Shown: piece by piece, positions 1 through 64,000 of the stretch
Layout of the letters: the number at the start of each line of letters is the position of its first letter
How positions within the stretch are numbered: the stretch's first letter is position 1
Notes under the pieces: model-generated
The model's database searches: none
What the model saw: the letters and a program-made list of their open reading frames with translations, nothing else
What the model was told of the DNA's origin: nothing
Assembly (NCBI GenBank): GCA_025998875.1
Contig: AP024675.1
Location: 2,081,549 to 2,145,548, forward strand
Reading direction: 5' to 3'
Source of the DNA: Bacteroidota bacterium
Lineage (GTDB): Bacteria > Bacteroidota > Rhodothermia > JANXDC01
DNA: 64,000 nucleotides
Made by a program: the position numbers and the translations under genes

Positions 1-381
1 AACAAGCCCATCAACGTGCAGACGGACGCCTACGAGTTCAACACCCGCCCGCTGGCCCTCGATGCCTCTCAGGCCGCTCTGGACGTAGAGGAGATCCGGG
101 TAGTACCCAACCCGTTCATCGTCAGTTCGGCCTATGAGACGAGCGCCTTCGGGATCCAGAAGCAGATCCAGTTCCATGGGCTCCCGGAGCGGTGCACGAT
201 CCGGATCTACACCGTTTCGGGCGAGCTCGTGCAAATAATCCAGCACGAGGGCGGTTCCATTGCCCGATGGAACCTGCAGAACTACCTCGGCCAGGAGGTG
301 GCCTACGGGGTCTACATCTATCATGTGGAGGCTCCACAGATGGGCCTGAAGAAGACGGGCAAGTTCGCGGTGCTCAAATAG
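1..381 (+). CDS. C-terminal end of a secreted protein with a T9SS/FlgD-like sorting domain (partial)
   Basis: The reading frame is open from the first base, so the N-terminus lies outside the window. The visible 126 residues end in a small beta-sandwich typical of FlgD-like or type IX secretion C-terminal domains: VVPNPF near residue 36, then IRIYTVSGELVQII, then W.L.N..G..VAYGVYIYHV and a basic GKFAVLK end. In Bacteroidota such domains direct proteins through the outer membrane and are cleaved or anchored. The gene lies 14 bases before a PorV/PorQ-like gene, and PorV is part of the same secretion machinery, which supports the reading. The function of the missing passenger domain cannot be judged. 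Confidence 0.75.
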   Translation, partial: NKPINVQTDAYEFNTRPLALDASQAALDVEEIRVVPNPFIVSSAYETSAFGIQKQIQFHGLPERCTIRIYTVSGELVQIIQHEGGSIARWNLQNYLGQEVAYGVYIYHVEAPQMGLKKTGKFAVLK

Positions 382-395
382 GGGAGGAGGGGACC

Positions 396-1469
396 ATGAA
401 ACGTCTGGCGATAACGCTGGCCCTGCTCGTTCCGGCTCTGGTCCGGGCTCAGTTCAACAACGTGGGCACCTCGGCGGCTAACTTTCTCAAAATCCCGATC
501 GGTAGCCGGGCGGAGGCCATGGGGGGGGCATACTCGGCGGTCGTAAGCGACCCCACGGCCATGTACTGGAACGTGGCCGGATTGGCCCACACCGCCGCCA
601 ACGAGCTTCTGTTCTCCCAGAACCGGTGGATCGCCGACCTGAGCCATACCTTCGTGGGCGCGGTGTTTCGCATCAGCGACTACGATCGCCTCGGGTTGCA
701 CGTAAACTACCTGGATATCGGGCGCATGGAGCGCACCACGGTCGATGAGCCCAAAGGCACGGGGGCGACCTTCAGCGCCTACGACTTCGCCGTCGGAGTG
801 GCCTACGCCCGCCAGCTGACCGATGTTTTCAGCGTAGGGGTGCAGGCCAAGTACGTTCAGCAGACCATCTCCGTATCCTCCGCCTCCGGACTGGCCTTCG
901 ACGTGGGCCTGCAGTACCGTTCCACCTGGAACGATCTGCGCCTGGCAGCCGCGATCCAGAACTTCGGGGGGGATCTGCGCATACTGGGCGATGATCTGCG
1001 CATCAACGTGGACCCCCACCCGAACTACGGAGCTAACCCGGCAGATGTGCCCGTACTGCTGGAGACGAAGAAGTACCCCCTGCCGATCTCCTTCCAGTTC
1101 GGGGCCGCCATCACCCCGCTGCGCACAGGAAGCGTGAGCCTGACCGGCGCGGTGGACGTGCGCGATACGCGCGATTTCAATCAGCAAGTCCGCGCAGGCA
1201 TCGAGCTGGGCCTGATGAACATGGTCTTTCTGCGCGCCGGCAGCGGGCTTTTCATCTCCGAGCGCGTGGTCCGTTCGGCGGAAGACAACAGCTCCCGGGT
1301 TGAGATCCGGGCCTCGGATCTGCGCTCCGGCCAGGCCCGATTCAGCGTGGGCGGTGGACTGGCCTATACGATCCCCCGATCGCGGCTGGGGTTGCGGTTT
1401 GATTACGCCTATTCCTTTGTGGAGACGCTCAACGACGTGCAGCGCTTTACCCTCTCGATTTCGTTCTGA
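396..1469 (+). CDS. PorV/PorQ family (UPF0164-like) outer-membrane protein
   Basis: A 357-residue protein starting at the ATG behind a strong GGGGAGGAGGGG ribosome site; longer frames upstream overlap the preceding gene and lack the signal peptide. Residues 1-17 are a signal peptide (MKRLAITLALLVPALVRAQ). The start of the mature part, with GTSAANFLKIPIGSRAEAMGGAYSAV and DPTAMYWNVAGLA, is the hallmark of the PorV/PorQ/UPF0164 family, beta-barrel proteins related to FadL. The chain ends in an aromatic beta-strand (FTLSISF), as outer-membrane barrels do. PorV acts as a shuttle for sorting-domain cargo in type IX secretion, but family members also have other or unknown roles. It follows a sorting-domain protein and is closed by an intrinsic terminator. 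Confidence 0.85.
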   Translation: MKRLAITLALLVPALVRAQFNNVGTSAANFLKIPIGSRAEAMGGAYSAVVSDPTAMYWNVAGLAHTAANELLFSQNRWIADLSHTFVGAVFRISDYDRLGLHVNYLDIGRMERTTVDEPKGTGATFSAYDFAVGVAYARQLTDVFSVGVQAKYVQQTISVSSASGLAFDVGLQYRSTWNDLRLAAAIQNFGGDLRILGDDLRINVDPHPNYGANPADVPVLLETKKYPLPISFQFGAAITPLRTGSVSLTGAVDVRDTRDFNQQVRAGIELGLMNMVFLRAGSGLFISERVVRSAEDNSSRVEIRASDLRSGQARFSVGGGLAYTIPRSRLGLRFDYAYSFVETLNDVQRFTLSISF

Positions 1470-1490
1470 GAGTGGCGCACGCCTGTGTCG

Positions 1491-1519
1491 AAGCCGGCCC
1501 CTCGGGGGCCGGCTTTTTT
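1491..1519 (+). terminator. Intrinsic terminator after the PorV-like gene
   Basis: A perfect 9-bp stem, GCCGGCCCC (1493-1501) paired with GGGGCCGGC (1505-1513), with a 3-base loop, followed at once by six T residues. This is the cleanest Rho-independent terminator in the window and separates the secretion genes from the RodZ-like/ligA unit. Confidence 0.92.
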
Positions 1520-1590
1520 GCTCTTCTGCAGGGGAGGAGGATATCTTCCTCATCCGGGGCAGGATCTCGGGGTCGGAGGAGGAGCACAAG

Positions 1591-5028
<3,438 letters not shown>

Positions 5029-6280
5029 AGCCTCAGGCGCCGGATCCGGCGTGCTGTGGCCTCTTCGATCACGAAACGGAGGCCGCCCGGCAGGAGCAAT
5101 TCTTCTCCCTCGGCTGGAACGCGCCCGGTATGATAGAGGATGAGGCCGGCCACGGTTTCGGGCCGGTTTTCTTCTTCCTCTTCTTCGGAGAAGAGCGGCC
5201 TGCCCAGAAGCCGCTCAAGCTCTTTAAGAGAGGTGCGCCCATCGAGGCGGTATTCTCCCGGGCCGAGCGCCTGTGGGCTCGGGGCGAAATCCTCGCCGGG
5301 TTCCTCAATGATTTCCCACATCACGTTCTCCAGGGTCACCATGCCCAGTGTGCCTCCGAACTCATCGACCACGATGGCGACCGGCTGATTGCGGCGATGC
5401 AGGAGCTCGAGCAGTTCGGTAAGGGGGATCGTGGGGGAGATGAAGAGCGCGGGGCGGGCCATTTTGCTCCAGTCGGGGCGAGTCGGGGGCTCCTGTTCCA
5501 GAAGGGGGAGCAGGTCTTTGGCGTAGAGGATGCCCAGGATGTCATCCGGGGATTTGCCGTAGAGGGGAATACGGCCATAGGGGCTGGTTTCGATCGCACG
5601 GCGCACTTCTTCCCAGGAGGCGGAAGCCGGAACGGCCGCCATGTCTACTCGGGATATGAGCACATCGCGGGCGGTTTTATCCCCGAAGGAGAGCAGGCCC
5701 AGCAGGAGCTGGCCTTCTTGATCGGGGGGAGGGTGCCGGGGGTCTTCCGGGGTAGGGGGAGGTGGGGGCTCCTGTTCGTGCGGTGCGGAGTAGTTGTTTT
5801 TCAGGATTCGATTTAGGGGTTCTAAGGCCCAGGCCAGGGGGAGGAAGGGGAAGGTGAACCAGAACCCCAGATGCTTCCAGAATTCCCCTCGGCCGCGCTG
5901 AGCCTGCCAGTGCATGTATCCCAGTCCGAAGAGCAGGAGCAGGAACACGACCGGATGCCAGGCCTCGGGCAGGGAGCGGCTCACACTCCAGGCTCCGGCC
6001 ACGGCAGTGATGGACCAGACGCTCTGGGCGATGGCTCCGGTCCAGGGGTTGGTGAGGGAGAAGGTAGGGAGTTCTGCTTCGTCGGTTTCTGTTGGCAGGG
6101 CATGCCGCCATCGGGCGGCTCCGAAGTAGCCGATGAGGCCCAGTAGAAGCAGTATACTGCTGATAGCCCAATGCCAGTCCGGGTCCAGATCCACGGCGTT
6201 CTCCGGTGTTGTGCGCTTATAATTTAGGGCAGGAGAGCGGACGGAGGACAGGCGAAGCGGCTAGTGGTTTTCATCCCCCG

Positions 6281-6310
6281 GTTTCAATCCCATCTTGGTT
6301 CGATTAAAAC
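6281..6310 (-). CRISPR. Isolated CRISPR repeat, leader-distal end
   Basis: A 30-bp copy of the repeat found at 8703-8864, in the same orientation, with one substitution (GTTTCAATCCC instead of GTTTCAACCCC on the plus strand). On the minus strand it ends in ATTGAAAC, the usual 5' handle of type I-B crRNAs, so this copy is the more canonical one. It is separated from the next repeat by 2392 bases of gene-bearing sequence and no spacer follows it on the left. The stop codon and last seven residues of the neighbouring minus-strand gene are encoded inside it. Confidence 0.9.
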
Positions 6311-7186
6311 GGTAACCTGAAAAGAATAAGCAAAATTGTCCCGGGGTTCCTCATCGTCGTGCAGCCCCAAATTGTGGGGTATAGATATCGCCATGACTTG
6401 CCAGCCCTCCGGGGCGCCCTTTGCGGCTTCTTTCCTAAGGTTATGCAGGTACATATCCTTAAGTAGTGCAGCAAAAATGCCGCCCCGTGCCTCCATATCG
6501 GTGCTGCGCGCCTGCTCCGTTTCCCGATCATAGACGAAAAACTGCATATAGGTTGCGCACGTGTAGGTCATCACTTTCTCTAGCGCCTTTTTGTATTTGC
6601 CCCGGAAACGCCAAATCCGGTTGGCCTCCTTGCTGTTTTCGGCTACAGCCAACACGTACAATGACGGCACATTCAGGCCGGCAAGCGTTTTTCTTATTCC
6701 GTTGGCAATGATGTACCTTTCCTCCTCCGTCATGTTTTCTAAGTCTACGGCATAGGTACCCAAGTCTGCAGGGAAAGAGTCCAGCTTGGTAAAGAAGTGT
6801 AAAATGTGCCGGTTTGTGCCTTTCTTGGTAAGCCCGTTTTTGAAAAGAAAGCGGTAAAATTCCCTGGATGGTATTATCGATTCCATCAGCACGTTTTCTG
6901 GCGAGCCCGCATACAGGTGGGTGAAATACGTTACCTTTACGCCGCCCGGCATACTGTATTCCAGGGGGTCCAGCGGCATGTTGTGATAGGGCTGAAACAG
7001 CGCCTTCAGCTGCCTGTGCTTTTCTTCGGGGGCTATGATCAGGATGCTTGCCTCGCGGCTGCCTACAACCACAGAAACAAAACCGTCTATGTCGCCGGCC
7101 AGCTTCTCAAACTGCCGCAGATAACCATTAATGTCGGCGGGCGAAAACAGGCCGATGTAGCCCGGGTGATTGTGTACGTCCAGCAA
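6284..7186 (-). CDS. Unknown protein in CRISPR-bounded cargo; C-terminus encoded by a CRISPR repeat
   Basis: A 300-residue frame with a TTG start, of natural composition (GYIGLFSPADINGYLRQFEKL, VSVVVGSREASILIIAPEEKH, ERYIIANGIRKTLAGLNVPS). I recognise no family, and see no signal peptide, membrane helix or nucleotide-binding motif. The same frame is open upstream of the preceding stop (RIGQTGGPVYLL), so it may be the end of a longer gene cut by a TAG at 7217-7219. The last residues (LIEPRWD) and the TGA come from the CRISPR repeat at 6281-6310, so the natural end is probably lost. The stretch is visibly less GC-rich than the flanking genes, consistent with foreign origin. Confidence 0.5.
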   Translation of the reverse strand: MLDVHNHPGYIGLFSPADINGYLRQFEKLAGDIDGFVSVVVGSREASILIIAPEEKHRQLKALFQPYHNMPLDPLEYSMPGGVKVTYFTHLYAGSPENVLMESIIPSREFYRFLFKNGLTKKGTNRHILHFFTKLDSFPADLGTYAVDLENMTEEERYIIANGIRKTLAGLNVPSLYVLAVAENSKEANRIWRFRGKYKKALEKVMTYTCATYMQFFVYDRETEQARSTDMEARGGIFAALLKDMYLHNLRKEAAKGAPEGWQVMAISIPHNLGLHDDEEPRDNFAYSFQVTVLIEPRWD

Positions 7187-7216
7187 ATAGACAGGCCCAC
7201 CCGTCTGGCCTATGCG

Positions 7217-7690
7217 CTACCTTACCTGGCGCAGTGTATCCGAAAGGGGTATGGCCGTGTTGATCTCGCGGCCCAGGGTAACAAGGGGCTTGTGCAGGAA
7301 ATGGAGCGCGCCGTCCTGTATACTGAAATACGAAAACAGCCCCTTTTCGTGCCCGCTTAGCCCATAGATGCTTTTTAGCGTTTCGATAGAATCTTCGGGC
7401 TTGCCCGGCCGAACAGGGGTTTTACTGCCCTCTAGGTCGGGGATGGACTCCATTACGACCTCAGGGTGCGCACCCCGGGTGAGGGCTTCTGCCAGTGCGG
7501 CGCTGTCTTTGATGCGCTTACCCCCTGCCCGGTAGGTGACAATCCATTTGCCCGCGATATTTCTTTCTTCGATCTTGCGCCGGGCGCGCTCAAAAAGCTC
7601 GCGCAAGTCGCCGCTACTGATATCGCGGCCCCGCGCGATCTCCTCATAAAGCCACTCTACATATTCCTGTACGACTTGTGCTATTTCTGA
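7217..7690 (-). pseudogene. Fragment of the cargo gene, without a start codon
   Basis: About 155 residues with good coding character (VVQEYVEWLYEEIARGRD, LRELFERARRKIEERNIAGK, IYGLSGHEKGLFSYFSIQDG) lie in a frame that has no plausible start: it becomes coding just where the neighbouring frame stops at 7681, and ends at a TAG at 7217-7219 after which the same frame continues into the next piece. The simplest reading is one gene broken by a frameshift near 7690 and by a stop at 7217. The family is not recognised. Confidence 0.45.
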
Positions 7691-8472
7691 TCGTTCGCTA
7701 TCTCCGATAAGTCTTCTAGCAGGTGCGGTAAGCTTTCCATATACAGATCGCCCCAGCCGTTCGGTATATTGGGCAGGTTCTCCCTGAAGAAGGGTATCCA
7801 AAAGTTTTCGAGCAGCTTCTCTGGACCGAACAGGGCCGGAAACAGCAGGGGCGCCCACAGGGCCCTGTAGTATTCTTTCGGCTTGTCGGGCAAGGGATTC
7901 TGCCTCGAATCGAATTTGTCTTGTGTAAAGCTGAAATAGTATGCGGTCATTGAATCCGGCCTCCAGTCCACGCTCTCCAGAAGCAGGGCCGGTACGTGCG
8001 GCAGATGCAGGCTCTCCAGGGCCAGCGACAAGTCCACGGCTAGACTCCTGTGCGTAAAAGAGCCTATCGATTGCCTGAATGGCTCCTTCGAGCCGGCCAG
8101 CTCGAAAATCCGCCTCAAGCAGGTTCTCGCTTGCTCTCTCAGCTGTTTCCACAAACCGGATAAGCTCGGCGAAGAAGGATCCAGATACGGTGGCAGGATC
8201 AAACCCAGGCCGGGCTTCCCCGATAGATTCAGCCTGTACAGTTCGTAGCCCACCTGATGCAGCACGCCCAGCAGCTCTTCCTGTACTTCGGCCTCCTTCT
8301 TCGTCTCGGGCTCGTATATCATCTCGAAAGGCATAAGCACGAACTTCTCCAGCCAGTTCGAGTCCTCGACGCAGAGCAGCCAGGCCATCATCGCCAATTG
8401 GCCCCCCGGCGATTGATTCAAGAAGTGTAGCGACCGCAGCGTCTTTTCCAGGGGTCCCGTCTGGTTCGCCAT
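7681..8472 (-). CDS. Unknown protein in CRISPR-bounded cargo (possibly the middle of a frameshifted gene)
   Basis: A 263-residue frame from an ATG at 8472 (a GTG at 8487 is also possible). It contains LEKTLRSLHFLNQSPGGQLA, a WLEKFVLMPFEMIYEPETKK helix, LPPYLDPSSPSLSGLWKQL, and a tail rich in aromatic residues (YYRALWAPLLFPALFGPEKL). The competing frame across the same bases is rich in Gly, Ala and Arg and looks like a shadow. Coding sense passes into this frame from the frame upstream at a run of five T near 8473 and leaves it again near 7690, so it may be the central part of a single longer gene. I recognise no family; no Cas8, Cas7 or Cas5 motif is visible. Confidence 0.45.
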   Translation of the reverse strand: MANQTGPLEKTLRSLHFLNQSPGGQLAMMAWLLCVEDSNWLEKFVLMPFEMIYEPETKKEAEVQEELLGVLHQVGYELYRLNLSGKPGLGLILPPYLDPSSPSLSGLWKQLREQARTCLRRIFELAGSKEPFRQSIGSFTHRSLAVDLSLALESLHLPHVPALLLESVDWRPDSMTAYYFSFTQDKFDSRQNPLPDKPKEYYRALWAPLLFPALFGPEKLLENFWIPFFRENLPNIPNGWGDLYMESLPHLLEDLSEIANDQK

Positions 8473-8702
8473 AAAAACGTTCCTCACTGACTAGCTTGAT
8501 GTCCAACACAATGCCGTGTAGCAGGCCCTGACCTGCACTTTTGCTGTCAGCCAAACGTACCAGGCGGCTTGTGTCGCTAAAGTACCCTACCAGTTCGCCA
8601 CCACCGATGTCGCTTTCTTTCTGTGGCAAACTTACACTAATTTCCAGGCCCAGTTCCTCTTTTATGGCCTGCAGGTCCCCCAAACCAAACAGCACCTCCA
8701 AA
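8470..8702 (-). pseudogene. N-terminal fragment of the cargo gene, cut by a CRISPR repeat
   Basis: The first 75 or so residues (LFGLGDLQAIKEELGLEISV, GGGELVGYFSDTSRLVRLAD, LLHGIVLDIKLVSEERF) are natural-looking and run straight out of the repeat at 8703-8732, where the frame meets a TAA. Only a TTG at 8701 could start it, with the GGGG of the repeat as a possible ribosome site. Coding sense moves to another frame at a T5 run near 8473. The true start was probably lost at the repeat junction. Confidence 0.4.
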
Positions 8703-8864
8703 GTTTCAACCCCATCTTGGTTCGATTAAAACGCCGCGTCGGCTGCGGCTTCTGGCCGAAAACATCCGGTTTCAACCCCATCTTGGTTCGATTAAAACTT
8801 TCTGCTCTAGGGCTGCAGCGAATCTCTGAGCTATGTTTCAACCCCATCTTGGTTCGATTAAAAC
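8703..8864 (-). CRISPR. Minimal CRISPR array, three repeats and two spacers
   Basis: Three identical 30-bp repeats at 8703-8732, 8769-8798 and 8835-8864 alternate with two unrelated spacers of exactly 36 bp (8733-8768, 8799-8834). Reading the minus strand, the repeat begins GTTTTAATCGAACC and ends GGGGTTGAAAC; the RTTGAAAC end is the crRNA 5' handle of type I-B and related systems, so transcription is probably leftward with the leader to the right of 8864. A fourth repeat sits at 6281-6310. The matching cas genes are probably those at 30.7-35.6 kb, which include the Cas6 needed to cut this RNA; that link is inference. Confidence 0.95.
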
Positions 8865-8960
8865 CCCTGGGAAGGCAGAAATAGGGGAAAAGTAAGGATG
8901 GTCAGTATGTCAAAGAACGACTTTATATGGGCAAAATTTGTGGGCTTCTATCCAGGATAG
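8865..8960 (-). promoter_or_regulatory. Probable CRISPR leader
   Basis: The stretch to the right of the last repeat is AT-richer than its surroundings, with A/T runs around 8884-8895 and 8925-8940, and contains no convincing gene. Its position upstream of the array in the inferred transcription direction is what marks it as leader. No exact promoter element is certain. Confidence 0.45.
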
Positions 8961-8973
8961 CCAGGAGAATGTA

Positions 8974-9015
8974 CCGTCGATCTCCGGTTCTTGTCAAGAG
9001 CCTGGAGATCGACGG
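8974..9015. repeat. Long perfect-arm inverted repeat beside the CRISPR leader
   Basis: CCGTCGATCTCC (8974-8985) pairs perfectly with GGAGATCGACGG (9004-9015). The inner bases GGTTCTT and AAGAGCC extend the stem by seven more pairs (one G-T), with a bulged T and a 3-base loop. No T run follows on either side, so it is not a standard terminator. It could be a remnant transposon end, an operator or an RNA hairpin. Confidence 0.8.
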
Positions 9016-9602
9016 CAGATCCCCTGCAGCGGCGCTTCCGGGGCGCCTTCGGCCAGAGCAGGTCTCGGGATCTTGATAAAATGGAGAAGGGAGCTTGCGC
9101 GTGAAAAGAAAAATTATTTAATTTCTTCGGGAGAGGTAATCGGCCCGCTGGGAGCGAAAATGCCCGCGGGCGCAGAGGGAGGGAGTGTCCCTGTGGATAT
9201 TCCCCTCTCAAGTAGGGCAAGGGAGCATCCATACATGCAGCTTGGAGCCCTCATTTCCGGATTCATCCAAATATCCAGGGAACTCGAACAGGCACCGTAC
9301 CTGCTGGCCAACACGCGCATCCCCTCGGTCTCCCTCTACGACTATCTGGCGCCTACGGCCGGACTTGCCGCTGTCCCCGCCAGGGAGCTCCTGCAACCTG
9401 GGGGAAGCCGGCGGAGGTGTGTGGGATAGGTGGTTCGATTGGACGAGTTGGTGGGAATCCTCACAGAACTTCGCAGTGATATGCCGTTCCGCATGTCGTT
9501 CCCTCAGGGGCAGCCAGGCGAGCCGGCTGTTTAGTGGTGAAGCGCCACGGAGTGAGAGGGGAAGAGGGAGCAGGAGATTTTACTTGAGGAAAGGAGCAAA
9601 TC
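9016..9602. other. Gene-poor stretch between CRISPR leader and RM operon
   Basis: No gene can be supported with confidence. A plus-strand frame from 8938 to 9429 is open, but only its second half (around MQLGALISGFIQISRELEQA) looks protein-like, so it may be a gene remnant. A tiny frame at 9430-9534 (34 residues, GTG start right behind a stop, reading VVRLDELVGILTELRSDMPF) has natural composition and could be a remnant or small gene. The last 70 bases contain purine-rich sequence (GGAAGAGGGAGCAGGAG) and the AGGAAAGGAG ribosome site of hsdM. Confidence 0.4.
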
Positions 9603-11180
9603 ATGAGCAAGCAGCTTGATATTGGGACCCTGGAGACCTGGCTCTGGGAGGCCGCCTGCGCCATCCGCGGCCCGGTGGACGCACCCAAGTTCAAGGACTA
9701 CATCCTGCCCCTCGTCTTCCTCAAGCGCCTCTCGGACGTGTTCGACGACGAGGTGCAGCGGGTGGCCGCCGACTTTGGTCTGACGCTGGAATCGGCCCTT
9801 GAGCTGGTGGAGGATGACCACGATCTGGTGCGCTTCTACATCCCACCCCAGGCCCGCTGGTCCCACATCCGCACTCTGCCCGTTCAAGGACTGGGGCAAC
9901 AGTTGACCGACGCCGTGCGGGCCGTGGCCCGCGAAAACCCCCGCCTGAGCGGCGTCATTGACATCACCGACTTCAACGCCACCACCGCCGGCCAGCGCAT
10001 CGTGGACGACCCCTACCTGCACCGTCTGGTGCAGGTGCTCTCCCGGCACCGCCTGGGCCTGCGCGATGTGGAGCCGGACATCCTCGGCCGGGCTTATGAG
10101 TACCTCCTGCGCAAGTTTGCCGAGGGCGCGGGCCAGTCGGCCGGCGAGTTTTACACTCCGCGTATGGTGGGCATTCTTATGGCCCGCCTTCTCGACCCTG
10201 AACCAGGCATGGACGTGTACGACCCGGCCTGCGGGTCCGGCGGCCTGCTGGTCAAGACCTACCTGCGCTTTCTGGAGAAGTACGGCGAGCCCCAGAACGG
10301 CCGCCTGAAACTCCCCGGTCACGTGGCCGAAATCCGTGTCTTCGGCCAGGACATCAACGCTTCAGCCTACGCTATGGCCTGGATGAACGTGGTCATCCAC
10401 GACATCCAGGACGCGGACATCCGCCTGGGCGACACCATGCGCAGGCCCGCCTTTCTGGACGAGTCCGGCCGCCTCCGACGGTTCGACCTGGTGATTGCCA
10501 ACCCCATGTGGAATCAGGACTTTCCCACCGAGGTGTACGAACACGACCCCTACGGACGCTTTGGCTACGGCACGCCCCCCGCCTCCAGCGCCGACTGGGG
10601 CTGGGTGCAGCACATGGTGGCCTCGTTGAAGGAGACGGGCCGCATGGCGGTGGTGCTGGACACGGGCGCGGTGAGCCGGGGCAGCGGCACGCAGGGCAGC
10701 AACCGCGAGCGGGACATCCGCAGGCGCTTTATCGAAGGGGACCTGACGGTGCCCGGCGACCTCATCGAAGCGGTGATTCTGTTGCCTGAAAACCTCTTCT
10801 ACAACACGACTGCGCCGGGTATCATCATGGTCATCAACAGGCAAAAGCGCTATCCGGGCGAAATCCTGCTCGTCAACGCTTCCCGCCTCTTCGTCAAGGG
10901 GCGCCCCAAAAACGAGCTGACCGAGGAGCACGTGGAGCAAATCGCCCGCCTTTACCATGAGTGGCGGGAAGAGGAAGGGTTGAGCCGCATCATCACCAAC
11001 CAGGAGGCGGCGGCCAACGACTACAACCTTCGCCCCAGCCGCTACGTGGCCCAGAACGACGCCGAGGAGGTCCTGCCCTTGGAGGAAGCGGTGGTGTTGC
11101 TAAAGGAGGCCGAAGAAGAGCGCGCGGCGGCCGACCGTAAGTTGAACGAGGTGCTCGGGGTCCTGGGACTGAGAAGGTAA
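9603..11180 (+). CDS. hsdM: Type I restriction-modification system, DNA methyltransferase subunit
   Basis: A 525-residue adenine-N6 methyltransferase. The N-terminal HsdM domain (LETWLWEAACAIRGPVD, YILPLVFLKRLSDVFDDEV) precedes the catalytic domain with motif I YDPACGSGGLLVKTYL near residues 205-220 and motif IV NPMW near 300, a variant of NPPY/F. It uses S-adenosylmethionine and works as an M2S complex with HsdS. The ATG at 9603 is preceded by AGGAAAGGAG. The gene is complete and has two bases between its stop and the next ATG, so it heads the RM operon. Confidence 0.97.
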   Translation: MSKQLDIGTLETWLWEAACAIRGPVDAPKFKDYILPLVFLKRLSDVFDDEVQRVAADFGLTLESALELVEDDHDLVRFYIPPQARWSHIRTLPVQGLGQQLTDAVRAVARENPRLSGVIDITDFNATTAGQRIVDDPYLHRLVQVLSRHRLGLRDVEPDILGRAYEYLLRKFAEGAGQSAGEFYTPRMVGILMARLLDPEPGMDVYDPACGSGGLLVKTYLRFLEKYGEPQNGRLKLPGHVAEIRVFGQDINASAYAMAWMNVVIHDIQDADIRLGDTMRRPAFLDESGRLRRFDLVIANPMWNQDFPTEVYEHDPYGRFGYGTPPASSADWGWVQHMVASLKETGRMAVVLDTGAVSRGSGTQGSNRERDIRRRFIEGDLTVPGDLIEAVILLPENLFYNTTAPGIIMVINRQKRYPGEILLVNASRLFVKGRPKNELTEEHVEQIARLYHEWREEEGLSRIITNQEAAANDYNLRPSRYVAQNDAEEVLPLEEAVVLLKEAEEERAAADRKLNEVLGVLGLRR

Positions 11181-11182
11181 TC

Positions 11183-12541
11183 ATGCCCAAGACCGATCTG
11201 CAGGAGAGCGAAACGCTGGAGTTCAAGCGCCAGTGGACCGATCGGGCCCTGGAGGACCTGGCGGCCTTTGCCAACACGCGGGGAGGGACGCTTCTCGTGG
11301 GCATTCGCGAAGATGGCGAAATCGTGGGGGCAAAGGTGGACGACCGGGAAATCCAGCGGATAACGAACCTCATCGCCGCCCATCTGGGCATCACGCCGTC
11401 CCTTCGGGTGGTGGAGATGGAGGGACGTCCGGTGCTGAAAATCCGGGTAGAACCGGCAGCCGGCCTGGTCCCTTACGGCGGACGGTATCTTCGGCGGGTG
11501 GGTACGACCAACCGCGATTTTGCGCCGGACGAACTGGCCCGCCACCTCCTGGAGCGCTCCGGCCGCAGTTGGGACGGTTTGCCCGGCGAGTGGACGCCGG
11601 GCGAGATAGACCCGGAAGTGTTTGCCCACTTTGCCCGTCTGGCCCGCGCCCGGCTTCCCCACCTGGATCCGGAAAACCCCGAGCAGGCGCTGCAGAACCT
11701 CGGGCTTTTGAGTGACGGGCGGCTCACGAACGCCGGGGTGTTGCTTTTCGGGAAGCGCCCGCAGCGGCTCTTTCCTCAGGCCCAGGTGCGCATCGGGATT
11801 TTCCGCGGCACCCAGATTCTCGACAGCCACGACTTTCAGGGCACGCTCTGGGAGCAACTGGAGGGGGCCATGGCGCGCTTCCGCCAGGTGCTCAAGGTGC
11901 GCTTTGAGATCAAGGTCGAGGAGGCCACGCTTGAGGGGCTCCAGCGCAAGGAGGTCTGGGAGTATCCGCTGGATGCCCTGCGCGAGGCGGTGGTCAATGC
12001 GCTTGTCCACCGCGATTACACCTATCCGGCCGACATTCAGATTCGGATCGAAGAGGATCGTCTGGAGGTCTGGAGCCCGGGCGAACTGCCGCCGCCGCTG
12101 ACGCCGGAGGCGCTCTACGGCCCCCATGCGTCGGTGCTGCGCAACCCGCTGATCGCTCAAGCCTTCCATTTTGCCGGCGTGATCGAGCGCTGGGGCACGG
12201 GGACCACGCGCATCGTGCAGCTTTGCCGGGGGCAGGGCCTGCCCGAGCCTGAATTCGCCAATTGGCAGGGCGGGGTGCGGGTGGTCTTCAGCCAGGACCC
12301 CTACACGCCGGAGCGCCTGCGGGCGCTGGGCCTGAACGAGCGGCAGATTCAGGCGGTGCTGTATGTGAGAGAGCGGGGAAGCATCACCAACAAGGAGTAT
12401 CAGCAGCTCACAGGGGTAAGCAAACGAACCGCGTCCAGCGAACTTTCGGAACTGGTGGGAAAGGGTATTCTCATCAAGACCGGCGGTCAGCGGGGACGCG
12501 GAACTACCTATTGGGCAAAAATTGGGAGAATTGGGCAATGA
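11183..12541 (+). CDS. AlbA_2/Schlafen-type ATP-binding protein with RecG-like C-terminus
   Basis: A 452-residue protein between hsdM and hsdS. It opens with an AlbA_2 (Schlafen AAA_4) domain: ESETLEFKRQWTDRALEDLA, AFANTRGGTLLVGIREDGEI, then YLRRVGTTNRDFAPDEL. A HATPase_c_4 domain follows around residues 265-345 (ALREAVVNALVHRDYTYPAD, IVEDRLEVWSPGELPPPLTP-like, FAGVIERWGTGTTRIVQLC) and a winged helix ends it (ITNKEYQQLTGVSKRTASSE). Such proteins often accompany RM and other defence operons as regulators or accessory effectors; the actual role is not established. Its stop overlaps the hsdS start (ATGA), and its last codons lie inside an 11-bp tandem repeat. Confidence 0.9.
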   Translation: MPKTDLQESETLEFKRQWTDRALEDLAAFANTRGGTLLVGIREDGEIVGAKVDDREIQRITNLIAAHLGITPSLRVVEMEGRPVLKIRVEPAAGLVPYGGRYLRRVGTTNRDFAPDELARHLLERSGRSWDGLPGEWTPGEIDPEVFAHFARLARARLPHLDPENPEQALQNLGLLSDGRLTNAGVLLFGKRPQRLFPQAQVRIGIFRGTQILDSHDFQGTLWEQLEGAMARFRQVLKVRFEIKVEEATLEGLQRKEVWEYPLDALREAVVNALVHRDYTYPADIQIRIEEDRLEVWSPGELPPPLTPEALYGPHASVLRNPLIAQAFHFAGVIERWGTGTTRIVQLCRGQGLPEPEFANWQGGVRVVFSQDPYTPERLRALGLNERQIQAVLYVRERGSITNKEYQQLTGVSKRTASSELSELVGKGILIKTGGQRGRGTTYWAKIGRIGQ

Positions 12542-12562
12542 TTGGGCAAGAATTGGGCAAAA
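12510..12562 (+). repeat. Five-copy imperfect 11-bp tandem repeat over the stop/start junction
   Basis: Five units based on ATTGGGCAAAA start at 12510, 12521, 12530, 12541 and 12552; the second is 9 bp long and the others 11 bp. The repeat spans the end of the AlbA_2 gene and the first codons of hsdS, including the ATGA overlap. Units of 11 bp are not a multiple of three, so gain or loss of a unit would change the frame of both genes here. Confidence 0.85.
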
Positions 12563-13864
12563 CGACCAACGCAACGGCGACCGACCTACCCGAAGGCTAC
12601 AAGATGACCGAACTCGGCCCCCTGCCCGAAGAGTGGCGGGTGGTAAGGTTGGGGGAGGTGGTCACGTTAAAGAAAGGCAGAAAACCGCCAAAGCTGTTGA
12701 AGACTTACCAAAGAGGAAGTCTCCCTTATCTTACTGCGGCGTATTTTCGGAGCGGCACCGTTGAAGCATGGATACCTTCTTCCTCTGTGGAAGAATCTTC
12801 CTACTTGTGACTCGCAAGGTGTCGTTCTCATCTGGGACGGTTCAAAGGCAGGACAGGTCTTTACCGGATTGGAAGGAGTCCTTGCCTCAACAATGGTGAA
12901 AATAGACCCATCAGAGGACCTCAGTCGGAACTATTTGGCCTTCTTCTTATCAACTCAGTTTGAGACTCTTAATAGCCAGACTACGCGGCTCAACTATTCC
13001 CCATGTTAGCAAAACGTTTTCAATAATATTCTCTTCCCCCTCCCACCCCTGCCCGAACAGCGCGCCATTGCCCATGTACTGCGGGCGGTGCAGCGGGCGA
13101 AGGAGGCCACGGAGCAGGTCATCGCCGCGGCGCGGGAGCTGAAGAAGAGCCTCATGCGCCACCTCTTCACCTACGGCCCCGTGCCCGTGGACCAGGCCGA
13201 CGCCGTGGAGATGCAGGACACCGAAATCGGCCCCCTCCCCGCCCACTGGCGGGTGGTGCGGTTGGGGGAGGTGGGAAAAATTATCACCGGCAAAACTCCG
13301 CCTACATCAAAACCGGAATACTGGAACGGCCCTATTCCGTTCATAACCCCTGTAGATCTAAACGGCACGCCAATTTCCCGAGCATCAAGAGCAATCTCGC
13401 GTGAGGGGTTGCACAAAGCAAAGCCGCTTCCGAGAGGGGCAGTACTAGTGAGCTGTATCGGCTATATTGGGAAAACGGGCATTGTGGATACGGAAGTTGC
13501 GACTACCAATCAGCAAATTAACGCAATTATCGCTGATGCGGACATGGCCTATGAGCTTTACCTGCTCTACTTATTGACTCACATGGCCCCGCAACTTGAA
13601 GGACGAGCGCGAATGACCACTGTTCCTATTTTGAGCAAGTCTGGATTATCAGTTGTCCCCATCCCCCTCCCGCCCCTTGACGAACAGCGCGAGATTGCCC
13701 GCCTGTTGCAGGCGGTGGACGAGAAGATCCGCGCCGAGGAGGGGCGCAAGGCGGCGCTGGAGGCGCTCTTCAAAACCCTGCTGCACGACTTGATGACGGC
13801 CCGGCGGCGATTGCCGGCGGAATTCATTGCCCGGTTTGCGGAGGCAGGCGATGAATCGCTATGA
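12538..13864 (+). pseudogene. hsdS: Type I restriction specificity subunit, frameshifted at three places
   Basis: The two target-recognition domains are clear: each begins with the same signature (ELGPLPEEWRVVRLGEVV near 12606 and EIGPLPAHWRVVRLGEVGKI near 13224), and each ends in a conserved coiled region (LPPLPEQRAIAHVLRAV; LPPLDEQREIARLLQAVDEK). Total length, about 440 codons, suits HsdS. The frame changes near 12800 (before VVLIWDGSKAGQVF), near 12985 (into RGSTIPHVSKT) and near 13017 (back, into NNILFPLPPLPEQ), leaving stops at 12808-12810 and 13007-13009. All the expected motifs are present once frames are joined. The second half from about 13030 to 13864 is intact. If real, the lesions inactivate specificity; sequencing indels are an equally good explanation. 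Confidence 0.85.
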
Positions 13865-14513
13865 TCCCGAGAAACACCGCCGTCGGTCCATCCGGCTGAA
13901 GAGGTACGATTACGCCCAGCCCGGCGGGTATTTCGTTACCATCTGCACCTACGAACGGGCCCACCTGTTTGGGCAGGTGGTGGACGGGGAAATGGTGTTG
14001 AACGCGTTCGGGCGGATTGTGGGGGAAGAATGGTTTCGTTCCGCGGAAATACGCGCCGAAATTGAATTGTATCCCGACGAATTTGTCATTATGCCCAACC
14101 ATATCCATGGGATTGTTTGGATTGTGGAAACCGATGTAGGGGCGCACGGCCGTGCGCCCCTACACAACGGTCAATTATCACGTCCACCACGTTCCTTGGG
14201 CGCGTTTGTTGCGGGGTTCAAATCCATCGTCACCAAACGCATCAACGCCCTGCGGGGCACGCCCGGCGCGCCGGTGTGGCAACGCAATTATTACGAACAT
14301 ATCATCCGGACGGAATGGGCCCTGCACGCCATCCGGCAGTACATTGCCGACAACCCGTTGCGCTGGCACCTGGACCGCTACAACCCCGCCGCGTCCGGCG
14401 CCGACCCGCTGGCCCGCGACCTGTGGCGCCTGTTGCAGGAAGACGCCCGCCCGCGTGAAGATGTCCCCACGGACGACCTGGACGACCCGGAGGTCGGCTA
14501 TGATCCGGTATGA
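13851..14513 (+). CDS. REP-associated tyrosine transposase (RAYT)
   Basis: A 220-residue Y1-type HUH transposase. Motifs: an N-terminal RRRSIRLKRYDYAQPGGYFV block with TICTYERAHLFG, the HUH metal-binding motif MPNHIHGIVWI (near residue 80), and the C-terminal WQRNYYEHIIRTEWALHAIR with YIADNPLRWHLDR that carries the catalytic tyrosine region. Family members act on REP palindromes as domesticated single-copy transposases. The ATG at 13851 lies inside the last codons of hsdS, and the end overlaps the hsdR start, so it is wedged within the RM operon with no spare bases. It carries a REP-like palindrome in its own coding sequence. Confidence 0.93.
   Translation: MNRYDPEKHRRRSIRLKRYDYAQPGGYFVTICTYERAHLFGQVVDGEMVLNAFGRIVGEEWFRSAEIRAEIELYPDEFVIMPNHIHGIVWIVETDVGAHGRAPLHNGQLSRPPRSLGAFVAGFKSIVTKRINALRGTPGAPVWQRNYYEHIIRTEWALHAIRQYIADNPLRWHLDRYNPAASGADPLARDLWRLLQEDARPREDVPTDDLDDPEVGYDPV
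14136..14163. repeat. REP-like perfect palindrome inside the RAYT gene
   Basis: A 28-bp perfect palindrome with the half-site GTAGGGGCGCACGG. GTAGGGGCG-type arms are typical of REP/BIME elements that RAYT transposases recognise. It is in frame, encoding VGAHGRAPL, placed directly after the HUH motif at the position where many RAYT proteins have a variable insertion. Confidence 0.93.
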
Positions 14514-17478
14514 CACCCGTTTCACCGAACGCCACACCGTTCAAGAACCTATAACTCGCTATTCGGCCCAGGTGCAGTGGCGGGAACTCTCCCAGGAAGA
14601 GGCCGAACGCCTGCGCCGCGGCACCGACGGCCTGCTCCTCTACGAAGTCTTCTTGAACCAAGTGCAAGCCCTCAACGACTTCGTCGGCCTGCGCGAGGCC
14701 GAGGCCCTGGCCGAACGCCTGGCCCGCCTGCGGCCCACCATCCAGGGCAACCTGGAAGCGTGGGAGTACCTGCGCGGCTTGAAGCCGGTCTACGTGCCCG
14801 CGGAAAAGCGGGAACGCAACGTGCGCCTGGTGGACTTCGATCACTGGGAGCGCAACACCTTCCACGTCACCCAGGAACTGCGCTACACCGGCGGCCGCGA
14901 GCCGATCCGCCTCGACATCGCCTACTTCGTCAACGGCATTCCCGTCCTGCTGGTGGAGACCAAAGCAGCCCACAAAAAGGAAGCCCTGGCCGAGGCCCTG
15001 GACCAGGTGCGACGCTACCACGAGCAGGGCGCACCCCTCCTGGCCCTCATGCAGCTTTTCGCCATCACTCACCTGGTGCGCTTCTACTACGGCCCCACCT
15101 GGAACACCGAGCGCAAGGCCCTCATCAACTGGCGAACCACAGCCCGAGCAGGCGGCCAGGGCGATCCGGGGTGGGATTTCGAAACCCTGGTCAAGGATTT
15201 CGTGCACCCCGCGCGCATCGTGCGCGTGTTGCGCGACTTCATCCTCTTTGTGCAGCGCGACGGCGAGCTGAGCAAAGTTGTCCTTCGCCCCCACCAGATG
15301 CGAGCCGTGGAAAAGGTGCTCCAGCGGGCCGAGCAGGCCCTCCAACCGCCGCCCGGCCAGCGGCCCAAGCGCCGGGGCCTCATCTGGCACACCCAGGGGT
15401 CGGGCAAAACCTTCACCATGATCACCATCGCCCGCCGCCTGCTGACCGACCCCATCTTCGCGAGCCCCACCGTGCTCATGCTGGTGGACCGCAACGAGCT
15501 GGAACAGCAACTCTTCGCCAACCTGGCCGCCCTGGGCATGGGCCACGCCCGCGTGGTCGAGTCGAAGCGGGAGCTGCGCGACCTTTTGCGACAGGACTAC
15601 CGCGGCCTCATCGTCTCCACCATTCACAAATTTCAGGGGATGCCGCCGAACATCAACACGCGCTCAAACATCTTCGTGCTCATTGACGAGGCCCACCGCA
15701 CCACGGGGGGCGACCTGGGCACCTACCTGATGGCCGCCCTGCCCAACGCCACTATTCTCGGCTTCACCGGCACGCCCGTGGACAAGAGCGCCCACGGCCG
15801 CAGCACCTTCCAGATTTTCGGCGTGGACGACCCGCCCCACGGCTACCTGGACAAATACGCCATTCGCGAGTCCATCGAGGACGGCGCTACTGTCCCCCTG
15901 CACTACACCCTGGCCGAAAACGAGCTGCGGGTGGACCGGGAGACCCTGGAGCGGGAGTTCCTGGACCTGGCCGAGGCCGAGGGCATCGCCGACCCCGAAG
16001 CGCTGGACCGCATCCTGGAGCGGGCCGTCACCCTGCGCAACATGCTCAAAAGCCCCGACCGCATCCGCCGCGTGGCCCGTTTCATCGTCCAGCACTACCG
16101 CCAGTACGTGGAGCCGCTGGGCTTCAAGGCCCTGCTGGTGGCTGTAGACCGGGAGGCCTGTGCGCTCTACAAGGAGGCTTTCGCCCGCCTCTACGAGGAA
16201 GACCCGCACAACACCTTGCCTCCCGACGCCTTCGAGGTCATCATCAGCGGCGCGCCCAACGACCCGCCACACTTGCGCCGGTACCACCGCACCGAGGAGG
16301 AAGAGCGAGAGATCCGCGACCGCTTCCGCGCCGAGGAGAACCCCAGGTTCCTCATTGTCACCTCGAAACTGCTCACCGGCTTCGACGCGCCCGTGCTCTA
16401 CGCCATGTACCTCGACAAGCCCATGCGCGACCACGTGCTGCTCCAGGCCATCGCCCGCGTCAACCGCCCCTACGAACGGGACGGCCAGCGCAAGACCTGC
16501 GGCCTCATCGTGGACTTCGTGGGCATTTTCGAGCACCTGGAGAAAGCCCTGGCCTTCGATTCCCAGGACATCGAAGGTGTGGTCACCGACCTGGACGTGC
16601 TGCGCCAGCGCTTCGAGGTTTTAATGGCACGGGCCCGCAAGGACGTGCTTCCCCTGGCCGCCGGGTGGGACGACAAGGCCGCCGAGCGCCTCTTGAACCA
16701 CTTCCGCGACGAGGAAACGCGACAGGACTTTTACTCCTTCTACCAGGAGCTGGCCGACCTTTACGAGGTCCTCTCGCCCGACGCCTTTCTCCGCCCTTAC
16801 CTGGACGACTACGCCGCCCTCACCCAGATTTACCAGATGCTCAGGGATGCCTATGAGGGCGTGGAGGCGGACCTGGACCTGCGGGAGATGCGGCGCAAGA
16901 CGGCCGCGCTGGTGCAGCAGCACACGCGCGGCGGGGCGGTGCAGGGGGCCGTGGAGGTCTACGAGATCAACGCCGACCTGCTTCGTCGCCTGGAGGCCAG
17001 CCGCAGGCCACCGTCGGTAGAGGTTTTCAACCTGGTGAAGTCCATCCGCCGGAAAGTGGCGGAGGAAGGCGGGACGAAGCCGTTCCTGCTCACCATCGGC
17101 GAGCGGGCTGAGGCTGTAGTAGAAGCCTTCCAGGAGCGACAACAAAGTGCCCAGGAGGCTCTGGAGGCGCTCAAGGCACTCATCGCCGAAATCAACGCTG
17201 CCGAACAGGAGTTCGCCGAGCAGGGCCTGGAGGCCGAGGCCTTCACGGTCTACTGGCTGCTGCATCGACATCAGGGGATGCACAAGAACGAGGCCCGTGC
17301 TGTTGCCGACGATCTGGTGCAGACGTTCGCTGCCTATCCCTATTGGGCGACCAGCCGGCGCCAGCAGCGGGAGCTGCGCAGCGCCCTCTACAAAGTGCTC
17401 ATTCGCCGCGGCCTGCGCAAAAAAGTGGCCGACGTGGTGAATCACCTTCTTGACATCCTGATGAAGCGCCATGCGTGA
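14500..17478 (+). CDS. hsdR: Type I restriction endonuclease, translocase subunit
   Basis: A 992-residue HsdR. The N-terminal nuclease domain shows LDIAYFVNGIPVLLVETKAA, a PD-(D/E)XK pattern ending in ETK near residues 153-155. The SF2 helicase core follows with Walker A HTQGSGKTFTM near 298, the DEAH box LIDEAHRTTGG near 395 and FTGTPVD near 425, then RFLIVTSKLLTGFDAPVLYA and ARVNRPYERDG, and a helical C-terminus that binds the methylase. It cuts unmodified DNA after ATP-driven translocation. The ATG at 14500 overlaps the RAYT end by 14 bases. The gene is complete, so cutting potential depends on whether hsdS is functional. Confidence 0.97.
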   Translation: MIRYDTRFTERHTVQEPITRYSAQVQWRELSQEEAERLRRGTDGLLLYEVFLNQVQALNDFVGLREAEALAERLARLRPTIQGNLEAWEYLRGLKPVYVPAEKRERNVRLVDFDHWERNTFHVTQELRYTGGREPIRLDIAYFVNGIPVLLVETKAAHKKEALAEALDQVRRYHEQGAPLLALMQLFAITHLVRFYYGPTWNTERKALINWRTTARAGGQGDPGWDFETLVKDFVHPARIVRVLRDFILFVQRDGELSKVVLRPHQMRAVEKVLQRAEQALQPPPGQRPKRRGLIWHTQGSGKTFTMITIARRLLTDPIFASPTVLMLVDRNELEQQLFANLAALGMGHARVVESKRELRDLLRQDYRGLIVSTIHKFQGMPPNINTRSNIFVLIDEAHRTTGGDLGTYLMAALPNATILGFTGTPVDKSAHGRSTFQIFGVDDPPHGYLDKYAIRESIEDGATVPLHYTLAENELRVDRETLEREFLDLAEAEGIADPEALDRILERAVTLRNMLKSPDRIRRVARFIVQHYRQYVEPLGFKALLVAVDREACALYKEAFARLYEEDPHNTLPPDAFEVIISGAPNDPPHLRRYHRTEEEEREIRDRFRAEENPRFLIVTSKLLTGFDAPVLYAMYLDKPMRDHVLLQAIARVNRPYERDGQRKTCGLIVDFVGIFEHLEKALAFDSQDIEGVVTDLDVLRQRFEVLMARARKDVLPLAAGWDDKAAERLLNHFRDEETRQDFYSFYQELADLYEVLSPDAFLRPYLDDYAALTQIYQMLRDAYEGVEADLDLREMRRKTAALVQQHTRGGAVQGAVEVYEINADLLRRLEASRRPPSVEVFNLVKSIRRKVAEEGGTKPFLLTIGERAEAVVEAFQERQQSAQEALEALKALIAEINAAEQEFAEQGLEAEAFTVYWLLHRHQGMHKNEARAVADDLVQTFAAYPYWATSRRQQRELRSALYKVLIRRGLRKKVADVVNHLLDILMKRHA

Positions 17479-17764
17479 GCGAACCGACGAGCTCGTGCGC
17501 CGGGAAATTTTCAAGGCCGAAGTGCGCCGCTGGGCTGAGCGCATCGGCGTGGAGGTGCGGGAGATTCACCTGCGGCCCATGCGCCGCAAGTGGGCCAGCG
17601 CTTCTCGCCGCGGTCGTCTGACCTTTAGCACCGATCTGCTCAATGAGCCTTCGGTCTTTCAGCGCGAAGTCATCGTCCACGAGCTATTGCACCTGAAACT
17701 GGGCAACGGGAGCCACGGAAAGCTGTTTCGCACCCTCGTGAAGGCTTACTTACAACAATACTGA
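17471..17764 (+). CDS. YgjP-like zinc metallopeptidase
   Basis: A 97-residue protein with the YgjP/WLM arrangement: an N-terminal helical region, WASASRRGRLTFSTDLLNEP, and the metal site HELLHLKLGNGSHGKLF, where HELLH is the HEXXH motif (around residues 75-79) and a third histidine follows ten residues later. It overlaps the end of hsdR by eight bases, as these small metallopeptidases often do at the tail of type I RM operons. It may be an accessory or regulatory protease; its substrate is unknown. It is shorter than E. coli YgjP but complete in its motif. Confidence 0.85.
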   Translation: MRERTDELVRREIFKAEVRRWAERIGVEVREIHLRPMRRKWASASRRGRLTFSTDLLNEPSVFQREVIVHELLHLKLGNGSHGKLFRTLVKAYLQQY

Positions 17765-17850
17765 CCGACTGCCCCATATCTCGTTCCCTTGGGAAGCGCA
17801 GAACGTGCTAACGCCAGACGAGTCGCCTAAAAGAGACAATGGTCCCATGC

Positions 17851-18003
17851 CTGAGCTTCTGGCCAAACCCGATACCCCGCTTCTCGAGCATCTGGAGGGA
17901 GATGACCCGCCTGGGTGCGGAAATCGCCCATCGGCTGGGGCTGTTCGAGGGAGTGCCCGGCAAAAGGGTTTCTGCTCTCCGCGCTGCCCGAGATAAACGG
18001 CAG
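17851..18003 (+). pseudogene. Decayed copy of the 5' end of cas3
   Basis: From CTGAGCTTCTGGCCAAACCC onward this stretch is nearly identical for about 95 bases to the start of the intact cas3 at 30722, with an indel at CTGGAGGGAGATGACC versus CTGGAGGAGGTGACC that breaks the frame, and alignable but diverged sequence up to about 18003. It would encode ELLAKPDTPLLEHLE before the frame is lost. It is in the same orientation as intact cas3 and no other cas sequence adjoins it. Together with the intact copy it brackets the carotenoid island as a direct repeat. Confidence 0.88.
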
Positions 18004-18010
18004 GAAAGTT

Positions 18011-18694
18011 CTATTCGTGCGGCGAGCGCCTGCCCTCCAGCACCGTCCGGAGCTCCATTCCGGAGCGCACCCCCTGGGCAAGCGCATCGAGGGTGTGTTG
18101 GAGCGCGACCTCCAGCTCGGCTTTTGTGGGCGCCGCAGAACCGGGTTCTATGAGCCAGCCCGGACCAAACCGCACGAAGAACTCCGGACGCATGTGCGCC
18201 CAGAGGAGAGGATACATCCCTACAATCTGCAGCCAGACCGGGGTGCGCAGCATGCGGAGCAGGAGCTCAATGCCGCTGGCAAACCGGATCGGGCTACCAT
18301 AGGGCACCAGCTCTCCCTGGGGAAACCAGATCACCACCGGCGGCGGGCGCTGAGCAAGCAGTTCGGCCGTGTAGCGAAGCACCCGACGCGCATCCCCACC
18401 ATCATGGCGCCGCACGCCATAGGCACCCAGCAGGCGAAAGAACCAGAACCGGCGCAGCTGCTCCTCGAGCATGAGCAGATACAGAGGACGCCGAAACAGG
18501 CGCCGGTTGAGCATGGCCAGGCAGAAGCCGTCCCACCAGGTGTTATGGTTGGCAATCCAGAACCAGGCCAGGTCCTCGGGCATCGACGGCAGGGGAGGGC
18601 AGAGGGCAAGCCGCCGCAAATGGGTACGCATAAGCCACCCTAGATAGGGGTAAAACAGGCATTGAGCCCAGCGGGTGGGTCGGGCCGGGATCAT
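18011..18694 (-). CDS. Lysophospholipid-type acyltransferase of the carotenoid operon (CruD-like role possible)
   Basis: A 227-residue LPLAT-family protein. The catalytic HX4D motif appears as NHNTWWDGF near residues 48-56, followed by RPLYLLMLEEQLRRFWFFRL, a VVIWFPQGELVPYG substrate-loop motif (in place of FPEGTR), and FRFGPGW-like strands. It transfers an acyl chain to a hydroxyl. The ATG at 18694 lies seven bases after the crtI stop; longer in-frame starts would run into crtI. As the last gene of a carotenoid operon it may acylate a carotenoid glycoside, as CruD does in green sulfur bacteria; this is inference. Confidence 0.8.
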   Translation of the reverse strand: MIPARPTRWAQCLFYPYLGWLMRTHLRRLALCPPLPSMPEDLAWFWIANHNTWWDGFCLAMLNRRLFRRPLYLLMLEEQLRRFWFFRLLGAYGVRRHDGGDARRVLRYTAELLAQRPPPVVIWFPQGELVPYGSPIRFASGIELLLRMLRTPVWLQIVGMYPLLWAHMRPEFFVRFGPGWLIEPGSAAPTKAELEVALQHTLDALAQGVRSGMELRTVLEGRRSPHE

Positions 18695-18701
18695 CGTCCG
18701 C

Positions 18702-20213
18702 TCACGACACCGGAAGCGGTTCGGTATGCACGGCAATGCCCAGATCCTGCAGGAGAGCCTGCTCGGTTGCCTTGGCCCCGAGCAGAACGCCCGGAACACC
18801 GGCTCCGGGGTGCGTGCTGGCACCCACCAGATAGAGCCGCTCGATATCCTCACTGCGGTTCCGGGGACGCAGCACCGCGGTCTGCCAGAGCACCGGCTCT
18901 ACACCCCAGGCAGCCCCATACGTGCAATTGCGCCGCCGCAGGAAGTCGAGCGGCGTGAAAAGCTCCATCACCTCCAGATGGGTCCGCAGCCCTTCGAGCC
19001 CGAGCCGTTCTTCCAGGAAGGCTAACACCCGCTCGGCAAAGCGGGGAGCTTCCCTGTCCCAGTCGATGCCGGACTGCAGATTGGGCACGGGAACAAGCGC
19101 ATAGAGGCTTTCTGAGCCCTCGGGCGCCATGCTCGGGTCTGTGCGGCTGGGCGTATGCAAATAGAGCGAGAAATCCTCCGGCAGGACCTTGCGCTCAAAG
19201 ATGTCCTCCACCAGACCCCGATAGCGGGGCGAAAGGGCAATGGTGTGGTGAAGCAGCTGCTCCGGATACTGCCGGCGCACGCCCAGATAGAGCAGTACGG
19301 CGCTCATGGAGTAGCGCACCCGGCGCAGGCGTTTCGAGCTCCAGTGCCGCCGATGCTCAGGGGCGATGAGCTGTCCGTATGTGTGCAGGAAATCCGCATT
19401 GGAGACGACGGCATCTGCCGCGAAGACCTCTCCGCCGGCGCGGACTCCGACCGCCCGCCGATGGCGCACGAGGATCTCTTCGACCTCCAATCCGAGCAGG
19501 AGCTGTCCGCCCAGTTCTGCAAACAGCCGAGCCAGCGCCTGCACCACCGCATGCATACCCCCGGGCGCATACCAGACCCCGCCTACCTTCTCCAGGTACG
19601 GGATCATCTGGTAAACGGCCGGCGCCCGAAACGGATTGCCGCCGATGAAAAGCGGATGGAAGGAGAAGGTAAAACGCACGCGTTCGTCCCGAAAATAGCG
19701 CGCCGCCAGGCTATAGGCCGATCCCAGCGCCCCAAGCCGCAGCGCCCGGGGCAGGAACTCGAACAGCTCCCGCCACCCAAAGGGGCGGGCACCGAGCCCA
19801 TCGAGGATCACCGCCTCGTAGAAGGCGCGGGCATGTTCCATGAAGGGCTCATAGTTGCGCGCATCTTCCGGGGAAAGTCGGGCGAGCTGTTCCCGCATGC
19901 GCTCCGTATCGCCCGTGTAGTCCAGGCGGGAGCCGTCGTGGAACATGATGCGGTAGTAGGGGTCCAGCGCCCGAAGCGGCAGCCGTTCCTCCCGGCGCAC
20001 ACCGGCCAGGGCGAAGAGTTCATCGAGCAGCTCTGGGGCGGTGATGAGCGAGGGACCCATATCGAAGGTATAGCCCCGCAGTCGAAGCTGCCCCGCATGT
20101 CCGCCGGGCTGCGGTTGCTTGTCGAGAATCAGGGTCCGGATGCCCCGGCTTTGCAGGCGGATGCCCAGGGCCAGTCCCCCGAACCCAGCTCCGATGATGA
20201 TCACCTGCTTCAT
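18702..20213 (-). CDS. crtI: Phytoene desaturase
   Basis: A 503-residue FAD-dependent desaturase. The N-terminal dinucleotide-binding motif is IIGAGFGGLALGIRLQSRG, followed by the CrtI signature GGHAGQLRLRGYTFDMGPSL. The C-terminus has LYLVGASTHPGAGVPGVLLG, the form typical of phytoene desaturases rather than hydroxycarotenoid desaturases. It is expected to convert phytoene to lycopene at the membrane. Its start overlaps the crtD-like stop (ATGA), so the two are translationally coupled. Assignment of crtI versus crtD between the two neighbours rests on these C-terminal motifs. Confidence 0.88.
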   Translation of the reverse strand: MKQVIIIGAGFGGLALGIRLQSRGIRTLILDKQPQPGGHAGQLRLRGYTFDMGPSLITAPELLDELFALAGVRREERLPLRALDPYYRIMFHDGSRLDYTGDTERMREQLARLSPEDARNYEPFMEHARAFYEAVILDGLGARPFGWRELFEFLPRALRLGALGSAYSLAARYFRDERVRFTFSFHPLFIGGNPFRAPAVYQMIPYLEKVGGVWYAPGGMHAVVQALARLFAELGGQLLLGLEVEEILVRHRRAVGVRAGGEVFAADAVVSNADFLHTYGQLIAPEHRRHWSSKRLRRVRYSMSAVLLYLGVRRQYPEQLLHHTIALSPRYRGLVEDIFERKVLPEDFSLYLHTPSRTDPSMAPEGSESLYALVPVPNLQSGIDWDREAPRFAERVLAFLEERLGLEGLRTHLEVMELFTPLDFLRRRNCTYGAAWGVEPVLWQTAVLRPRNRSEDIERLYLVGASTHPGAGVPGVLLGAKATEQALLQDLGIAVHTEPLPVS

Positions 20214-21718
20214 GGACGATTCCCGTTCGTTGGTGATTTCTGCCAGGGTAAGCCGAAATCGCGCGCCAGCAGCCGGGCGGCATGCCGTCCGGAGAGCAGG
20301 ACCAGGGGGATCCCGCCCCCGGGATGGACAGAGCCCCCGGCAAAGTAAAGCCCTCGGAGCCGCCGACTTCGGTTTGGCGGACGCCGGAACGCCGCCCAGG
20401 GGCTGTTGGAAGCCGTTCCGTAAAGGCTTAAACTGCCGAAGCGCCGCTGGAAATCCAGGGGGGTGATCACGGCTTCCTCTTCGATGCGGGCCGGATCAAA
20501 CCCCGGCACGCGGCGCAGCAACTGCTCAAGCAGACCAGAACGGATGCGATCTACCTGCCGGTCCCGGCTCCAGAGCTCTGCTTCAGGGGGCATGTTCAAG
20601 AGCACAAACCAGTTTTCCCCATCCGGAGGTGCGTGGTCTGGGTCGCTGCGGGCCGTGATGGCGATGTAGACGGTCGGTTCCTGCGGTGGACGTCCCTGCT
20701 GGAAAAGCGCCCGGAATTCGGCTTCGTAGTCGGAGGAAAACAGAATCGTGTGGTGTCCCAACTCGGTGCGGCTGCGCATGCCCCAGCAGAACACAAGCCC
20801 GGAGAGCGAGGGTTCCCCGCGAGGACGAAAGGGCATGCCCAGCAACTGCTCATAGGTGGTCGTAACGTCCGCGTTGGACACTACGGCGTCGGCGGGCAGG
20901 AAGCCCTCGGAGGTCTCCACCCCGAGCACACGTCCCTGCTCGTAGCGGAGGCGCTCCGCCCGACAGCCGAGCCGCAGCTCGACGCCCAGCTCCTGGGCTG
21001 CCTGGCGGAGCGCCTCCACAAGCCGGTAGATGCCGCCGCGGATGTAGTAGGCGCCCAGCCCGTTTTCGACCCAGAAAATCAGGTGCAGCGTCGCAGGTGC
21101 CCGGAAGGGGTCGGAACCGTTGTAGGTGGCGTATCGATCGGCGATCTGCACCAGGCGCGGATCGGCAAGCAGCTGCTGGGCACGCCGGTGCATGCTTCGG
21201 AAGGCGTCCAGACGTCCCAGCGCGGGAAGCGAACGCCAGAAGAGCCAATGCCGAAGGAGGATCGTCGGCTCATGAATCGGAAGGAAGAGAAAGACCGGTG
21301 CAGCGCGGGCATAGAGGCGCCGGCTGTACTCGAGCATGCGCTCCCAGGCGTGGGCGCTTTCCGGGGACCAGCTGACCAGCTGCTGGCGCATGCGTTCGGG
21401 ATTGGCGCTGACCTCCAGCTGGCTCCCGTCGGGGAAAAGGTAGCGGCAGATCGGCTCCAGCGGCACGAGCTCCAGCAGCTGTTGTCGCGCCATCCCGATG
21501 AAAGCGAAAAGCTCCTCCAGCACGGCGGGCAACGTGAGCACCGAAGGACCTGTGTCAAAGCGGTAGGCGCCCAGGCGCAGTTCACCGGCTTTGCCCCCCA
21601 GGCGCTCGTGCTGTTCCAGCACCAGCACGCGAGCGCCGATCCGGGCAAGATGCACAGCGGCGCTCAGCCCTCCGAGCCCGCCGCCGATGACAATGACCCG
21701 CGGTCTTCGGATCTCCAT
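20210..21718 (-). CDS. crtD: CrtI-family desaturase, probable 1-hydroxycarotenoid 3,4-desaturase
   Basis: A 502-residue paralogue of the following gene with FAD motif VIGGGLGGLSAAVHLARIGA and GGKAGELRLGAYRFDTGPSV. Its C-terminal signature GLYFAGGSVHPGGGIPLVLL is the form seen in CrtD, which desaturates the 3,4 bond after hydration of the psi end. A CruF hydratase lies in the same operon, which supports this. The start overlaps the last 55 bases of crtYd. Other possibilities are a second step desaturase or isomerase. Confidence 0.75.
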   Translation of the reverse strand: MEIRRPRVIVIGGGLGGLSAAVHLARIGARVLVLEQHERLGGKAGELRLGAYRFDTGPSVLTLPAVLEELFAFIGMARQQLLELVPLEPICRYLFPDGSQLEVSANPERMRQQLVSWSPESAHAWERMLEYSRRLYARAAPVFLFLPIHEPTILLRHWLFWRSLPALGRLDAFRSMHRRAQQLLADPRLVQIADRYATYNGSDPFRAPATLHLIFWVENGLGAYYIRGGIYRLVEALRQAAQELGVELRLGCRAERLRYEQGRVLGVETSEGFLPADAVVSNADVTTTYEQLLGMPFRPRGEPSLSGLVFCWGMRSRTELGHHTILFSSDYEAEFRALFQQGRPPQEPTVYIAITARSDPDHAPPDGENWFVLLNMPPEAELWSRDRQVDRIRSGLLEQLLRRVPGFDPARIEEEAVITPLDFQRRFGSLSLYGTASNSPWAAFRRPPNRSRRLRGLYFAGGSVHPGGGIPLVLLSGRHAARLLARDFGLPWQKSPTNGNRP

Positions 21719-22008
21719 CGCTTTCCAAGGTACTCCCAGCAGATGAGTACAAGCCCCAGCATGGCAAAGCCGTAGAGGAAGTCCTCCACGGGAATCGTGC
21801 CCAGACGTATGCCCAGGTAGTACGGAGCATAGTAGTGCACAATGGGGCGCGCCGTGAGGTAGCCGTTGACAACCAGCTTGCCCAGAAGGAGAAAGCCAAG
21901 CGTGATCCAGAAACTGCGCCGTCGAAGCAGCCCGGTCCGCAGGATCCAGCGATCCAGAGCGAGCACGGCGATCGCCGAGCTCACGGCCAGCAGGCTGTAT
22001 TCGGGCAT
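21664..22008 (-). CDS. crtYd: Lycopene cyclase domain protein, second subunit
   Basis: A 114-residue membrane protein with three hydrophobic helices and the lycopene cyclase domain motif (YYAPYYLGIRLGTIPVEDFLYGFAMLGLVLICWE). Heterodimeric CrtYc/CrtYd enzymes close a beta-ring on lycopene; in gamma-carotene-type pathways one ring only is made. The ATG shares bases with the stop of the preceding subunit (TGATG), and the end overlaps crtD by 55 bases. The PxE(E/D) motif is kept as PVEDF. Confidence 0.88.
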   Translation of the reverse strand: MPEYSLLAVSSAIAVLALDRWILRTGLLRRRSFWITLGFLLLGKLVVNGYLTARPIVHYYAPYYLGIRLGTIPVEDFLYGFAMLGLVLICWEYLGKRWRSEDRGSLSSAAGSEG

Positions 22009-22322
22009 CAGGGCTCCCTCCGATAGAATCGGACCACTTCCCAGAGGAAGATGGCGATAAAGCCGATGCAGGGGAAGAAGAGCAGCTCTTCGAGCGGCAA
22101 ATTCAGCACCCGGATGCCGAGTGTGTAGCGGGGGTCAAAAGCCCAGTGCCCGCGCTCGGTTGCCCAGACATCCCAGATCCAGAAAGGCAGGCACATGCCC
22201 AGCAGGGCTCCGAAGAGCCGTCCGGGACGCGCCCAGATGGCGCGGCGCACATTGCGGTGAAAGCTCAGCGCAAACGGAGGGAGGAATGCCAGCGCGAGCA
22301 GAAGCAGGTATTCGCCCTTCAT
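22008..22322 (-). CDS. crtYc: Lycopene cyclase domain protein, first subunit
   Basis: A 104-residue membrane protein with three helices and the cyclase motif RYTLGIRVLNLPLEELLFFP, preceded by WIWDVWATERGHWAF, the usual first-subunit signature. The ATG at 22322 is chosen because upstream in-frame codons lie inside cruF; its start overlaps the cruF stop (22319). It should pair with the next gene to form beta-rings. Confidence 0.9.
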   Translation of the reverse strand: MKGEYLLLLALAFLPPFALSFHRNVRRAIWARPGRLFGALLGMCLPFWIWDVWATERGHWAFDPRYTLGIRVLNLPLEELLFFPCIGFIAIFLWEVVRFYRREP

Positions 22323-23035
22323 GCCTTCTGCCTCCAGAAAACGGCAAGACCGATAAGCCCCATACCCACGAACGTTTCCAGCACGTATCCGTGCACCAGA
22401 TCCACAAGCGCACATAGCCCCACAAGGAGCCCGCCCAGCACCCACAGCGCCTGCGGCTCTGCCGGAAGCCTTTCCCCGAGCCAGCGCCGGTAGAGCAGGG
22501 TAAGGAGCAAGGCGACCACACCCCAGGTGAGGTAGTTCTGCACCGGAACGGTGCCCGATGTCCAGCGCCAGTAGCCGGCAATATGGCTTGCCATCGGCTC
22601 CAGAAGAACATCAACGCCCACGAGCCACAGCCCCAGGCGAAGGGCGTGCTCCAGGGGCGCCATGGCGGCGCGCCGGTACGTGGTCCAGACAATGCCCACC
22701 AGCAGGAGACCCAACCAGGCCAGGGGAATCACCACAGGCACGCCGGCAAGCTCCGGCTGCAGCACGCCGGTATACCGGTACGATCCGAACGGAAAGCCCG
22801 TCCGCACCCCGACGACCTCCAGTACCCAGGTTGCGGTCCAGGTCAGCGCGGCAAATCCCCAGAAGTCCTGCCGATGAGCGACTGCGCTTGTGAGCACGCT
22901 CAGGCTCCAGATTCCCAGAAACAGGCTCGCTGTCCAGGGAGCAAGCTCCCTGAGCCAGCCTGTGGCAAGCGAGTAGGCGGCAAAAGGCGAAAGCCCCAGC
23001 AGAGCCCATCGAAGCCAGCGGGAGAGCATCATCAT
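22319..23035 (-). CDS. cruF: Carotenoid 1',2'-hydratase, CruF family
   Basis: A 238-residue membrane protein with seven or so helices. The carotenoid biosynthesis protein (CruF) pattern is visible: WVLEVVGVRTGFPFGSYRYT, then VPVVIPLAWL, then DVLLEPMASHIAGYWRW and VPVQNYLTWGVVALLL. CruF adds water to the psi end of gamma-carotene. It starts with three ATG codons; the first (23035) overlaps the preceding TGA. Longer in-frame starts would run through the SRPBCC gene. Confidence 0.9.
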   Translation of the reverse strand: MMMLSRWLRWALLGLSPFAAYSLATGWLRELAPWTASLFLGIWSLSVLTSAVAHRQDFWGFAALTWTATWVLEVVGVRTGFPFGSYRYTGVLQPELAGVPVVIPLAWLGLLLVGIVWTTYRRAAMAPLEHALRLGLWLVGVDVLLEPMASHIAGYWRWTSGTVPVQNYLTWGVVALLLTLLYRRWLGERLPAEPQALWVLGGLLVGLCALVDLVHGYVLETFVGMGLIGLAVFWRQKA

Positions 23036-23577
23036 GTGCGAAGCCGCTTTTCGAGCCGTTCGAGGAAGGTTTCCACCATCTCGACGAGGCGTTCCTGGAT
23101 ACGCTCCTGCAGGAAGCGCTTCCCCAGCACCGGGGCAAGCCAGTGCACAGCGGCCAGACTGGGGCGCTCCAGGCGCATGCGAAACTCCAGTTCCAGGCGC
23201 ACCTGAGCCGGACCTGTTCGCCGCAGCCGGGCACGGCATTCCATCCAGTCGGGGTCTTCTTCCGAGACCGAACGCCAGATGGCCAGAGAATCTCCTTCGG
23301 TGAGCAAGCGCACCCGGAAGTGATTGCGCTGGGGGGCACTGAAGGGGACCCGGGTTTCCGTCTCCCAGAGCCAGACCCCCTCGGAGAGCGGTTCGATGCG
23401 GCGCAGTCCCGGCAGGAGTTCCCGCAGCGAGCCGGGCTGGCGAACGTGCCAGAGCACCGCCTCCGGGGGAGCACTCCACTGCCGCACCGTTCGATGCGTG
23501 ACCTCAAAGCGAACCGGTTCTGCCTGCGCCGAAACGAGCAGCACAGGCAAGCATAGCACACCAGCCAGCGCCTTCAT
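23032..23577 (-). CDS. Secreted SRPBCC/START-like protein of the carotenoid operon
   Basis: A 181-residue protein with a signal peptide (MKALAGVLCLPVLLVSAQAE) and then a START-like core (VRQWSAPPEAVLWHVRQPGS, RRIEPLSEGVWLWETETRVP, a long C-terminal helix FLQERIQERLVEMVETFLER). Such folds bind hydrophobic ligands. Its start (TCATGA) overlaps the stop of a 16-residue upstream frame. Located between crtB and cruF, it may carry or present a carotenoid or precursor; no such function has been shown for it. Confidence 0.75.
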   Translation of the reverse strand: MKALAGVLCLPVLLVSAQAEPVRFEVTHRTVRQWSAPPEAVLWHVRQPGSLRELLPGLRRIEPLSEGVWLWETETRVPFSAPQRNHFRVRLLTEGDSLAIWRSVSEEDPDWMECRARLRRTGPAQVRLELEFRMRLERPSLAAVHWLAPVLGKRFLQERIQERLVEMVETFLERLEKRLRT

Positions 23578-23624
23578 GAAAAGAGCACCAGGCTGATCAG
23601 AAGAGCAAACCGAACCCAGCGCAT
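23574..23624 (-). CDS. Predicted 16-residue hydrophobic peptide
   Basis: A short frame, MRWVRFALLISLVLFS, sits between crtB and the SRPBCC gene. It has a strong GGAGGAAA ribosome site at the right distance and its TGA overlaps the next ATG. It reads as one basic N-terminus plus one membrane helix. It may be a genuine small membrane peptide or simply a translational coupler for the next gene. Confidence 0.4.
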   Translation of the reverse strand: MRWVRFALLISLVLFS

Positions 23625-23637
23625 AGGTGTTTCCTCC

Positions 23638-24567
23638 TCACTTCACCAGGGCGATGCCCGACCATCCCCGCAGACCCGGCACATCGGCTGGCCAGCCCGG
23701 GTGCTTCAGTGCCGCCTGCGCCCCCAGCAGGAGTTTGCGCGGCAGGGATACGGCGGCGCGTCGGCGGAAGACATCGTAGCCGGCGCGCTCGATCTCGTCC
23801 AGGATGCCCGCGTAGAGCCGACCCATGATGCGGGTGCAGATGCGTCCCCGCCGGCTTCGAAGCAGGGGTATTCCCCGCCAGGCGCGGCGATAGTAAGTGC
23901 GGGCGCGCTCGATCTGAAAGCGCATGAGCGCCCGAAAGGCGTCGTTGAGCACCCCCCGGGCGAGCTCCTCTTCCGTGTACCCGAACGCCTCCAGCTCCTC
24001 CAGCGGCAGGTAGATGCGACCGCGCCGGTAATCCTCCTCCACATCGCGCAGGATGTTTGTCAGCTGCATGGCGATGCCCATCTCGATAGCATGTTCCAGG
24101 GCCTGAGGACTGCGGTAGCCAAAGATATAGCACATGACCATCCCGACCACCGAAGCGACGCGATAGCAGTAGGTGTAGAGCTCTTCAAAGGTGGCGTATC
24201 GGGTCTTCTCCAGATCCATCTGGATGCCGTCGAGGAGCTCAGCGAAAAGTTCCGGGGGAATGGCAAAGCGCTGGATGGTATCCCGAAACGCCGGAAGCCA
24301 AGGATGGAGCTCATCAGGCGCAGCGGCGCCTTCCTGTAAGAGGGCGAGGAGATGGCGGAAATGGGCAAGCTCCTCCTGGAGCTGCGCTTTCTCGGCTATG
24401 GCGGCACGGTCTACGATGTCATCGGCCAGGCGGCAGAAAGCATAGACGGCATAGGCGCCGTAGCGGGTTGTTTTGTCCAGAACCCGGGAAGCCAGGTAGA
24501 AGGTCCGCGCATGCACGCGGGTGATTTCTCGACAGAGGGCGTAGGAATGGTGGAGCCAGGAGGTCAT
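23638..24567 (-). CDS. crtB: Phytoene synthase
   Basis: A 309-residue squalene/phytoene synthase. The two prenyl-diphosphate binding motifs are visible: YAFCRLADDIVDRA near residues 42-55 and QLTNILRDVEEDYRRGRIYL near 155-175; FYLASRVLDKTTRYGAYAVY precedes the first. It condenses two geranylgeranyl diphosphates to phytoene, the first committed step. The start overlaps the carH-like stop (ATGA), making it directly coupled to its regulator. Confidence 0.95.
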   Translation of the reverse strand: MTSWLHHSYALCREITRVHARTFYLASRVLDKTTRYGAYAVYAFCRLADDIVDRAAIAEKAQLQEELAHFRHLLALLQEGAAAPDELHPWLPAFRDTIQRFAIPPELFAELLDGIQMDLEKTRYATFEELYTYCYRVASVVGMVMCYIFGYRSPQALEHAIEMGIAMQLTNILRDVEEDYRRGRIYLPLEELEAFGYTEEELARGVLNDAFRALMRFQIERARTYYRRAWRGIPLLRSRRGRICTRIMGRLYAGILDEIERAGYDVFRRRAAVSLPRKLLLGAQAALKHPGWPADVPGLRGWSGIALVK

Positions 24568-25424
24568 ACTGCCTCTCCAACAAGGATGCGGCGGAACTCT
24601 CGCAGGGAATGGAAGACCCGATCGACCAGGTCCTGCTCCACCCAGCGGGGATCGGCGGCTCTGCCTCCGGCATACAGGCGGGCGCCGTACCGGTGGGCGG
24701 CATCCCGAATTGGGCTCAGGAGCGCCCGGAGGCGATCTTCAGGGACGGGCATCGAAAAACTCAGGCACAGAAGCCTGCTGTCCGGATGCCGTTGCAGCCA
24801 GACAAGCAGATCCGAAAGCGGGGTCCGAGCCCCGAGGAAATCAACGAGGAAGCCTTCGCTTTCCAGCACGTGCGCTGCCATGACCAAACCCAGCATGTGC
24901 TGCTCCTCTTCGAGCGCGGCACAGATCGCCCGCCCCCGCTCCATCCGCGGCGCAAAAGTCCGCTGCCGCAGGCTGTGGAGGACTTCCAGCAGCGTGTTGG
25001 AGGCAACGTGCTCCTCCGCAACCGAGAGCACTCCGTGCTCCCATTCGGAGCCGATGCGTTCCAGGACGGGGGTGATCACCTCATCGTAGAGCGTGGCCAG
25101 CTCATGGCCTGCCTGGATCCAGGCGTAGAGCTGCTCTCCGACCATGCGGCTGTCCCCGTCGATGAGCCAGCGATAGAGCCATTCCCGATAGCGTTCCCAC
25201 GACGCAGAGGGTGCAATCTCAGAGGGCAGGATTGCCTCCAGCCGGTACCCCTGGGCTCGGGCGAAGGCAAGCACCTCGTGGGGGAGAAACTTCCGGTGTC
25301 CCCCCGGTGTGCGTACGCAGGGCAGTTTCTGCGCGTCGGCCCAGCGCTTGACCGTGGTCTCCGTCACACCCAGCAGCTCAGCGACCTGGCGGGTGCTCCA
25401 ATATGGGGATGTGCGAATTTGCAC
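24564..25424 (-). CDS. CarH/LitR-type MerR regulator with B12-binding domain
   Basis: A 286-residue regulator. Residues 8-60 are a MerR winged helix (YWSTRQVAELLGVTETTVKR, RTPGGHRKFL). A four-helix cap follows with the photoreceptor motif W-x9-EH (W128, E138, H139), then a Rossmann-like cobalamin domain whose EEEQHMLG holds the axial histidine at 176. These match light-sensing, adenosylcobalamin-dependent CarH repressors, which release DNA when light breaks the Co-C bond. The GTG start at 25424 sits inside its probable operator, suggesting autorepression. It heads the leftward crt operon. Confidence 0.92.
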   Translation of the reverse strand: MQIRTSPYWSTRQVAELLGVTETTVKRWADAQKLPCVRTPGGHRKFLPHEVLAFARAQGYRLEAILPSEIAPSASWERYREWLYRWLIDGDSRMVGEQLYAWIQAGHELATLYDEVITPVLERIGSEWEHGVLSVAEEHVASNTLLEVLHSLRQRTFAPRMERGRAICAALEEEQHMLGLVMAAHVLESEGFLVDFLGARTPLSDLLVWLQRHPDSRLLCLSFSMPVPEDRLRALLSPIRDAAHRYGARLYAGGRAADPRWVEQDLVDRVFHSLREFRRILVGEAV

Positions 25425-25447
25425 GTTTTGTACGTTTTGTACGTTCT
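25421..25447. promoter_or_regulatory. Probable CarH operator, three 9-bp direct repeats
   Basis: GCACGTTTT, GTACGTTTT and GTACGTTCT follow each other without a gap (25421, 25430, 25439). CarH/LitR proteins bind three tandem half-sites containing an ACA/TGT-like core, so number and placement fit, though published Thermus repeats are 11 bp. The block lies a few bases downstream of the predicted -10 and covers the carH-like GTG start. Confidence 0.65.
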
Positions 25448-25452
25448 TGCGG

Positions 25453-25481
25453 AAGGTACAGACGCACCGGCTTCAAGTCAA
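25453..25481 (-). promoter_or_regulatory. Predicted promoter of the leftward carotenoid operon
   Basis: On the minus strand TTGACT (25481-25476) and TACCTT (25458-25453) are 17 bases apart, close to a housekeeping -35/-10 pair. Transcription would begin inside the three direct repeats, so a bound CarH would block it. Confidence 0.5.
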
Positions 25482-25543
25482 GTGTCGGGGGGAAACTTCC
25501 TCCCGGCAGCCGGGCGTTGGCAGTCTACATGCAGGGGTCGACG

Positions 25544-26527
25544 ATGGAGCTGGAGCCTTTTGCACGTCCGCGCGTGGTGGTGAGCGCCTGCCTGGAGTTC
25601 GAGGCTGTGCGCTACAACGGGGCGCGCATCCCGGATGCCGTCATCCGCAGCCTGGCGCCCTATGTGGAGTTCCTGCCCGTCTGTCCGGAGGTAGCAGTCG
25701 GCATGGGCGTGCCCCGCGATCCGGTGCGGCTGGTGCAGACTTCCGAAGGGGTACGCATGTGGCAACCGGAAACGGGGCGGGATTGGACTGAGCCGATGCA
25801 GCAGTTTGCCTGTGCGTTTCTGGAGGGGATCGGACCGGTAGACGGCTTCATTCTCAAAAGCCGCTCGCCCTCCTGCGGCATCCGGGAGGTAAAGCTCTAT
25901 CCGGAGCAGTCCCCTATCCCTGCCTCCGGCAAGGGCGCCGGGCTTTTTGCCCGGGCAGTTCTGGAGCGCTTTCCGGATTATCCGATTGAAGACGAGGGGC
26001 GGCTGACGAACCTGCAGATTCGGGAGCACTTCCTGACGCGCATCTTCGCCCTGGCGCTGTGGCGCCGCTACCGGGAGCGGGGGCGGGTGCGGGATCTGGT
26101 GGAGTTCCACACGCAGTACAAGCTACTGCTGCTCTACTACAACCAGAGCCTCCTGCAGAAGCTCGGACAGCTGGTGGCACAGGCACGGCATCTGCCCCGT
26201 GAGGAGCTCTTTGCTCGCTATGGAGAGCTTTTCCGCCGGGCGCTTGCGCGCATGCCCCGGACCGGAAATGCGGAGAATGTGCTTCTGCACGCCTTTGGCT
26301 ACGTCTCCGATCGGCTCTCTGCGGCAGAGAAGGCGTATTTTCTCGACGTCCTGCTGCAGTTTCGCCGTCGTCAGCTTCCCTTAAGTGTTCCGGTGGCGCT
26401 GCTACGCGCCTGGATTGTGCGTTTTGATGAGCCGTATCTGAAGCGGCAACGCTTTTTCCTGCCCTATCCGCAGGAGCTTGTTACGCTCTACGATTCCTCT
26501 CGTGGTCGCGATATAGCTCAGAGGTAG
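25544..26527 (+). CDS. DUF523 and DUF1722 domain protein (YbgA-like)
   Basis: A 327-residue protein. The N-terminal DUF523 part has VVVSACLEFEAVRYNGARIP, FLPVCPEVAVGMGVPRDPVR and LKSRSPSCGIREVKLY with conserved cysteines; the C-terminal DUF1722 part (YbgA) has FHTQYKLLLLYYNQSLLQKL and GYVSDRLSAAEKAYFL. In Bacteroidota and proteobacteria this fusion often lies next to photolyase and MerR genes, as here. Function is not known with certainty. An upstream in-frame ATG at 25529 is possible; 25544 is chosen for the AGGGG ribosome site. It heads the operon divergent from carH. Confidence 0.88.
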   Translation: MELEPFARPRVVVSACLEFEAVRYNGARIPDAVIRSLAPYVEFLPVCPEVAVGMGVPRDPVRLVQTSEGVRMWQPETGRDWTEPMQQFACAFLEGIGPVDGFILKSRSPSCGIREVKLYPEQSPIPASGKGAGLFARAVLERFPDYPIEDEGRLTNLQIREHFLTRIFALALWRRYRERGRVRDLVEFHTQYKLLLLYYNQSLLQKLGQLVAQARHLPREELFARYGELFRRALARMPRTGNAENVLLHAFGYVSDRLSAAEKAYFLDVLLQFRRRQLPLSVPVALLRAWIVRFDEPYLKRQRFFLPYPQELVTLYDSSRGRDIAQR

Positions 26528-26531
26528 TGCG

Positions 26532-27023
26532 ATGCCGACGTGGTTGCTTGCGGGAATGCTTCTTTTGCAGGGTTCGGCGCCGGAAGCGCCCCCTGATACG
26601 CTGTTGCGGGAACGGCTGCTTGCCCATCAGCGGCATATGATGCTTGTGCTCGGCTCCTGGGCGGCGGGGAGCGTGGTGATCGGAGGATATCAGGCGCTGC
26701 GGGGCGATCGCTTCGTGCGTTTTGTGGGGTATCAGAACCTTGCCTGGGGAGCAATCGACGGGGCGATCGCGCTCTACGGCGTCCGGGATCTCGTGCGCAA
26801 GCGTTCCGGTCCGGAGCGGGACTGGGGTGCCGAAGCTCGTGCTTTCCGTCGCCTGCTGCTCCTCAATGCCGGGCTGGATGTGCTCTACATCACCGCCGGC
26901 GCTTTTCTGCTCTGGCAGGGGAAGGATGCGCGCTGGCGGGGAACGGGGCTGGGGATCGTCATTCAGGGTGCTTTCCTGCTGCTCCTGGACGGGATTGGGT
27001 ATGTGCTGACTCCGGGAGGGTGA
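26532..27023 (+). CDS. Small integral membrane protein (DUF6992-like)
   Basis: A 163-residue protein with an N-terminal signal or helix (WLLAGMLLLQGSAP) and four more hydrophobic segments (MMLVLGSWAAGSVVIGGYQA, NLAWGAIDGAIALYG, LLLLNAGLDVLYITAGAFLL, IVIQGAFLLLLDGIGYVL). The HQRHMMLVLGSWA start resembles a small Bacteroidota family named DUF6992; this is from recall. It begins four bases after the previous stop and three bases before the next start, so it belongs to the photolyase/ketolase operon. Confidence 0.7.
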   Translation: MPTWLLAGMLLLQGSAPEAPPDTLLRERLLAHQRHMMLVLGSWAAGSVVIGGYQALRGDRFVRFVGYQNLAWGAIDGAIALYGVRDLVRKRSGPERDWGAEARAFRRLLLLNAGLDVLYITAGAFLLWQGKDARWRGTGLGIVIQGAFLLLLDGIGYVLTPGG

Positions 27024-27026
27024 GCG

Positions 27027-28616
27027 ATGCCGGATGTGGACGTGCTCCTGATCGGAAGCGGGCACAACGGACTGGTAGCCGCTGCGTACCTGGCCAAGGC
27101 GGGCTACCGGGTGCTTGTGCTCGAGCGCCGCTCCCGTGTTGGTGGAGCGGTCTGCACCGAGGAGATGTTCGGCGGATACCGGATGGATGTGGGAGGCTCG
27201 GCGCATATTCTCGTGCACCATACTCCCATCCTGAAAGATCTGGCGTTGGAGCGCTACGGGCTGGAATACATTGAGCTGGACCCGTTCCTGTGCGCCCCTT
27301 TTGAAGATGGGAGCATCCTGTATTTCTACCGGGATCTGGAGCGCACCTGTGCCTCTATTGCCCGCCTCAGCCCGGAGGATGCGGAGCGATACTGGGAGTT
27401 TGTCCACTTTTGGCGTCCGATCAACGAGGCGGTCTTTGAGGTCTTTTTGCAGACGCCTACCCCGGGGCGGCTGTTGCGTGCCGTCCTGCTGGGGCAGCTG
27501 CGCCACCGGAGCCGGCTTCGGGCATTCCGCGGTTCGGGGCGGATCGAGACCCTGCGGCGCTTGATGACCAGCTACGGGCAGCTGGTCGGGGAGACGTTCC
27601 GAGACCCGAAGCTCAAAGCGGCTCTGCTCTGGTGGGCGGCGCAGAGCGGTCCGCCGCCGATCGAGATGGCTTCGGGGGATTTCCTGGGCTGGCATGCCCT
27701 GCTGCATACGCACGGGATCCGGCGTCCCCGCGGAGGGTCGGGCATGTTCACGCAGGCGCTGGCGCGCTTTCTTCAGGCGCACGGAGCCGAGCTGCGCACC
27801 GATGCCGAAGTCCGGCGTATTCTGGTCCGCGGCGGGCGTGCCTTCGGGGTGGAGCTTGCCTCCGGGGAGCGGATCGGTGCCCGGGTGATTATTTCCAATG
27901 CCCACGTCTGGGTGACCTTTCTGGAGCTGCTCGCCGAGGAGCTGCCCTCGGATTTCCGGCGTCGGGTGGAGGCGATTCGGGTGGGCAATGGTTTTGGGTT
28001 CGCCGTACGCGCCGCCGTGGATCGGCTGCCCGCGTACATCGCCGAGCCGAACGGACCCGACGGGCGCAGTCCGGCGCACATCGGGCTACAGTTGCTGTGC
28101 CCCACCCCGGAGTACCTCGAGCGCGCCTATGCCGATTACCTGCTCGGGCTCCCTTCCCGGGATCCGGCCGTGATCGTGATGACGTTTTCCGCCGTGGACC
28201 CGACCCTTGCCCCACCGGGCAAGCACGTGCTGTTCGCCTGGGCACAGTGGTTCCCGTACCGTCGCGCTGATGGGCGTCCCTGGGATGAGCACACCAGGGA
28301 GGAAGAGGCGCGCAAGATCTTCGGCGTCATCGAGCGCTTTGCCCCCGGCACGGCGGAGGCGGTTCAGGACTGGTACATCCAGTCCCCGGCGGATATCGAA
28401 GCACTGCACCGCATGCCCCGAGGCAACGTCATGCACGTGGAGATGAGCCTGGATCAGATGTTCTTCTTTCGCCCGTTGCCGGAGCTGTCCGCTTACCGGA
28501 CGCCGTGGAAGGGGCTATTTCTCTGCAGCGCATCCATGCACCCGGGTGGCGGTATCTTCGGTGCTGCTGGCTATAACGTGGCCCGTGAAGTCCTTCGGGA
28601 GCTCAAAGCCCTATGA
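27027..28616 (+). CDS. crtO: CrtO-type carotenoid ketolase (CrtI-like oxidoreductase)
   Basis: A 529-residue FAD oxidoreductase with LLIGSGHNGLVAAAYLAKAG, ERRSRVGGAVCTEEMFGGYR and a C-terminal LFLCSASMHPGGGIFGAAGY motif, all typical of the CrtO branch, which puts a keto group at C4 of a beta-ring. The enzyme differs clearly from the two CrtI-like desaturases in the opposite operon. A gene order with photolyase directly behind it (ATGA overlap at 28613) points to co-expression under light. Some members of this branch have other oxidoreductase roles. Confidence 0.8.
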   Translation: MPDVDVLLIGSGHNGLVAAAYLAKAGYRVLVLERRSRVGGAVCTEEMFGGYRMDVGGSAHILVHHTPILKDLALERYGLEYIELDPFLCAPFEDGSILYFYRDLERTCASIARLSPEDAERYWEFVHFWRPINEAVFEVFLQTPTPGRLLRAVLLGQLRHRSRLRAFRGSGRIETLRRLMTSYGQLVGETFRDPKLKAALLWWAAQSGPPPIEMASGDFLGWHALLHTHGIRRPRGGSGMFTQALARFLQAHGAELRTDAEVRRILVRGGRAFGVELASGERIGARVIISNAHVWVTFLELLAEELPSDFRRRVEAIRVGNGFGFAVRAAVDRLPAYIAEPNGPDGRSPAHIGLQLLCPTPEYLERAYADYLLGLPSRDPAVIVMTFSAVDPTLAPPGKHVLFAWAQWFPYRRADGRPWDEHTREEEARKIFGVIERFAPGTAEAVQDWYIQSPADIEALHRMPRGNVMHVEMSLDQMFFFRPLPELSAYRTPWKGLFLCSASMHPGGGIFGAAGYNVAREVLRELKAL

Positions 28617-30067
28617 GCCGCCCTGTACTGGTCTGGTTTCGGCGTGATCTGCGCACCGAGGATCATGCCGCACTCTGGCATGCGGCGCAGACGCAGGGGC
28701 CCGTGGTGCCTGTCTTCATAGTGGACCGAGAGCTTATCGCCGAGCTGCCCTCCGATGGGGCGATTTTCGACTTTCAGGCCGCCTGCCTGCAGGAGCTTGC
28801 CCGCCGGCTTGAAGCGCTCGGAGCCCCGCTCTGTATCCGCTACGGTCGGGTGGAGGAGGTCTTCTCGGTCCTCTTCCAGGAACTTGCCCCGAGGGCGATC
28901 TACTACAACCGGGACTATGAGCCCTATGCCCGAAGCCGGGATGCGGTCGTAGAGCGGCTTGCCCGCGCCTGGGGCATAGAGGTCAAAAGCTTCAAAGACC
29001 ACGTGCTCCATGAGCCCTGGGAGGTGGCAACCGCCGAGGGGAAGCCGTTTACGGTCTATACGCCCTTCTATCGGGTCTGGCGCGCGCTTGCCAAACCGGA
29101 GCCCTTCGGGGAGCCGGAGCGTCTTGTGGGGGTGCCGGGGCTACAGTCCGAAGACCTGCCCACGGCCGAACGGCTGTCCCGGAAGCGAGAGGTTCCCACC
29201 TGGGCTGTGGAGCCCGGCATGGAGGCTGCCCGCCGGCGTTGGGAACGCTTTCGCCGCGGGGGGCTTCTGCACTACGCCGCACAGCGCGATTTCCCCGCCC
29301 TTGCGGAGGGCACAAGCCGCATGAGCCCACACCTGCGCTTCGGGACCATCTCCATTCGGCGCCTCTACGCCGATGCGGTGGCACTGCTCGAAGACCCCAC
29401 CCTCCCCGCAGAGGTCCGCACCTCGGTTGAACAGTTTCTTGCCGAGCTGGCCTGGCGGGAATTCTTCCAGCATGTGCTCTGGCATTTCCCTGAGACGCCG
29501 CAGCGGAGCTTTCGCCGCTGGATGGACGATTTCCCCTGGGAGGGCAGCGAAGAGCATTTCCGCGCCTGGGTTGAGGGGCGTACGGGCTATCCCCTAGTGG
29601 ATGCCGCTATGCGGGAACTGAAACAGACGGGCTATATGCACAACCGGGCGCGGATGGTGGTGGCCTCCTTCCTGGTCAAGGACCTGCACCTGGACTGGCG
29701 CTGGGGAGAGCGCTACTTCCGCAGTCGGCTCCTGGATGGGGAGCTGGCGGCAAACGTGGGCAACTGGCAGTGGGCAGCCTCGGCAGGGGTGGATGCCCGT
29801 CCGCTGCGCATCTTCAATCCCGTCTTGCAGAGCAAGCGCTTCGATCCGGAGGGTCTCTACATCCGGCGCTGGGTGCCGGAATTGGCTGCGCTTCCGCTCG
29901 ATTACCTGCACGAGCCCTGGCGGATGAGCCCGCAAGAGCAGGCAAGGTGGGGTCTGCGGCTTGGGCGCGACTATCCGTACCCGATCGTTGACCATGCCGA
30001 GCGCGCCGCTCGCTTTGCCGAGCGCTTTACTCAGCTCAAGCGTCATACAGAAACCCGCAGGGACTAA
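28613..30067 (+). CDS. phrB: Deoxyribodipyrimidine photolyase
   Basis: A 484-residue class I CPD photolyase or close relative. The N-terminal antenna domain starts PVLVWFRRDLRTEDHAALWH; the FAD domain has SRMSPHLRFGTISIRRLY, WREFFQHVLWHFPE, GRTGYPLVDAAMRELKQTGY, MHNRARMVVASFLVKDLHLD and GNWQWAASAGVDARPLRIFN with the tryptophans of the electron-transfer chain. It repairs UV-induced pyrimidine dimers with blue light. Its position behind crtO in an operon facing a CarH-like regulator makes light induction likely. Confidence 0.96.
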   Translation: MSRPVLVWFRRDLRTEDHAALWHAAQTQGPVVPVFIVDRELIAELPSDGAIFDFQAACLQELARRLEALGAPLCIRYGRVEEVFSVLFQELAPRAIYYNRDYEPYARSRDAVVERLARAWGIEVKSFKDHVLHEPWEVATAEGKPFTVYTPFYRVWRALAKPEPFGEPERLVGVPGLQSEDLPTAERLSRKREVPTWAVEPGMEAARRRWERFRRGGLLHYAAQRDFPALAEGTSRMSPHLRFGTISIRRLYADAVALLEDPTLPAEVRTSVEQFLAELAWREFFQHVLWHFPETPQRSFRRWMDDFPWEGSEEHFRAWVEGRTGYPLVDAAMRELKQTGYMHNRARMVVASFLVKDLHLDWRWGERYFRSRLLDGELAANVGNWQWAASAGVDARPLRIFNPVLQSKRFDPEGLYIRRWVPELAALPLDYLHEPWRMSPQEQARWGLRLGRDYPYPIVDHAERAARFAERFTQLKRHTETRRD

Positions 30068-30069
30068 CC

Positions 30070-30531
30070 ATGAAGCTCCATCGGCTCTTCCGGCAACAGT
30101 GGGTTCCGGCTCCGTTGGAGGAAGTCTTCGCCTTTTTCGACCGACCGGAAAATCTCAACGAGATCACTCCACCGAGCCTGCATTTCCGGCTGCTTACGCC
30201 CTCGCCTGTTCCCATGCATCAGGGAGCGCTCATCGACTACAGCATCCGACTCCTGGGCATGCCGCTTCGCTGGACCACGTACATCGCCGTCTATGAGCCA
30301 CCCCACTGTTTTGTGGACGTGCAGCTTCGAGGACCTTACAGCTTCTGGCACCACACGCACCGCTTTGAGTCCCACCAGGGGGGCACACAGATCACCGATG
30401 AGGTGCTGTACCTGTTGCCCTTCGGCGTGCTGGGACGTCTGGTCCATGCGCTCTGGGTGCGCCACCAGCTGGAATACATCTTCACGTACCGTCAGGCGCG
30501 CATCCGGGAACGCTTTGGCGGAGAAGGCTAG
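30070..30531 (+). CDS. SRPBCC family protein (cytosolic)
   Basis: A 153-residue protein without signal peptide. It has the polyketide cyclase/START-like pattern FRQQWVPAPLEEVFAFFDRP, NLNEITPPSLHFRL, RWTTYIAVYEPPHCFVDVQL and a long C-terminal helix (LEYIFTYRQARIRERFG). Members bind small hydrophobic molecules. It starts two bases after the photolyase stop and ends the rightward light operon. Ligand-binding proteins of this kind next to photolyases are common, but their task is unknown. Confidence 0.85.
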   Translation: MKLHRLFRQQWVPAPLEEVFAFFDRPENLNEITPPSLHFRLLTPSPVPMHQGALIDYSIRLLGMPLRWTTYIAVYEPPHCFVDVQLRGPYSFWHHTHRFESHQGGTQITDEVLYLLPFGVLGRLVHALWVRHQLEYIFTYRQARIRERFGGEG

Positions 30532-30561
30532 GTCGTTTTCGAGCAGGGAAGGTGCGTCTGC

Positions 30562-30583
30562 CTCCCGGCGTCATTGCCGGGAG
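30562..30583. repeat. Hairpin after the photolyase operon
   Basis: CTCCCGGC (30562-30569) and GCCGGGAG (30576-30583) form a perfect 8-bp stem with a 6-base loop 30 bases behind the last gene. No T run follows, so termination here would need Rho or another factor. It lies between the light operon and cas3. Confidence 0.6.
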
Positions 30584-30714
30584 CTCCAGAGCTGCGTATA
30601 TTGCGATTAGCGGGTGAGGAGCTAGCTCGGATCTCGTCTGCCCCATACAGCGGAAGGTGCTTCCAGAGCTCGCAACGTTAATGTGCAGGGTCCCTGTACC
30701 GGCGCTTCAGGAGC

Positions 30715-32904
30715 ATGGTAGCTGAGCTTCTGGCCAAACCCGATACCCCGCTTCTCGAGCACCTGGAGGAGGTGACCCGCCTGGGTGCGGAAATCGCCCG
30801 CCGGCTGGGGCTGTCCCGAGAGCTGCGCACGAAAGCGCTCCTGGCCTGTGCCCTGCACGATATCGGCAAGGCTACCTCGGACTTTCAGGACTACATCCGG
30901 GGAGGCCGCAAGAAAGCCTATCCCCACGCGCTGGCCTCGCTTCCCTTCGTGCTCGTGGCAGAAGGGATGCTCAATCCGAAGCTGGGACTGGAGCTGACCC
31001 GCTACGAAGCCACCGCTGCCGTGCTCTCGCACCACTCGCCGCTGGGTCCGGAGCTCTACAAGGGCTACGAAAAACCGGAGTACCATCCGGCGCTGCAGGA
31101 GGCGCTCCGTGCGCTCTGGGAGCGGCTTGCGGGGTATGGCGCAGACGGGCTTCCTGTGGTGGACGTGCTCTGGCAGCAGGTACAACACCTCTTGTCTTGC
31201 TCCCCGGCAGCACTGCTCGATATGCCCCAAGGGGGGAAAGAGGAGAGCTGGACGCTGCGCGGTCTACTTCAGCGCTTGCCGGTGGAGGATTTCGCCTGCG
31301 TCAAAGCCGTACTGCACCTGGCCGACTGGCTCGCCTCGGCAAAATGGCCAGACCCGGGACCGCTCTTCCTGCAGGCGGGCAGCCAGGCTGTGCGGGCGCA
31401 TGTAGCCAAGCTCAAGGGACCTCTGCGGGCTTTTCAGCAGAGAGCCGAGCAGACCCGGGACGCGCCGAGGCTCTGGCTCCGGGCACCTACGGGCACAGGC
31501 AAGACCGAGGCGCTGCTGCTCTGGGCAGGCGATGCGGAGCGGCTCATCTACCTGCTTCCCACACAAGCCACGACCAACGCCATGTGGCGCCGACTCCAGA
31601 AGGTGTACGGGGAAGCGCGCGTCGGGCTTGCCCACGGGCGGGCCAGTTACCTGCTCCGGCAAGAAGCGGACGAAGACCCGCTCGATGCGCGCCTCTTCGG
31701 GTCTGTCTTTGCCCGGCCGGTCACGGTGGCCACGCTCGATCAGTACCTGCTTGCCCATCTGCACGGGCGGCACTGGGAGGAGCGCCGTAGTCTTGTGCGC
31801 CGGGCAACGCTCGTGCTCGATGAAATCCACGCCTACGAACCCTATACGCTGGGGCTGCTCCTTGAAGCCCTGCGCCGGGAGCCTCCAGCCCGACTGGCGC
31901 TGGCCAGCGCCACGCTTCCCGAACCGCTTCTGGAGCTTTTTCCCAGAGGCGAGCTCGTAGAGGCCGAGCCCGAACTCTGGGCGCGCTGTCGCCATCGGCT
32001 CACGCTCCGGGAAGGGGCGCTCCTGGAAGAGGGGGTTGAAGGGGCGTTAGCGCACGCCCGAGAAGGGAAGAAGGTGCTCGTGGTGGCCAACACCGTCCGG
32101 GATGCGCAGGCGTTCTACCGAAAGCTTCAGGAGGCGGGCTGGGAGCGCCGGGAGCTGCTGCATGCCCGCTTCATCTTCCGTGACCGGCAGCGGAAGGAAG
32201 CGCGCGTGAGTCGTCCCGAGCCGGGCATGATCTTCGTTGCCACGCAGGTCGTGGAGGTGAGCTTGGACATCTCCTACGACGTGCTCCTGACCAAGATTGC
32301 CCCAGTGGATGCGCTCGTGCAGCGCATGGGGCGTGTCAACCGCCGGGGGGAGCTGCCGCCAGCGCCGGTGTTCGTGTACACGAGCTGGACGGAAGGAAGC
32401 CGGCGCCTCTATGGCGAGGAGATGCTCGCCTGGAGCCGGGACATTCTGGCAGGGCTGTCTTCCAAGCCGAGCGATAGCGACCTGAAAGCGGCAACCAAAG
32501 CGCTCTACCAAAAGGTCATGGCAGGGGAAGAGTGGAAGCGGGAGCTGGACTTGGGGCAGGCGACGCTTGATGAGCTTCAGCGCACGCTCGGTTGCTACAC
32601 GATTGACCTGGCCGATGAGGAGCTTCGGGAGCGCTTTGCCACCCGGCGCGGGATGGTTTCGGTGGAAGTGCTGCCTGCGCAGTTCTGTGAGGAAGCCTAC
32701 GCGCTGCGGGAGCGGGGCGAAGGCTGGCGCTTGCCGGAGCTTCTGATTCCGGTGCCCCTGTGGTGGATTGCCGCTTTTTCGGAGCGGTTTGTTTCGTTAT
32801 CGGATCTGGGTCTGTTGCTTGCCCAGCTGCCCTATGAGACTGAACTCGGGCTCTCTGTGCCGGAGGGCGAAGTCTCCTACCCGGGAGGGTTGATTCTGGA
32901 TTGA
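30715..32904 (+). CDS. cas3: CRISPR-associated helicase/HD nuclease Cas3
   Basis: A 729-residue fusion of HD nuclease and SF2 helicase. The HD part has HLEEVTRLGAEIAR with H18 and LHDIGKATSDFQDY near residue 47; VLSHHSPLG follows. The helicase has Walker A APTGTGKTEALLL near 257, a DEIH box LVLDEIHAYEPYTLG near 368, ATQVVEVSLDIS, and QRMGRVNRRG near 535. Cas3 degrades target DNA after recruitment by Cascade. The gene looks intact with a CAGGAG ribosome site. It opens the cas operon; a decayed copy of its 5' end lies at 17.85 kb. Confidence 0.96.
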   Translation: MVAELLAKPDTPLLEHLEEVTRLGAEIARRLGLSRELRTKALLACALHDIGKATSDFQDYIRGGRKKAYPHALASLPFVLVAEGMLNPKLGLELTRYEATAAVLSHHSPLGPELYKGYEKPEYHPALQEALRALWERLAGYGADGLPVVDVLWQQVQHLLSCSPAALLDMPQGGKEESWTLRGLLQRLPVEDFACVKAVLHLADWLASAKWPDPGPLFLQAGSQAVRAHVAKLKGPLRAFQQRAEQTRDAPRLWLRAPTGTGKTEALLLWAGDAERLIYLLPTQATTNAMWRRLQKVYGEARVGLAHGRASYLLRQEADEDPLDARLFGSVFARPVTVATLDQYLLAHLHGRHWEERRSLVRRATLVLDEIHAYEPYTLGLLLEALRREPPARLALASATLPEPLLELFPRGELVEAEPELWARCRHRLTLREGALLEEGVEGALAHAREGKKVLVVANTVRDAQAFYRKLQEAGWERRELLHARFIFRDRQRKEARVSRPEPGMIFVATQVVEVSLDISYDVLLTKIAPVDALVQRMGRVNRRGELPPAPVFVYTSWTEGSRRLYGEEMLAWSRDILAGLSSKPSDSDLKAATKALYQKVMAGEEWKRELDLGQATLDELQRTLGCYTIDLADEELRERFATRRGMVSVEVLPAQFCEEAYALRERGEGWRLPELLIPVPLWWIAAFSERFVSLSDLGLLLAQLPYETELGLSVPEGEVSYPGGLILD

Positions 32905-32953
32905 ATCCGGCCAATTTTTACTTCAGGGGCGGAGAAAGTCCGAGAGGAGGCTC

Positions 32954-33502
32954 ATGGAGGAGCAGAAACGTCCGGAAGCGCATATCCTGACGGACGAAGA
33001 GTTCGAGCTACTGCGCACCAGCGGGATCAAAATCAACTACTGGGTTATCTGTTCTCGGAAGGTCTGGTTCTACGCAAAGGGCCTCTGGATGGAGCCCCTT
33101 TCTGAGCGCGTAGCGCTGGGCCGCCTGTTGCATGAACGCGTCTACCGCGGGCTTTCGCGCCGGGAGGTACTGCTCGATAATCTCATCCGGATCGATGTGC
33201 TGGAAGGCGAGGATCGGGTACTGGAGGTCAAGTACTCCCGTAAGCTGGTCCGGGCAGCGCGCCTGCAGGTTGGCTACTATCTGTTGTATCTGCACCGGCG
33301 CGGGGCAGGCAAGCTCACCGGGGAATTGCGCTTTCCCCGGGAACGGCGTCGGGAGGAAGTGTATCTGGATCCGGAGCTGGAGCAAGAGGTTGTCCATGCC
33401 CTGCGGGGTGTGCAGGAAATAGAGGCGTTGCCCACGCCGCCGGCAGCGGGTTTCATGCCGCTGTGCCGTCGATGTGCGTACGCGGAATTGTGTTGGGGGT
33501 AA
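32954..33502 (+). CDS. cas4: CRISPR-associated nuclease Cas4
   Basis: A 182-residue RecB-like nuclease with an iron-sulfur cluster. One cysteine lies in WVICSRKVWFYAKG near residue 33 and three in the C-terminal CRRCAYAELCW. The nuclease core shows RVALGRLLHERVY, IRIDVLEGEDRVLEVKYSRK and ARLQVGYYLLYL, the D-E-K and QLxxY elements. Cas4 trims prespacers and helps select the PAM during adaptation. It lies 49 bases after cas3 and two bases before cas1. Confidence 0.96.
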   Translation: MEEQKRPEAHILTDEEFELLRTSGIKINYWVICSRKVWFYAKGLWMEPLSERVALGRLLHERVYRGLSRREVLLDNLIRIDVLEGEDRVLEVKYSRKLVRAARLQVGYYLLYLHRRGAGKLTGELRFPRERRREEVYLDPELEQEVVHALRGVQEIEALPTPPAAGFMPLCRRCAYAELCWG

Positions 33503-33504
33503 GC

Positions 33505-34512
33505 ATGCCGCAGTCGTATTACATTTTTCGGAGTGGACGTTTGCGTCGCCGTCAGAATACGATTTACCTGGAATGTGATGATAACGGTCAGGTACAGAAG
33601 CAACCGATCCCGGTGGAGAATGTGCGTGATCTGTACCTGTTTGGCGAGCTGGATCTGAATACGCGCCTGCTTGTCTTTCTGGCGCAACAGGAGATCGTGG
33701 TGCACTGCTTCAATTACTACGGTTTCTACGTGGGCAGCTTCTATCCTCGGGAGGGGAACGTAAGCGGACATGTGCTTGTGCGGCAGGTGGAGCACTATCT
33801 CATCCCGGAACACCGGCTTGCCATTGCCAGGGAATTCGTCTCCGGCGCGCTTTTTCACATGCGGCACAACCTGCGCTACTATCAGAATCGAGGCAGAAAC
33901 CTGCAGGAGGTGATCGACGGGATCGAGGCCGTGGCCTCCCTGCTGGACTCCGCGCTGGATGTGCCAACCCTGATGGGCCTGGAGGGACAGGCCCGGGAGC
34001 TCTATTACCGTGCTTTTACGGACATTCTGGGGCTCGAGGAGCCCTTTGAGAAGCGAGTCCGGCGGCCACCGAATAACCCGATCAATGCGCTCCTGTCCTT
34101 CGGCAACACGCTGCTCTATACAGCCGTGCTGAGCCAGATTTACCTTACCCAGCTCAACCCCACGGTGAGTTATTTGCATGAGCCCTCAAGGCGGCGTTTT
34201 TCTCTGGCCCTGGACCTGGCCGAGGTGTTCAAGCCGCTTATCGTCGATCGGCTCATTTTCCGGCTTTGGAACAGACGCATGATTCAGGAATCGGATTTTG
34301 AGCCCATCGGGCAGGCCGAAGGGCTCTATTTAGGAGAGCGGGCTCGAAAGGTCTTTGTGCGCGAATTCGAGGAAATGCTCGCCACGACGGTTCAGCATCG
34401 GCGCCTAAACCGTGCTGTTTCCTATCGACAGCTGCTCCGGTTAGAGGCCTACAAGCTTATTCGGCATCTGATCGGTATGGAACCCTATAAAGCGCTGAGG
34501 GCCTGGTGGTAG
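33505..34512 (+). CDS. cas1: CRISPR integrase Cas1
   Basis: A 335-residue Cas1 with MPQSYYIFRSGRLRRRQNTI, LNTRLLVFLAQQEIVVHCFN, the PPNNPINALLSFGNTLLYTA segment and the catalytic histidine region YLHEPSRRRFSLALDLAEVF. It inserts new spacers together with Cas2. The ATG at 33505 behind GGGGGTAAGC is chosen; an in-frame start at 33463 would overlap cas4. All conserved blocks of I-B-type Cas1 are visible, so adaptation should be possible in principle. Confidence 0.97.
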   Translation: MPQSYYIFRSGRLRRRQNTIYLECDDNGQVQKQPIPVENVRDLYLFGELDLNTRLLVFLAQQEIVVHCFNYYGFYVGSFYPREGNVSGHVLVRQVEHYLIPEHRLAIAREFVSGALFHMRHNLRYYQNRGRNLQEVIDGIEAVASLLDSALDVPTLMGLEGQARELYYRAFTDILGLEEPFEKRVRRPPNNPINALLSFGNTLLYTAVLSQIYLTQLNPTVSYLHEPSRRRFSLALDLAEVFKPLIVDRLIFRLWNRRMIQESDFEPIGQAEGLYLGERARKVFVREFEEMLATTVQHRRLNRAVSYRQLLRLEAYKLIRHLIGMEPYKALRAWW

Positions 34513-34514
34513 CC

Positions 34515-34778
34515 ATGTACGTAGTGGTGGTCTACGACGTAGAACAAAAGCGCGTAGGAAAGGTCTGCCAGTTCCTGCGTCGCTATCTGAACTGGGTGCA
34601 GAACAGCGCCTTTGAGGGCGAGCTGACCGAGGGCCAGCTCGAGGAGGTGATCGCCGGTATCCGGGATATAGTCAACCGCCGCTCCGATAGCGTGTATTTT
34701 TACGTGATTCCAGACCGCCGGTGGTGCCGGCGTCGGGTGGTGGGCGTGGAGAAAAACATCACCGATGCGATCCTTTAG
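34515..34778 (+). CDS. cas2: CRISPR-associated Cas2
   Basis: An 87-residue Cas2 with the standard first strand MYVVVVYDV followed by RVGKVCQFLRRYLNWVQNSA and FYVIPDRRWCRRRVVG. It forms the structural core of the Cas1-Cas2 integrase. A GTG at 34506 is in frame but the ATG at 34515, two bases behind the cas1 stop, gives the conserved N-terminus. Confidence 0.96.
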   Translation: MYVVVVYDVEQKRVGKVCQFLRRYLNWVQNSAFEGELTEGQLEEVIAGIRDIVNRRSDSVYFYVIPDRRWCRRRVVGVEKNITDAIL

Positions 34779-34784
34779 AGATTC

Positions 34785-35558
34785 ATGCGGTTGCGTATTG
34801 CCTTAAGACCTCTTCAGGGTTCGGTTCTGTTGCCCTGGCACTACCCCGTACAGCTGCAGGCCCTGGTATATCGCTGGATTTCGGCCGCCAACGCCCAGTT
34901 GGCCAGAAAGCTGCACGATCAGGGCTTTGCGTATGCCTCCCGGCGCTATAAGCTCTTTGTGTACTCTCTGCTGTACGGCGGCCAGAGCCGTGCCGAAAGG
35001 GCCGGGATCCGTATGGAAGGTCAGCTCTCATTTTGGATCGCCTCCCCGATGCGGGAGCTGGTGGAGGCGGTAGCGGCCGGGCTGTTGCAGCGTTCCGAGG
35101 TCGAGCTGGGTGAGGTCCTGCTTCAGGTGGAGCAGGTACTCGTGGAACCCTCCCCGAATTTTTCCGGGCCCCGGGTGCGGATGCAGACCCTCTCGCCCCT
35201 TGTTGTCTCCACCGGCCTGCAGCAGGGGGGGCGTTTGGAGAAGCGTTTTCTTGATCCCTCGGAGCCGGACTTTTCCCGGGTGCTGGGCGAGAACCTGCGC
35301 CGAAAAGCCGCTCTGCTCGGTATCCCGGAAGGAGAGGGGGAGGTTCGTCTGGAGCCCCTGCGCATGCGAAGCAGGCTGTTTCGCGTGCACGGCACAAACG
35401 TGCGCGCCTGGGAAGGGCAATTTTATCTGCAGGCCCCGGTGGAGCTGTTACAGGTGGGCTACGAAGCGGGCCTGGGGGAACGCAATGGACAGGGATTCGG
35501 CATGGTGCGGCTGCTGCTCGATGGCCCTCCCGGGCGCCGTACACGGAGCGTGGGATGA
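34785..35558 (+). CDS. cas6: CRISPR RNA endonuclease Cas6
   Basis: A 257-residue Cas6 with an N-terminal ferredoxin fold (LRIALRPLQGSVLLPWHYPV, QLQALVYRWIS), the likely catalytic histidine at H19, and the C-terminal glycine-rich loop GLGERNGQGFGMV. It cuts repeat RNA to leave the 8-base handle. In type I-B loci cas6 usually comes first; here it follows cas2 by six bases and closes the operon, an unusual order that hints at rearrangement. The array it should process lies 26 kb away. Confidence 0.93.
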   Translation: MRLRIALRPLQGSVLLPWHYPVQLQALVYRWISAANAQLARKLHDQGFAYASRRYKLFVYSLLYGGQSRAERAGIRMEGQLSFWIASPMRELVEAVAAGLLQRSEVELGEVLLQVEQVLVEPSPNFSGPRVRMQTLSPLVVSTGLQQGGRLEKRFLDPSEPDFSRVLGENLRRKAALLGIPEGEGEVRLEPLRMRSRLFRVHGTNVRAWEGQFYLQAPVELLQVGYEAGLGERNGQGFGMVRLLLDGPPGRRTRSVG

Positions 35559-35600
35559 GGCCAGGGACAGCCGGCAGTCCGGTGGGCCGGAGCCGTGAAA

Positions 35601-35638
35601 TCTGACACCTCGGCCTCTCTTCGGAGGCCTGTGTCAGA
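35601..35638. terminator. Strong bipartite hairpin between cas6 and tRNA-Arg
   Basis: TCTGACAC (35601-35608) pairs with GTGTCAGA (35631-35638) and the inner GGCCTC (35612-35617) with GAGGCC (35624-35629); loop TCTTCG. It lies downstream of both cas6 (plus strand) and the tRNA (minus strand), the place for a shared terminator, but it lacks a T run in both directions. Confidence 0.6.
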
Positions 35639-35659
35639 TCCAGAGGGCTGTACAAGAGG

Positions 35660-35733
35660 CGCGCGCGGAGGGATTCGAACCCCCAACCGGCGGATCCGAA
35701 GTCCGCTGCTCTATCCAGTTGAGCTACGCGCGC
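35660..35733 (-). tRNA. tRNA-Arg (anticodon TCG)
   Basis: The minus strand folds into a full cloverleaf: acceptor GCGCGCG paired with CGCGCGC, D-arm GCTC...GAGC with AACTGGATA in the loop, anticodon stem GCGGA/TCCGC around loop CTTCGGA (anticodon TCG, reading CGA and other CGN codons), and T-arm GGGGG TTCGAAT CCCTC. The discriminator base is G and CCA is not encoded. It marks the right-hand edge of the accessory region. Confidence 0.97.
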
Positions 35734-35893
35734 GTGGGTGAAAGAAGCGCTCAGACGGCAAGAAAAATAACATGCCTGATCCGCTTCAGGCAAGCCTCCG
35801 GGGGCCCGTTCAGGCAGAGGGGATCATGCCTCCGGCGCAGAAGAAAGAAGCGGGGGCGCTATGTTCGCTTCCCTTTGATGAAGGAGCGTGGGG
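35734..35893. other. Intergenic stretch before the MaoC gene
   Basis: Upstream of the tRNA and of the next gene; it should hold both promoters. The AT-rich CAAGAAAAATAACATG near 35758-35774 is the best candidate promoter area. No gene is seen. Confidence 0.4.
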
Positions 35894-36331
35894 ATGGAGG
35901 GTAAAACGATTCAGATACTGCGGCCCGGAGATCGGGCTTCCTTCAGCAAAACGATCTCCGAGTATGACGTCTATGCGTTTGCGGGCATCACGGGGGATTT
36001 CAATCCCCTGCACGTAAACGAGGCGTACGCGGTTCGGAGCCGGTTCAAGGGGCGTATCGTGCACGGGGCGCTGCTCTGTGGGCTCATCTCCGCGGTGATC
36101 GGCATGTACCTTCCCGGCGAGGGTGCGCTCTACGAGGCGCAAAGCCTGCGCTTCCTCCGACCGGTGCGTATCGGGGATACGATTACGGCGGAAGTGGAGG
36201 TCATAGAGCTCATACCGGAGCGCAACCGAATCCGGCTTGCCACCCGGTGCTGGAACCAGCGCGGAGAGCGGGTGGCTGAGGGAGAATCCGTGGTCTTGCC
36301 CAAGCAGGTTCGGTCCGAGGAGAGGCCGTAA
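35894..36331 (+). CDS. MaoC-like (R)-specific enoyl-CoA hydratase
   Basis: A 145-residue single hotdog-fold protein. The hydratase motif FAGITGDFNPLHVNEAYA carries the catalytic Asp and His (near residues 36 and 41), followed by GRIVHGALLCGLISAVIG and the tail GDTITAEVEVIELIPERNRI. Such enzymes hydrate trans-2-enoyl-CoA in beta-oxidation or polyhydroxyalkanoate supply (PhaJ). The ATG at 35894 has AAGGAG upstream; GTG 35888 is a less likely start. It stands alone between tRNA-Arg and the peptidase gene. Confidence 0.9.
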   Translation: MEGKTIQILRPGDRASFSKTISEYDVYAFAGITGDFNPLHVNEAYAVRSRFKGRIVHGALLCGLISAVIGMYLPGEGALYEAQSLRFLRPVRIGDTITAEVEVIELIPERNRIRLATRCWNQRGERVAEGESVVLPKQVRSEERP

Positions 36332-36415
36332 AAAACCCGTAACGCCGTACGGGCCCGCTGTTCCGCAGCAGCGGGGAAGGCTAAATTCCGCCGTCGCTGA
36401 GAAGGAGGGCCTGTC

Positions 36416-38995
36416 ATGAAGCGCCTTGTTTGGATCGTTATAGCGTGCTGTCTTGCCCGGGACGTTGAAGCTCAGGTGCCCAGACCGGAGTCTGTTTTCG
36501 GTTTTCGTCCCGGGGCGGATTTTGAGCTGGCCGACTACAGCCTGCTGTTACGCTACTACCGGGCTCTGGATGCGGCCTCCGATCGGGTGGAGATGGTCGA
36601 GATCGGGCGCTCTGCCGTAGGTCGGCCCATGGTGCTGTTGCTCATCTCCGATGCGGAGAACCTGCGGCAGAAGGAGCATTATCGGCGCATTTCTGAACAG
36701 CTGGCCCGGGCCCGGGTCTCCGAGCAGGAAGCCCGGCAGCTGGCCCGAGAGGGACGGGTGATCGTCTGGATCGACAACGGGCTGCATGCCTCCGAGGTGG
36801 CCCCGGCCCAGCACGCCCCGGAGCTAGCCTACTACCTGGCTACGGATGAGAGCCCGGAGACACAGCGCATCCGGCGCGAGGCCATTCTTTTGCTCATGCC
36901 CTGTATGAATCCCGACGGGCTGGATACGGTGGTGACCTGGTACCGGCGCGTGCGGGGTACGCCTTTCGAGGCCAGCCCTCTGCCCTGGTTGTACCACAAG
37001 TACATCGGGCACGACAATAACCGGGACTGGTACATGCAGACGCAACCGGAGACGCAGGCGGTAAGTCGGGTGCTGTATCAGGAATGGTATCCCCAGATCG
37101 TGCTCAACCATCATCAGACGGCGCCGTTTCCGGCCCGTATTTTCGTACCTCCGTTCGCTGATCCGAGCAATCCGAACATCCATCCCCTCATTCTGCGGGG
37201 CATCACCCTGGTGGGCAACGCCATGGCCACGCGGCTGGAGCAGAAGGGCAAGGCCGGGGTCGTTTCCCGTCGGGTTTTTTCGACCTGGTGGAACGGGGGC
37301 ATGCGCACGGTGCCGTACTTCCACAACATGATCGGTCTGCTTACGGAGACGGCGCTCTACCGCTACGCCACGCCGCGCTATTATGCTCCCGATGAGCTTC
37401 CGGACAGCTTTGCCGGGGGGCTGCCCACGCGTGTGCCCACGACGGATTATCCCATGCCGTGGTTGGGCGGCTGGTGGCGCTTGCGTGATGCGGTGGAGTA
37501 CATCTTCGAGACCTCCATGGCCACGCTCGAAGTGGCCGCTCGGTATCGGGAGGAGCTGCTCTGGAACATGTACCAGATGGGTCGCGAGGCCATCGAGCGG
37601 GGCCGGACGGGGTCCCCGAAGGCGTGGGTGATTCCTCCGGATCAGTGGGATCCTTCAGCAGCGGCGGCGTTGGTCAATGTACTGTGGCGAGGTGGGGTGG
37701 AGGTCTGGCGTGCGGAGGCGGCCTTTGAGGCCGATGGGCGTCGGTATCCGGCGGGCACGTACGTGATTCCGGCTGCGCAGGCCTTTCAGGCCTATGTGCG
37801 GGACCTTTTGGAGCCGCAGGTATATACGGACATCCGACGTCCGGGTCAGCCGCCGGAGCCGCCATATGATATTGCGGGCTGGACGCTTCCGAGCACGATG
37901 GGGGTGCGGGTAGAGCGGGTGGAGGGGGCGCTGGAGGTTCCCTCAAAAACCGTTATAGCATCTCCTGTAAAACCGAACCCCTCCATCACGGGCGGTGGGC
38001 GTTATGTGGTTTTCAGCCCGCGCGCAAACGACAGCTTTCTCTGGATGAACCGGGCCTTTGATATGGGGCTGTCCGTATACCGGCTCATGGAGAACGCTCC
38101 GGAGCTGGGTCCTGAGTACGGTATGGGCGCGATCGTGGTGGATCTGCAGGGGGCACAGGGGAGCCGATTTTTGCAGGCCGTGCTGGCCGAAGGGGCTCGA
38201 GGGCGTCGGGTTGCTGCGTTGCCCTCCGGGGCCCGGCCGTTGCGGCGCCCGCGGGTGGGGATTTATGAGCCCTGGCGTCCGAGCATGGATGCGGGATGGA
38301 CGCGCTGGTTGCTGGAGCAGTACGGTTTTGTCTATCGCGGTCTGCGCGATCAGGACATCCGCAGGGGGAATCTCCGGCGGGATTTGGATGTGATCATTCT
38401 GCCTTCCGAGAGCGTGGGGCAGCTGGTCAGGGGTTTCGAGCCCGGCACGATGCCGGAGGAGTTCACCGGTGGGCTGGGCGATGCCGGACTGGCGGCGCTG
38501 CGCGCTTTTGTACGCGAAGGGGGGACGTTGGTGGCGCTCGATGAGGCGGCGCAGACGGTGATGCGCTATTTCGATGTACCCGTGGTTTCCGGGCTGGAGG
38601 GGCTACGGCGGGAGGAGTTCTACTGTCCGGGGTCGGTGCTGCGCATCTATGTCGACAGGCGCCATCCGATTGCCTGGGGGATGCCGGAAGAGGTTTCGGC
38701 CTATTTCATCAACAGTCAGGCTTTTGTGTGGCGCTCCCGCGCCGGTTCCGGGGAGGCGGGGCTGGAGCCCGGGCAGAGCCGGGATGGGGCGACGGTGGTG
38801 GCGATCTACCCCAGAGTTCCGCTATTGCAAAGTGGTTGGCTTCTAGGAGAACAACACCTGCAGGGGAAGGCGGCGGTTATGGAGGTCAAGCAGGGGCAGG
38901 GACGCTACATTCTGCTTGGTTTCGGGGTGCAATTCCGCGGTCAGCCTCATGCCACCTTCAAGCTGCTGTTTAACAGCCTGCTGTATGGAAGCTGA
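36416..38995 (+). CDS. Secreted M14-family zinc carboxypeptidase
   Basis: An 859-residue protein with signal peptide (MKRLVWIVIACCLARDVEAQ). The M14 catalytic part covers residues 20-400: IGRSAVGRPMVLLLIS, the zinc motif GLHASEVAPAQ (HXXE), CMNPDGLDTVVTWYRR, NRDWYMQTQPETQAV and NHHQTAPFPARIFVPP with the third ligand, then LLTETALYRY. The C-terminal 450 residues include a domain that resembles a glutamine amidotransferase-like fold (PRVGIYEPWRPSMDAGWTRW, GGTLVALDEAAQTVMRYFDV). This build is common in Bacteroidota exported peptidases. A strong hairpin follows. Confidence 0.92.
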   Translation: MKRLVWIVIACCLARDVEAQVPRPESVFGFRPGADFELADYSLLLRYYRALDAASDRVEMVEIGRSAVGRPMVLLLISDAENLRQKEHYRRISEQLARARVSEQEARQLAREGRVIVWIDNGLHASEVAPAQHAPELAYYLATDESPETQRIRREAILLLMPCMNPDGLDTVVTWYRRVRGTPFEASPLPWLYHKYIGHDNNRDWYMQTQPETQAVSRVLYQEWYPQIVLNHHQTAPFPARIFVPPFADPSNPNIHPLILRGITLVGNAMATRLEQKGKAGVVSRRVFSTWWNGGMRTVPYFHNMIGLLTETALYRYATPRYYAPDELPDSFAGGLPTRVPTTDYPMPWLGGWWRLRDAVEYIFETSMATLEVAARYREELLWNMYQMGREAIERGRTGSPKAWVIPPDQWDPSAAAALVNVLWRGGVEVWRAEAAFEADGRRYPAGTYVIPAAQAFQAYVRDLLEPQVYTDIRRPGQPPEPPYDIAGWTLPSTMGVRVERVEGALEVPSKTVIASPVKPNPSITGGGRYVVFSPRANDSFLWMNRAFDMGLSVYRLMENAPELGPEYGMGAIVVDLQGAQGSRFLQAVLAEGARGRRVAALPSGARPLRRPRVGIYEPWRPSMDAGWTRWLLEQYGFVYRGLRDQDIRRGNLRRDLDVIILPSESVGQLVRGFEPGTMPEEFTGGLGDAGLAALRAFVREGGTLVALDEAAQTVMRYFDVPVVSGLEGLRREEFYCPGSVLRIYVDRRHPIAWGMPEEVSAYFINSQAFVWRSRAGSGEAGLEPGQSRDGATVVAIYPRVPLLQSGWLLGEQHLQGKAAVMEVKQGQGRYILLGFGVQFRGQPHATFKLLFNSLLYGS

Positions 38996-39012
38996 AGATC
39001 GCCAATCCCGAC

Positions 39013-39050
39013 GGATCCGGGAAGCGGCGCCATGCGCCGCTCCTGGATCC
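39013..39050 (+). terminator. Hairpin terminator-like element after the M14 peptidase
   Basis: GGATCCGGGA then AGCGGCGC (39023-39030), loop CAT, GCGCCGCT (39034-39041), then CCTGGATCC: a stem of about 17 pairs with one mismatch and one unpaired A. It separates the peptidase from pta. No T run, so the termination mechanism is uncertain. Confidence 0.6.
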
Positions 39051-39134
39051 CTGCGGGGCTTAGATTGTTTGCCGTATCTTAGCCTTGCGCTCATGAGCGA
39101 GGATTGGGGTTTCGGCTTATAAAGCCGTTATTGC

Positions 39135-40130
39135 ATGAACAAAACACTCCAACACATACACACAAAAGCTCAAGCGCTTCAACGGCTCATCGTACTACCC
39201 GAAGGGGAAGAAGAACGCACCCTCAAAGCCGTAGAACTCATCCTACAAAAGCAGCTTGCTCGACCCGTATTACTCGGAAATCCGCAGCAAATCGCGGAAA
39301 AAGCCCAAAAGCTTGGACTCGAACTCGAGGGGGCGCTCATAGAAAACCCCGAAGAGTCAGCCTGTTTGGAGGAATACATCCAGGAACTGACACGTCTGCT
39401 TCAACCCAGGGGATTTTCCTCCGATCAGGTCCGCAAGCTCGCCCGGGATCCGCTCTATTACGGATCGCTCATGGTGCGGCTCGGCCGGGCCGATGGGCTG
39501 GTGGCCGGAGCCGTGCACACCACGGCCGATGTGCTACGGGCCGTGATTCGCGTTATCGGCGTAGACCCCCGATCATCGCTTGTCTCGAGCAGCTTTCTCA
39601 TGCTTCTTCCCGGTGGCCAGGCGCTCACGTATGCGGACTGCGGGGTCATCCCGTATCCCACAGCCGAAGAACTGGCCACAATCGCTATCGACAGCGCCCG
39701 TATGCATGAACTGCTGACTGGGCAGGAGCCCCGGATCGCCATGCTTTCCTTCTCCACGAAGGGCAGCGCGGAACATGAATCCGTAGAGAAAGTGCGCCGC
39801 GCCACGATGCTCGTACGCGAGCGTCGACCGGATCTGCTCGTAGACGGCGAGCTACAGTTCGATGCCGCTTACGTGCCTGAGGTCGCCAGGCGCAAGGCCC
39901 CGGATAGCCCTCTGGCCGGAAGGGCAAACGTGTTCATCTTTCCCAACCTGGATGCGGGCAACATCGCCTACAAGATCACCGAGCGCCTAGCCGGCGCCCG
40001 GGCCCTGGGTCCTATCTTACAGGGAACAGTCAGGCCCGCCAACGATCTATCGCGTGGAGCCAGCGCACGGGACATTGCCGACGTCGTGGCGATCTGTGCT
40101 GTAAAAAGCCTCCTCCAGGAGCCCACCTGA
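39135..40130 (+). CDS. pta: Phosphate acetyltransferase
   Basis: A 331-residue Pta of the short type (no DRTGG domain). Motifs include [60 protein letters not shown] and [20 protein letters not shown] with [19 protein letters not shown]. It exchanges acetyl-CoA and acetyl phosphate. Acetate kinase, its usual partner, is 20 kb away at 59.6 kb. The nitrilase-family gene starts at its stop. Confidence 0.96.
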
Positions 40131-40921
40131 TGCGCATCGGGATCCTGCAGTACAGGCCCCGGTACCTGGACCGGGAAGGAAACCTCGATACGGTCGAGGG
40201 GTTGCTCAAGAGCGCACCGGCCCTTGATCTGCTCGTCCTGCCAGAACTGTTCGCCTCCGGATACTTCTTCCGCCGGCGGGAAGACCTCGAGCGCGTCGCC
40301 GAACCCATTCCGGAAGGGCCCACAACAGAGGCCGTGCTCCGGTGGGCGCGCCAGCTCAACGCCGTTATAGTAGCCGGCCTTCCGGAACGCACAGGAGAGC
40401 ATTTCTACAATTCGGCGCTTATCGCTTCCCCCACGGGGGTTGTCGATGTATACCGCAAGGCGCACCTCTTCTACGAGGAGAAGCGCTATTTCAGCCCCGG
40501 TCCGGGTCCGCTTCGGGTATATGATCTGGGTCGGTTCCGGCTGGGGGTAATGATCTGCTACGACTGGCGCTTTCCGGAATGTGCGCGCACGCTGGCGCTC
40601 AAAGGGGCTGAAGTTATCGCGCATCCCTCTAACCTCGTTCGACCCGAAGCACAGGAGGCCATCCGGATCCGCGCTCTGGAAAATCGCCTCTTCATCGCCA
40701 CGGCCAATCGATGGGGGGAGGAGTCCAACGGCAAAGAAGTGCTGCGTTTTACAGGGCACAGCCAGGTCGTCGACCCCAACGGAGAACGGATTCTGTTCAC
40801 AGAACCCCAGGCGACCGGACTGTTCTGCGTCGACATCGATCCGGCGCTGGCGCGCGAGAAGCGCATCACGGCCTGGAACGATCTCTTCTTGGATCGCAGA
40901 CCGGACCTTTACGAGCTATAG
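40130..40921 (+). CDS. Carbon-nitrogen hydrolase (nitrilase/omega-amidase family)
   Basis: A 263-residue nitrilase-superfamily enzyme with the Glu-Lys-Cys triad visible: LVLPELFASGYFF (Glu about 39), YRKAHLFYEEKRYF (Lys about 107) and GVMICYDWRFPECARTLALK (Cys about 143). It hydrolyses an amide or nitrile; substrate cannot be told from sequence, omega-amides being common for this size. The ATG overlaps the last base of the pta stop, so the two are co-transcribed. Confidence 0.92.
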   Translation: MRIGILQYRPRYLDREGNLDTVEGLLKSAPALDLLVLPELFASGYFFRRREDLERVAEPIPEGPTTEAVLRWARQLNAVIVAGLPERTGEHFYNSALIASPTGVVDVYRKAHLFYEEKRYFSPGPGPLRVYDLGRFRLGVMICYDWRFPECARTLALKGAEVIAHPSNLVRPEAQEAIRIRALENRLFIATANRWGEESNGKEVLRFTGHSQVVDPNGERILFTEPQATGLFCVDIDPALAREKRITAWNDLFLDRRPDLYEL

Positions 40922-40928
40922 CCTTCAG

Positions 40929-41897
40929 TCAGGAAGCGTATCCGTGCTCCCGAAGCCACTGGCTCACCTGCCGGTAGATGCGCTCCAGGGGATCGATGTC
41001 GTAAACAGGCCTGAAGGGCAGGCCGGTGAGCAGTTCATAGAGCATCACGTAGCGCTCGGCCAGCTCCAGGCGCACCGACTCCGGCAGTATCGGGGTGGGT
41101 TGATGCGGATCTCCCTGGAATCCCTGCTCGAGCAGGTACTGACGGAGAAACTCCTTGGATAGCTGTCTGGGGCTTTCTCCCTGACGCAGGCGCGCTTCAT
41201 AGTCGTCGGCGAAAAAGTACCGGGAAGAATCCGGCGTATGCAGTTCATCGATCAGGAGCAGGCGTCCGTGCCAGTCGCCGAACTCGTACTTCGTATCGGC
41301 CAGTATGAGGCCGCGTTGTTCGGCCATACGGGCTCCATGCCGATAGAGGGCCAGCGCGGTGGCTTCCATCTGCTCGTACACATCAGCCGGCACAAGGCCC
41401 CGGGCGATGAGCTCTTGAGGGCTCACGTCCTCGTCGTGACCGGAGAGGGCCTTAGTCGTCGGCGTGATGATTGGTTCCGGAAGGGGCTCGTAAGCCCGCA
41501 GCCCTTCGGGCAGACGCACCCCGCAGAGCTGACGCGCCCCCGAGGCGTAGACCCGCAACGCATGTCCGGCCAGGTACCCGCGCACGATGATCTCGACCGG
41601 ATACGGGCGGGCCCGATGGCCGATGAGCACATGGGGATCCGGTACAGCTACCAGATGATTGGGAGCGATCTGTCGGCTCGCCTCCAAAAAGTAGGCGGCC
41701 AGCCCCACGAGAACCTGTCCCTTCAAAGGGACAGGGTCCGGAAAAACCCGATCGAAGGCGGAAACTCTGTCCGTAGTAACGAAGATGAGCCAGTCTCCGG
41801 CCTCATAGACGTCGCGCACTTTACCCCGTCGGTGTAGGTTCCAGGGAAAGTGGGTCTCCACAATGGCGCTCTTTAGCGCCCGCGGCCAGTCGATCAC
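40929..41897 (-). CDS. purC: Phosphoribosylaminoimidazole-succinocarboxamide synthase
   Basis: A 322-residue SAICAR synthetase of the larger type. Motifs: HRRGKVRDVYEAGDWLIFVT, TDRVSAFDRVFPDPVPLKGQ, VIVRGYLAGH-like, TPTTKALSGHDEDVSP, LADTKYEFG and IDELHTPDSSRYF. It condenses CAIR with aspartate in purine synthesis. GTG at 41897 is chosen since AAAGGGGG lies six bases before it; an ATG at 41936 is also in frame. It is read behind the ThiD-like gene and convergent to the amidase. Confidence 0.95.
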   Translation of the reverse strand: MIDWPRALKSAIVETHFPWNLHRRGKVRDVYEAGDWLIFVTTDRVSAFDRVFPDPVPLKGQVLVGLAAYFLEASRQIAPNHLVAVPDPHVLIGHRARPYPVEIIVRGYLAGHALRVYASGARQLCGVRLPEGLRAYEPLPEPIITPTTKALSGHDEDVSPQELIARGLVPADVYEQMEATALALYRHGARMAEQRGLILADTKYEFGDWHGRLLLIDELHTPDSSRYFFADDYEARLRQGESPRQLSKEFLRQYLLEQGFQGDPHQPTPILPESVRLELAERYVMLYELLTGLPFRPVYDIDPLERIYRQVSQWLREHGYAS

Positions 41898-41989
41898 AGA
41901 AACCCCCTTTGCTGTTTGTCCCGCACTCCGGGCCATAACGGGCCGATACAGCCTTCTTGCACAAGATACGCACTGTGCCGATGCGGATG

Positions 41990-42742
41990 TCAGAGCCAAT
42001 TCGCCCCTCGGTAGAGCTCCTCTAGGGCCAGGCGCACCGCTTCCTCCGATACCCCTTCCCGAAGACAGCTATACAGCAGGCGGTCGGCGAGCGCTTCTGC
42101 CGAGCCCGGCGGCCGGGGCGCGGGCATCTCAAAGAGCACCAGTTCTGTGCGCGTCCCGTACAGATAGGCGGATACAAGATCGGATGCGGGATCGGTGATC
42201 GACGGCAGGTCCGGACCGCAGAGCAACACATGGGCCAATCCGTGGCGTAACAGCCGGAGCGCAGCGCGCTGCAGGGTCTCCAGGTCGCATGTCGACAATC
42301 CCAACCCATCTTCCACGGCGCGGCTGTCGGCCACCAGCAGGTGGAATCTCTCCAGCCAGGTCTGCTGTAGGTTCTCCCCGACGGCCGGTTCCGGAGGATG
42401 AGTCAGCAAGAGTACCCAGGGCAAATGCCCCCATTCCGCATAGACGGTTTCCAGCCAGGCCAGCTGTCGGAGGCTCGGGGGATGCGCCACAAGCACCGCC
42501 TCGGGCCTCAGGCCCTGGGCCTGTACGGCCTCCAGCTGGACCTGCAGGGTATCCAGAGGTATTTCCACGCGATCCAGTTCCCGATCCGGTCCCCGGGCCG
42601 AGATCGCCACAAGCAAGCCCACCGGCTGCAGACCCAGGGCCTGCAGACGCCGGGCATGGGCGCTCCAGCCGGAGGAGCTCAGCACTTCATGCGCGCCCAG
42701 GCACAGGATGCAAGATCTCGGAGCTCCGGAGTCGGGGAACAT
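41990..42742 (-). CDS. ThiD-like ribokinase-fold protein, probably degenerate
   Basis: A 250-residue protein that follows the hydroxymethylpyrimidine kinase layout: SCILCLGAHEVLSSSGWSAH at the place of GxDxSGGAGIQAD, RRLQALGLQPVGLLVAISAR, VQLEAVQAQGLRPEAVLVAH, and a closing DRLLYSCLREGVSEEAVRLA helix. The usual HGTGC catalytic loop is replaced by PRPPGSAEALADR, and the GxDxSGGAG glycines are mostly gone, so kinase activity is doubtful. The ATG at 42742 is preferred to the TTG at 42757. It lies upstream of purC, 92 bases apart. Confidence 0.6.
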   Translation of the reverse strand: MFPDSGAPRSCILCLGAHEVLSSSGWSAHARRLQALGLQPVGLLVAISARGPDRELDRVEIPLDTLQVQLEAVQAQGLRPEAVLVAHPPSLRQLAWLETVYAEWGHLPWVLLLTHPPEPAVGENLQQTWLERFHLLVADSRAVEDGLGLSTCDLETLQRAALRLLRHGLAHVLLCGPDLPSITDPASDLVSAYLYGTRTELVLFEMPAPRPPGSAEALADRLLYSCLREGVSEEAVRLALEELYRGANWL

Positions 42743-42770
42743 ACCCTCGCCGACCAAGACGAACGAATTA

Positions 42771-43688
42771 TCAAAGCGGGGACGTCCGAGTCCAGCTTCG
42801 TCGTTGCACCAGATACAGGCCCAGAAGCACCACCGCCCCGCCCAGCATCTGGTAGCTGTGCAGCTTTTCGTGGAGCAGGATCACCCCGGCCGCCGTGGCC
42901 ACCACGGGCACCAAGTTGCCGTAGACGGCTGTACGGGCAGCGCCGATGCGGCGAATGGAAGCTGCCCAGATAACATAGGAGAGCGCGATGGCCAGCAGTC
43001 CGGAATACAGCACGCCCAGATAAGCCCAGAGGGATATCTGCTCCCAAGCCGGAGGGCCTTCCAGCAAAGCGGCTCCCCAGAGCACAGGCAAGGCCACGGC
43101 CATGCTGAGCACGGTTATCGTCAGGGGACTTACCCGGCGCATGAGGGAACGGGAGAAGACCGTATAAAAAGCCCAGCACCAGGAACAACCCACGATCATC
43201 ACGTTACCCAGAAACACGTCGGGACCCACAGAAATCTGGCGCCCACTGAAACCCACCACGAGCCCTACACCCGCCATGGCCAGCAACATACCCGAAAGCA
43301 TCTGGGGACGAAGCCGTTCCTGGCCAACCAGATGGGCCAGAGAGGCCGTCCAGAGCGGGGTCCCGGAGAGCACAATGGCCGCATTAGCGGCCGTGGAACG
43401 ATCTAGGCCCATGATGAAAAACACCTGATAGATGCCGTGTCCAACCAGCCCGAGTATCCCCACGCGAACCCACAGAAAAGGGGAGGCCTCCTTGAGCACG
43501 ATATCCCGCTCCCGATGCCGGGTCCAGAATCCTACCAGTACACCCAGGGCGAGCGTGAAGCGTAGCGCGTTGAACCAGAACGGGGACAGCTCTCGCAGGG
43601 CGGCCTTGACTACCGTAAAGTTCAGTCCCCAAATGAAAACAACGAGTAAAACGGGCCAGGGCCCGTTGCGCAGTACGGTCCGATACAT
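42771..43688 (-). CDS. EamA/DMT-family transporter
   Basis: A 305-residue membrane protein with ten predicted helices in two EamA repeats: [20 protein letters not shown] and [18 protein letters not shown] in the first, [20 protein letters not shown] and [20 protein letters not shown] with [20 protein letters not shown] in the second. DMT transporters export metabolites or amino acids; the substrate is unknown. ATG 43688 gives a normal N-terminus; upstream in-frame ATGs exist at 43724 and 43793. Divergent from fbp, with about 200 bases of shared upstream region. Confidence 0.92.
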
Positions 43689-43892
43689 CCCGTTCCGTAT
43701 GCAGAGGGAATAGACGGTTCTCATCTTCGCGGGGAGTCTGGGCACAGAACAGGCCAAGTTATCAGGGGTCGAGCTACAGAAACCAGCGCCCACCGGGTCG
43801 TTGCCCGCAACGATCAGCCGGATGTACCTTTTCCCATGCTGGCTTCCCAGAGGAGCGCAGAGCAGAAAGGAGCACTAGAGGAGGGAAACCAC

Positions 43893-44939
43893 ATGAACGC
43901 TCTCGATCACGTTGCCCTCCAGGGGGGAGGGAAAGTGATTACGCTGGAGCAATTCATCATCGAGCGGCAGGCCGAATTTCCCTACGCCACAGGGGAGCTG
44001 TCTCGCCTGCTGCGGGATATCGGGCTGGCGGCCAAGATCATCAACCGGGAAGTAAACAAAGCAGGCCTGGTTGATATTCTGGGGATTACGGGCGAACAGA
44101 ACATCCACGGAGAGGACGTGCGCAAGCTGGATGTGTTCGCCAATCGGGAGCTCATCCGCGCACTCTCCCGGGGTGGGGAGTGCTGCGTGATCGCTTCCGA
44201 AGAAGAGAAGGATATCCTTTTCGTGCCGGGCTCAACGGGCAAATACATCGTGCTCATCGATCCGCTGGATGGATCCTCGAACATCGATGCCAACGTCACC
44301 ATCGGAACGATCTTTTCCGTCTACCGCCGTCGGTCTCAAGAAGACAGCCCCGAGGCGCTTCGAAGAGACGTGCTGCAGCCGGGCAACCGACAGGTAGCGG
44401 CCGGATATGTGGTCTACGGATCAAGCACCATGCTGGTCTACACGACAGGACATGGAGTAAATGGCTTCACTCTGGATCCGAGTATCGGAGAATTTCTGCT
44501 CTCGCACCCGAGCATTCAGATCCCGAAGCGGGGCAAGATATACAGCATCAACCAGGGCTATTTCCGCTTCTGGGAGGCGGGTATGCAGCGGTATATCGAA
44601 TACCTGCAGGAAGAGGACAAGTCCACAGGCCGCCCGTACTCTCTGCGCTATGTCGGCACGCTGGTGGCCGATGTGCATCGCACGCTCCTGTACGGGGGGA
44701 TCTTCCTGTATCCGGCCTCGCGCAAGGATCCTCGGGGTAAGCTTCGGCTCATGTACGAGGCCAACCCCATGGCTTTTATCATCGAACAGGCGGGGGGAAG
44801 GGCCACAGACGGGCGGAGGCGCATTCTGGATATCGAGCCGGAATCCCTGCACGAACGCACGCCGCTGATTCTGGGCAGTGAGGCCGATGTCCTGGAGGTG
44901 GAGCGCTTTCTGCAGGAGGCAGAGCGCACGGCGCTATGA
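43893..44939 (+). CDS. fbp: Fructose-1,6-bisphosphatase, class I
   Basis: A 348-residue class I FBPase. It has [30 protein letters not shown], the metal motif [40 protein letters not shown] and [20 protein letters not shown]. It makes fructose 6-phosphate in gluconeogenesis. The ATG at 43893 has GAGGAGGGAAACC just before it. The stop overlaps the end of the opposite-strand cytochrome gene by six bases. Confidence 0.97.
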
Positions 44940-45263
44940 GCCCGATCGGGCCAGGTGTCGCAGGTAACTGACCAGCTGATCGAGCTCTTCCCGGCTCAGA
45001 AAATCGTAGGTGGGCATGATGGTGCCCGGCTTCAGAGCCCGTGCGTTATGGATCCATGCCCGCAACTCCTCATCCGAACGTTGTGCGATCTGATCGGCGA
45101 TAGGATAGGTGCCCCGAAGGTCGTTGCCATGGCAGAACCAGCACCGATTTTCATCCCACAGCCGCCTTCCCGCCTCCAGAACCGGCTCGGAGGCCTGAGA
45201 GCGACCCTGACAGCCGCTCAGCAGAAGCAGGCCGATCAGCATCATTGCGCACGTGTCCCGCAT
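44934..45263 (-). CDS. Small c-type cytochrome lipoprotein
   Basis: A 109-residue protein with a lipoprotein signal ([14 protein letters not shown], cysteine near residue 18) and one haem-binding CXXCH motif in [20 protein letters not shown]. The distal methionine is likely in [20 protein letters not shown], and the chain ends in an LVSYLRHLA helix, as in class I cytochromes. It would sit on the periplasmic face as an electron carrier; no partner is nearby. ATG 45263 is chosen over TTG 45272. Confidence 0.9.
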
Positions 45264-45301
45264 AGTGCACAAACTCCGACTGGATACATCGCAAATTACC
45301 T

Positions 45302-46234
45302 ATGAAGCAACCTGTTGCGCTAATCCTGCATGGGGGAGCCTGGGATATCCCACCGGAGGAACTGGAAGCCCACCGGGAGGGTATGGCCCGGGCTTTGGAG
45401 GTCGGTCGTCGGGCGCTGGAGGAGGGCCGCTCGGCGGTGGAAACCGTTGTGGCCGTACTCCGGACGCTGGAAGATGATCCCGCCTTCGATGCCGGCGTGG
45501 GGGCTGTGCTCAACAGAGCCGGAGAGGTGCAACTGGATGCCGGCCTCATGGACGGCCACCGGCTGGACTTTGGCGCGGTGGCCTGCGTACAGCGAGTCCG
45601 CAACCCCATCGAGGCGGCCTGGCATATTCTGCGCCATGGGGCAGGACAGTACAGCTTGCTGGTGGGACCGTTTGCCGAGGCCTACGCGGAGGCACACGGG
45701 CTACAGATCGTGCCCCCGACGTACTTTCTTACCGAACGGGAGCGAGAGCGCTTCCTGCGCCTGCAGGCCGAGGCTTACTATCACTCCAGCCAGGCCTTTC
45801 GCGGCAATCGGGCGCCCCGGGGTACGGTGGGGTGCGTGGCCCTCGACAGCGAGGGCCGTATCGCGGCCGGAACTTCAACGGGGGGAGCTCCGTACACGCT
45901 TCCGGGCCGAGTGGGCGATAGCCCGCTTCCCGGATGCGGCTATTACGCCTCCCCCTGGGGAGGCGCATCGGCCACGGGATGGGGGGAGGCGATCGCGCGC
46001 GTGCTGCTCTGTGGAGAGGCGGTGCGCGCCCTGGAGTCGGGTATGAGCGCGCAGGAAGCGGCCGAAAGCGCCCTGGCTCGCCTTGCCGAGCGGGTACGGG
46101 ACCCGGAAGGGCACCCGGCCACCGGAGGGCTGATCGTACTCGATGCCCGGGGCCGGTTTGGGATCGCTTACAACACGCCTCGCATGGCGCGCGCTTTCTG
46201 GTCGGAAACCACCGGCGCCGTATGCGAGGTCTGA
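45302..46234 (+). CDS. Isoaspartyl peptidase/L-asparaginase (Ntn hydrolase)
   Basis: A 310-residue type 2 asparaginase. ALILHGGAWDIPPEELEAHR opens the chain, LEDDPAFDAGVGAVLNRAGE and QLDAGLMDGHRLDFGAVACV follow, and GTVGCVALDSEGRIAAGTST holds the threonine nucleophile (near 177) where the precursor cleaves itself into two subunits. It removes isoaspartyl dipeptides or hydrolyses asparagine. No signal peptide. Divergent from the cytochrome gene with 38 bases between. Confidence 0.95.
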   Translation: MKQPVALILHGGAWDIPPEELEAHREGMARALEVGRRALEEGRSAVETVVAVLRTLEDDPAFDAGVGAVLNRAGEVQLDAGLMDGHRLDFGAVACVQRVRNPIEAAWHILRHGAGQYSLLVGPFAEAYAEAHGLQIVPPTYFLTERERERFLRLQAEAYYHSSQAFRGNRAPRGTVGCVALDSEGRIAAGTSTGGAPYTLPGRVGDSPLPGCGYYASPWGGASATGWGEAIARVLLCGEAVRALESGMSAQEAAESALARLAERVRDPEGHPATGGLIVLDARGRFGIAYNTPRMARAFWSETTGAVCEV

Positions 46235-46309
46235 TATTGCCCGGCTCCCTGTGGGCCTCTCAACTTGCCGCAGAGGCCCTGTGAAGGCCGGTAAGAGGGG
46301 TTCAACGCC

Positions 46310-47668
46310 ATGAAATCCGTTATCCGTATTGCATCCGGACAGGGATTTTGGGGGGATTGGCCCCAGGCCCCGATCCACCAAGTGCGCCTCGGCCCGATCG
46401 ATTATCTGGTCATGGACTACCTGGCCGAGGTGACCATGTCCATTCTGAAAAAGCAACAGCTTCGCAACCCCGAGCTGGGATATGCGCGGGATTTTCCGGA
46501 GCTCATGGAGGAGATCCTTCCGGATATCGTGGAGCGCAACATCCGCGTGATCACCAATGCCGGCGGGGTAAACCCGCTCGCCTGCCGGGACAGGGTTCTG
46601 GAAATCGCGCGCCGCAAAGGCATTCAGGTGTCCGTAGCCGTGGTGCTGGGAGATGACATTCTGGCAGATCTGGACCGGTTGCTCGCTGAGGGACATGAAC
46701 TGCGGAATCTGGACACCGGAGAGCCCCTGAGCACGATTCGCGATCGTGTGCTGAGCGCGAACGTCTATTTTGGCGCCGCGCCCATTGTGGAGGCGCTCCG
46801 GCAGGGGGCCCAGATCGTGATCACGGGCCGTACCACAGACACAGGGCTTACGCTCGCCCCGATGGTCTACGAGTTCGGCTGGTCGTGGGAGCAATATGAT
46901 CTGCTGGCCGCCGGGGTCGTGGCCGGACACATCAACGAATGCGGGGCGCAGGCCACAGGGGGGAATTTCACCGACTGGTATCGGGTGCCGGATCTGGCCC
47001 GCGTCGGCTTCCCTATTATCGAGGCCTACCCGGATGGTTCGTTTGTGGTCACCAAGCACGAGGGAACCGGGGGATTGGTCGATACCTTCACGGTTCGGGA
47101 GCAACTGCTCTATGAAATCGGCGATCCACGCGCCTACATCACCCCCGAATGCAGAGCCGATTTTACCAGCATCGAACTCGAACAGGAGGGGCCTGACCGG
47201 GTGCGGGTCCGCAATGTACGTGGAGGGCCACCGACGGAGTTCTACAAGGTCTCCATCTCCTACAGCGCGGGTTGGAAGGCCACGGGCACGCTCGTATATG
47301 CCTGGCCGGATGCCGTGGCCAAGGCGCAGGCCGCAGCCCGCATCCTCAAACAGCGGCTCGATGATCTGGGGCTTGTCTTTGAAGAATTCCGCGTCGAACT
47401 GGTGGGGGTAAACGCCTGCCATGAGACGATCGCCGAACCCGTTCAAGACCCCAACGAGGTCGAGTTGCGCCTGAGCGTGCGCTCTTCCGATTACCGATCC
47501 GTGGAGGAGTTCGGCCGACAGATCGCCCCCCTGATCCTGACCGGTCCTTCGTCCGTGACGGGTTTTTCCGGAGGGAGGCCGCGACCGAGTGAGGTCATCG
47601 CCTACTGGCCTGCCCTGCTGGCCAAGTCCGTGGTCACTCCTCGTGTGGTTCTGGACGCATCCTCATGA
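46310..47668 (+). CDS. AtuA-like protein (DUF1446)
   Basis: A 452-residue DUF1446 protein: [93 protein letters not shown] and [20 protein letters not shown] are all characteristic. The family includes AtuA of acyclic terpene use in Pseudomonas; elsewhere the role is unknown. No other Atu genes are present. Its stop overlaps the ATG of the ABC transporter, the first gene of a four-gene operon. Confidence 0.92.
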
Positions 47669-49479
47669 ACGCGCTGGCCACACTGAATTACTACTTCCTG
47701 CGCTACCGGCGCTATTTTGGGACCGGGTTGCTCTGCGTGATCATCTCAAGCCTCTTCGGGGTCTTCGCACCCGTACTCGTACGCCAGATCATCGACATAC
47801 TTCCCGTGCTCGAAGCCCTGAACAGGCTGGGTGCATGGAGCGCCTTCGAGCCCGCCCTGGTAGGGCTCCGCTACGTAGTGTTGACCGGCTACAGCCTGAT
47901 GATCGTGGGCGTAAGCCTGCTGTCGGGGCTCTTTCTCTTTCTTACGCGCCAGACTATTATCGTCGCCTCGCGCCACATCGAATACGATCTCCGGAATCGG
48001 CTCTTTGCCCACCTGGAACGGCTCGGACCGGAGTTCTACCAGCGGTATGCGACCGGGGACCTCATGACCCGGGCTACGAGCGATATCGAGCGGGTGCGTC
48101 TCTATGTGGGCCCGGCGATCATGTACACAGCCCGTTCGGCCACGCTGGCGCTCCTGGCCCTGAGTATGATGCTGCTTATAAGCCCCACGCTGACCCTGTA
48201 TACCTTACTGCCTCTACCCGTGCTGTCGGGGGTTATTTTCCTGGCCGCCCGCCTGGTCCATGAACGCTCCGAGAAGGTTCAAGCTCAATACTCACGGCTC
48301 AGCGTCCGAGCTCAGGAGGCGCTCTCCGGGGTGCGGGTGCTTAAGGCCTTTGCCCAAGAGACCTTCGAGCAGGAAGCCTTCGAACGCGAGGCCGACGCCT
48401 ATCGGCGCCGCGCCCTGGAGCTGGCCCGGATCGAGGCGATTTTCAGTCCTGCCATGGTGTTTCTGATCGGCCTCTCGTCCCTGATCGTGCTCTGGGTCGG
48501 GGGCCGATACGCCATAGCGGGCAGGCTCACGATCGGCAACATCGCGGAGTTCTTTATCTACCTGACGCTGCTTACCTGGCCGGTGGCCTCGGTGGGCTGG
48601 ATTCTGAACATGATTCAGCGTGCGGCCGCTTCCCAGGAGCGCCTGCTGGAGCTCCTCCGCTACGAGCCCAGAAAGGATACCCGGAGCCCGGAGAAGGGAA
48701 ACATCCAGGGCCATTTCGTCCTGGAAAACGTCTCCTTCCGTTATGGGCCGGATCGCCCCTGGGTTTTAGAAGGGGTGAACCTGGAGATCCGTCCGGGTCA
48801 GTATATAGCTTTTGTCGGACCCAGCGGATCGGGCAAGAGCACGCTCATGCGGCTGCTTGTGCGCATGTACTGCCCGAGTGCGGGCCGGATTCTGCTCGAT
48901 GGAAAACCCTTTGAGGAGCTCGACGAGGAAGTTCTTCGTGCCCAGATCGCTTTTGTGCCTCAAGAACCCTTTCTGTTTTCCGAAACCATCGCCTACAACA
49001 TCGCCTTTGGCCGACCCGAGGCCACACGTGCGGAAATTGAGCAGGCCGCCCGCCTGGCCGCCCTGGACTGGGAGGTATTCCCCCAGGGGCTCGATACCCG
49101 AGTAGGTGAACGGGGAATAACCCTTTCCGGGGGCCAGCGGCAACGCGTCATGATCGCCCGCGCCCTGATTATGCAGCCCCGTGTGCTTGTGCTCGATGAC
49201 GCGCTCTCGTCGGTGGATTTGGCCACGGAAGCCCGAATCATCGGCGCGATCCGAGCGTGGCGCGCCGATCGCACGCTCATCCTGGTCAGCCACCGCATCG
49301 CGGCCGTACAGGAGGCCGACTGCATCTATTATCTCGAAGGCGGACGTATCCGGGAAATGGGCAGACACGAGGAACTCCTGGCTCGGGGTGGGGCCTACAG
49401 CCGGATGTTTCGGCGCCAGCTGCTGGAGGCAGAGCTGGAATCGATCAATGGAGGTGATCAGGGGTACAGAGGGCCATGA
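47665..49479 (+). CDS. ABC exporter with fused membrane and ATPase domains (first copy)
   Basis: A 604-residue half transporter. Six membrane helices fill the first 320 residues (for example [20 protein letters not shown] and [20 protein letters not shown]). The ATPase has Walker [21 protein letters not shown] near 386, Q-loop [11 protein letters not shown], signature [15 protein letters not shown] near 490 and Walker [17 protein letters not shown]. It pairs with the second exporter at 50.4 kb, with rnz between. The two likely act as a heterodimer for lipids or drugs, as MdlAB-type pairs do; substrate unknown. Confidence 0.95.
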
Positions 49480-50441
49480 ACACCTACCTTATCCCTCTGG
49501 GTACGGGTTCTGCCATACCCACCACGAAACGGAACGTGAGCGCCTTTGCGCTCGTGCGCGAAGGACATGTCCTGCTCTTCGACTGCGGAGAGGGCACCCA
49601 GATGCGCCTGCTCAAAGCCGGGCTGAAGCGCTCGCGGGTGCGCCATATCTTTATCTCCCATCTGCACGGAGATCATTTCTATGGCCTCATCGGGCTCATC
49701 TCGAGCCTGGAGCTCATACAGCGGCGAGATCCTCTCTACGTCTACGGCCCCAAGGGCCTGCAGGCGTATCTGGACTTTATGTTTTCCCTTTCGGATCTCC
49801 AGCCGAGCTATGAGCTCATTGTCCATGAGGTGGATCCGGAGCGCTTCGAGGGAGGCGTCCTGCTCGATACGGAGGAATACTTCGTCGAGGCTCGCCCGCT
49901 GGTGCACCGCATATTCTGTATGGGATTCCGGTTCCAGGAAAAGCCCCGGCCGGGCAAGGTGAACGCCGAGCGGGCGCGCGAGCTTGGGATCACCGAGGAC
50001 TGGCAGTTCAAGGCCTTGAAGGCGGGTGTGCCTGTTACGCTCGACAGCGGCCGGGTGGTGCGTCCGGAGGAGGTTGTCGGTCCTCCGCGCCCGGGAGCCT
50101 CGTTTGTCTACATCACGGACAGCCGTTTCTGTCCCAATGCGATTTTATTGTCCATGGACGCCGATGTGCTCTATCATGAGGCTACCTTCTCGCATGCGCT
50201 TCAGGAGAAAGCCGAGCAAACCGGGCATGCCACGGCGGTAGAGGCGGCGCGCGTAGCGCAGGCGGCCGGAGTGGGGCTTTTATTGCTGGGCCACTTCAGC
50301 GCTCGCTACGGAGACACAAGCGAGCTGGTCGAAGAGGCCCGTCAGGTGTTTCCCAACACGCGCGCGGCCGAGGAACTCCGTCCCCTCCGACTCCTGCCTC
50401 GTTCAGCACGGCAAACGTATGAGCAGTCCCGAAGATCATAA
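49476..50441 (+). CDS. rnz: Ribonuclease Z
   Basis: A 321-residue tRNA 3'-endonuclease of the metallo-beta-lactamase fold: IPLGTGSAIPTTKRNVSAFA, FDCGEGTQMRLLKAG, the zinc motif FISHLHGDHFYGLIGLISSL, FVYITDSRFCP and HEATFSHALQEKAEQTGHAT with GHFSARYGD. It matures tRNA 3' ends; the one tRNA seen here lacks encoded CCA, which fits. Coupled to both neighbours by overlaps of 4 and 23 bases. Confidence 0.96.
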   Translation: MNTYLIPLGTGSAIPTTKRNVSAFALVREGHVLLFDCGEGTQMRLLKAGLKRSRVRHIFISHLHGDHFYGLIGLISSLELIQRRDPLYVYGPKGLQAYLDFMFSLSDLQPSYELIVHEVDPERFEGGVLLDTEEYFVEARPLVHRIFCMGFRFQEKPRPGKVNAERARELGITEDWQFKALKAGVPVTLDSGRVVRPEEVVGPPRPGASFVYITDSRFCPNAILLSMDADVLYHEATFSHALQEKAEQTGHATAVEAARVAQAAGVGLLLLGHFSARYGDTSELVEEARQVFPNTRAAEELRPLRLLPRSARQTYEQSRRS

Positions 50442-52224
50442 CGCGTTCAGGCGAGCCTGGCCCACAGTTCGGCGCCTGCTCCGGTACCTGATGCCCTACC
50501 GGTGGCATGTGCTCGGGGCCTTCGTGCTCGTTGTGAGCCTTTCGGCCGCAGGTCCGCTGCGTCCTAAGCTCATTCAGGTCGCCATCGACGAGCACGTCAT
50601 CGGTCGGGATCCGGCAGGGTTGTGGCATCTTGTCCTCCTGATCCTGGGTCTGCTCCTGCTGGAGGCGCTTTTAGGGTTTTCCAGCACGTACTGGACGCGC
50701 TGGATCGGTCAGCAGGCCATCTTCGATCTGCGCAGAGAGCTGTTCCGGCACATCCTCGGACTGGCACCCCGCTACTTCGATCGAACCCCGATCGGGAGGC
50801 TCCTTGTGCGCATCACGAGCGATATCGAGGCGCTCGATGATATGTTCTCGGCCGGTGTGGTGACGATCCTGGGCGATCTGCTGCGGCTCTTTTTCATCAT
50901 CTCCATGATGTTCTGGCTGAGCTGGAAGCTGGCCCTTCTTACCCTGTCGGTGCTGCCCCTGTTGTTCTGGGTCACGTTCGCCTTTCGAAAACGGGTGGGC
51001 GTAATGTACCGCAAGGTCCGACATGAAGTGGCCCGAATGAGCGCCTTTCTGCAGGAGCACATCACGGGCATGAGCGTGGTCCAGCTCTTCGGCCAGGAGG
51101 GGCGCATTCTGGAGCGGTTTCGCGCGATCAATGACGCGCACCGGCAGGCGCAGATTCAGACCATCTTCTACTTTGCGCTCTTCTGGCCCTCGGTGCAGGT
51201 GATTTCAAGCCTAGCTATGGGGATCGTGCTCTGGTACGGGGGCATGCGGGCCCTCGAGGGGGCCATTACGCTGGGGATTGTGGTGGCGTTTCTGCAGTAT
51301 ATCCAGCAGTTTTTTGGCCCTATTCAGGATCTGGCCGACAAGTACAATACGCTGCTGGCGGCGCTGGCCAGCTCGGAGCGCATTTTTGAGGTGCTCGACA
51401 CCCACGACAGAACGGAGAACCGGGCCCGGGTGCGTTCTATCGAAGGACTGGCCCCATCGGTGCGTTTTGAGCACGTCTGGTTTGCCTACGAGGAAGGAGA
51501 AGAGGGGCCTCGATGGGTGATCCGCGATGTGGATCTGGAGATCGGAGCGGGGGAACGGGTGGCCTTTGTGGGCGCCACGGGGTCTGGCAAGAGTACGCTC
51601 ATGCAGCTGCTTGTGCGCATGTATGAGCCCCAGCGGGGCCGCATCTATTTCGGAGGGGTAGATGTTCGGGACATCGAGCTCGGGGTATTGCGCAGGGCGA
51701 TTGTGAGCATCCAGCAAGATGTGTTTCTGTTCAGCGGAACGGTGCGGGATAACATCACGCTGGGCGATGCGGAAATCGGACTTGCGAATATCTGGCGGGC
51801 GCTTGAGGAACTGGATCTAGGCTCATGGGTCCGCACGCTTCCTCATGGGCTTGATACCTGGGTGGGAGAGCGGGGAGGTCGCCTTTCGGCCGGAGAGCGA
51901 CAGCTTGTTGCCCTGCTCCGGGCCTGGGTGCGAAAACCCCGCCTGCTGGTGCTCGATGAGGCCACAGCAAACGTGGACCCGAGCATGGAAGCACTTCTGG
52001 AGCGGGCCCTGCGTGCCTGGCAGGGACGATGCACGATTCTCGTGGTAGCGCATCGGCTCTCAAGCGTCCAGCACTCGGACAGAATTTTCGTCATGCACCA
52101 CGGCCGGCTCGTAGAACAGGGACGCCATGAAGAACTGCTCCGGCGCGACGGGATATACCGTAAACTGTACGAGCTAGAAACCGCAGAGCACCCGATCCCT
52201 TCCTCATCGCCTGAGACAAGATGA
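50419..52224 (+). CDS. ABC exporter with fused membrane and ATPase domains (second copy)
   Basis: A 601-residue half transporter. The membrane part has LLRYLMPYRWHVLGAFVLVV and a long FAKR-type cytoplasmic coil; the ATPase has Walker [22 protein letters not shown]-loop SIQQDVFLFSGTVRDNITLG, signature LSAGERQLVALLRAW and Walker B LLVLDEATANVDPSMEALLE. The signature is LSAGE instead of LSGGQ, which often marks the less active site of a heterodimeric exporter. It ends the four-gene operon started by the AtuA-like gene. Confidence 0.95.
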   Translation: MSSPEDHNAFRRAWPTVRRLLRYLMPYRWHVLGAFVLVVSLSAAGPLRPKLIQVAIDEHVIGRDPAGLWHLVLLILGLLLLEALLGFSSTYWTRWIGQQAIFDLRRELFRHILGLAPRYFDRTPIGRLLVRITSDIEALDDMFSAGVVTILGDLLRLFFIISMMFWLSWKLALLTLSVLPLLFWVTFAFRKRVGVMYRKVRHEVARMSAFLQEHITGMSVVQLFGQEGRILERFRAINDAHRQAQIQTIFYFALFWPSVQVISSLAMGIVLWYGGMRALEGAITLGIVVAFLQYIQQFFGPIQDLADKYNTLLAALASSERIFEVLDTHDRTENRARVRSIEGLAPSVRFEHVWFAYEEGEEGPRWVIRDVDLEIGAGERVAFVGATGSGKSTLMQLLVRMYEPQRGRIYFGGVDVRDIELGVLRRAIVSIQQDVFLFSGTVRDNITLGDAEIGLANIWRALEELDLGSWVRTLPHGLDTWVGERGGRLSAGERQLVALLRAWVRKPRLLVLDEATANVDPSMEALLERALRAWQGRCTILVVAHRLSSVQHSDRIFVMHHGRLVEQGRHEELLRRDGIYRKLYELETAEHPIPSSSPETR

Positions 52225-52276
52225 AGGCTCCGTGAGCACCGGCCTTTTCGCTCCAGAAGAGCGGTCCGAATATTTG

Positions 52277-52298
52277 TTACATAAGGTACATTATGTAA
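52277..52298. repeat. AT-rich inverted repeat in a convergent gap
   Basis: TTACATAA (52277-52284) and TTATGTAA (52291-52298) form perfect arms around GGTACA. It stands out in GC-rich sequence, between the convergent ends of the ABC exporter operon and pstA. It resembles an operator for a dimeric regulator more than a terminator. Confidence 0.7.
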
Positions 52299-52346
52299 AG
52301 TAAGGAATCTCCCAACCTCACCCCCACCGGGCAATTCGCCCTGAAC

Positions 52347-53990
52347 TTATCCGAAACGGTATCGGCGCCGGAGCCGGTTGCGTATCTGAATGGCCGTCAG
52401 GTTGAGTATGAGCACCACGAGCACCAGCAAAAGCGCCGTGGCAAATACCATGGGCGTGGCGGCCTCTACGTTCGGAGACTGGAAACCCACATCGTAGATA
52501 TGAAAGCCCAGATGCATGAACTTGCGCTCCAGATGGAAAAACGGCGGATTATGATCAAACGGCAACTCGGGAGCCAGTTTCACCACGCCCACAAGCATCA
52601 GCGGGGCTACTTCTCCGGCGCCGCGCGCCACGGCGAGAATCATCCCGGTCAGAATGCCCGGGCTGGCACCGGGCAGCACGATACGCCATATGGTCTGCCA
52701 TTTCGTGGCCCCAAGGGATAAAGAAGCTTCCCGCAGGCTCTGCGGCACGGCGGCCAGCGCCTCTTCGGTGGCCACGATCACCACCGGAGCCACCAACAGC
52801 GCCAGCGTGAGTGAAGCCCAGAGGATGCCTCCGGTGCCGAATGTGGGCGTGGGCAGGCGCTCCGGATATAAGAGCCGGTCGATGTGCCCGCCCAGCAGGT
52901 AAACGAAAAACCCCAGCCCGAAAATACCGAATACAATGGAGGGTACGCCGGCCAGGTTGTTGACCGCGATCCGAACGGCGGACAGGATCCAGCTCCGCTG
53001 GGCGTACTCGTGCATGTATAGAGCGGCCATGACTCCGAAGGGCACCACAAAAACGGACATAAGCAGGGTCATCATGACCGTTCCAAAAATGGCCGGGAAC
53101 ACCCCGCCTTCCGTATTGGATTCCCGAGGTTCGCTGGAAAAAAACTCCCACAGCCGTGCCGCGTAGACGCCCATCTTGCCCGCCATATCCAGATCATTGG
53201 GCCTGTAGGCGCGAATGACCTCCGAGATCGGCAATGTCCGGCTCCGGCCTTCGATAGTACGTAGCTCTACCGTGTAGCGAGCGTCTTCCTGTCGTAGACG
53301 ACGGGCACGTTCGGCAAGCTCCCGATATCGGGCCTCCAGATGGTGAAGTGTTTCTTCCAGTCTTGCGATCACCTCCCGCTGGCCCAGCCTTTCGGCCCGG
53401 GCACGCCGCAGACGGATCTGCTCCATGGCGTAGTTCACATCGCCAATATCGCCCTTTTCCAGCGCCAGAATAGCCTCGTAGCGCCGGTGGGCGGGCTCCA
53501 GGTGGCGCATGAACGCTTCAAAGGCCCTCTGTCCGGAAACAACCCCTTCCGGTGTGCGCACAGCCGCTACGAACCCGATGAAAGGACCCCACTGACGGCG
53601 TTCGATGAACACGGCGCCCTGGAGACGGGCCATCTGCACAACCCGATCCCGCGCCACCCAGATGAAATCCACCCCGTATACATCCCGGTTGCCGATGCGC
53701 ACCTGGAGCCGGCTGACCCCCGGACGGCCGGGCACGGGCTCCTCCTTGCGAATCTCTCCCAGGTATACGGTCCCATCCTGCATGCGCAGAGCCCACAGGT
53801 CTCCGGGCCAGAAGGCCAGCGTGCCCCGTAGAAACAGCAGCCCTACGAGCCAGAAAAGCATGAGCACAAGCACGCTCAGCCCGGCGCCCAGCAACCAGAT
53901 CCAGGGCGTACCCAGCTTCCAGGGGTTGTTCTGCGCCGAGGGAATCGCTCCTTTCTCCATCGACCGGCTCGCCACAGGAGGCGTGTTCAT
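52347..53990 (-). CDS. pstA: Phosphate ABC transporter permease PstA, long form
   Basis: A 547-residue permease. The first helix (WLLGAGLSVLVLMLFWLVGL) is followed by about 200 extra residues outside the core: beta-rich (MQDGTVYLGEIRKEEPVPGR) then a coiled coil (YAMEQIRLRRARAERLGQRE to RELAERARRLRQEDARYTVE). The classic permease with six helices and the EAA loop (EEALAAVPQSLREASLSLGATKW) fills the C-terminal 290 residues. Long PstA/PstC pairs occur in several phyla. ATG 53990 lies two bases behind pstC. Confidence 0.93.
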   Translation of the reverse strand: MNTPPVASRSMEKGAIPSAQNNPWKLGTPWIWLLGAGLSVLVLMLFWLVGLLFLRGTLAFWPGDLWALRMQDGTVYLGEIRKEEPVPGRPGVSRLQVRIGNRDVYGVDFIWVARDRVVQMARLQGAVFIERRQWGPFIGFVAAVRTPEGVVSGQRAFEAFMRHLEPAHRRYEAILALEKGDIGDVNYAMEQIRLRRARAERLGQREVIARLEETLHHLEARYRELAERARRLRQEDARYTVELRTIEGRSRTLPISEVIRAYRPNDLDMAGKMGVYAARLWEFFSSEPRESNTEGGVFPAIFGTVMMTLLMSVFVVPFGVMAALYMHEYAQRSWILSAVRIAVNNLAGVPSIVFGIFGLGFFVYLLGGHIDRLLYPERLPTPTFGTGGILWASLTLALLVAPVVIVATEEALAAVPQSLREASLSLGATKWQTIWRIVLPGASPGILTGMILAVARGAGEVAPLMLVGVVKLAPELPFDHNPPFFHLERKFMHLGFHIYDVGFQSPNVEAATPMVFATALLLVLVVLILNLTAIQIRNRLRRRYRFG

Positions 53991-53992
53991 CT

Positions 53993-56161
53993 TTATGCCC
54001 TCTGGTATTTGCGCCGGATTCGCAGGCGCACGACTTCGGCGGCTGTATTCACCAGAAACGTAAGACCGAAGAGCAGCAAACCGGAGAGAAACAGCACGCG
54101 ATAGAGCGTGCCCTGATAGGGCGCTTCGGGCAGTTCTACGGCGATATTGGCCGAAAGAGCCCGAAATCCGTTGAATGGGCTCCAGTCTAGAATCGGGGTA
54201 TTCCCCGTGGCCATGAGCACGATCATGGTCTCCCCTACCGCCCGGCCAAAGCCGATCATGATGGCGGAAAAGATTCCCGAACCGGCGGCCGGAAGTAAGA
54301 TCCGCAGGGTCGTCTGCCACTCCGTGGCCCCCAGAGCCAGGGAGGCGTGCACGTAGCTGCGGGGCACGCTGGAGAGCGCATCCTCGGCAAGCGTGAAAAT
54401 GAGGGGAATGACGGCAAAGCCCATAGCAAAACCCACCACGAGCGCGTTGCGCTGATCATAGGACAGGCCCAGCGCCTCCCGCGCCCAGTCGGGAAACGAG
54501 CCCCTCATCCAGATCCGCTCGATAAGGGCCCCCAGCTCAATGGATACCAGCAGGGCGACGACTACCAAAGCGAAAACAAGAAAAACCTCCATATGCCGGG
54601 GGATTCGCCTCGGATAGCGTGCCAGAATTCGGCTCCACAGAAGGGCCCCAGCGATGACAACTAGCGGCAAGATCAAGAATACCGCCAGCACCCCGGGCAC
54701 AGCGCGAGACAGAAAGGGCGCCACCACGAGTGCGGCCACAAACCCGAGCACCACGCTGGGCAAAGAGGCCATGAGCTCAACCATGGGCTTGACCACTCCC
54801 CGCCAGCGGGGATGGAGAAACTGAGCCGTGTAGATGGCCCCCAGCAGGGCCACAGGAATAGCAAAGAGCAGGGCGTACAGGGTGCCCTTCAGCGTGCCGA
54901 AGATCAGAGGTACCAGGCTGAGCTTGGGCTCAAAGTCGTCGCTTCCCCCCGTGGACTGCCATACGAAAGCGGGTCCCTCATAGCCCTCGTACCAGATTTT
55001 GCCGAAGAGGGCCTTCAGGGACACTTCCGGGTGCGGATTTTCCAGACGCCAGTGCCGGTAGGCTCCATCTGCCGTGATCGCGAGCACGCCATCCCCCCGG
55101 GGGGCGAGTATGGCTTCGCTCAAAGGCAGGGAGGTGTAGAGGGTCAGCAAGGTGCGTTCCGAGGTGGCGTGATACAGACCCAAACGTCCCTGCGGGTCTA
55201 CAGCCAGAAAACAGCGGTTGCGTTCGGAGCTCTGCAGAATCTCTATCGGGCCCGGCAGGGGGCGATATTCTTCATGCGCGATCCGGAAGTGTTCTGCGCC
55301 CCCCTGGCTGCGCACGAAAAACCCAACCCGCACATGTCCCTCTGCATCGCCGATTACGAGGGAGCGCTCCCCGATCAGAAGGGCCAGACTCCGAATCCTG
55401 CTTTGCCGGTTTGGCTGGCCGGGCGTAGTGAGTACGGTATCGGTCAGGCCCTGCCAGGCACGGCCTTCGTAGCGATAGATGCGCAGTCGCCCCTCCGCGC
55501 CTCCGACATACAGGACGGGGGCGCGGGATGCGAGCAGGTAGGTGGATACGGAGTCAACAAGAAGCGCCTCTATCCTTCCCCCCGGGTAGCCGGCATAGAG
55601 TTTCCCCTGCGCGCTCAGGCCCACCCAAATGCCCGTATTCCGATGATACTGCACCTCTCGGAGCGCCAGCGTATCCGATAGCTGCCAGAGGCTGTCTGGC
55701 TGTATGCGCAATCGGACAGGGCCGGCATCGGTCTGGGGATGCTCCCAGCGAAACTGTCCCAGCCACAGGCGTCCGTCTTCGGCAAAGAGCGCGGCGGCGC
55801 CGGAGGGAACATGCCACCAGGCCGCGCGCAGGCGGCCAGCCCGCTCCATACCGGGCACAGGCAGGCTGTCCTGCAGGCGGCCTGAAGCCAGATCATAGAT
55901 GCGCCAGCCGAACCGATCTCCCAGCACGGCCAGCGCGCGCTGGCGCTCATCGATCCGGGCAAGCAGCATGCGCTCCCCAGGGATGAGGCCCTCGAGCGCA
56001 CCGTCCATCTCAGACTGTACCCGAGCGCCTCGCCAGAGCGGCAACTGCTCCAGAAAGATGAAAACCAATATGCCCAGCACCGCCGCGATCACCCCCACCC
56101 CTCCCAGGGTGATGATCCCGCGGGCCAGACGATCGATCCAGCGCGCCGATGGGGTAGCCAT
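53993..56161 (-). CDS. pstC: Phosphate ABC transporter permease PstC with beta-propeller-like insert
   Basis: A 722-residue permease. After a first helix (IITLGGVGVIAAVLGILVFI) about 350 residues form a repetitive beta-structure (LLARIDERQRALAVLGDRFG, LFAEDGRLWLGQFRWEHPQT, VLYVGGAEGRLRIYRYEGRA), probably a periplasmic propeller. The usual core follows: TLKGTLYALLFAIPVALLGA, the EAA loop EDALSSVPRSYVHASLALGA and IMIGFGRAVGETMIVLMATG. Together with PstA it forms the phosphate channel. It starts four bases after pstS. Confidence 0.94.
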   Translation of the reverse strand: MATPSARWIDRLARGIITLGGVGVIAAVLGILVFIFLEQLPLWRGARVQSEMDGALEGLIPGERMLLARIDERQRALAVLGDRFGWRIYDLASGRLQDSLPVPGMERAGRLRAAWWHVPSGAAALFAEDGRLWLGQFRWEHPQTDAGPVRLRIQPDSLWQLSDTLALREVQYHRNTGIWVGLSAQGKLYAGYPGGRIEALLVDSVSTYLLASRAPVLYVGGAEGRLRIYRYEGRAWQGLTDTVLTTPGQPNRQSRIRSLALLIGERSLVIGDAEGHVRVGFFVRSQGGAEHFRIAHEEYRPLPGPIEILQSSERNRCFLAVDPQGRLGLYHATSERTLLTLYTSLPLSEAILAPRGDGVLAITADGAYRHWRLENPHPEVSLKALFGKIWYEGYEGPAFVWQSTGGSDDFEPKLSLVPLIFGTLKGTLYALLFAIPVALLGAIYTAQFLHPRWRGVVKPMVELMASLPSVVLGFVAALVVAPFLSRAVPGVLAVFLILPLVVIAGALLWSRILARYPRRIPRHMEVFLVFALVVVALLVSIELGALIERIWMRGSFPDWAREALGLSYDQRNALVVGFAMGFAVIPLIFTLAEDALSSVPRSYVHASLALGATEWQTTLRILLPAAGSGIFSAIMIGFGRAVGETMIVLMATGNTPILDWSPFNGFRALSANIAVELPEAPYQGTLYRVLFLSGLLLFGLTFLVNTAAEVVRLRIRRKYQRA

Positions 56162-56165
56162 GGGT

Positions 56166-57209
56166 TCAGGTATTATCGGGATCCAGCCCGAGTTTGCGTC
56201 GTTCAGCCTTGAGCATATCCGTGTGCAGAGGCAGATACCCGTCCCGGATGACCACCTCCTGCCCCTGCTTGCTGAGCACGAAGTTCAGAAACTCGCGCAC
56301 AAGAGGATCCATCTCCCCGTTCGGTTTGCGATTGATATAGATGTAGAGGGGACGCCAGAGAGAATAGCGACTGCTGTAGACATTCTCCGGGGTAGGAGCA
56401 AAACAGGGATCCCCCTCCTTGTTGGCCACTGAGACGGTCTTGACGCCGGAGGTGACAAATCCGATGCCGCTGTAGCCGATCCCATTGGGATCGACGGAGA
56501 CACCCTGCACCACAGAGGCCGAACCGGGCTGTTCTTTGACGTTGTCCTTAAAATCCCCCCCACCCAGAGCGTGGTCTTTGAAGAATCCGTAGGTGCCCGA
56601 GGCGGAGTTGCGCCCGTAGAGCGAGATGGGCCGATTGGCCCATTCCCCGCTCAACCCCAGATCGCCCCAGGTGCGGATGTCTTGGGGGTATCCAAGTAGG
56701 CGGGTTTTGGAAAAAATAGCGTCGATCTGGGGCAGGGTAAGACAGTCAATGGGGTTGTCTTTGTGCACGAACACGGCCAACCCGTCCAGGGCCACGGAAA
56801 CCTCCGTTGGGGGGTAGCCGAAGGCTTTTTCGAAGGCGTCTTGTTCACTGGCCTTCATAGGCCTTGACATGGGACCCAGCTGGGCAGTGCCCTGAATGAG
56901 GGCGGGCGGCGCCGTGGAGGATCCTTTCCCCTCCACCTCGATCTTCACGTTCGGATAGTATTTCCTGAACTCCTCCGCCCACAGGGCCATGAGGTTATTC
57001 ATCGTATCCGAACCGATACTGCTCAGCGTGCCCGCCACACCGGCTTTGGGCCGATACTCCGGAAGGTCCGGATCCACGCTGATTGCATACAATCCCCCCA
57101 AGGCCGCCTCTGTGGTGTCCACGAAGGCGGAGATATCCGCCTGGGTACGATCGGATCCCCCCTTGCAGGCAGCCAAGAGCAGGAGGCAAAGCCAGCTATA
57201 TCGGCGCAT
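56166..57209 (-). CDS. pstS: Phosphate-binding lipoprotein PstS
   Basis: A 347-residue periplasmic binding protein with lipobox LLLLAACKGG (Cys 15). Family motifs: GTLSSIGSDTMNNLMALWAE, YPNVKIEVEGKGSSTAPPAL, IQGTAQLGPMSRPMKASE, and YGRNSASGTYGFFKDHALGG, which binds phosphate. First gene of the leftward pst operon, divergent from pstB with Pho-box-like repeats between. Confidence 0.95.
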   Translation of the reverse strand: MRRYSWLCLLLLAACKGGSDRTQADISAFVDTTEAALGGLYAISVDPDLPEYRPKAGVAGTLSSIGSDTMNNLMALWAEEFRKYYPNVKIEVEGKGSSTAPPALIQGTAQLGPMSRPMKASEQDAFEKAFGYPPTEVSVALDGLAVFVHKDNPIDCLTLPQIDAIFSKTRLLGYPQDIRTWGDLGLSGEWANRPISLYGRNSASGTYGFFKDHALGGGDFKDNVKEQPGSASVVQGVSVDPNGIGYSGIGFVTSGVKTVSVANKEGDPCFAPTPENVYSSRYSLWRPLYIYINRKPNGEMDPLVREFLNFVLSKQGQEVVIRDGYLPLHTDMLKAERRKLGLDPDNT

Positions 57210-57267
57210 ACGACGTTCTCCTTCGTAAAAGCACCACGCAAAGCTACGCAGATCCAGGTCATCTCTG

Positions 57268-57286
57268 TGTTAAGAGAACGTTAACA
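57268..57286. promoter_or_regulatory. Probable Pho box upstream of pstS
   Basis: On the minus strand TTAACG and TTAACA repeat with an 11-bp period, matching the TTNACA-N5-TTNACA pattern of PhoP-type boxes. On the plus strand it reads TGTTAAGAGAACGTTAACA. It lies about 60 bases before the pstS start. Confidence 0.6.
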
Positions 57287-57292
57287 GACGTC

Positions 57293-57312
57293 GGGCTCTT
57301 TTTTCTGAGCCC
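57293..57312. repeat. Inverted repeat in the pst intergenic region
   Basis: GGGCTC (57293-57298) and GAGCCC (57307-57312) with a T-rich loop, lying between the two 11-bp-period repeat pairs. It may insulate the two divergent promoters; no clear role. Confidence 0.5.
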
Positions 57313-57325
57313 CCGGGAGCCGAAT

Positions 57326-57347
57326 TTTGTAAGGTATTTGTAAGGTA
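57326..57347. promoter_or_regulatory. Perfect 11-bp tandem repeat, probable Pho box of pstB
   Basis: TTTGTAAGGTA occurs twice without a gap (57326, 57337). PhoB/PhoP sites are 11-bp direct repeats, and the minus strand gives CCTTACAAAT twice, similar in core to the TTAACA pair at 57268. It lies 18 bases before the pstB start. Confidence 0.6.
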
Positions 57348-57364
57348 TCCGGAAACAGGATCGT

Positions 57365-58186
57365 ATGGGCTTCTCCCTGTCCAGGCCCGAGGTGTCGGGC
57401 GGAAGCGCAAGCCAGAAGGACTTCGGCATGTATCCGGTGAAGTTGCGCACGGAATCCGTCAGCTTCTGGTATGGATCTAATCAGGCGCTCAAGAACATCA
57501 CCATGGCCATTCCGGCCAACCAGGTGACCGCGCTGATCGGGCCTTCCGGATGCGGCAAGTCGACGTATTTACGCCTCTTCAACCGCATGAATGATCTCAT
57601 CGAAGGTGTGCGCATTACGGGCCGTGTGCTGCTTGATGAGCAGGATATCTACGCCCGCCATGTGGACGTAGTCCAGTTGCGCAAGCGGGTAGGCATGGTC
57701 TTTCAGAAGCCCAACCCGTTTCCGAAATCCGTCTATGATAATGTGGCCTATGGACCCCGGATCAACGGGGTGCGCAATCGGGCCGAGCTGGATCATATCG
57801 TCGAGGAAGCCCTCCGACAGGCAGCCCTCTGGGAGGAGGTCAAAGATCGCCTCCACGTGAACGCGCTGGAGCTTTCCGGGGGACAGCAACAGCGGCTCTG
57901 CATCGCCCGCACGCTGGCGGTCAAGCCAGAGGTGATCCTGATGGACGAGCCCACAAGCGCGCTGGATCCCATCTCTACAGCCAGAATCGAAGAGCTTATC
58001 GTGGAGCTCAAATCCCACTATACCGTGGTGATCGTCACGCACAATATGCAGCAGGCGGCGCGGATTTCCGATTACACGGCCTTTTTTTATCTCGGCGAGC
58101 TCATCGAGTTTGGTGCCACAGAGCAGATCTTCACCGCGCCCATGCGCGAAGAGACGGAGAAATACATTACCGGGCGTTTTGGATGA
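57365..58186 (+). CDS. pstB: Phosphate ABC transporter ATPase
   Basis: A 273-residue ATPase: Walker [22 protein letters not shown]-loop [20 protein letters not shown], signature [15 protein letters not shown], Walker [15 protein letters not shown] and the H-loop [20 protein letters not shown]. All are diagnostic of PstB. Its operon (pstB-phoU-dtxR-like) is read away from pstS-pstC-pstA. Confidence 0.97.
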
Positions 58187-58243
58187 CGGGCTTGCTCTCC
58201 CCTGCCCTGGAGGCTATTTTGCAACCCCATAGAGGATCGTCCT

Positions 58244-58936
58244 ATGTACCGGCATTTCGAGCGTGAGCTGGAGTTGCTCAAGCGTGAGCTCATCCGCATG
58301 GGCTCCCTGGTGGAGGAACAGATCGCCCACAGCCTCGAAGCCCTGGAGCGGGACGATGACGCGCTGGCCGGGCGTGTAAAAGAGACCGATATCGAGGTCG
58401 ACGCCATGGAGATCGCCATCGACAAGCGTATCGAGCGGCTGTTGGCGCTCAACCAGCCCGTGGCGGTCGACCTGCGTCTGCTGATTGCGGCCTTGAAGAT
58501 GAACAACGATCTGGAGCGCATGGGGGACCAGGCGCGCAATATCGCCGAACACGTCATCCAGATCCAGGGCGTACCTGGTGAGCTCATCAACCGCATGCAG
58601 ATCCGCCAGATGGCCGACCTGGCCTCCCGCATGGTGCGCGATAGCCTGAATGCCTTCATCTACCAGGACGTCTCGCTGGCTTACGGAGTCCTGGAACAGG
58701 ACGACATGGTGGACCAGCTACACCAGCAAGCATACCGAATCGGCGCGGCTTATATGCGCGAGAAGCCGGAGGACATCGAAAACTGCCTGCACATGCTGTC
58801 GGTGGCCAAAAACCTGGAGCGTATCGCCGATCTGGCCACGAACATCGCCGAAGACGTGGTCTTTCTGGTCGAAGCGCGGATCATCAAGCATCAGGGCCGC
58901 CTGGAGAGCCGGCCTGACTCCGGTCATGGGAATTGA
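58244..58936 (+). CDS. phoU: Phosphate-specific transport regulator
   Basis: A 230-residue PhoU with two helical repeats: LELLKRELIRMGSLVEEQIA, then ALEVDDDALA-like and VKETDIEVDAMEIAIDKRIE; second repeat KPEDIENCLHMLSVAKNLER with IADLATNIAEDVVFLVEARI. PhoU links Pst flux to the PhoR kinase. It lies 57 bases after pstB and overlaps the next gene by 11 bases. Confidence 0.96.
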   Translation: MYRHFERELELLKRELIRMGSLVEEQIAHSLEALERDDDALAGRVKETDIEVDAMEIAIDKRIERLLALNQPVAVDLRLLIAALKMNNDLERMGDQARNIAEHVIQIQGVPGELINRMQIRQMADLASRMVRDSLNAFIYQDVSLAYGVLEQDDMVDQLHQQAYRIGAAYMREKPEDIENCLHMLSVAKNLERIADLATNIAEDVVFLVEARIIKHQGRLESRPDSGHGN

Positions 58937-59588
58937 CCCCAAGCTGCTGGAAGACTACCTCAAGACCATATACGCCCTGGAAGAACAGGGTGAGCGCCCC
59001 ACCACAAGCCGCCTGGCGGAGCTGATGGGCGTCAGCCCCGCCTCGGTCACGGATGTAATGAAGCGCATGGCTCAGGAAGAGTACGTCGATTACGTGCGCT
59101 ATCAGGGGGTTACGCTCACCCCCGCGGGCCGCCAGCGGGCGCTTCGGGTCGTGCGTCGACACCGGCTATGGGAGCTGTTCCTGGCCGAGGTGTTGGGCTT
59201 CAGCTGGGACCAGGTGCATGAGATTGCCGATCAGCTGGAGCACATCGAATCCCCGCTGCTCGAAGAGCGGCTGGATGCCTTTCTTGGCCATCCTAAAGTG
59301 GACCCGCACGGCCACCCCATCCCCGATGCATCTGGCCGTATCGAGCCTATCGAGGCCATAGCGCTTGCCGACCTACCCCCCTCCGGGGAGGCCCGTATTG
59401 TCGGGGTCTCCGATACGCATCCCGAATTCCTGCGCTATCTGTCCAGGATCGGCCTCAAACCCGGGGTGCGTGTGGGGGTCCTGGAGCGCTTTCATTTCGA
59501 CGGTTCCGTGCAGATCCGGGTGGGTAAGGAGGAGCGGCTGCTCAGCCCATATGCCGCCCAGAATATTCTCGTCGTTCCCCTGCAGTAG
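58926..59588 (+). CDS. DtxR/MntR-family metal-dependent regulator with FeoA domain
   Basis: A 220-residue regulator: N-terminal winged helix (LLEDYLKTIYALEEQGERPT, SRLAELMGVSPASVTDVMKR), dimerisation helices with metal ligands (RRHRLWELFLAEVLGFSWDQ, HEIADQLEHIESPLLEERLD) and C-terminal SH3/FeoA domain (YLSRIGLKPGVRVGVLERFH). It would repress metal-uptake genes in the presence of Mn or Fe. A start at 58926 inside phoU couples it to the phosphate operon, an unusual link. Its stop abuts the ackA stop on the other strand without a gap. Confidence 0.93.
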   Translation: MGIDPKLLEDYLKTIYALEEQGERPTTSRLAELMGVSPASVTDVMKRMAQEEYVDYVRYQGVTLTPAGRQRALRVVRRHRLWELFLAEVLGFSWDQVHEIADQLEHIESPLLEERLDAFLGHPKVDPHGHPIPDASGRIEPIEAIALADLPPSGEARIVGVSDTHPEFLRYLSRIGLKPGVRVGVLERFHFDGSVQIRVGKEERLLSPYAAQNILVVPLQ

Positions 59589-60806
59589 CTATACCCACGG
59601 ACTGCTCCGGGCAGCAAGGGCAATGCGTTCCGTATCCAGCGCAATGACGAGTTCTTCCTGAGTAGGGATTACCCATAGCTGGACCGCTGAATGATCCGCA
59701 GAGATGCATCCCTCCTGCCCCACAATGCGCTGGTTTCGCTCCGCATCCAGTATAATTCCTAGCCCTTCCAGCCCGAAAACGGACCGAGCGCGTATGTAGG
59801 GGCTATTCTCCCCTACTCCGGCGGTAAAGATGATCGCATCCAGCCCGCCAAGTACGGCCATGAAGGCGCCGATATAAAAGCGGATCCGATAGGTATATAC
59901 GTCCAGCGCCTGCTGGGCGCGCACATCGCCCTGCTCCGCCTGTTCAAGGAGATCACGCATGTCCGAAGCATATCCGGAAAGACCCAGCAGGCCACTGTAG
60001 CGGTACAAAAGCGCGTGCACCTCCCCGAGCGTGAGCTCTTCTTTTTCCACCAGATAGAAAATCACTGATGGGTCGATATCCCCGGATCGTGTGCCCATAA
60101 CGAGTCCGCTCAGCGGAGTAAAGCCCATCGAGGTATCCACGGAATAACCGTCCCGTATGGCCGCCGCGCTGGCCCCATTGCCCAGGTGCAGGGTGATGAG
60201 CCGGCTGCCCTCCCGCGGCCGTCCGGTGAGCTCGTAGTAGCGCCGGGAGACGTAGTAATGACTTGGCCCATGAAAGCCGTATTTACGAATGCGGTAGCGC
60301 CTGTAGAGCCGGTTGGGAATGGCGTACAGATAGGCCTCAGGAGGTAGGGTCTGGTGAAAGGCGGTATCAAAAACGGCTACGTGCGGCACATCGGGCAACA
60401 GGGCCTGAGCGGCTTCGATCCCTTTCAGATTGGCCGGATTATGTAGCGGAGCCAAATCGAAAGCGTCTCGTATGGCCTCCTTGACCGCCTGTGTCAGCAG
60501 TACGCTACCGGAAAACGTTTCTCCCCCATGCACTACCCGATGGCCCACGGCTTCTATCTGCAGGGGGACGGGCCAGGGTTCTGGAGGGGAAACAAGCAGG
60601 CGCAGTACCTGTTCGATAGCCGCGCTGTGATGGGGTATCTCTAGGACCATGCGCTCTGGAGGCCTGCCCATCGCCTCCCAGTTCAGGATGGAGGATACAG
60701 CCCCGATGCGCTCTACAAGGCCTCGGATGAGCCAGCGACGCTGGCGGGTTTCGATCACAGTAAAACGCACAGAACTCGATCCACAGTTGAGCACAAGCAC
60801 CTGCAT
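59589..60806 (-). CDS. ackA: Acetate kinase
   Basis: A 405-residue acetate kinase: MQVLVLNCGSSSVRFTVIET, VGHRVVHGGETFSGSVLLTQ, VAVFDTAFHQTLPPEAYLYA, RKYGFHGPSHYYVSRR, ITLHLGNGASAAAIRDGYSV, DTSMGFTPLSGLVMGTRSGD and IIFTAGVGENSPYIR. It makes ATP from acetyl phosphate with Pta (39.1 kb). It follows the large outer-membrane-like gene by 12 bases and is probably co-transcribed with it. Confidence 0.97.
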   Translation of the reverse strand: MQVLVLNCGSSSVRFTVIETRQRRWLIRGLVERIGAVSSILNWEAMGRPPERMVLEIPHHSAAIEQVLRLLVSPPEPWPVPLQIEAVGHRVVHGGETFSGSVLLTQAVKEAIRDAFDLAPLHNPANLKGIEAAQALLPDVPHVAVFDTAFHQTLPPEAYLYAIPNRLYRRYRIRKYGFHGPSHYYVSRRYYELTGRPREGSRLITLHLGNGASAAAIRDGYSVDTSMGFTPLSGLVMGTRSGDIDPSVIFYLVEKEELTLGEVHALLYRYSGLLGLSGYASDMRDLLEQAEQGDVRAQQALDVYTYRIRFYIGAFMAVLGGLDAIIFTAGVGENSPYIRARSVFGLEGLGIILDAERNQRIVGQEGCISADHSAVQLWVIPTQEELVIALDTERIALAARSSPWV

Positions 60807-60818
60807 GGTTTCCCCTCC

Positions 60819-63800
60819 TCAAAAACTCATACGCAGTTGCAGCTGGGCCCAGGTGCGCGGGGAAAGGCCGGGGCTTGCCTGGCCGCTGTATTCGGCCCAC
60901 ACCTCCAACCCTCTGGGCAGGCGCCAGGAGAGACGCCCGCTCCAGCGCACGTTCCATCCAGGCGAGAAGCCATCGGTGAGAAGAAAGGCCGCCCACCCAT
61001 ACCGGTTATGTTGCCCTACAAGATGGCGCACCTGTGTCTCCACAGCCAGCCAGAACGTATGCCCCCGGAGGGGACGCTCCAGGCGTCCATCCAGACCCCG
61101 AATCTGTACGTGAACCCCTGTGGAGCGGTCCTGCCGATGCGTTAAGACCACCAGCCCTTGCGCGTACTGCATCGGACGCACCTGGGCCATCGCCCCCAGC
61201 TGGAGGGTCAACTGGCGCAGGGCCACGTTGCGGCCAGGAAGCAGGGCGATGTACTGCTTCTCCTCAGCGTAGCCCATCTCCCCGATCCCATACCATCGTC
61301 CGATCAGGGGAAAACGACCCGACAGGGAGAGGCGATCTCGTTGCTGTTGCTCTTCCCCGAGTGCGCGCTGCTCGCGAGCCCGACTTCGTTCATGTTCCAG
61401 CGTGAGCCGGCGATCCGGATCCAAGGGAGCCAGCTCCAGGGTATGGCGCACCCCCCAGCGGTAGTTTGGGCTCATTCCGGATGTGCCTTTTAGCCCTCTG
61501 CCCTGCAGGGCGCCAGTGTATTGCCAGCGGGATCGAGGATCAAGCCAGCGCCAGGAAAGGGTAGCCCGGCCCTCGAATCCAATCAAGACCCGATCAGAGG
61601 GCACGCGAAGTCGGATATATCGCCCCTCTCCGGGCAGCGCAGCCGGACGGAACTCGTCCAGCTGGGGATGGCCATCTCCGTTGTGATCTTCCCAGACGTA
61701 CTGGCCCAGCTCCGGCCCCACAGGCAGGAAAATTTCCTCAGTAAGCGGCTCCTGCGTACGCCCCACAGACCAGCGCAGGCGTACTTCCCGATCGGGGCTG
61801 GCCGGGGAGAAAAGCCAGACCGCTTGCCCCTCCGAGGCGAACACGCTCCTTTCCCCTCCGGTGGGCGTCCAACTTCTCAGGTAGCCGGCATGCATTTCAC
61901 CCCATCCCCGACTACGGCGCCAGCGCAAATCGGCAAGCCGGATGTAAAGCTCCGCTCGCTCCCGTCGCCATCCCCTGCGTGACCATACGGAGAGATGTCC
62001 AGTAGAGGGTTTTTCAAGCAGACGGCCCTCTATGGACAGCCGCAGGGGTTCTTCCCTGAGGGGAATGGCCACCCAGAGCTCTCCCTCTCCCACCCGATAG
62101 GCGCGGGCGCCCTGATGGCCTTCCAGGTGCAACCGAGCCCCAACCCCCCAATCGGATGGCAGGGTCTTTTTCCCCTCCAGAAGCGCCCATCCGCCACGGG
62201 ATCGTTGATTCTGAATCCGATCCGACCCGTAGCTCCAGCCGACCAAGCCACCCAGACCCTGCCCGATGCGACTCTGCATCTCCAAGCGCAGGGCTTCAAA
62301 CCCTGCCGCGTTGCGTATGGCCGCCACTTCCCATCGTCCCCTGGCCGGATCCTCCGCATGCCAGTTCACCCGCAGCTGTCCGAGGGCACCCGGACGGAAG
62401 AGGCCGCTCGATCGAAGCAGGCTATCTCCGGACCAAGGATCCCAGACGTTCCAGTATCGTCCCCAGTCCGGGGGCAGGGCTTCTTCGGCAAAGACCAGTT
62501 CCGGAAGGCTGTAGGAAAGCTCTATTGAACCCCGCCCGGACAGAAAGGCCATACTGTTCGCATAGCGCAGGCCAAAGGCGGGATCTATGAAACCGGGGCG
62601 CGGCAACAAACCCTCCAGGTACAGTCTCCCCCACCGGGCCAGGGGGAACTCCAGAAATCCCCGATAGCGCTCCCCTTTCGGCAGGGGCAGGGCGACCTCA
62701 TAGCGACCCCGCCCAGGGCCTACCCATTGATAGGCGATGCCTCCCACTCCGATAGGGAATCGCTCGTAGGCTCCCTTGCCAGGACCCACGTAGCGAAATC
62801 GCACGTTCCAGACCGTATCGCGCGCTTCTCCCCTCCACAGACGCCAGAACACAAAGGGCTGGCCTTCCCAGAGCGTATCGGCACGTACGTAGAAGATTCC
62901 TCCTTGCCGGGGTCCCGTCCAGGGGGAGGCGGGCTGCAGATCCGCTCCTGAAGCGGGCTGATCTGCCTCCCGCAACCAGCCCATCCGAAAGCCCCCGTTT
63001 TCCCTGCCCAGGCGCACTTCTCCGGCCCAGATGGATCGCTGTGTGGCCTCGGAGACATACTCGAAAGTCACCTCCACGCGCGTATCCCGGCGCGGCAGGC
63101 GAGATGCACTGAAGAACAACTCCCCCGTAGCGTAATCCAGCCGATAATCCACCTCCCTTTCCAGCAGTACTCCGTTCCAGTAGACGCGCTCCGATCCGGC
63201 CACGATCCATATCAGGCTCTCTCCGAGGGCTCCACGCAGCCGGTACGGCCCCAGCACCCCTTCCTGAAGCTCGAGAACCTCCCTCTGAAAGCGCCCCCTT
63301 TCTCTGCCTGCAAGCATCCGCAGACCCCACAGAGAATCCCGGTAGGTGGCCTCCAGCCCCTCCAAACGACGCCTTCGGTTGTAAAGGGGCAGGGCCATCT
63401 GGCCTTCCAGATTGCCCAGAGCGAGCCGAAAGCGCTCCCCGAATACCTCCAATCGGGCTCGTTCGAATTCCGCAAGCGGACGAGTACTGCCCTCCAGAAA
63501 CAGAGGGACGCTCTGATCCGAAAGCAGGCCCCGCACCCGCACCCCCTCGGTGAGCTCACCCTCCAGTTCGATCTCCAGCGCGGAACTCAGGGTCGGGTCC
63601 CCTCCGGAGCCCAGGAGCACCCCCCGACGCAGGCTACCGCGCAGTTCAAGTCCTGTTTTTCCTTCCCCCGGAGGCCTCAACAGGGCCCCGGACTCCCAGA
63701 GGCTATCGAGAGCCAGTTGCAGACTGTCCGGCAACAGCAAAACAGTGCGTACCGTATCCCGCTGGCCCCAGACCAGCAGGGGGAGCCCCAGCAGAAAAAG

Positions 63801-63839
63801 CCCAAGCAGGCTACTGCGAACAGGCCTGCCGGAACGCAT
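60819..63839 (-). CDS. Large outer-membrane-like protein of unknown function
   Basis: A 1006-residue protein with signal peptide (SSLLGLFLLGLPLLVWGQRD). The body is a long series of amphipathic strands with many aromatic, Arg and Glu residues (ERFRLALGNLEGQMALPLYN, YWNGVLLEREVDYRLDYATG, GWNVRWSGRLSWRLPRGLEV) and the last residues (LQLRMSF) fit an outer-membrane barrel end. One short motif, YVWEDHNGDGHPQLDEFRPA, looks like a calcium-binding DxNxDG loop. No known family is recognised; similar large proteins are common in Bacteroidota surfaces. ATG 63839 is preferred over TTG 63860. Confidence 0.8.
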   Translation of the reverse strand: MRSGRPVRSSLLGLFLLGLPLLVWGQRDTVRTVLLLPDSLQLALDSLWESGALLRPPGEGKTGLELRGSLRRGVLLGSGGDPTLSSALEIELEGELTEGVRVRGLLSDQSVPLFLEGSTRPLAEFERARLEVFGERFRLALGNLEGQMALPLYNRRRRLEGLEATYRDSLWGLRMLAGRERGRFQREVLELQEGVLGPYRLRGALGESLIWIVAGSERVYWNGVLLEREVDYRLDYATGELFFSASRLPRRDTRVEVTFEYVSEATQRSIWAGEVRLGRENGGFRMGWLREADQPASGADLQPASPWTGPRQGGIFYVRADTLWEGQPFVFWRLWRGEARDTVWNVRFRYVGPGKGAYERFPIGVGGIAYQWVGPGRGRYEVALPLPKGERYRGFLEFPLARWGRLYLEGLLPRPGFIDPAFGLRYANSMAFLSGRGSIELSYSLPELVFAEEALPPDWGRYWNVWDPWSGDSLLRSSGLFRPGALGQLRVNWHAEDPARGRWEVAAIRNAAGFEALRLEMQSRIGQGLGGLVGWSYGSDRIQNQRSRGGWALLEGKKTLPSDWGVGARLHLEGHQGARAYRVGEGELWVAIPLREEPLRLSIEGRLLEKPSTGHLSVWSRRGWRRERAELYIRLADLRWRRSRGWGEMHAGYLRSWTPTGGERSVFASEGQAVWLFSPASPDREVRLRWSVGRTQEPLTEEIFLPVGPELGQYVWEDHNGDGHPQLDEFRPAALPGEGRYIRLRVPSDRVLIGFEGRATLSWRWLDPRSRWQYTGALQGRGLKGTSGMSPNYRWGVRHTLELAPLDPDRRLTLEHERSRAREQRALGEEQQQRDRLSLSGRFPLIGRWYGIGEMGYAEEKQYIALLPGRNVALRQLTLQLGAMAQVRPMQYAQGLVVLTHRQDRSTGVHVQIRGLDGRLERPLRGHTFWLAVETQVRHLVGQHNRYGWAAFLLTDGFSPGWNVRWSGRLSWRLPRGLEVWAEYSGQASPGLSPRTWAQLQLRMSF

Positions 63840-64000
63840 ACAGCCTCTCACCGGCGGCAATCAGCACCGTCCCATCGGGCCACGCTACCAGAATCCGTCC
63901 GGGTATGCGCGCTATCTCCCGGGAGCCGGAAAAGGAAAGGCAACCAGACCAGTTTCGAGCAACCAGAAGCAATCCCGTTGGAAGCATGCGAATGCGCTCC
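63811..64000 (-). CDS. C-terminal end of an unknown protein (partial)
   Basis: The frame is open from the right edge to a TAG at 63811-63813 and reads ARIPGRILVAWPDGTVLIAA then GERLYAFRQACSQ, a pattern of short strands as at the end of a propeller or barrel domain. It overlaps the start of the large outer-membrane-like gene by 29 bases, as coupled genes do in this genome. Family unknown. Confidence 0.5.
   Translation of the reverse strand, partial: ERIRMLPTGLLLVARNWSGCLSFSGSREIARIPGRILVAWPDGTVLIAAGERLYAFRQACSQ

Follow-up and report, generated by a model that had tools for sequence, protein, structure and literature searches.

In the 64,000-nucleotide stretch of bacterial DNA that we analysed (hereafter the window), we found that the oldest spacer slot of a CRISPR array is occupied by a 2392-bp segment that is compositionally foreign and that is one contiguous piece, internal or nearly whole, of one large gene. 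As its origin we tentatively prefer a short-homology exchange between the array and the DNA of an invader, the source probably being an invading element and likely a phage.

The array and its repeats

The array and its leader are made up as follows.

6281..6310, minus strand (strand from leader polarity): CRISPR repeat, trailer-end copy, carrying the T variant, which is the family-consensus base
6311..8702, minus strand: 2392-bp coding segment of foreign composition, oldest spacer slot
8703..8732, minus strand: CRISPR repeat (C variant), leader-side border of the segment
8733..8768, minus strand: spacer, 36 bp
8769..8798, minus strand: CRISPR repeat (C variant)
8799..8834, minus strand: spacer, 36 bp
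8835..8864, minus strand: CRISPR repeat (C variant), leader-proximal
8865..9022, minus strand: leader with an inverted-repeat element CCGTCGATCTCC...GGAGATCGACGG from 8974 (8974-9015), the element being conserved in related arrays

Four 30-bp repeats in the same orientation, two 36-bp spacers and a match to the Rfam family CRISPR-DR2 identify the locus as a CRISPR array. The sequence-only reading had described the pair of repeats that bounds the segment, their common orientation and the interval of 2392 bases, all of which proved exact, and two further copies follow at 8769-8798 and 8835-8864. The CRISPR-DR2 match covers all four repeats from the first to the last position, with a score of 38 bits for the left repeat (gathering score 37) and of 30.9 for the other three. 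The two repeats that border the segment are identical at 29 of 30 positions and differ by T/C at position 8. The left repeat is not degenerate, its T being the usual base in the family, and the C found in the three right-hand repeats appears to be a derived state that spread to new copies during growth of the array.

In the genome, which forms one contig of 2,354,932 bases, the repeat is found only these 4 times, and no further regularly spaced array was found across the 2.35 Mb. The spacer at 8733-8768 has no target in its own genome, its best other match being 15-18 nt long, and no target was found for the spacer at 8799-8834. Exact 22-mers taken from both spacers and from both ends of the segment gave zero matches in IMG/VR. 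Aligned in register, the 24 bp to the left of the trailer repeat (6257-6280) agree with the end of the spacer at 8733 (8745-8768) at about 15 of 24 positions, a likeness that is probably due to chance.

Polarity and related arrays

Using a relaxed repeat pattern, we found 15 loci, mainly in the genomes of thermophiles, with Thermovorax, Fervidicola, Pyrinomonas and an Acidobacteria MAG among the carriers of related arrays. In these arrays the side that matches window position 8865 carries a leader that contains an inverted-repeat element (CCGTCGACCTCC...GGGGTCGACGG), and degenerate repeats are found at the far end. Because the leader element of the window array is on the right side, the array is read from the minus strand, and its oldest (trailer) slot is the one taken up by the segment. 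A docking element for the integrase is one possible role of the leader inverted repeat (CCGTCGACCTCC...GGAGGTCGACGG).

The window array resembles these CRISPR-DR2-like thermophile arrays in its 30-bp repeat with the same ends, in the leader inverted repeat on the same side and in its spacer length, related spacers being mostly 35-38 bp long (n=275). It differs from them in that the element is located 109 bp from the last repeat, compared to 46-47 bp in nine related loci (L137, L138, L140, L142, L143, L144, L146, L148 and L150), in that it has four repeats only and in that its genome is without detected Cas5/Cas7. Furthermore, while the segment lies flush between direct repeats as a spacer does, its 2392 bp depart from the length of spacers in the family, and no kilobase coding stretch or comparable coding insert was seen in any spacer slot of the clean related arrays. 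One related locus (L150) has, on its reverse strand at about 6692-7187, a gap of 495 bp between two repeats of its array, which could be another long insert or the result of lost repeats.

Composition of the segment and search for its source

The lower GC content that had been noted for the segment is borne out: the segment has 0.542, its flanks have 0.637 and 0.62, and the genome averages 0.634. Among 1962 genome windows of the same size, only 17 are poorer in GC and 14 deviate more from the genome mean in tetranucleotide use, which places the segment within the most atypical 1% of the genome by both measures.

The sequence-only reading had also proposed a similarity search to decide between a viral, plasmid or chromosomal origin. 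Run at both the nucleotide and the protein level, the search yielded no source match in the collections, and the foreign character of the segment lies in its composition. No match to the segment was found among phages and plasmids by blastn and tblastn, in IMG/VR and GTDB scanned with peptide patterns of the segment, or above cut-off in Pfam, PHROGs, NCBIfam, PADLOC and PDB. No relatives were found in 60 related genomes, in 394 genomes of the phylum, elsewhere in its own genome or in the sister genome, and the spacers of related arrays match the segment at chance level only. As regards a possible derivation from a mobile element, the segment combines an atypical composition with zero virus or plasmid matches in the collections searched. 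We found no transposase, no terminal inverted repeats and no direct end repeats or target duplication that would mark it as an insertion sequence or transposon, and no degenerate repeats above the shuffled expectation within the segment or its flanks. Structure prediction run without alignment gave pLDDT values of 40 and 36, which are unusable.

Coding frames of the segment

The coding features of the segment, all on the minus strand, are the following.

6284..8701, minus strand: Frame A (797 codons), open over the whole segment but for one TAG, with both ends cut by repeats
7217..7219, minus strand: in-frame TAG in Frame A, 14 codons ahead of the JAMM-like motif
7681..8472, minus strand: Frame B, nested +1-frame ORF of 263 codons, with an ATG at 8472 after GTGAGGAAC and a TAG end at 7683-7681
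7133..7174, minus strand: JAMM/JAB-like motif HNHPGYIGLFSPAD (H-x-H-x7-S-x2-D), read by eye

As the sequence-only reading had seen, coding frames are cut at both ends of the segment: a single minus-strand frame enters from the right repeat, where a TAA is the last stop behind Frame A, and exits into the left repeat, where it terminates eight codons in at a TGA (6284-6286). The 797 codons of Frame A contain one stop, compared to 29 and 30 in the other two minus-strand frames, so an internal junction is not needed. Being open from end to end, Frame A makes the segment one contiguous fragment of one large gene.

The pattern of GC by codon position shifts to Frame B from about 8476 to 7690. In tests that were devised after the frames had been seen, synonymous permutation of the Frame B codons led to an expectation of 7.0 Frame A stops where 0 are seen (2 of 40000 trials as low), and the reverse permutation of the Frame A codons to an expectation of 6.0 Frame B stops where again 0 are seen (6 of 40000 as low). 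Host-gene windows with a similar expectation, which are a fairer null than permutation, have zero stops in 3 of 518 cases. Furthermore, Frame A in the overlap is more amphipathic than the residues of Frame B impose (helical moment z 3.0); it is poorer in Pro, Val and His and richer in Glu, Arg, Phe and Tyr, and none of 500 same-phase host windows is as extreme on both counts. The permutation and amphipathicity tests hint that both Frame A and Frame B may code over the overlap.

Nested genes of such size are very rare, and indels are common at short A/T runs; the points at which coding switches from A to B and back to A coincide with such runs (8473-8477 and 7684-7686). The locus holds either nested coding frames or one gene with two frame changes, and we lean slightly towards the nested frames. 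We also considered a pseudogene with three lesions, namely two indels at A/T runs and the TAG, but with Frame A open throughout a nested frame is at least as likely, and for the same reason decay was dropped as an argument for or against an assembly error. Recoding of TAG was considered as well, and the single TAG in 797 codons gives it no support.

The JAMM-like motif has the H-x-H-x7-S-x2-D spacing of RadC/JAB (JAMM) domain proteins in a RadC-like context. It differs from these proteins in that the best Pfam match for the region, Prok-JAB, scores below threshold (E 0.14-0.23, 12 bits versus a cut-off of 25), and in that the TAG interrupts the candidate domain. The motif was read by eye and leaves the upstream Glu unplaced.

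The cas genes

The window also carries a cas gene cluster.

30715..35558, plus strand: cas3b-cas4b-cas1b-cas2b-cas6b, subtype I-B (PADLOC Cas3b/4b/1b/2b/6b, NCBIfam Cas1b)

The subtype I-B set of cas3, cas4, cas1, cas2 and cas6 is present, and the reading frames of cas4b, cas1b and cas2b are open. A search of the whole genome, 5000 bases of which were read as N, with profiles for the Cas5 and Cas7 effector families (PF05107, PF01905, PF09704; E<=0.001) found neither. The genes present would thus serve adaptation, processing and Cas3 activity with no effector complex beside them. With no Cas5/Cas7 detected the system looks dead, and CRISPR-Cas interference has probably been lost.

Origin of the segment

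Three constraints bear on the origin: the ends are flush with the repeats, the content is a contiguous piece of a foreign gene, and the segment has no mobility function of its own. Three routes fit all of them, namely an exchange in vivo, a bridge made by the assembler and a capture by the integrase, while deletion from repeat to repeat, transposition and entry of a whole repeat-bearing element each fit at most two. No source of the segment was found in the collections searched, and the ranking of the routes is one of plausibility. Among the options raised by the sequence-only reading, recombination that brought in foreign DNA and a false join are retained as the two leading readings, and deletion of a longer array is disfavoured, since the 797-codon frame is unbroken and flush with the repeat at each end.

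Under the preferred exchange, a large gene of the invader would be the source of two old spacers of the array, with protospacers about 2.3 kb apart. Recombination through the 36-bp identities between spacer and protospacer would have replaced the intervening repeat-spacer stretch with invader DNA, and the outermost ~36 bp at each end of the segment would be genuine old spacers. Neither the insertion nor the self-match would have been punished in a system without a detectable effector complex. We infer the parts of this route, that is, the viral source, the two old spacers and the exchange itself; a lone large gene without relatives and with possibly nested frames fits a virus. Frame breaks are few elsewhere in the host genome, at about 20 candidates, mostly short overlaps, across 2.18 Mb of coding DNA, which indicates good base quality. 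Against the exchange, crossing over twice within 36-bp identities should be a rare event, and the searches turned up neither a source virus nor a protospacer, which leaves the two end spacers as a supposition. For a spacer of 36 nt, the triplet just inside the left end is GAA on the crRNA strand, which is not known to be a subtype I-B PAM, although the PAM of the window's system may differ.

An assembler that crosses from array to phage at spacers yields an identical anatomy, which counts against the exchange, and the prediction that each 36-bp end of the segment is a spacer is common to both. In such an assembly chimera, which we consider somewhat unlikely while taking it seriously, the true array would have ordinary spacers, two of them matching a phage in the same sample, and the assembler would have left the array at one of these, run through 2.3 kb of phage and returned at the other. 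This accounts jointly for the flush ends, the direct orientation, the contiguity and the foreign composition, and the segment indeed has no relatives in its own or the sister genome. It requires, however, joins of about 36 bp, which are under the final k-mer of modern assemblers and which long reads would prevent; the genome is in one contig, 100% complete with 0.11% contamination, and a live phage should lack a TAG in a conserved-looking domain unless TAG is recoded. Where a false join had been suspected at the repeat itself, this is less natural than a join at a 36-bp spacer/protospacer identity, which gives flush ends on both sides.

We regard as improbable that the segment is an oversized spacer, for which Cas4-Cas1-Cas2 would have joined a 2.4-kb invader fragment to one repeat, with gap filling duplicating the repeat. 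The layout matches what integration would leave, with repeats in direct orientation on either side and no further scar; the three integration genes are present and open, and the outer T and inner C repeats fit growth on the leader side. Cas1-Cas2 nevertheless measures spacer length, the narrow length range of the 275 related spacers and the lack of a comparable coding insert in their arrays speak against it, and a precedent for kilobase spacers was not found in the open-licence papers searched. The combined form, a giant spacer acquired via Cas4-Cas1-Cas2 that contains part of a virus gene in which a 263-codon gene is nested in another frame, is more improbable still. An equally long shot is a recombination at the repeat between the array and an element bearing a repeat of its own, such as the solitary repeat units or mini-arrays of some phages. 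For viruses, both solitary repeat units and an integration into host arrays by way of them have been proposed (PMC8616872), and solitary units and mini-arrays in phages have been linked to RNA anti-CRISPRs (PMC10651486). Such integration would likewise place foreign DNA between two like repeats, and the two repeats here are one base apart, but a single crossover leaves the whole element, for which the unbroken 797-codon frame leaves no room: what is present is part of a single gene, and the exact repeat is found in 0 IMG/VR contigs. The least probable of these readings is that a mobile element inserted in the ordinary way, or that old DNA from the neighbourhood became trapped between two once-separate arrays. 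The array sits at the left end of an island that is missing from the sister genome, hence in a rearranged locus, and insertion sequences in CRISPR arrays also result in kilobase inserts. In contrast to these, the segment has no transposase, inverted ends or target duplication, and it replaces a spacer exactly, with neither repeat nor spacer interrupted; the flush ends on both sides and the lack of degenerate repeats in segment or flanks argue against trapped DNA as well.

If the segment is real, foreign DNA of gene size can be stored or trapped in arrays, with consequences for the control of spacer length and for the damage that recorded invaders may do to arrays, and the segment would be a material specimen of a virus not otherwise seen. 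Should it be a chimera, it provides a clear template for an array-to-phage error via shared spacers, which could put viral genes unnoticed into bacterial genomes.

Surroundings of the array

In the sister genome a tRNA-Arg is found within about 100 bp of corC, whereas here 29.4 kb lie between them (island 6194-35658). Between the array at its left edge and the cas genes at its right edge, the island contains a type I restriction system together with carotenoid and photolyase genes. Within the hsdM-hsdS-hsdR cluster, a Schlafen/AlbA_2 plus RecG-C-like gene is located at 11183-12538, which PADLOC short-pAgo-associated models match weakly.

Follow-up and report, generated by a model that had tools for sequence, protein, structure and literature searches.

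A type I-B cas locus that has likely lost its Cascade genes while keeping cas3, cas4, cas1, cas2 and cas6 intact

In type I CRISPR systems, Cascade bound to a crRNA brings Cas3 to DNA. The 64-kb stretch of DNA analysed here (64,000 nucleotides, called the window below) carries a type I operon in which cas3 is accompanied by cas4, cas1, cas2 and cas6, and by none of the genes for Cascade. What has become of the effector, and what can the remaining genes still do? We consider it likely that this is a type I-B locus that lost cas8b-cas7-cas5, leaving cas3-cas4-cas1-cas2-cas6 intact and interference gone. The CRISPR defense found here is thus probably the remains of a system disabled not long ago, and no novelty.

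The five genes follow one another in the same orientation, on the plus strand, at positions 30715-35558 (Table 1). Their best PADLOC models, Cas3b, Cas4b, Cas1b and Cas6b, point to type I-B. Several hallmarks of that type are present, namely a Cas3 helicase-nuclease with an HD domain, cas4 and cas1 of the I-B kind together with cas2, and the crRNA nuclease Cas6. The signature subunit Cas8b and the backbone subunits Cas7 and Cas5 were not found. The original prediction described the five genes as complete, and indeed all of their reading frames are uninterrupted and alignments show that the conserved motifs of relatives are retained. Cas3 is 64% identical to both the HRbin23 protein and that of G003, a genome of the same class, and keeps the HD and helicase motifs when aligned with relatives. 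Within the aligned Cas motifs, the catalytic residues are those assigned in the respective families. For cas1, the likely start is position 33505, which matches the starts of relatives in the alignment.

Table 1. Features of the cas locus and its surroundings, with positions numbered from the first base of the window
Feature	Position	Strand	Description
Insert of broken genes	6311-8702	-	2,392 bases exactly between two repeats; lower GC, foreign-looking
Fourth repeat copy	6281-6310	+	One base different; 2,392 bases from array
CRISPR array remnant	8703-8864	+	Three identical 30-nt repeats, two 36-nt spacers
Relic of second cas3	17851-18002	+	152 bp, first ~48 codons, frameshifted; local alignment to 30722-30868
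Promoter-like site 5' of cas3	30574-30602	+	9/12 matches; 1 found vs shuffle mean 0.1; weak evidence
cas3 (HD nuclease and helicase)	30715-32904	+	729 aa, open; PADLOC Cas3b 2.6e-129; TIGR01587 1.4e-65
cas4	32954-33502	+	182 aa; PF01930 2.5e-42; Cas4b 9.5e-45; alignable with HRbin23 and G003 Cas4
cas1	33505-34512 (ORF opens 33463)	+	PF01867 6.1e-91; TIGR03641 (type I-B Cas1) 5.3e-129; PADLOC Cas1b
cas2	34506-34778	+	90 aa; identified by 59-62% identity to HRbin23/HRbin24 cas2; aligned
cas6	34785-35558	+	257 aa; PF01881 2.7e-27; Cas6b 5.6e-63; 44% to HRbin23/HRbin24 Cas6
tRNA-Arg(tcg)	35658-35733	-	Adjoins cas6; right edge of stretch absent at same place in G001

The genome that holds the window (G000) is assembled as one contig of 2,354,932 bases (2.35 Mb) with a stated completeness of 100, and it contains one real Cas1 locus. 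A weak, sub-threshold Cas1 match at G000:C1:1769592-1769873 was rejected as a second adaptation locus; it sits in an ORF of 568 aa that, judged from its sequence, is RecN-like.

Searches of this genome for Cascade genes came back empty. No cas7 was found at E <= 1 with PF01905, with PF05107 or with a two-row profile built on the nearest Cas7 sequences. Each of the two Pfam models has matches in 4 of 14 control genomes, the Cas7 of G003 scoring 2e-13 with PF01905, and the two-row profile is positive in G003, G005, G009 and G027. At the same cut-off, a two-row Cas5 profile that is positive in G003 and G005 found no cas5 in G000. The search for cas8b, also empty at E <= 1, used the G003 Cas8b alone as the query, which matched its source genome and not G005, so a very diverged Cas8 could escape it. 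Across the whole window, permissive tblastn searches with the cas8b, cas7 and cas5 of relatives gave a lowest E value of 0.02. The absence of these three genes from the window, as originally predicted, is thus upheld and extends to the genome-wide search that the prediction had called for.

The prediction had also allowed that Cas3 and Cas6 might serve complex genes elsewhere. No such complex was found in the assembly. For type III RAMP subunits (Cmr/Csm; PF03787), G000 gave no match at E <= 1, and neither did G001, a genome of the same genus, versus 5 matches in G003 and 6 in G005, and a role for Cas6 in serving a type III complex was rejected on this ground.

Neither does the DNA in front of cas3 hold traces of an effector. 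Upstream lie a polyketide-cyclase-like ORF (30070-30531) and then photolyase and carotenoid (oxidoreductase) genes, not Cascade. Compared with cas5, the 184 bp immediately before cas3 reach no higher score than with shuffled cas5, leaving no cas5 remnant there, and no scar of cas8, cas7 or cas5 is apparent at the expected junction. Because no such scar was found, we infer a deletion from the gene order of relatives rather than from a visible break.

That order is highly consistent. With the window Cas3 as query and a cut-off of E <= 1e-30, 18 of 394 phylum genomes gave a match, the genome of the window included. In 16 of the 17 other loci, cas5 resides directly upstream of cas3; ten of these cas5 calls come from a PADLOC scan, one (G003) was made separately and five rest on similarity to those. 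In the remaining locus, L016, only 467 contig bases precede cas3. These counts refer to the best loci of the 18 genomes, with secondary matches left out. A separate survey found matches to Cas3 at E <= 0.001 in 23 of 60 genomes, and in 14 of the 23 the best match is weaker than 1e-30 and falls outside the cas5 count. The window operon is therefore the sole tested cas3 locus that has no upstream cas5.

The five intact genes leave room for a role that does not involve Cascade. Under such a scenario, Cas4-Cas1-Cas2 would perform naive spacer acquisition or DNA repair, Cas3 would act as a general helicase-nuclease, and Cas6 would trim RNA. All five genes are open with conserved motifs, a promoter-like site precedes cas3 itself, and highly derived cas operons of enigmatic role are described in the portion of PMC8730458 available to us. 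However, the 17 other cas3 loci did not include another example of such a Cascade-free operon, 16 having cas5 and L016 ending too soon on its contig. The CRISPR array (see below) also gives no sign of growth. We therefore regard such a role as unlikely.

Judged by Cas1, the nearest operons are those of HRbin24 and HRbin23, at 67% identity. The HRbin23 operon, on a contig of 6.5 kb (BEHZ01000096.1), reads cas7-cas5-cas3-cas4-cas1-cas6-cas2, and that of HRbin24 reads cas4-cas1-cas6-cas2 from the start of its contig. HRbin23 shares with the window the order cas3-cas4-cas1, with proteins 61-67% identical, and the placement of cas6 and cas2 downstream of cas1. It differs in that cas7 and cas5 immediately precede its cas3, and in that cas6 comes before rather than after cas2. 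The type I-B system of G003 is ordered cas6-cas8b-cas7-cas5-cas3-cas4. Its cas3 is 64% identical to that of the window and is likewise followed by cas4, but its Cascade genes are present, its cas6 comes first and is only 27% identical to the window cas6, and type III Cmr genes stand alongside.

These comparisons bear on the original prediction, in which the usual I-B order was given as cas6-cas8-cas7-cas5-cas3-cas4-cas1-cas2 and the terminal cas6 was taken as a sign of rearrangement. The quoted order agrees with G003 (through cas4) and disagrees with the nearest operons; going by the gene orders compared, it is that of another branch. Because HRbin23 and HRbin24 both carry cas6 after cas1, a cas6 near the end of the operon needs no rearrangement. 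The expectation of Cascade upstream of cas3 is borne out by relatives, whereas the position of cas6 is not the anomaly it seemed. On the same comparison, the order here is peculiar only in that cas2 and cas6 have changed places, and only this change needs a rearrangement.

The surroundings of the operon are themselves disturbed. The predicted relic of a second cas3 near 17.9 kb is real by its alignment score of 164; four control stretches scored 26-33 and the reverse complement scored 23. Its tblastn pieces are 87-88% identical to the window Cas3, and it lies 13 kb from the intact gene. A cas5 remnant upstream of the relic was sought, and scores there were at or below the shuffled level. In G001, tRNA-Arg (99% identical over 82 bases) comes no more than about 100 bases after the counterpart of the gene at 4977-6194. 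Because the two nearly adjoin there, the 29 kb that separate them in the window are absent at that place in G001. This 29-kb stretch contains the array, restriction genes and the cas operon. Parts of it have counterparts elsewhere in G001, and that genome yields no cas3 or cas1 match.

With a cas3 relic 13 kb away and 29 kb absent at the same place in G001, the region has evidently been rearranged, and the Cascade block could in principle have been moved within the genome, as the original prediction suggested in proposing that a rearrangement had separated or deleted it. However, the cas7, cas5, cas8b and RAMP searches were all empty in G000, so a relocated block would have to consist of genes too diverged for the profiles, and we give this idea very little credence. 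Because no cas8b, cas7 or cas5 was found in a genome of a single contig, loss of Cascade, and not its relocation, is the best reading; of the two outcomes that had been proposed, deletion is the more likely.

The only CRISPR array that the array script detected in the 64-kb window is a remnant, which we assume belongs to these cas genes. Allowing up to three mismatches, its repeat occurs four times in the genome, and a control with the reversed pattern occurs 0 times. The nearest repeat ends at 8864 and cas3 starts at 30715, so that 22 kb lie between the array remnant and the operon. Neither spacer has a match in phages or viral contigs. The array, with two ordinary spacers, shows no sign of growth.

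The DNA inserted between the fourth repeat copy and the array has a GC content of 53-56% per kilobase, versus 62% overall. Its minus-strand reading frames reach the repeats at both ends and contain one in-frame stop. One piece weakly resembles JAB-domain models (E 0.0041). As terminal repeats, the insert offers only two 7-base direct matches, and searches for relatives of its genes in plasmids, viral contigs, Pfam and solved structures gave nothing informative. One might picture the insert of 2.4 kb between repeats as an oversized integration product of a maintained, Cascade-free module, in which Cas3 and Cas4-Cas1-Cas2 would process and integrate DNA without crRNA guidance. We think this highly improbable. 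Against the reading of a crippled leftover, the persistence of five intact genes beside a broken cas3 duplicate and a broken array insert could mean that the module is still under selection.

It could also be that Cascade resides on a plasmid missing from the assembly. A plasmid or other mobile element would then supply the complex in trans, and the chromosomal half, whose five cas genes are intact, would work with it. Loci of the cas3 type do occur on plasmids, with matches in 212 of 72,556 plasmid records, every one below 60% identity. However, no close plasmid relative is among them, the best row having 28% identity over 89%; the assembly is one contig with completeness stated as 100; and an array of only two ordinary spacers is unlike that of an active system. 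The chance that an external Cascade completes this locus thus seems small.

Returning to loss of the effector block, the history may be reconstructed as follows. An ancestral type I-B system, probably once equipped with two closely related cas3 copies, would have lost cas8b-cas7-cas5, which in relatives lies upstream of cas3. The loss was presumably recent, enough so that the remaining cas genes have not yet decayed. Because Cas3 cannot reach its target without Cascade, there would be no interference. Cleavage of a repeat transcript by Cas6 may persist, as may spacer addition by Cas4-Cas1-Cas2, but the product would go unused.

The locus provides a clean, single-contig case in which a type I effector was lost and the nuclease, adaptation and processing genes are intact. 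Therefore, it could show how long the remaining cas genes outlive interference. It also serves as a warning that cas3 and cas1 alone are insufficient for calling a system functional.

In I-B CRISPR-associated transposons, Cascade is retained, and Cas3 and the adaptation genes are the parts that have gone, which is the opposite loss to that of the window locus. Their characteristic arrangement, Cascade beside Tn7-like genes, does not apply here, where no Cascade genes were found. What these elements, as presented in the available part of PMC8730458, have in common with the window locus is a partially degraded I-B system, and the same text sees a trend in which interference components are recurrently lost or inactivated. 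The accessible portions of PMC12669027 and PMC11237760 do not describe a Cascade-free cas3-cas4-cas1-cas2-cas6 locus. Literature searches on Cascade-free type I loci, covering titles and the opening lines of abstracts, gave no account of the same arrangement, a result that does not prove the absence of one.

A nearer parallel is provided by isolated cas loci. According to the available part of one survey, 12% of type I cas loci (236/2001) are isolated from arrays, and some are regarded as possible remnants (Zhang and Ye 2017, PMC5294841). Such loci are defined there as having three or more cas genes and lacking a CRISPR array within 10 kb, and the window locus falls under this definition. What marks the class is that the array is absent or far away, whereas the window locus is also without Cascade. 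Partial and isolated cas loci are nevertheless well documented in that part of the survey (PMC5294841), and by this measure the window locus adds one more example to a known kind.

The genome G001, which belongs to the same genus, lacks a 29-kb stretch (6195-35653) at the corresponding place. This stretch extends up to a tRNA-Arg gene and carries the CRISPR array and the cas operon, together with genes of restriction, carotenoid and photolyase types. In G001, the tRNA is instead followed by an ORF that, as read from its sequence, resembles a P-type ATPase.

Two copies of the CRISPR repeat directly flank 2,392 bases (6311-8702), which are of lower GC content and have their genes on the minus strand. 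Reading frames in this segment continue into the repeats at either end, and one frame has an in-frame stop near position 7217. Weak similarity to JAB metalloproteases is found in one piece of the segment, whose motif HNHP...S..D is JAB-like. The insert looks like a foreign fragment that occupies the position of a spacer.

Features between the array and the intact cas operon
Feature	Position	Basis or remark
Type I restriction-modification genes (HsdM-, HsdS- and HsdR-like ORFs)	9603-17478	Assigned by reading ORF sequences
REP-type transposase-like ORF	13827-14513	Overlaps start of HsdR frame
Second cas3, relic	17851-18002	Alignment to intact cas3

Across its first ~95 aligned bases, the cas3 relic matches the intact gene at about 95% identity, as counted on the alignment. 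A gene that reads as acyltransferase-like adjoins the end of the relic.

In both of the closest operons by Cas1 identity, those of HRbin23 and HRbin24, cas6 separates the two adaptation genes, which gives an unusual order (cas1-cas6-cas2).
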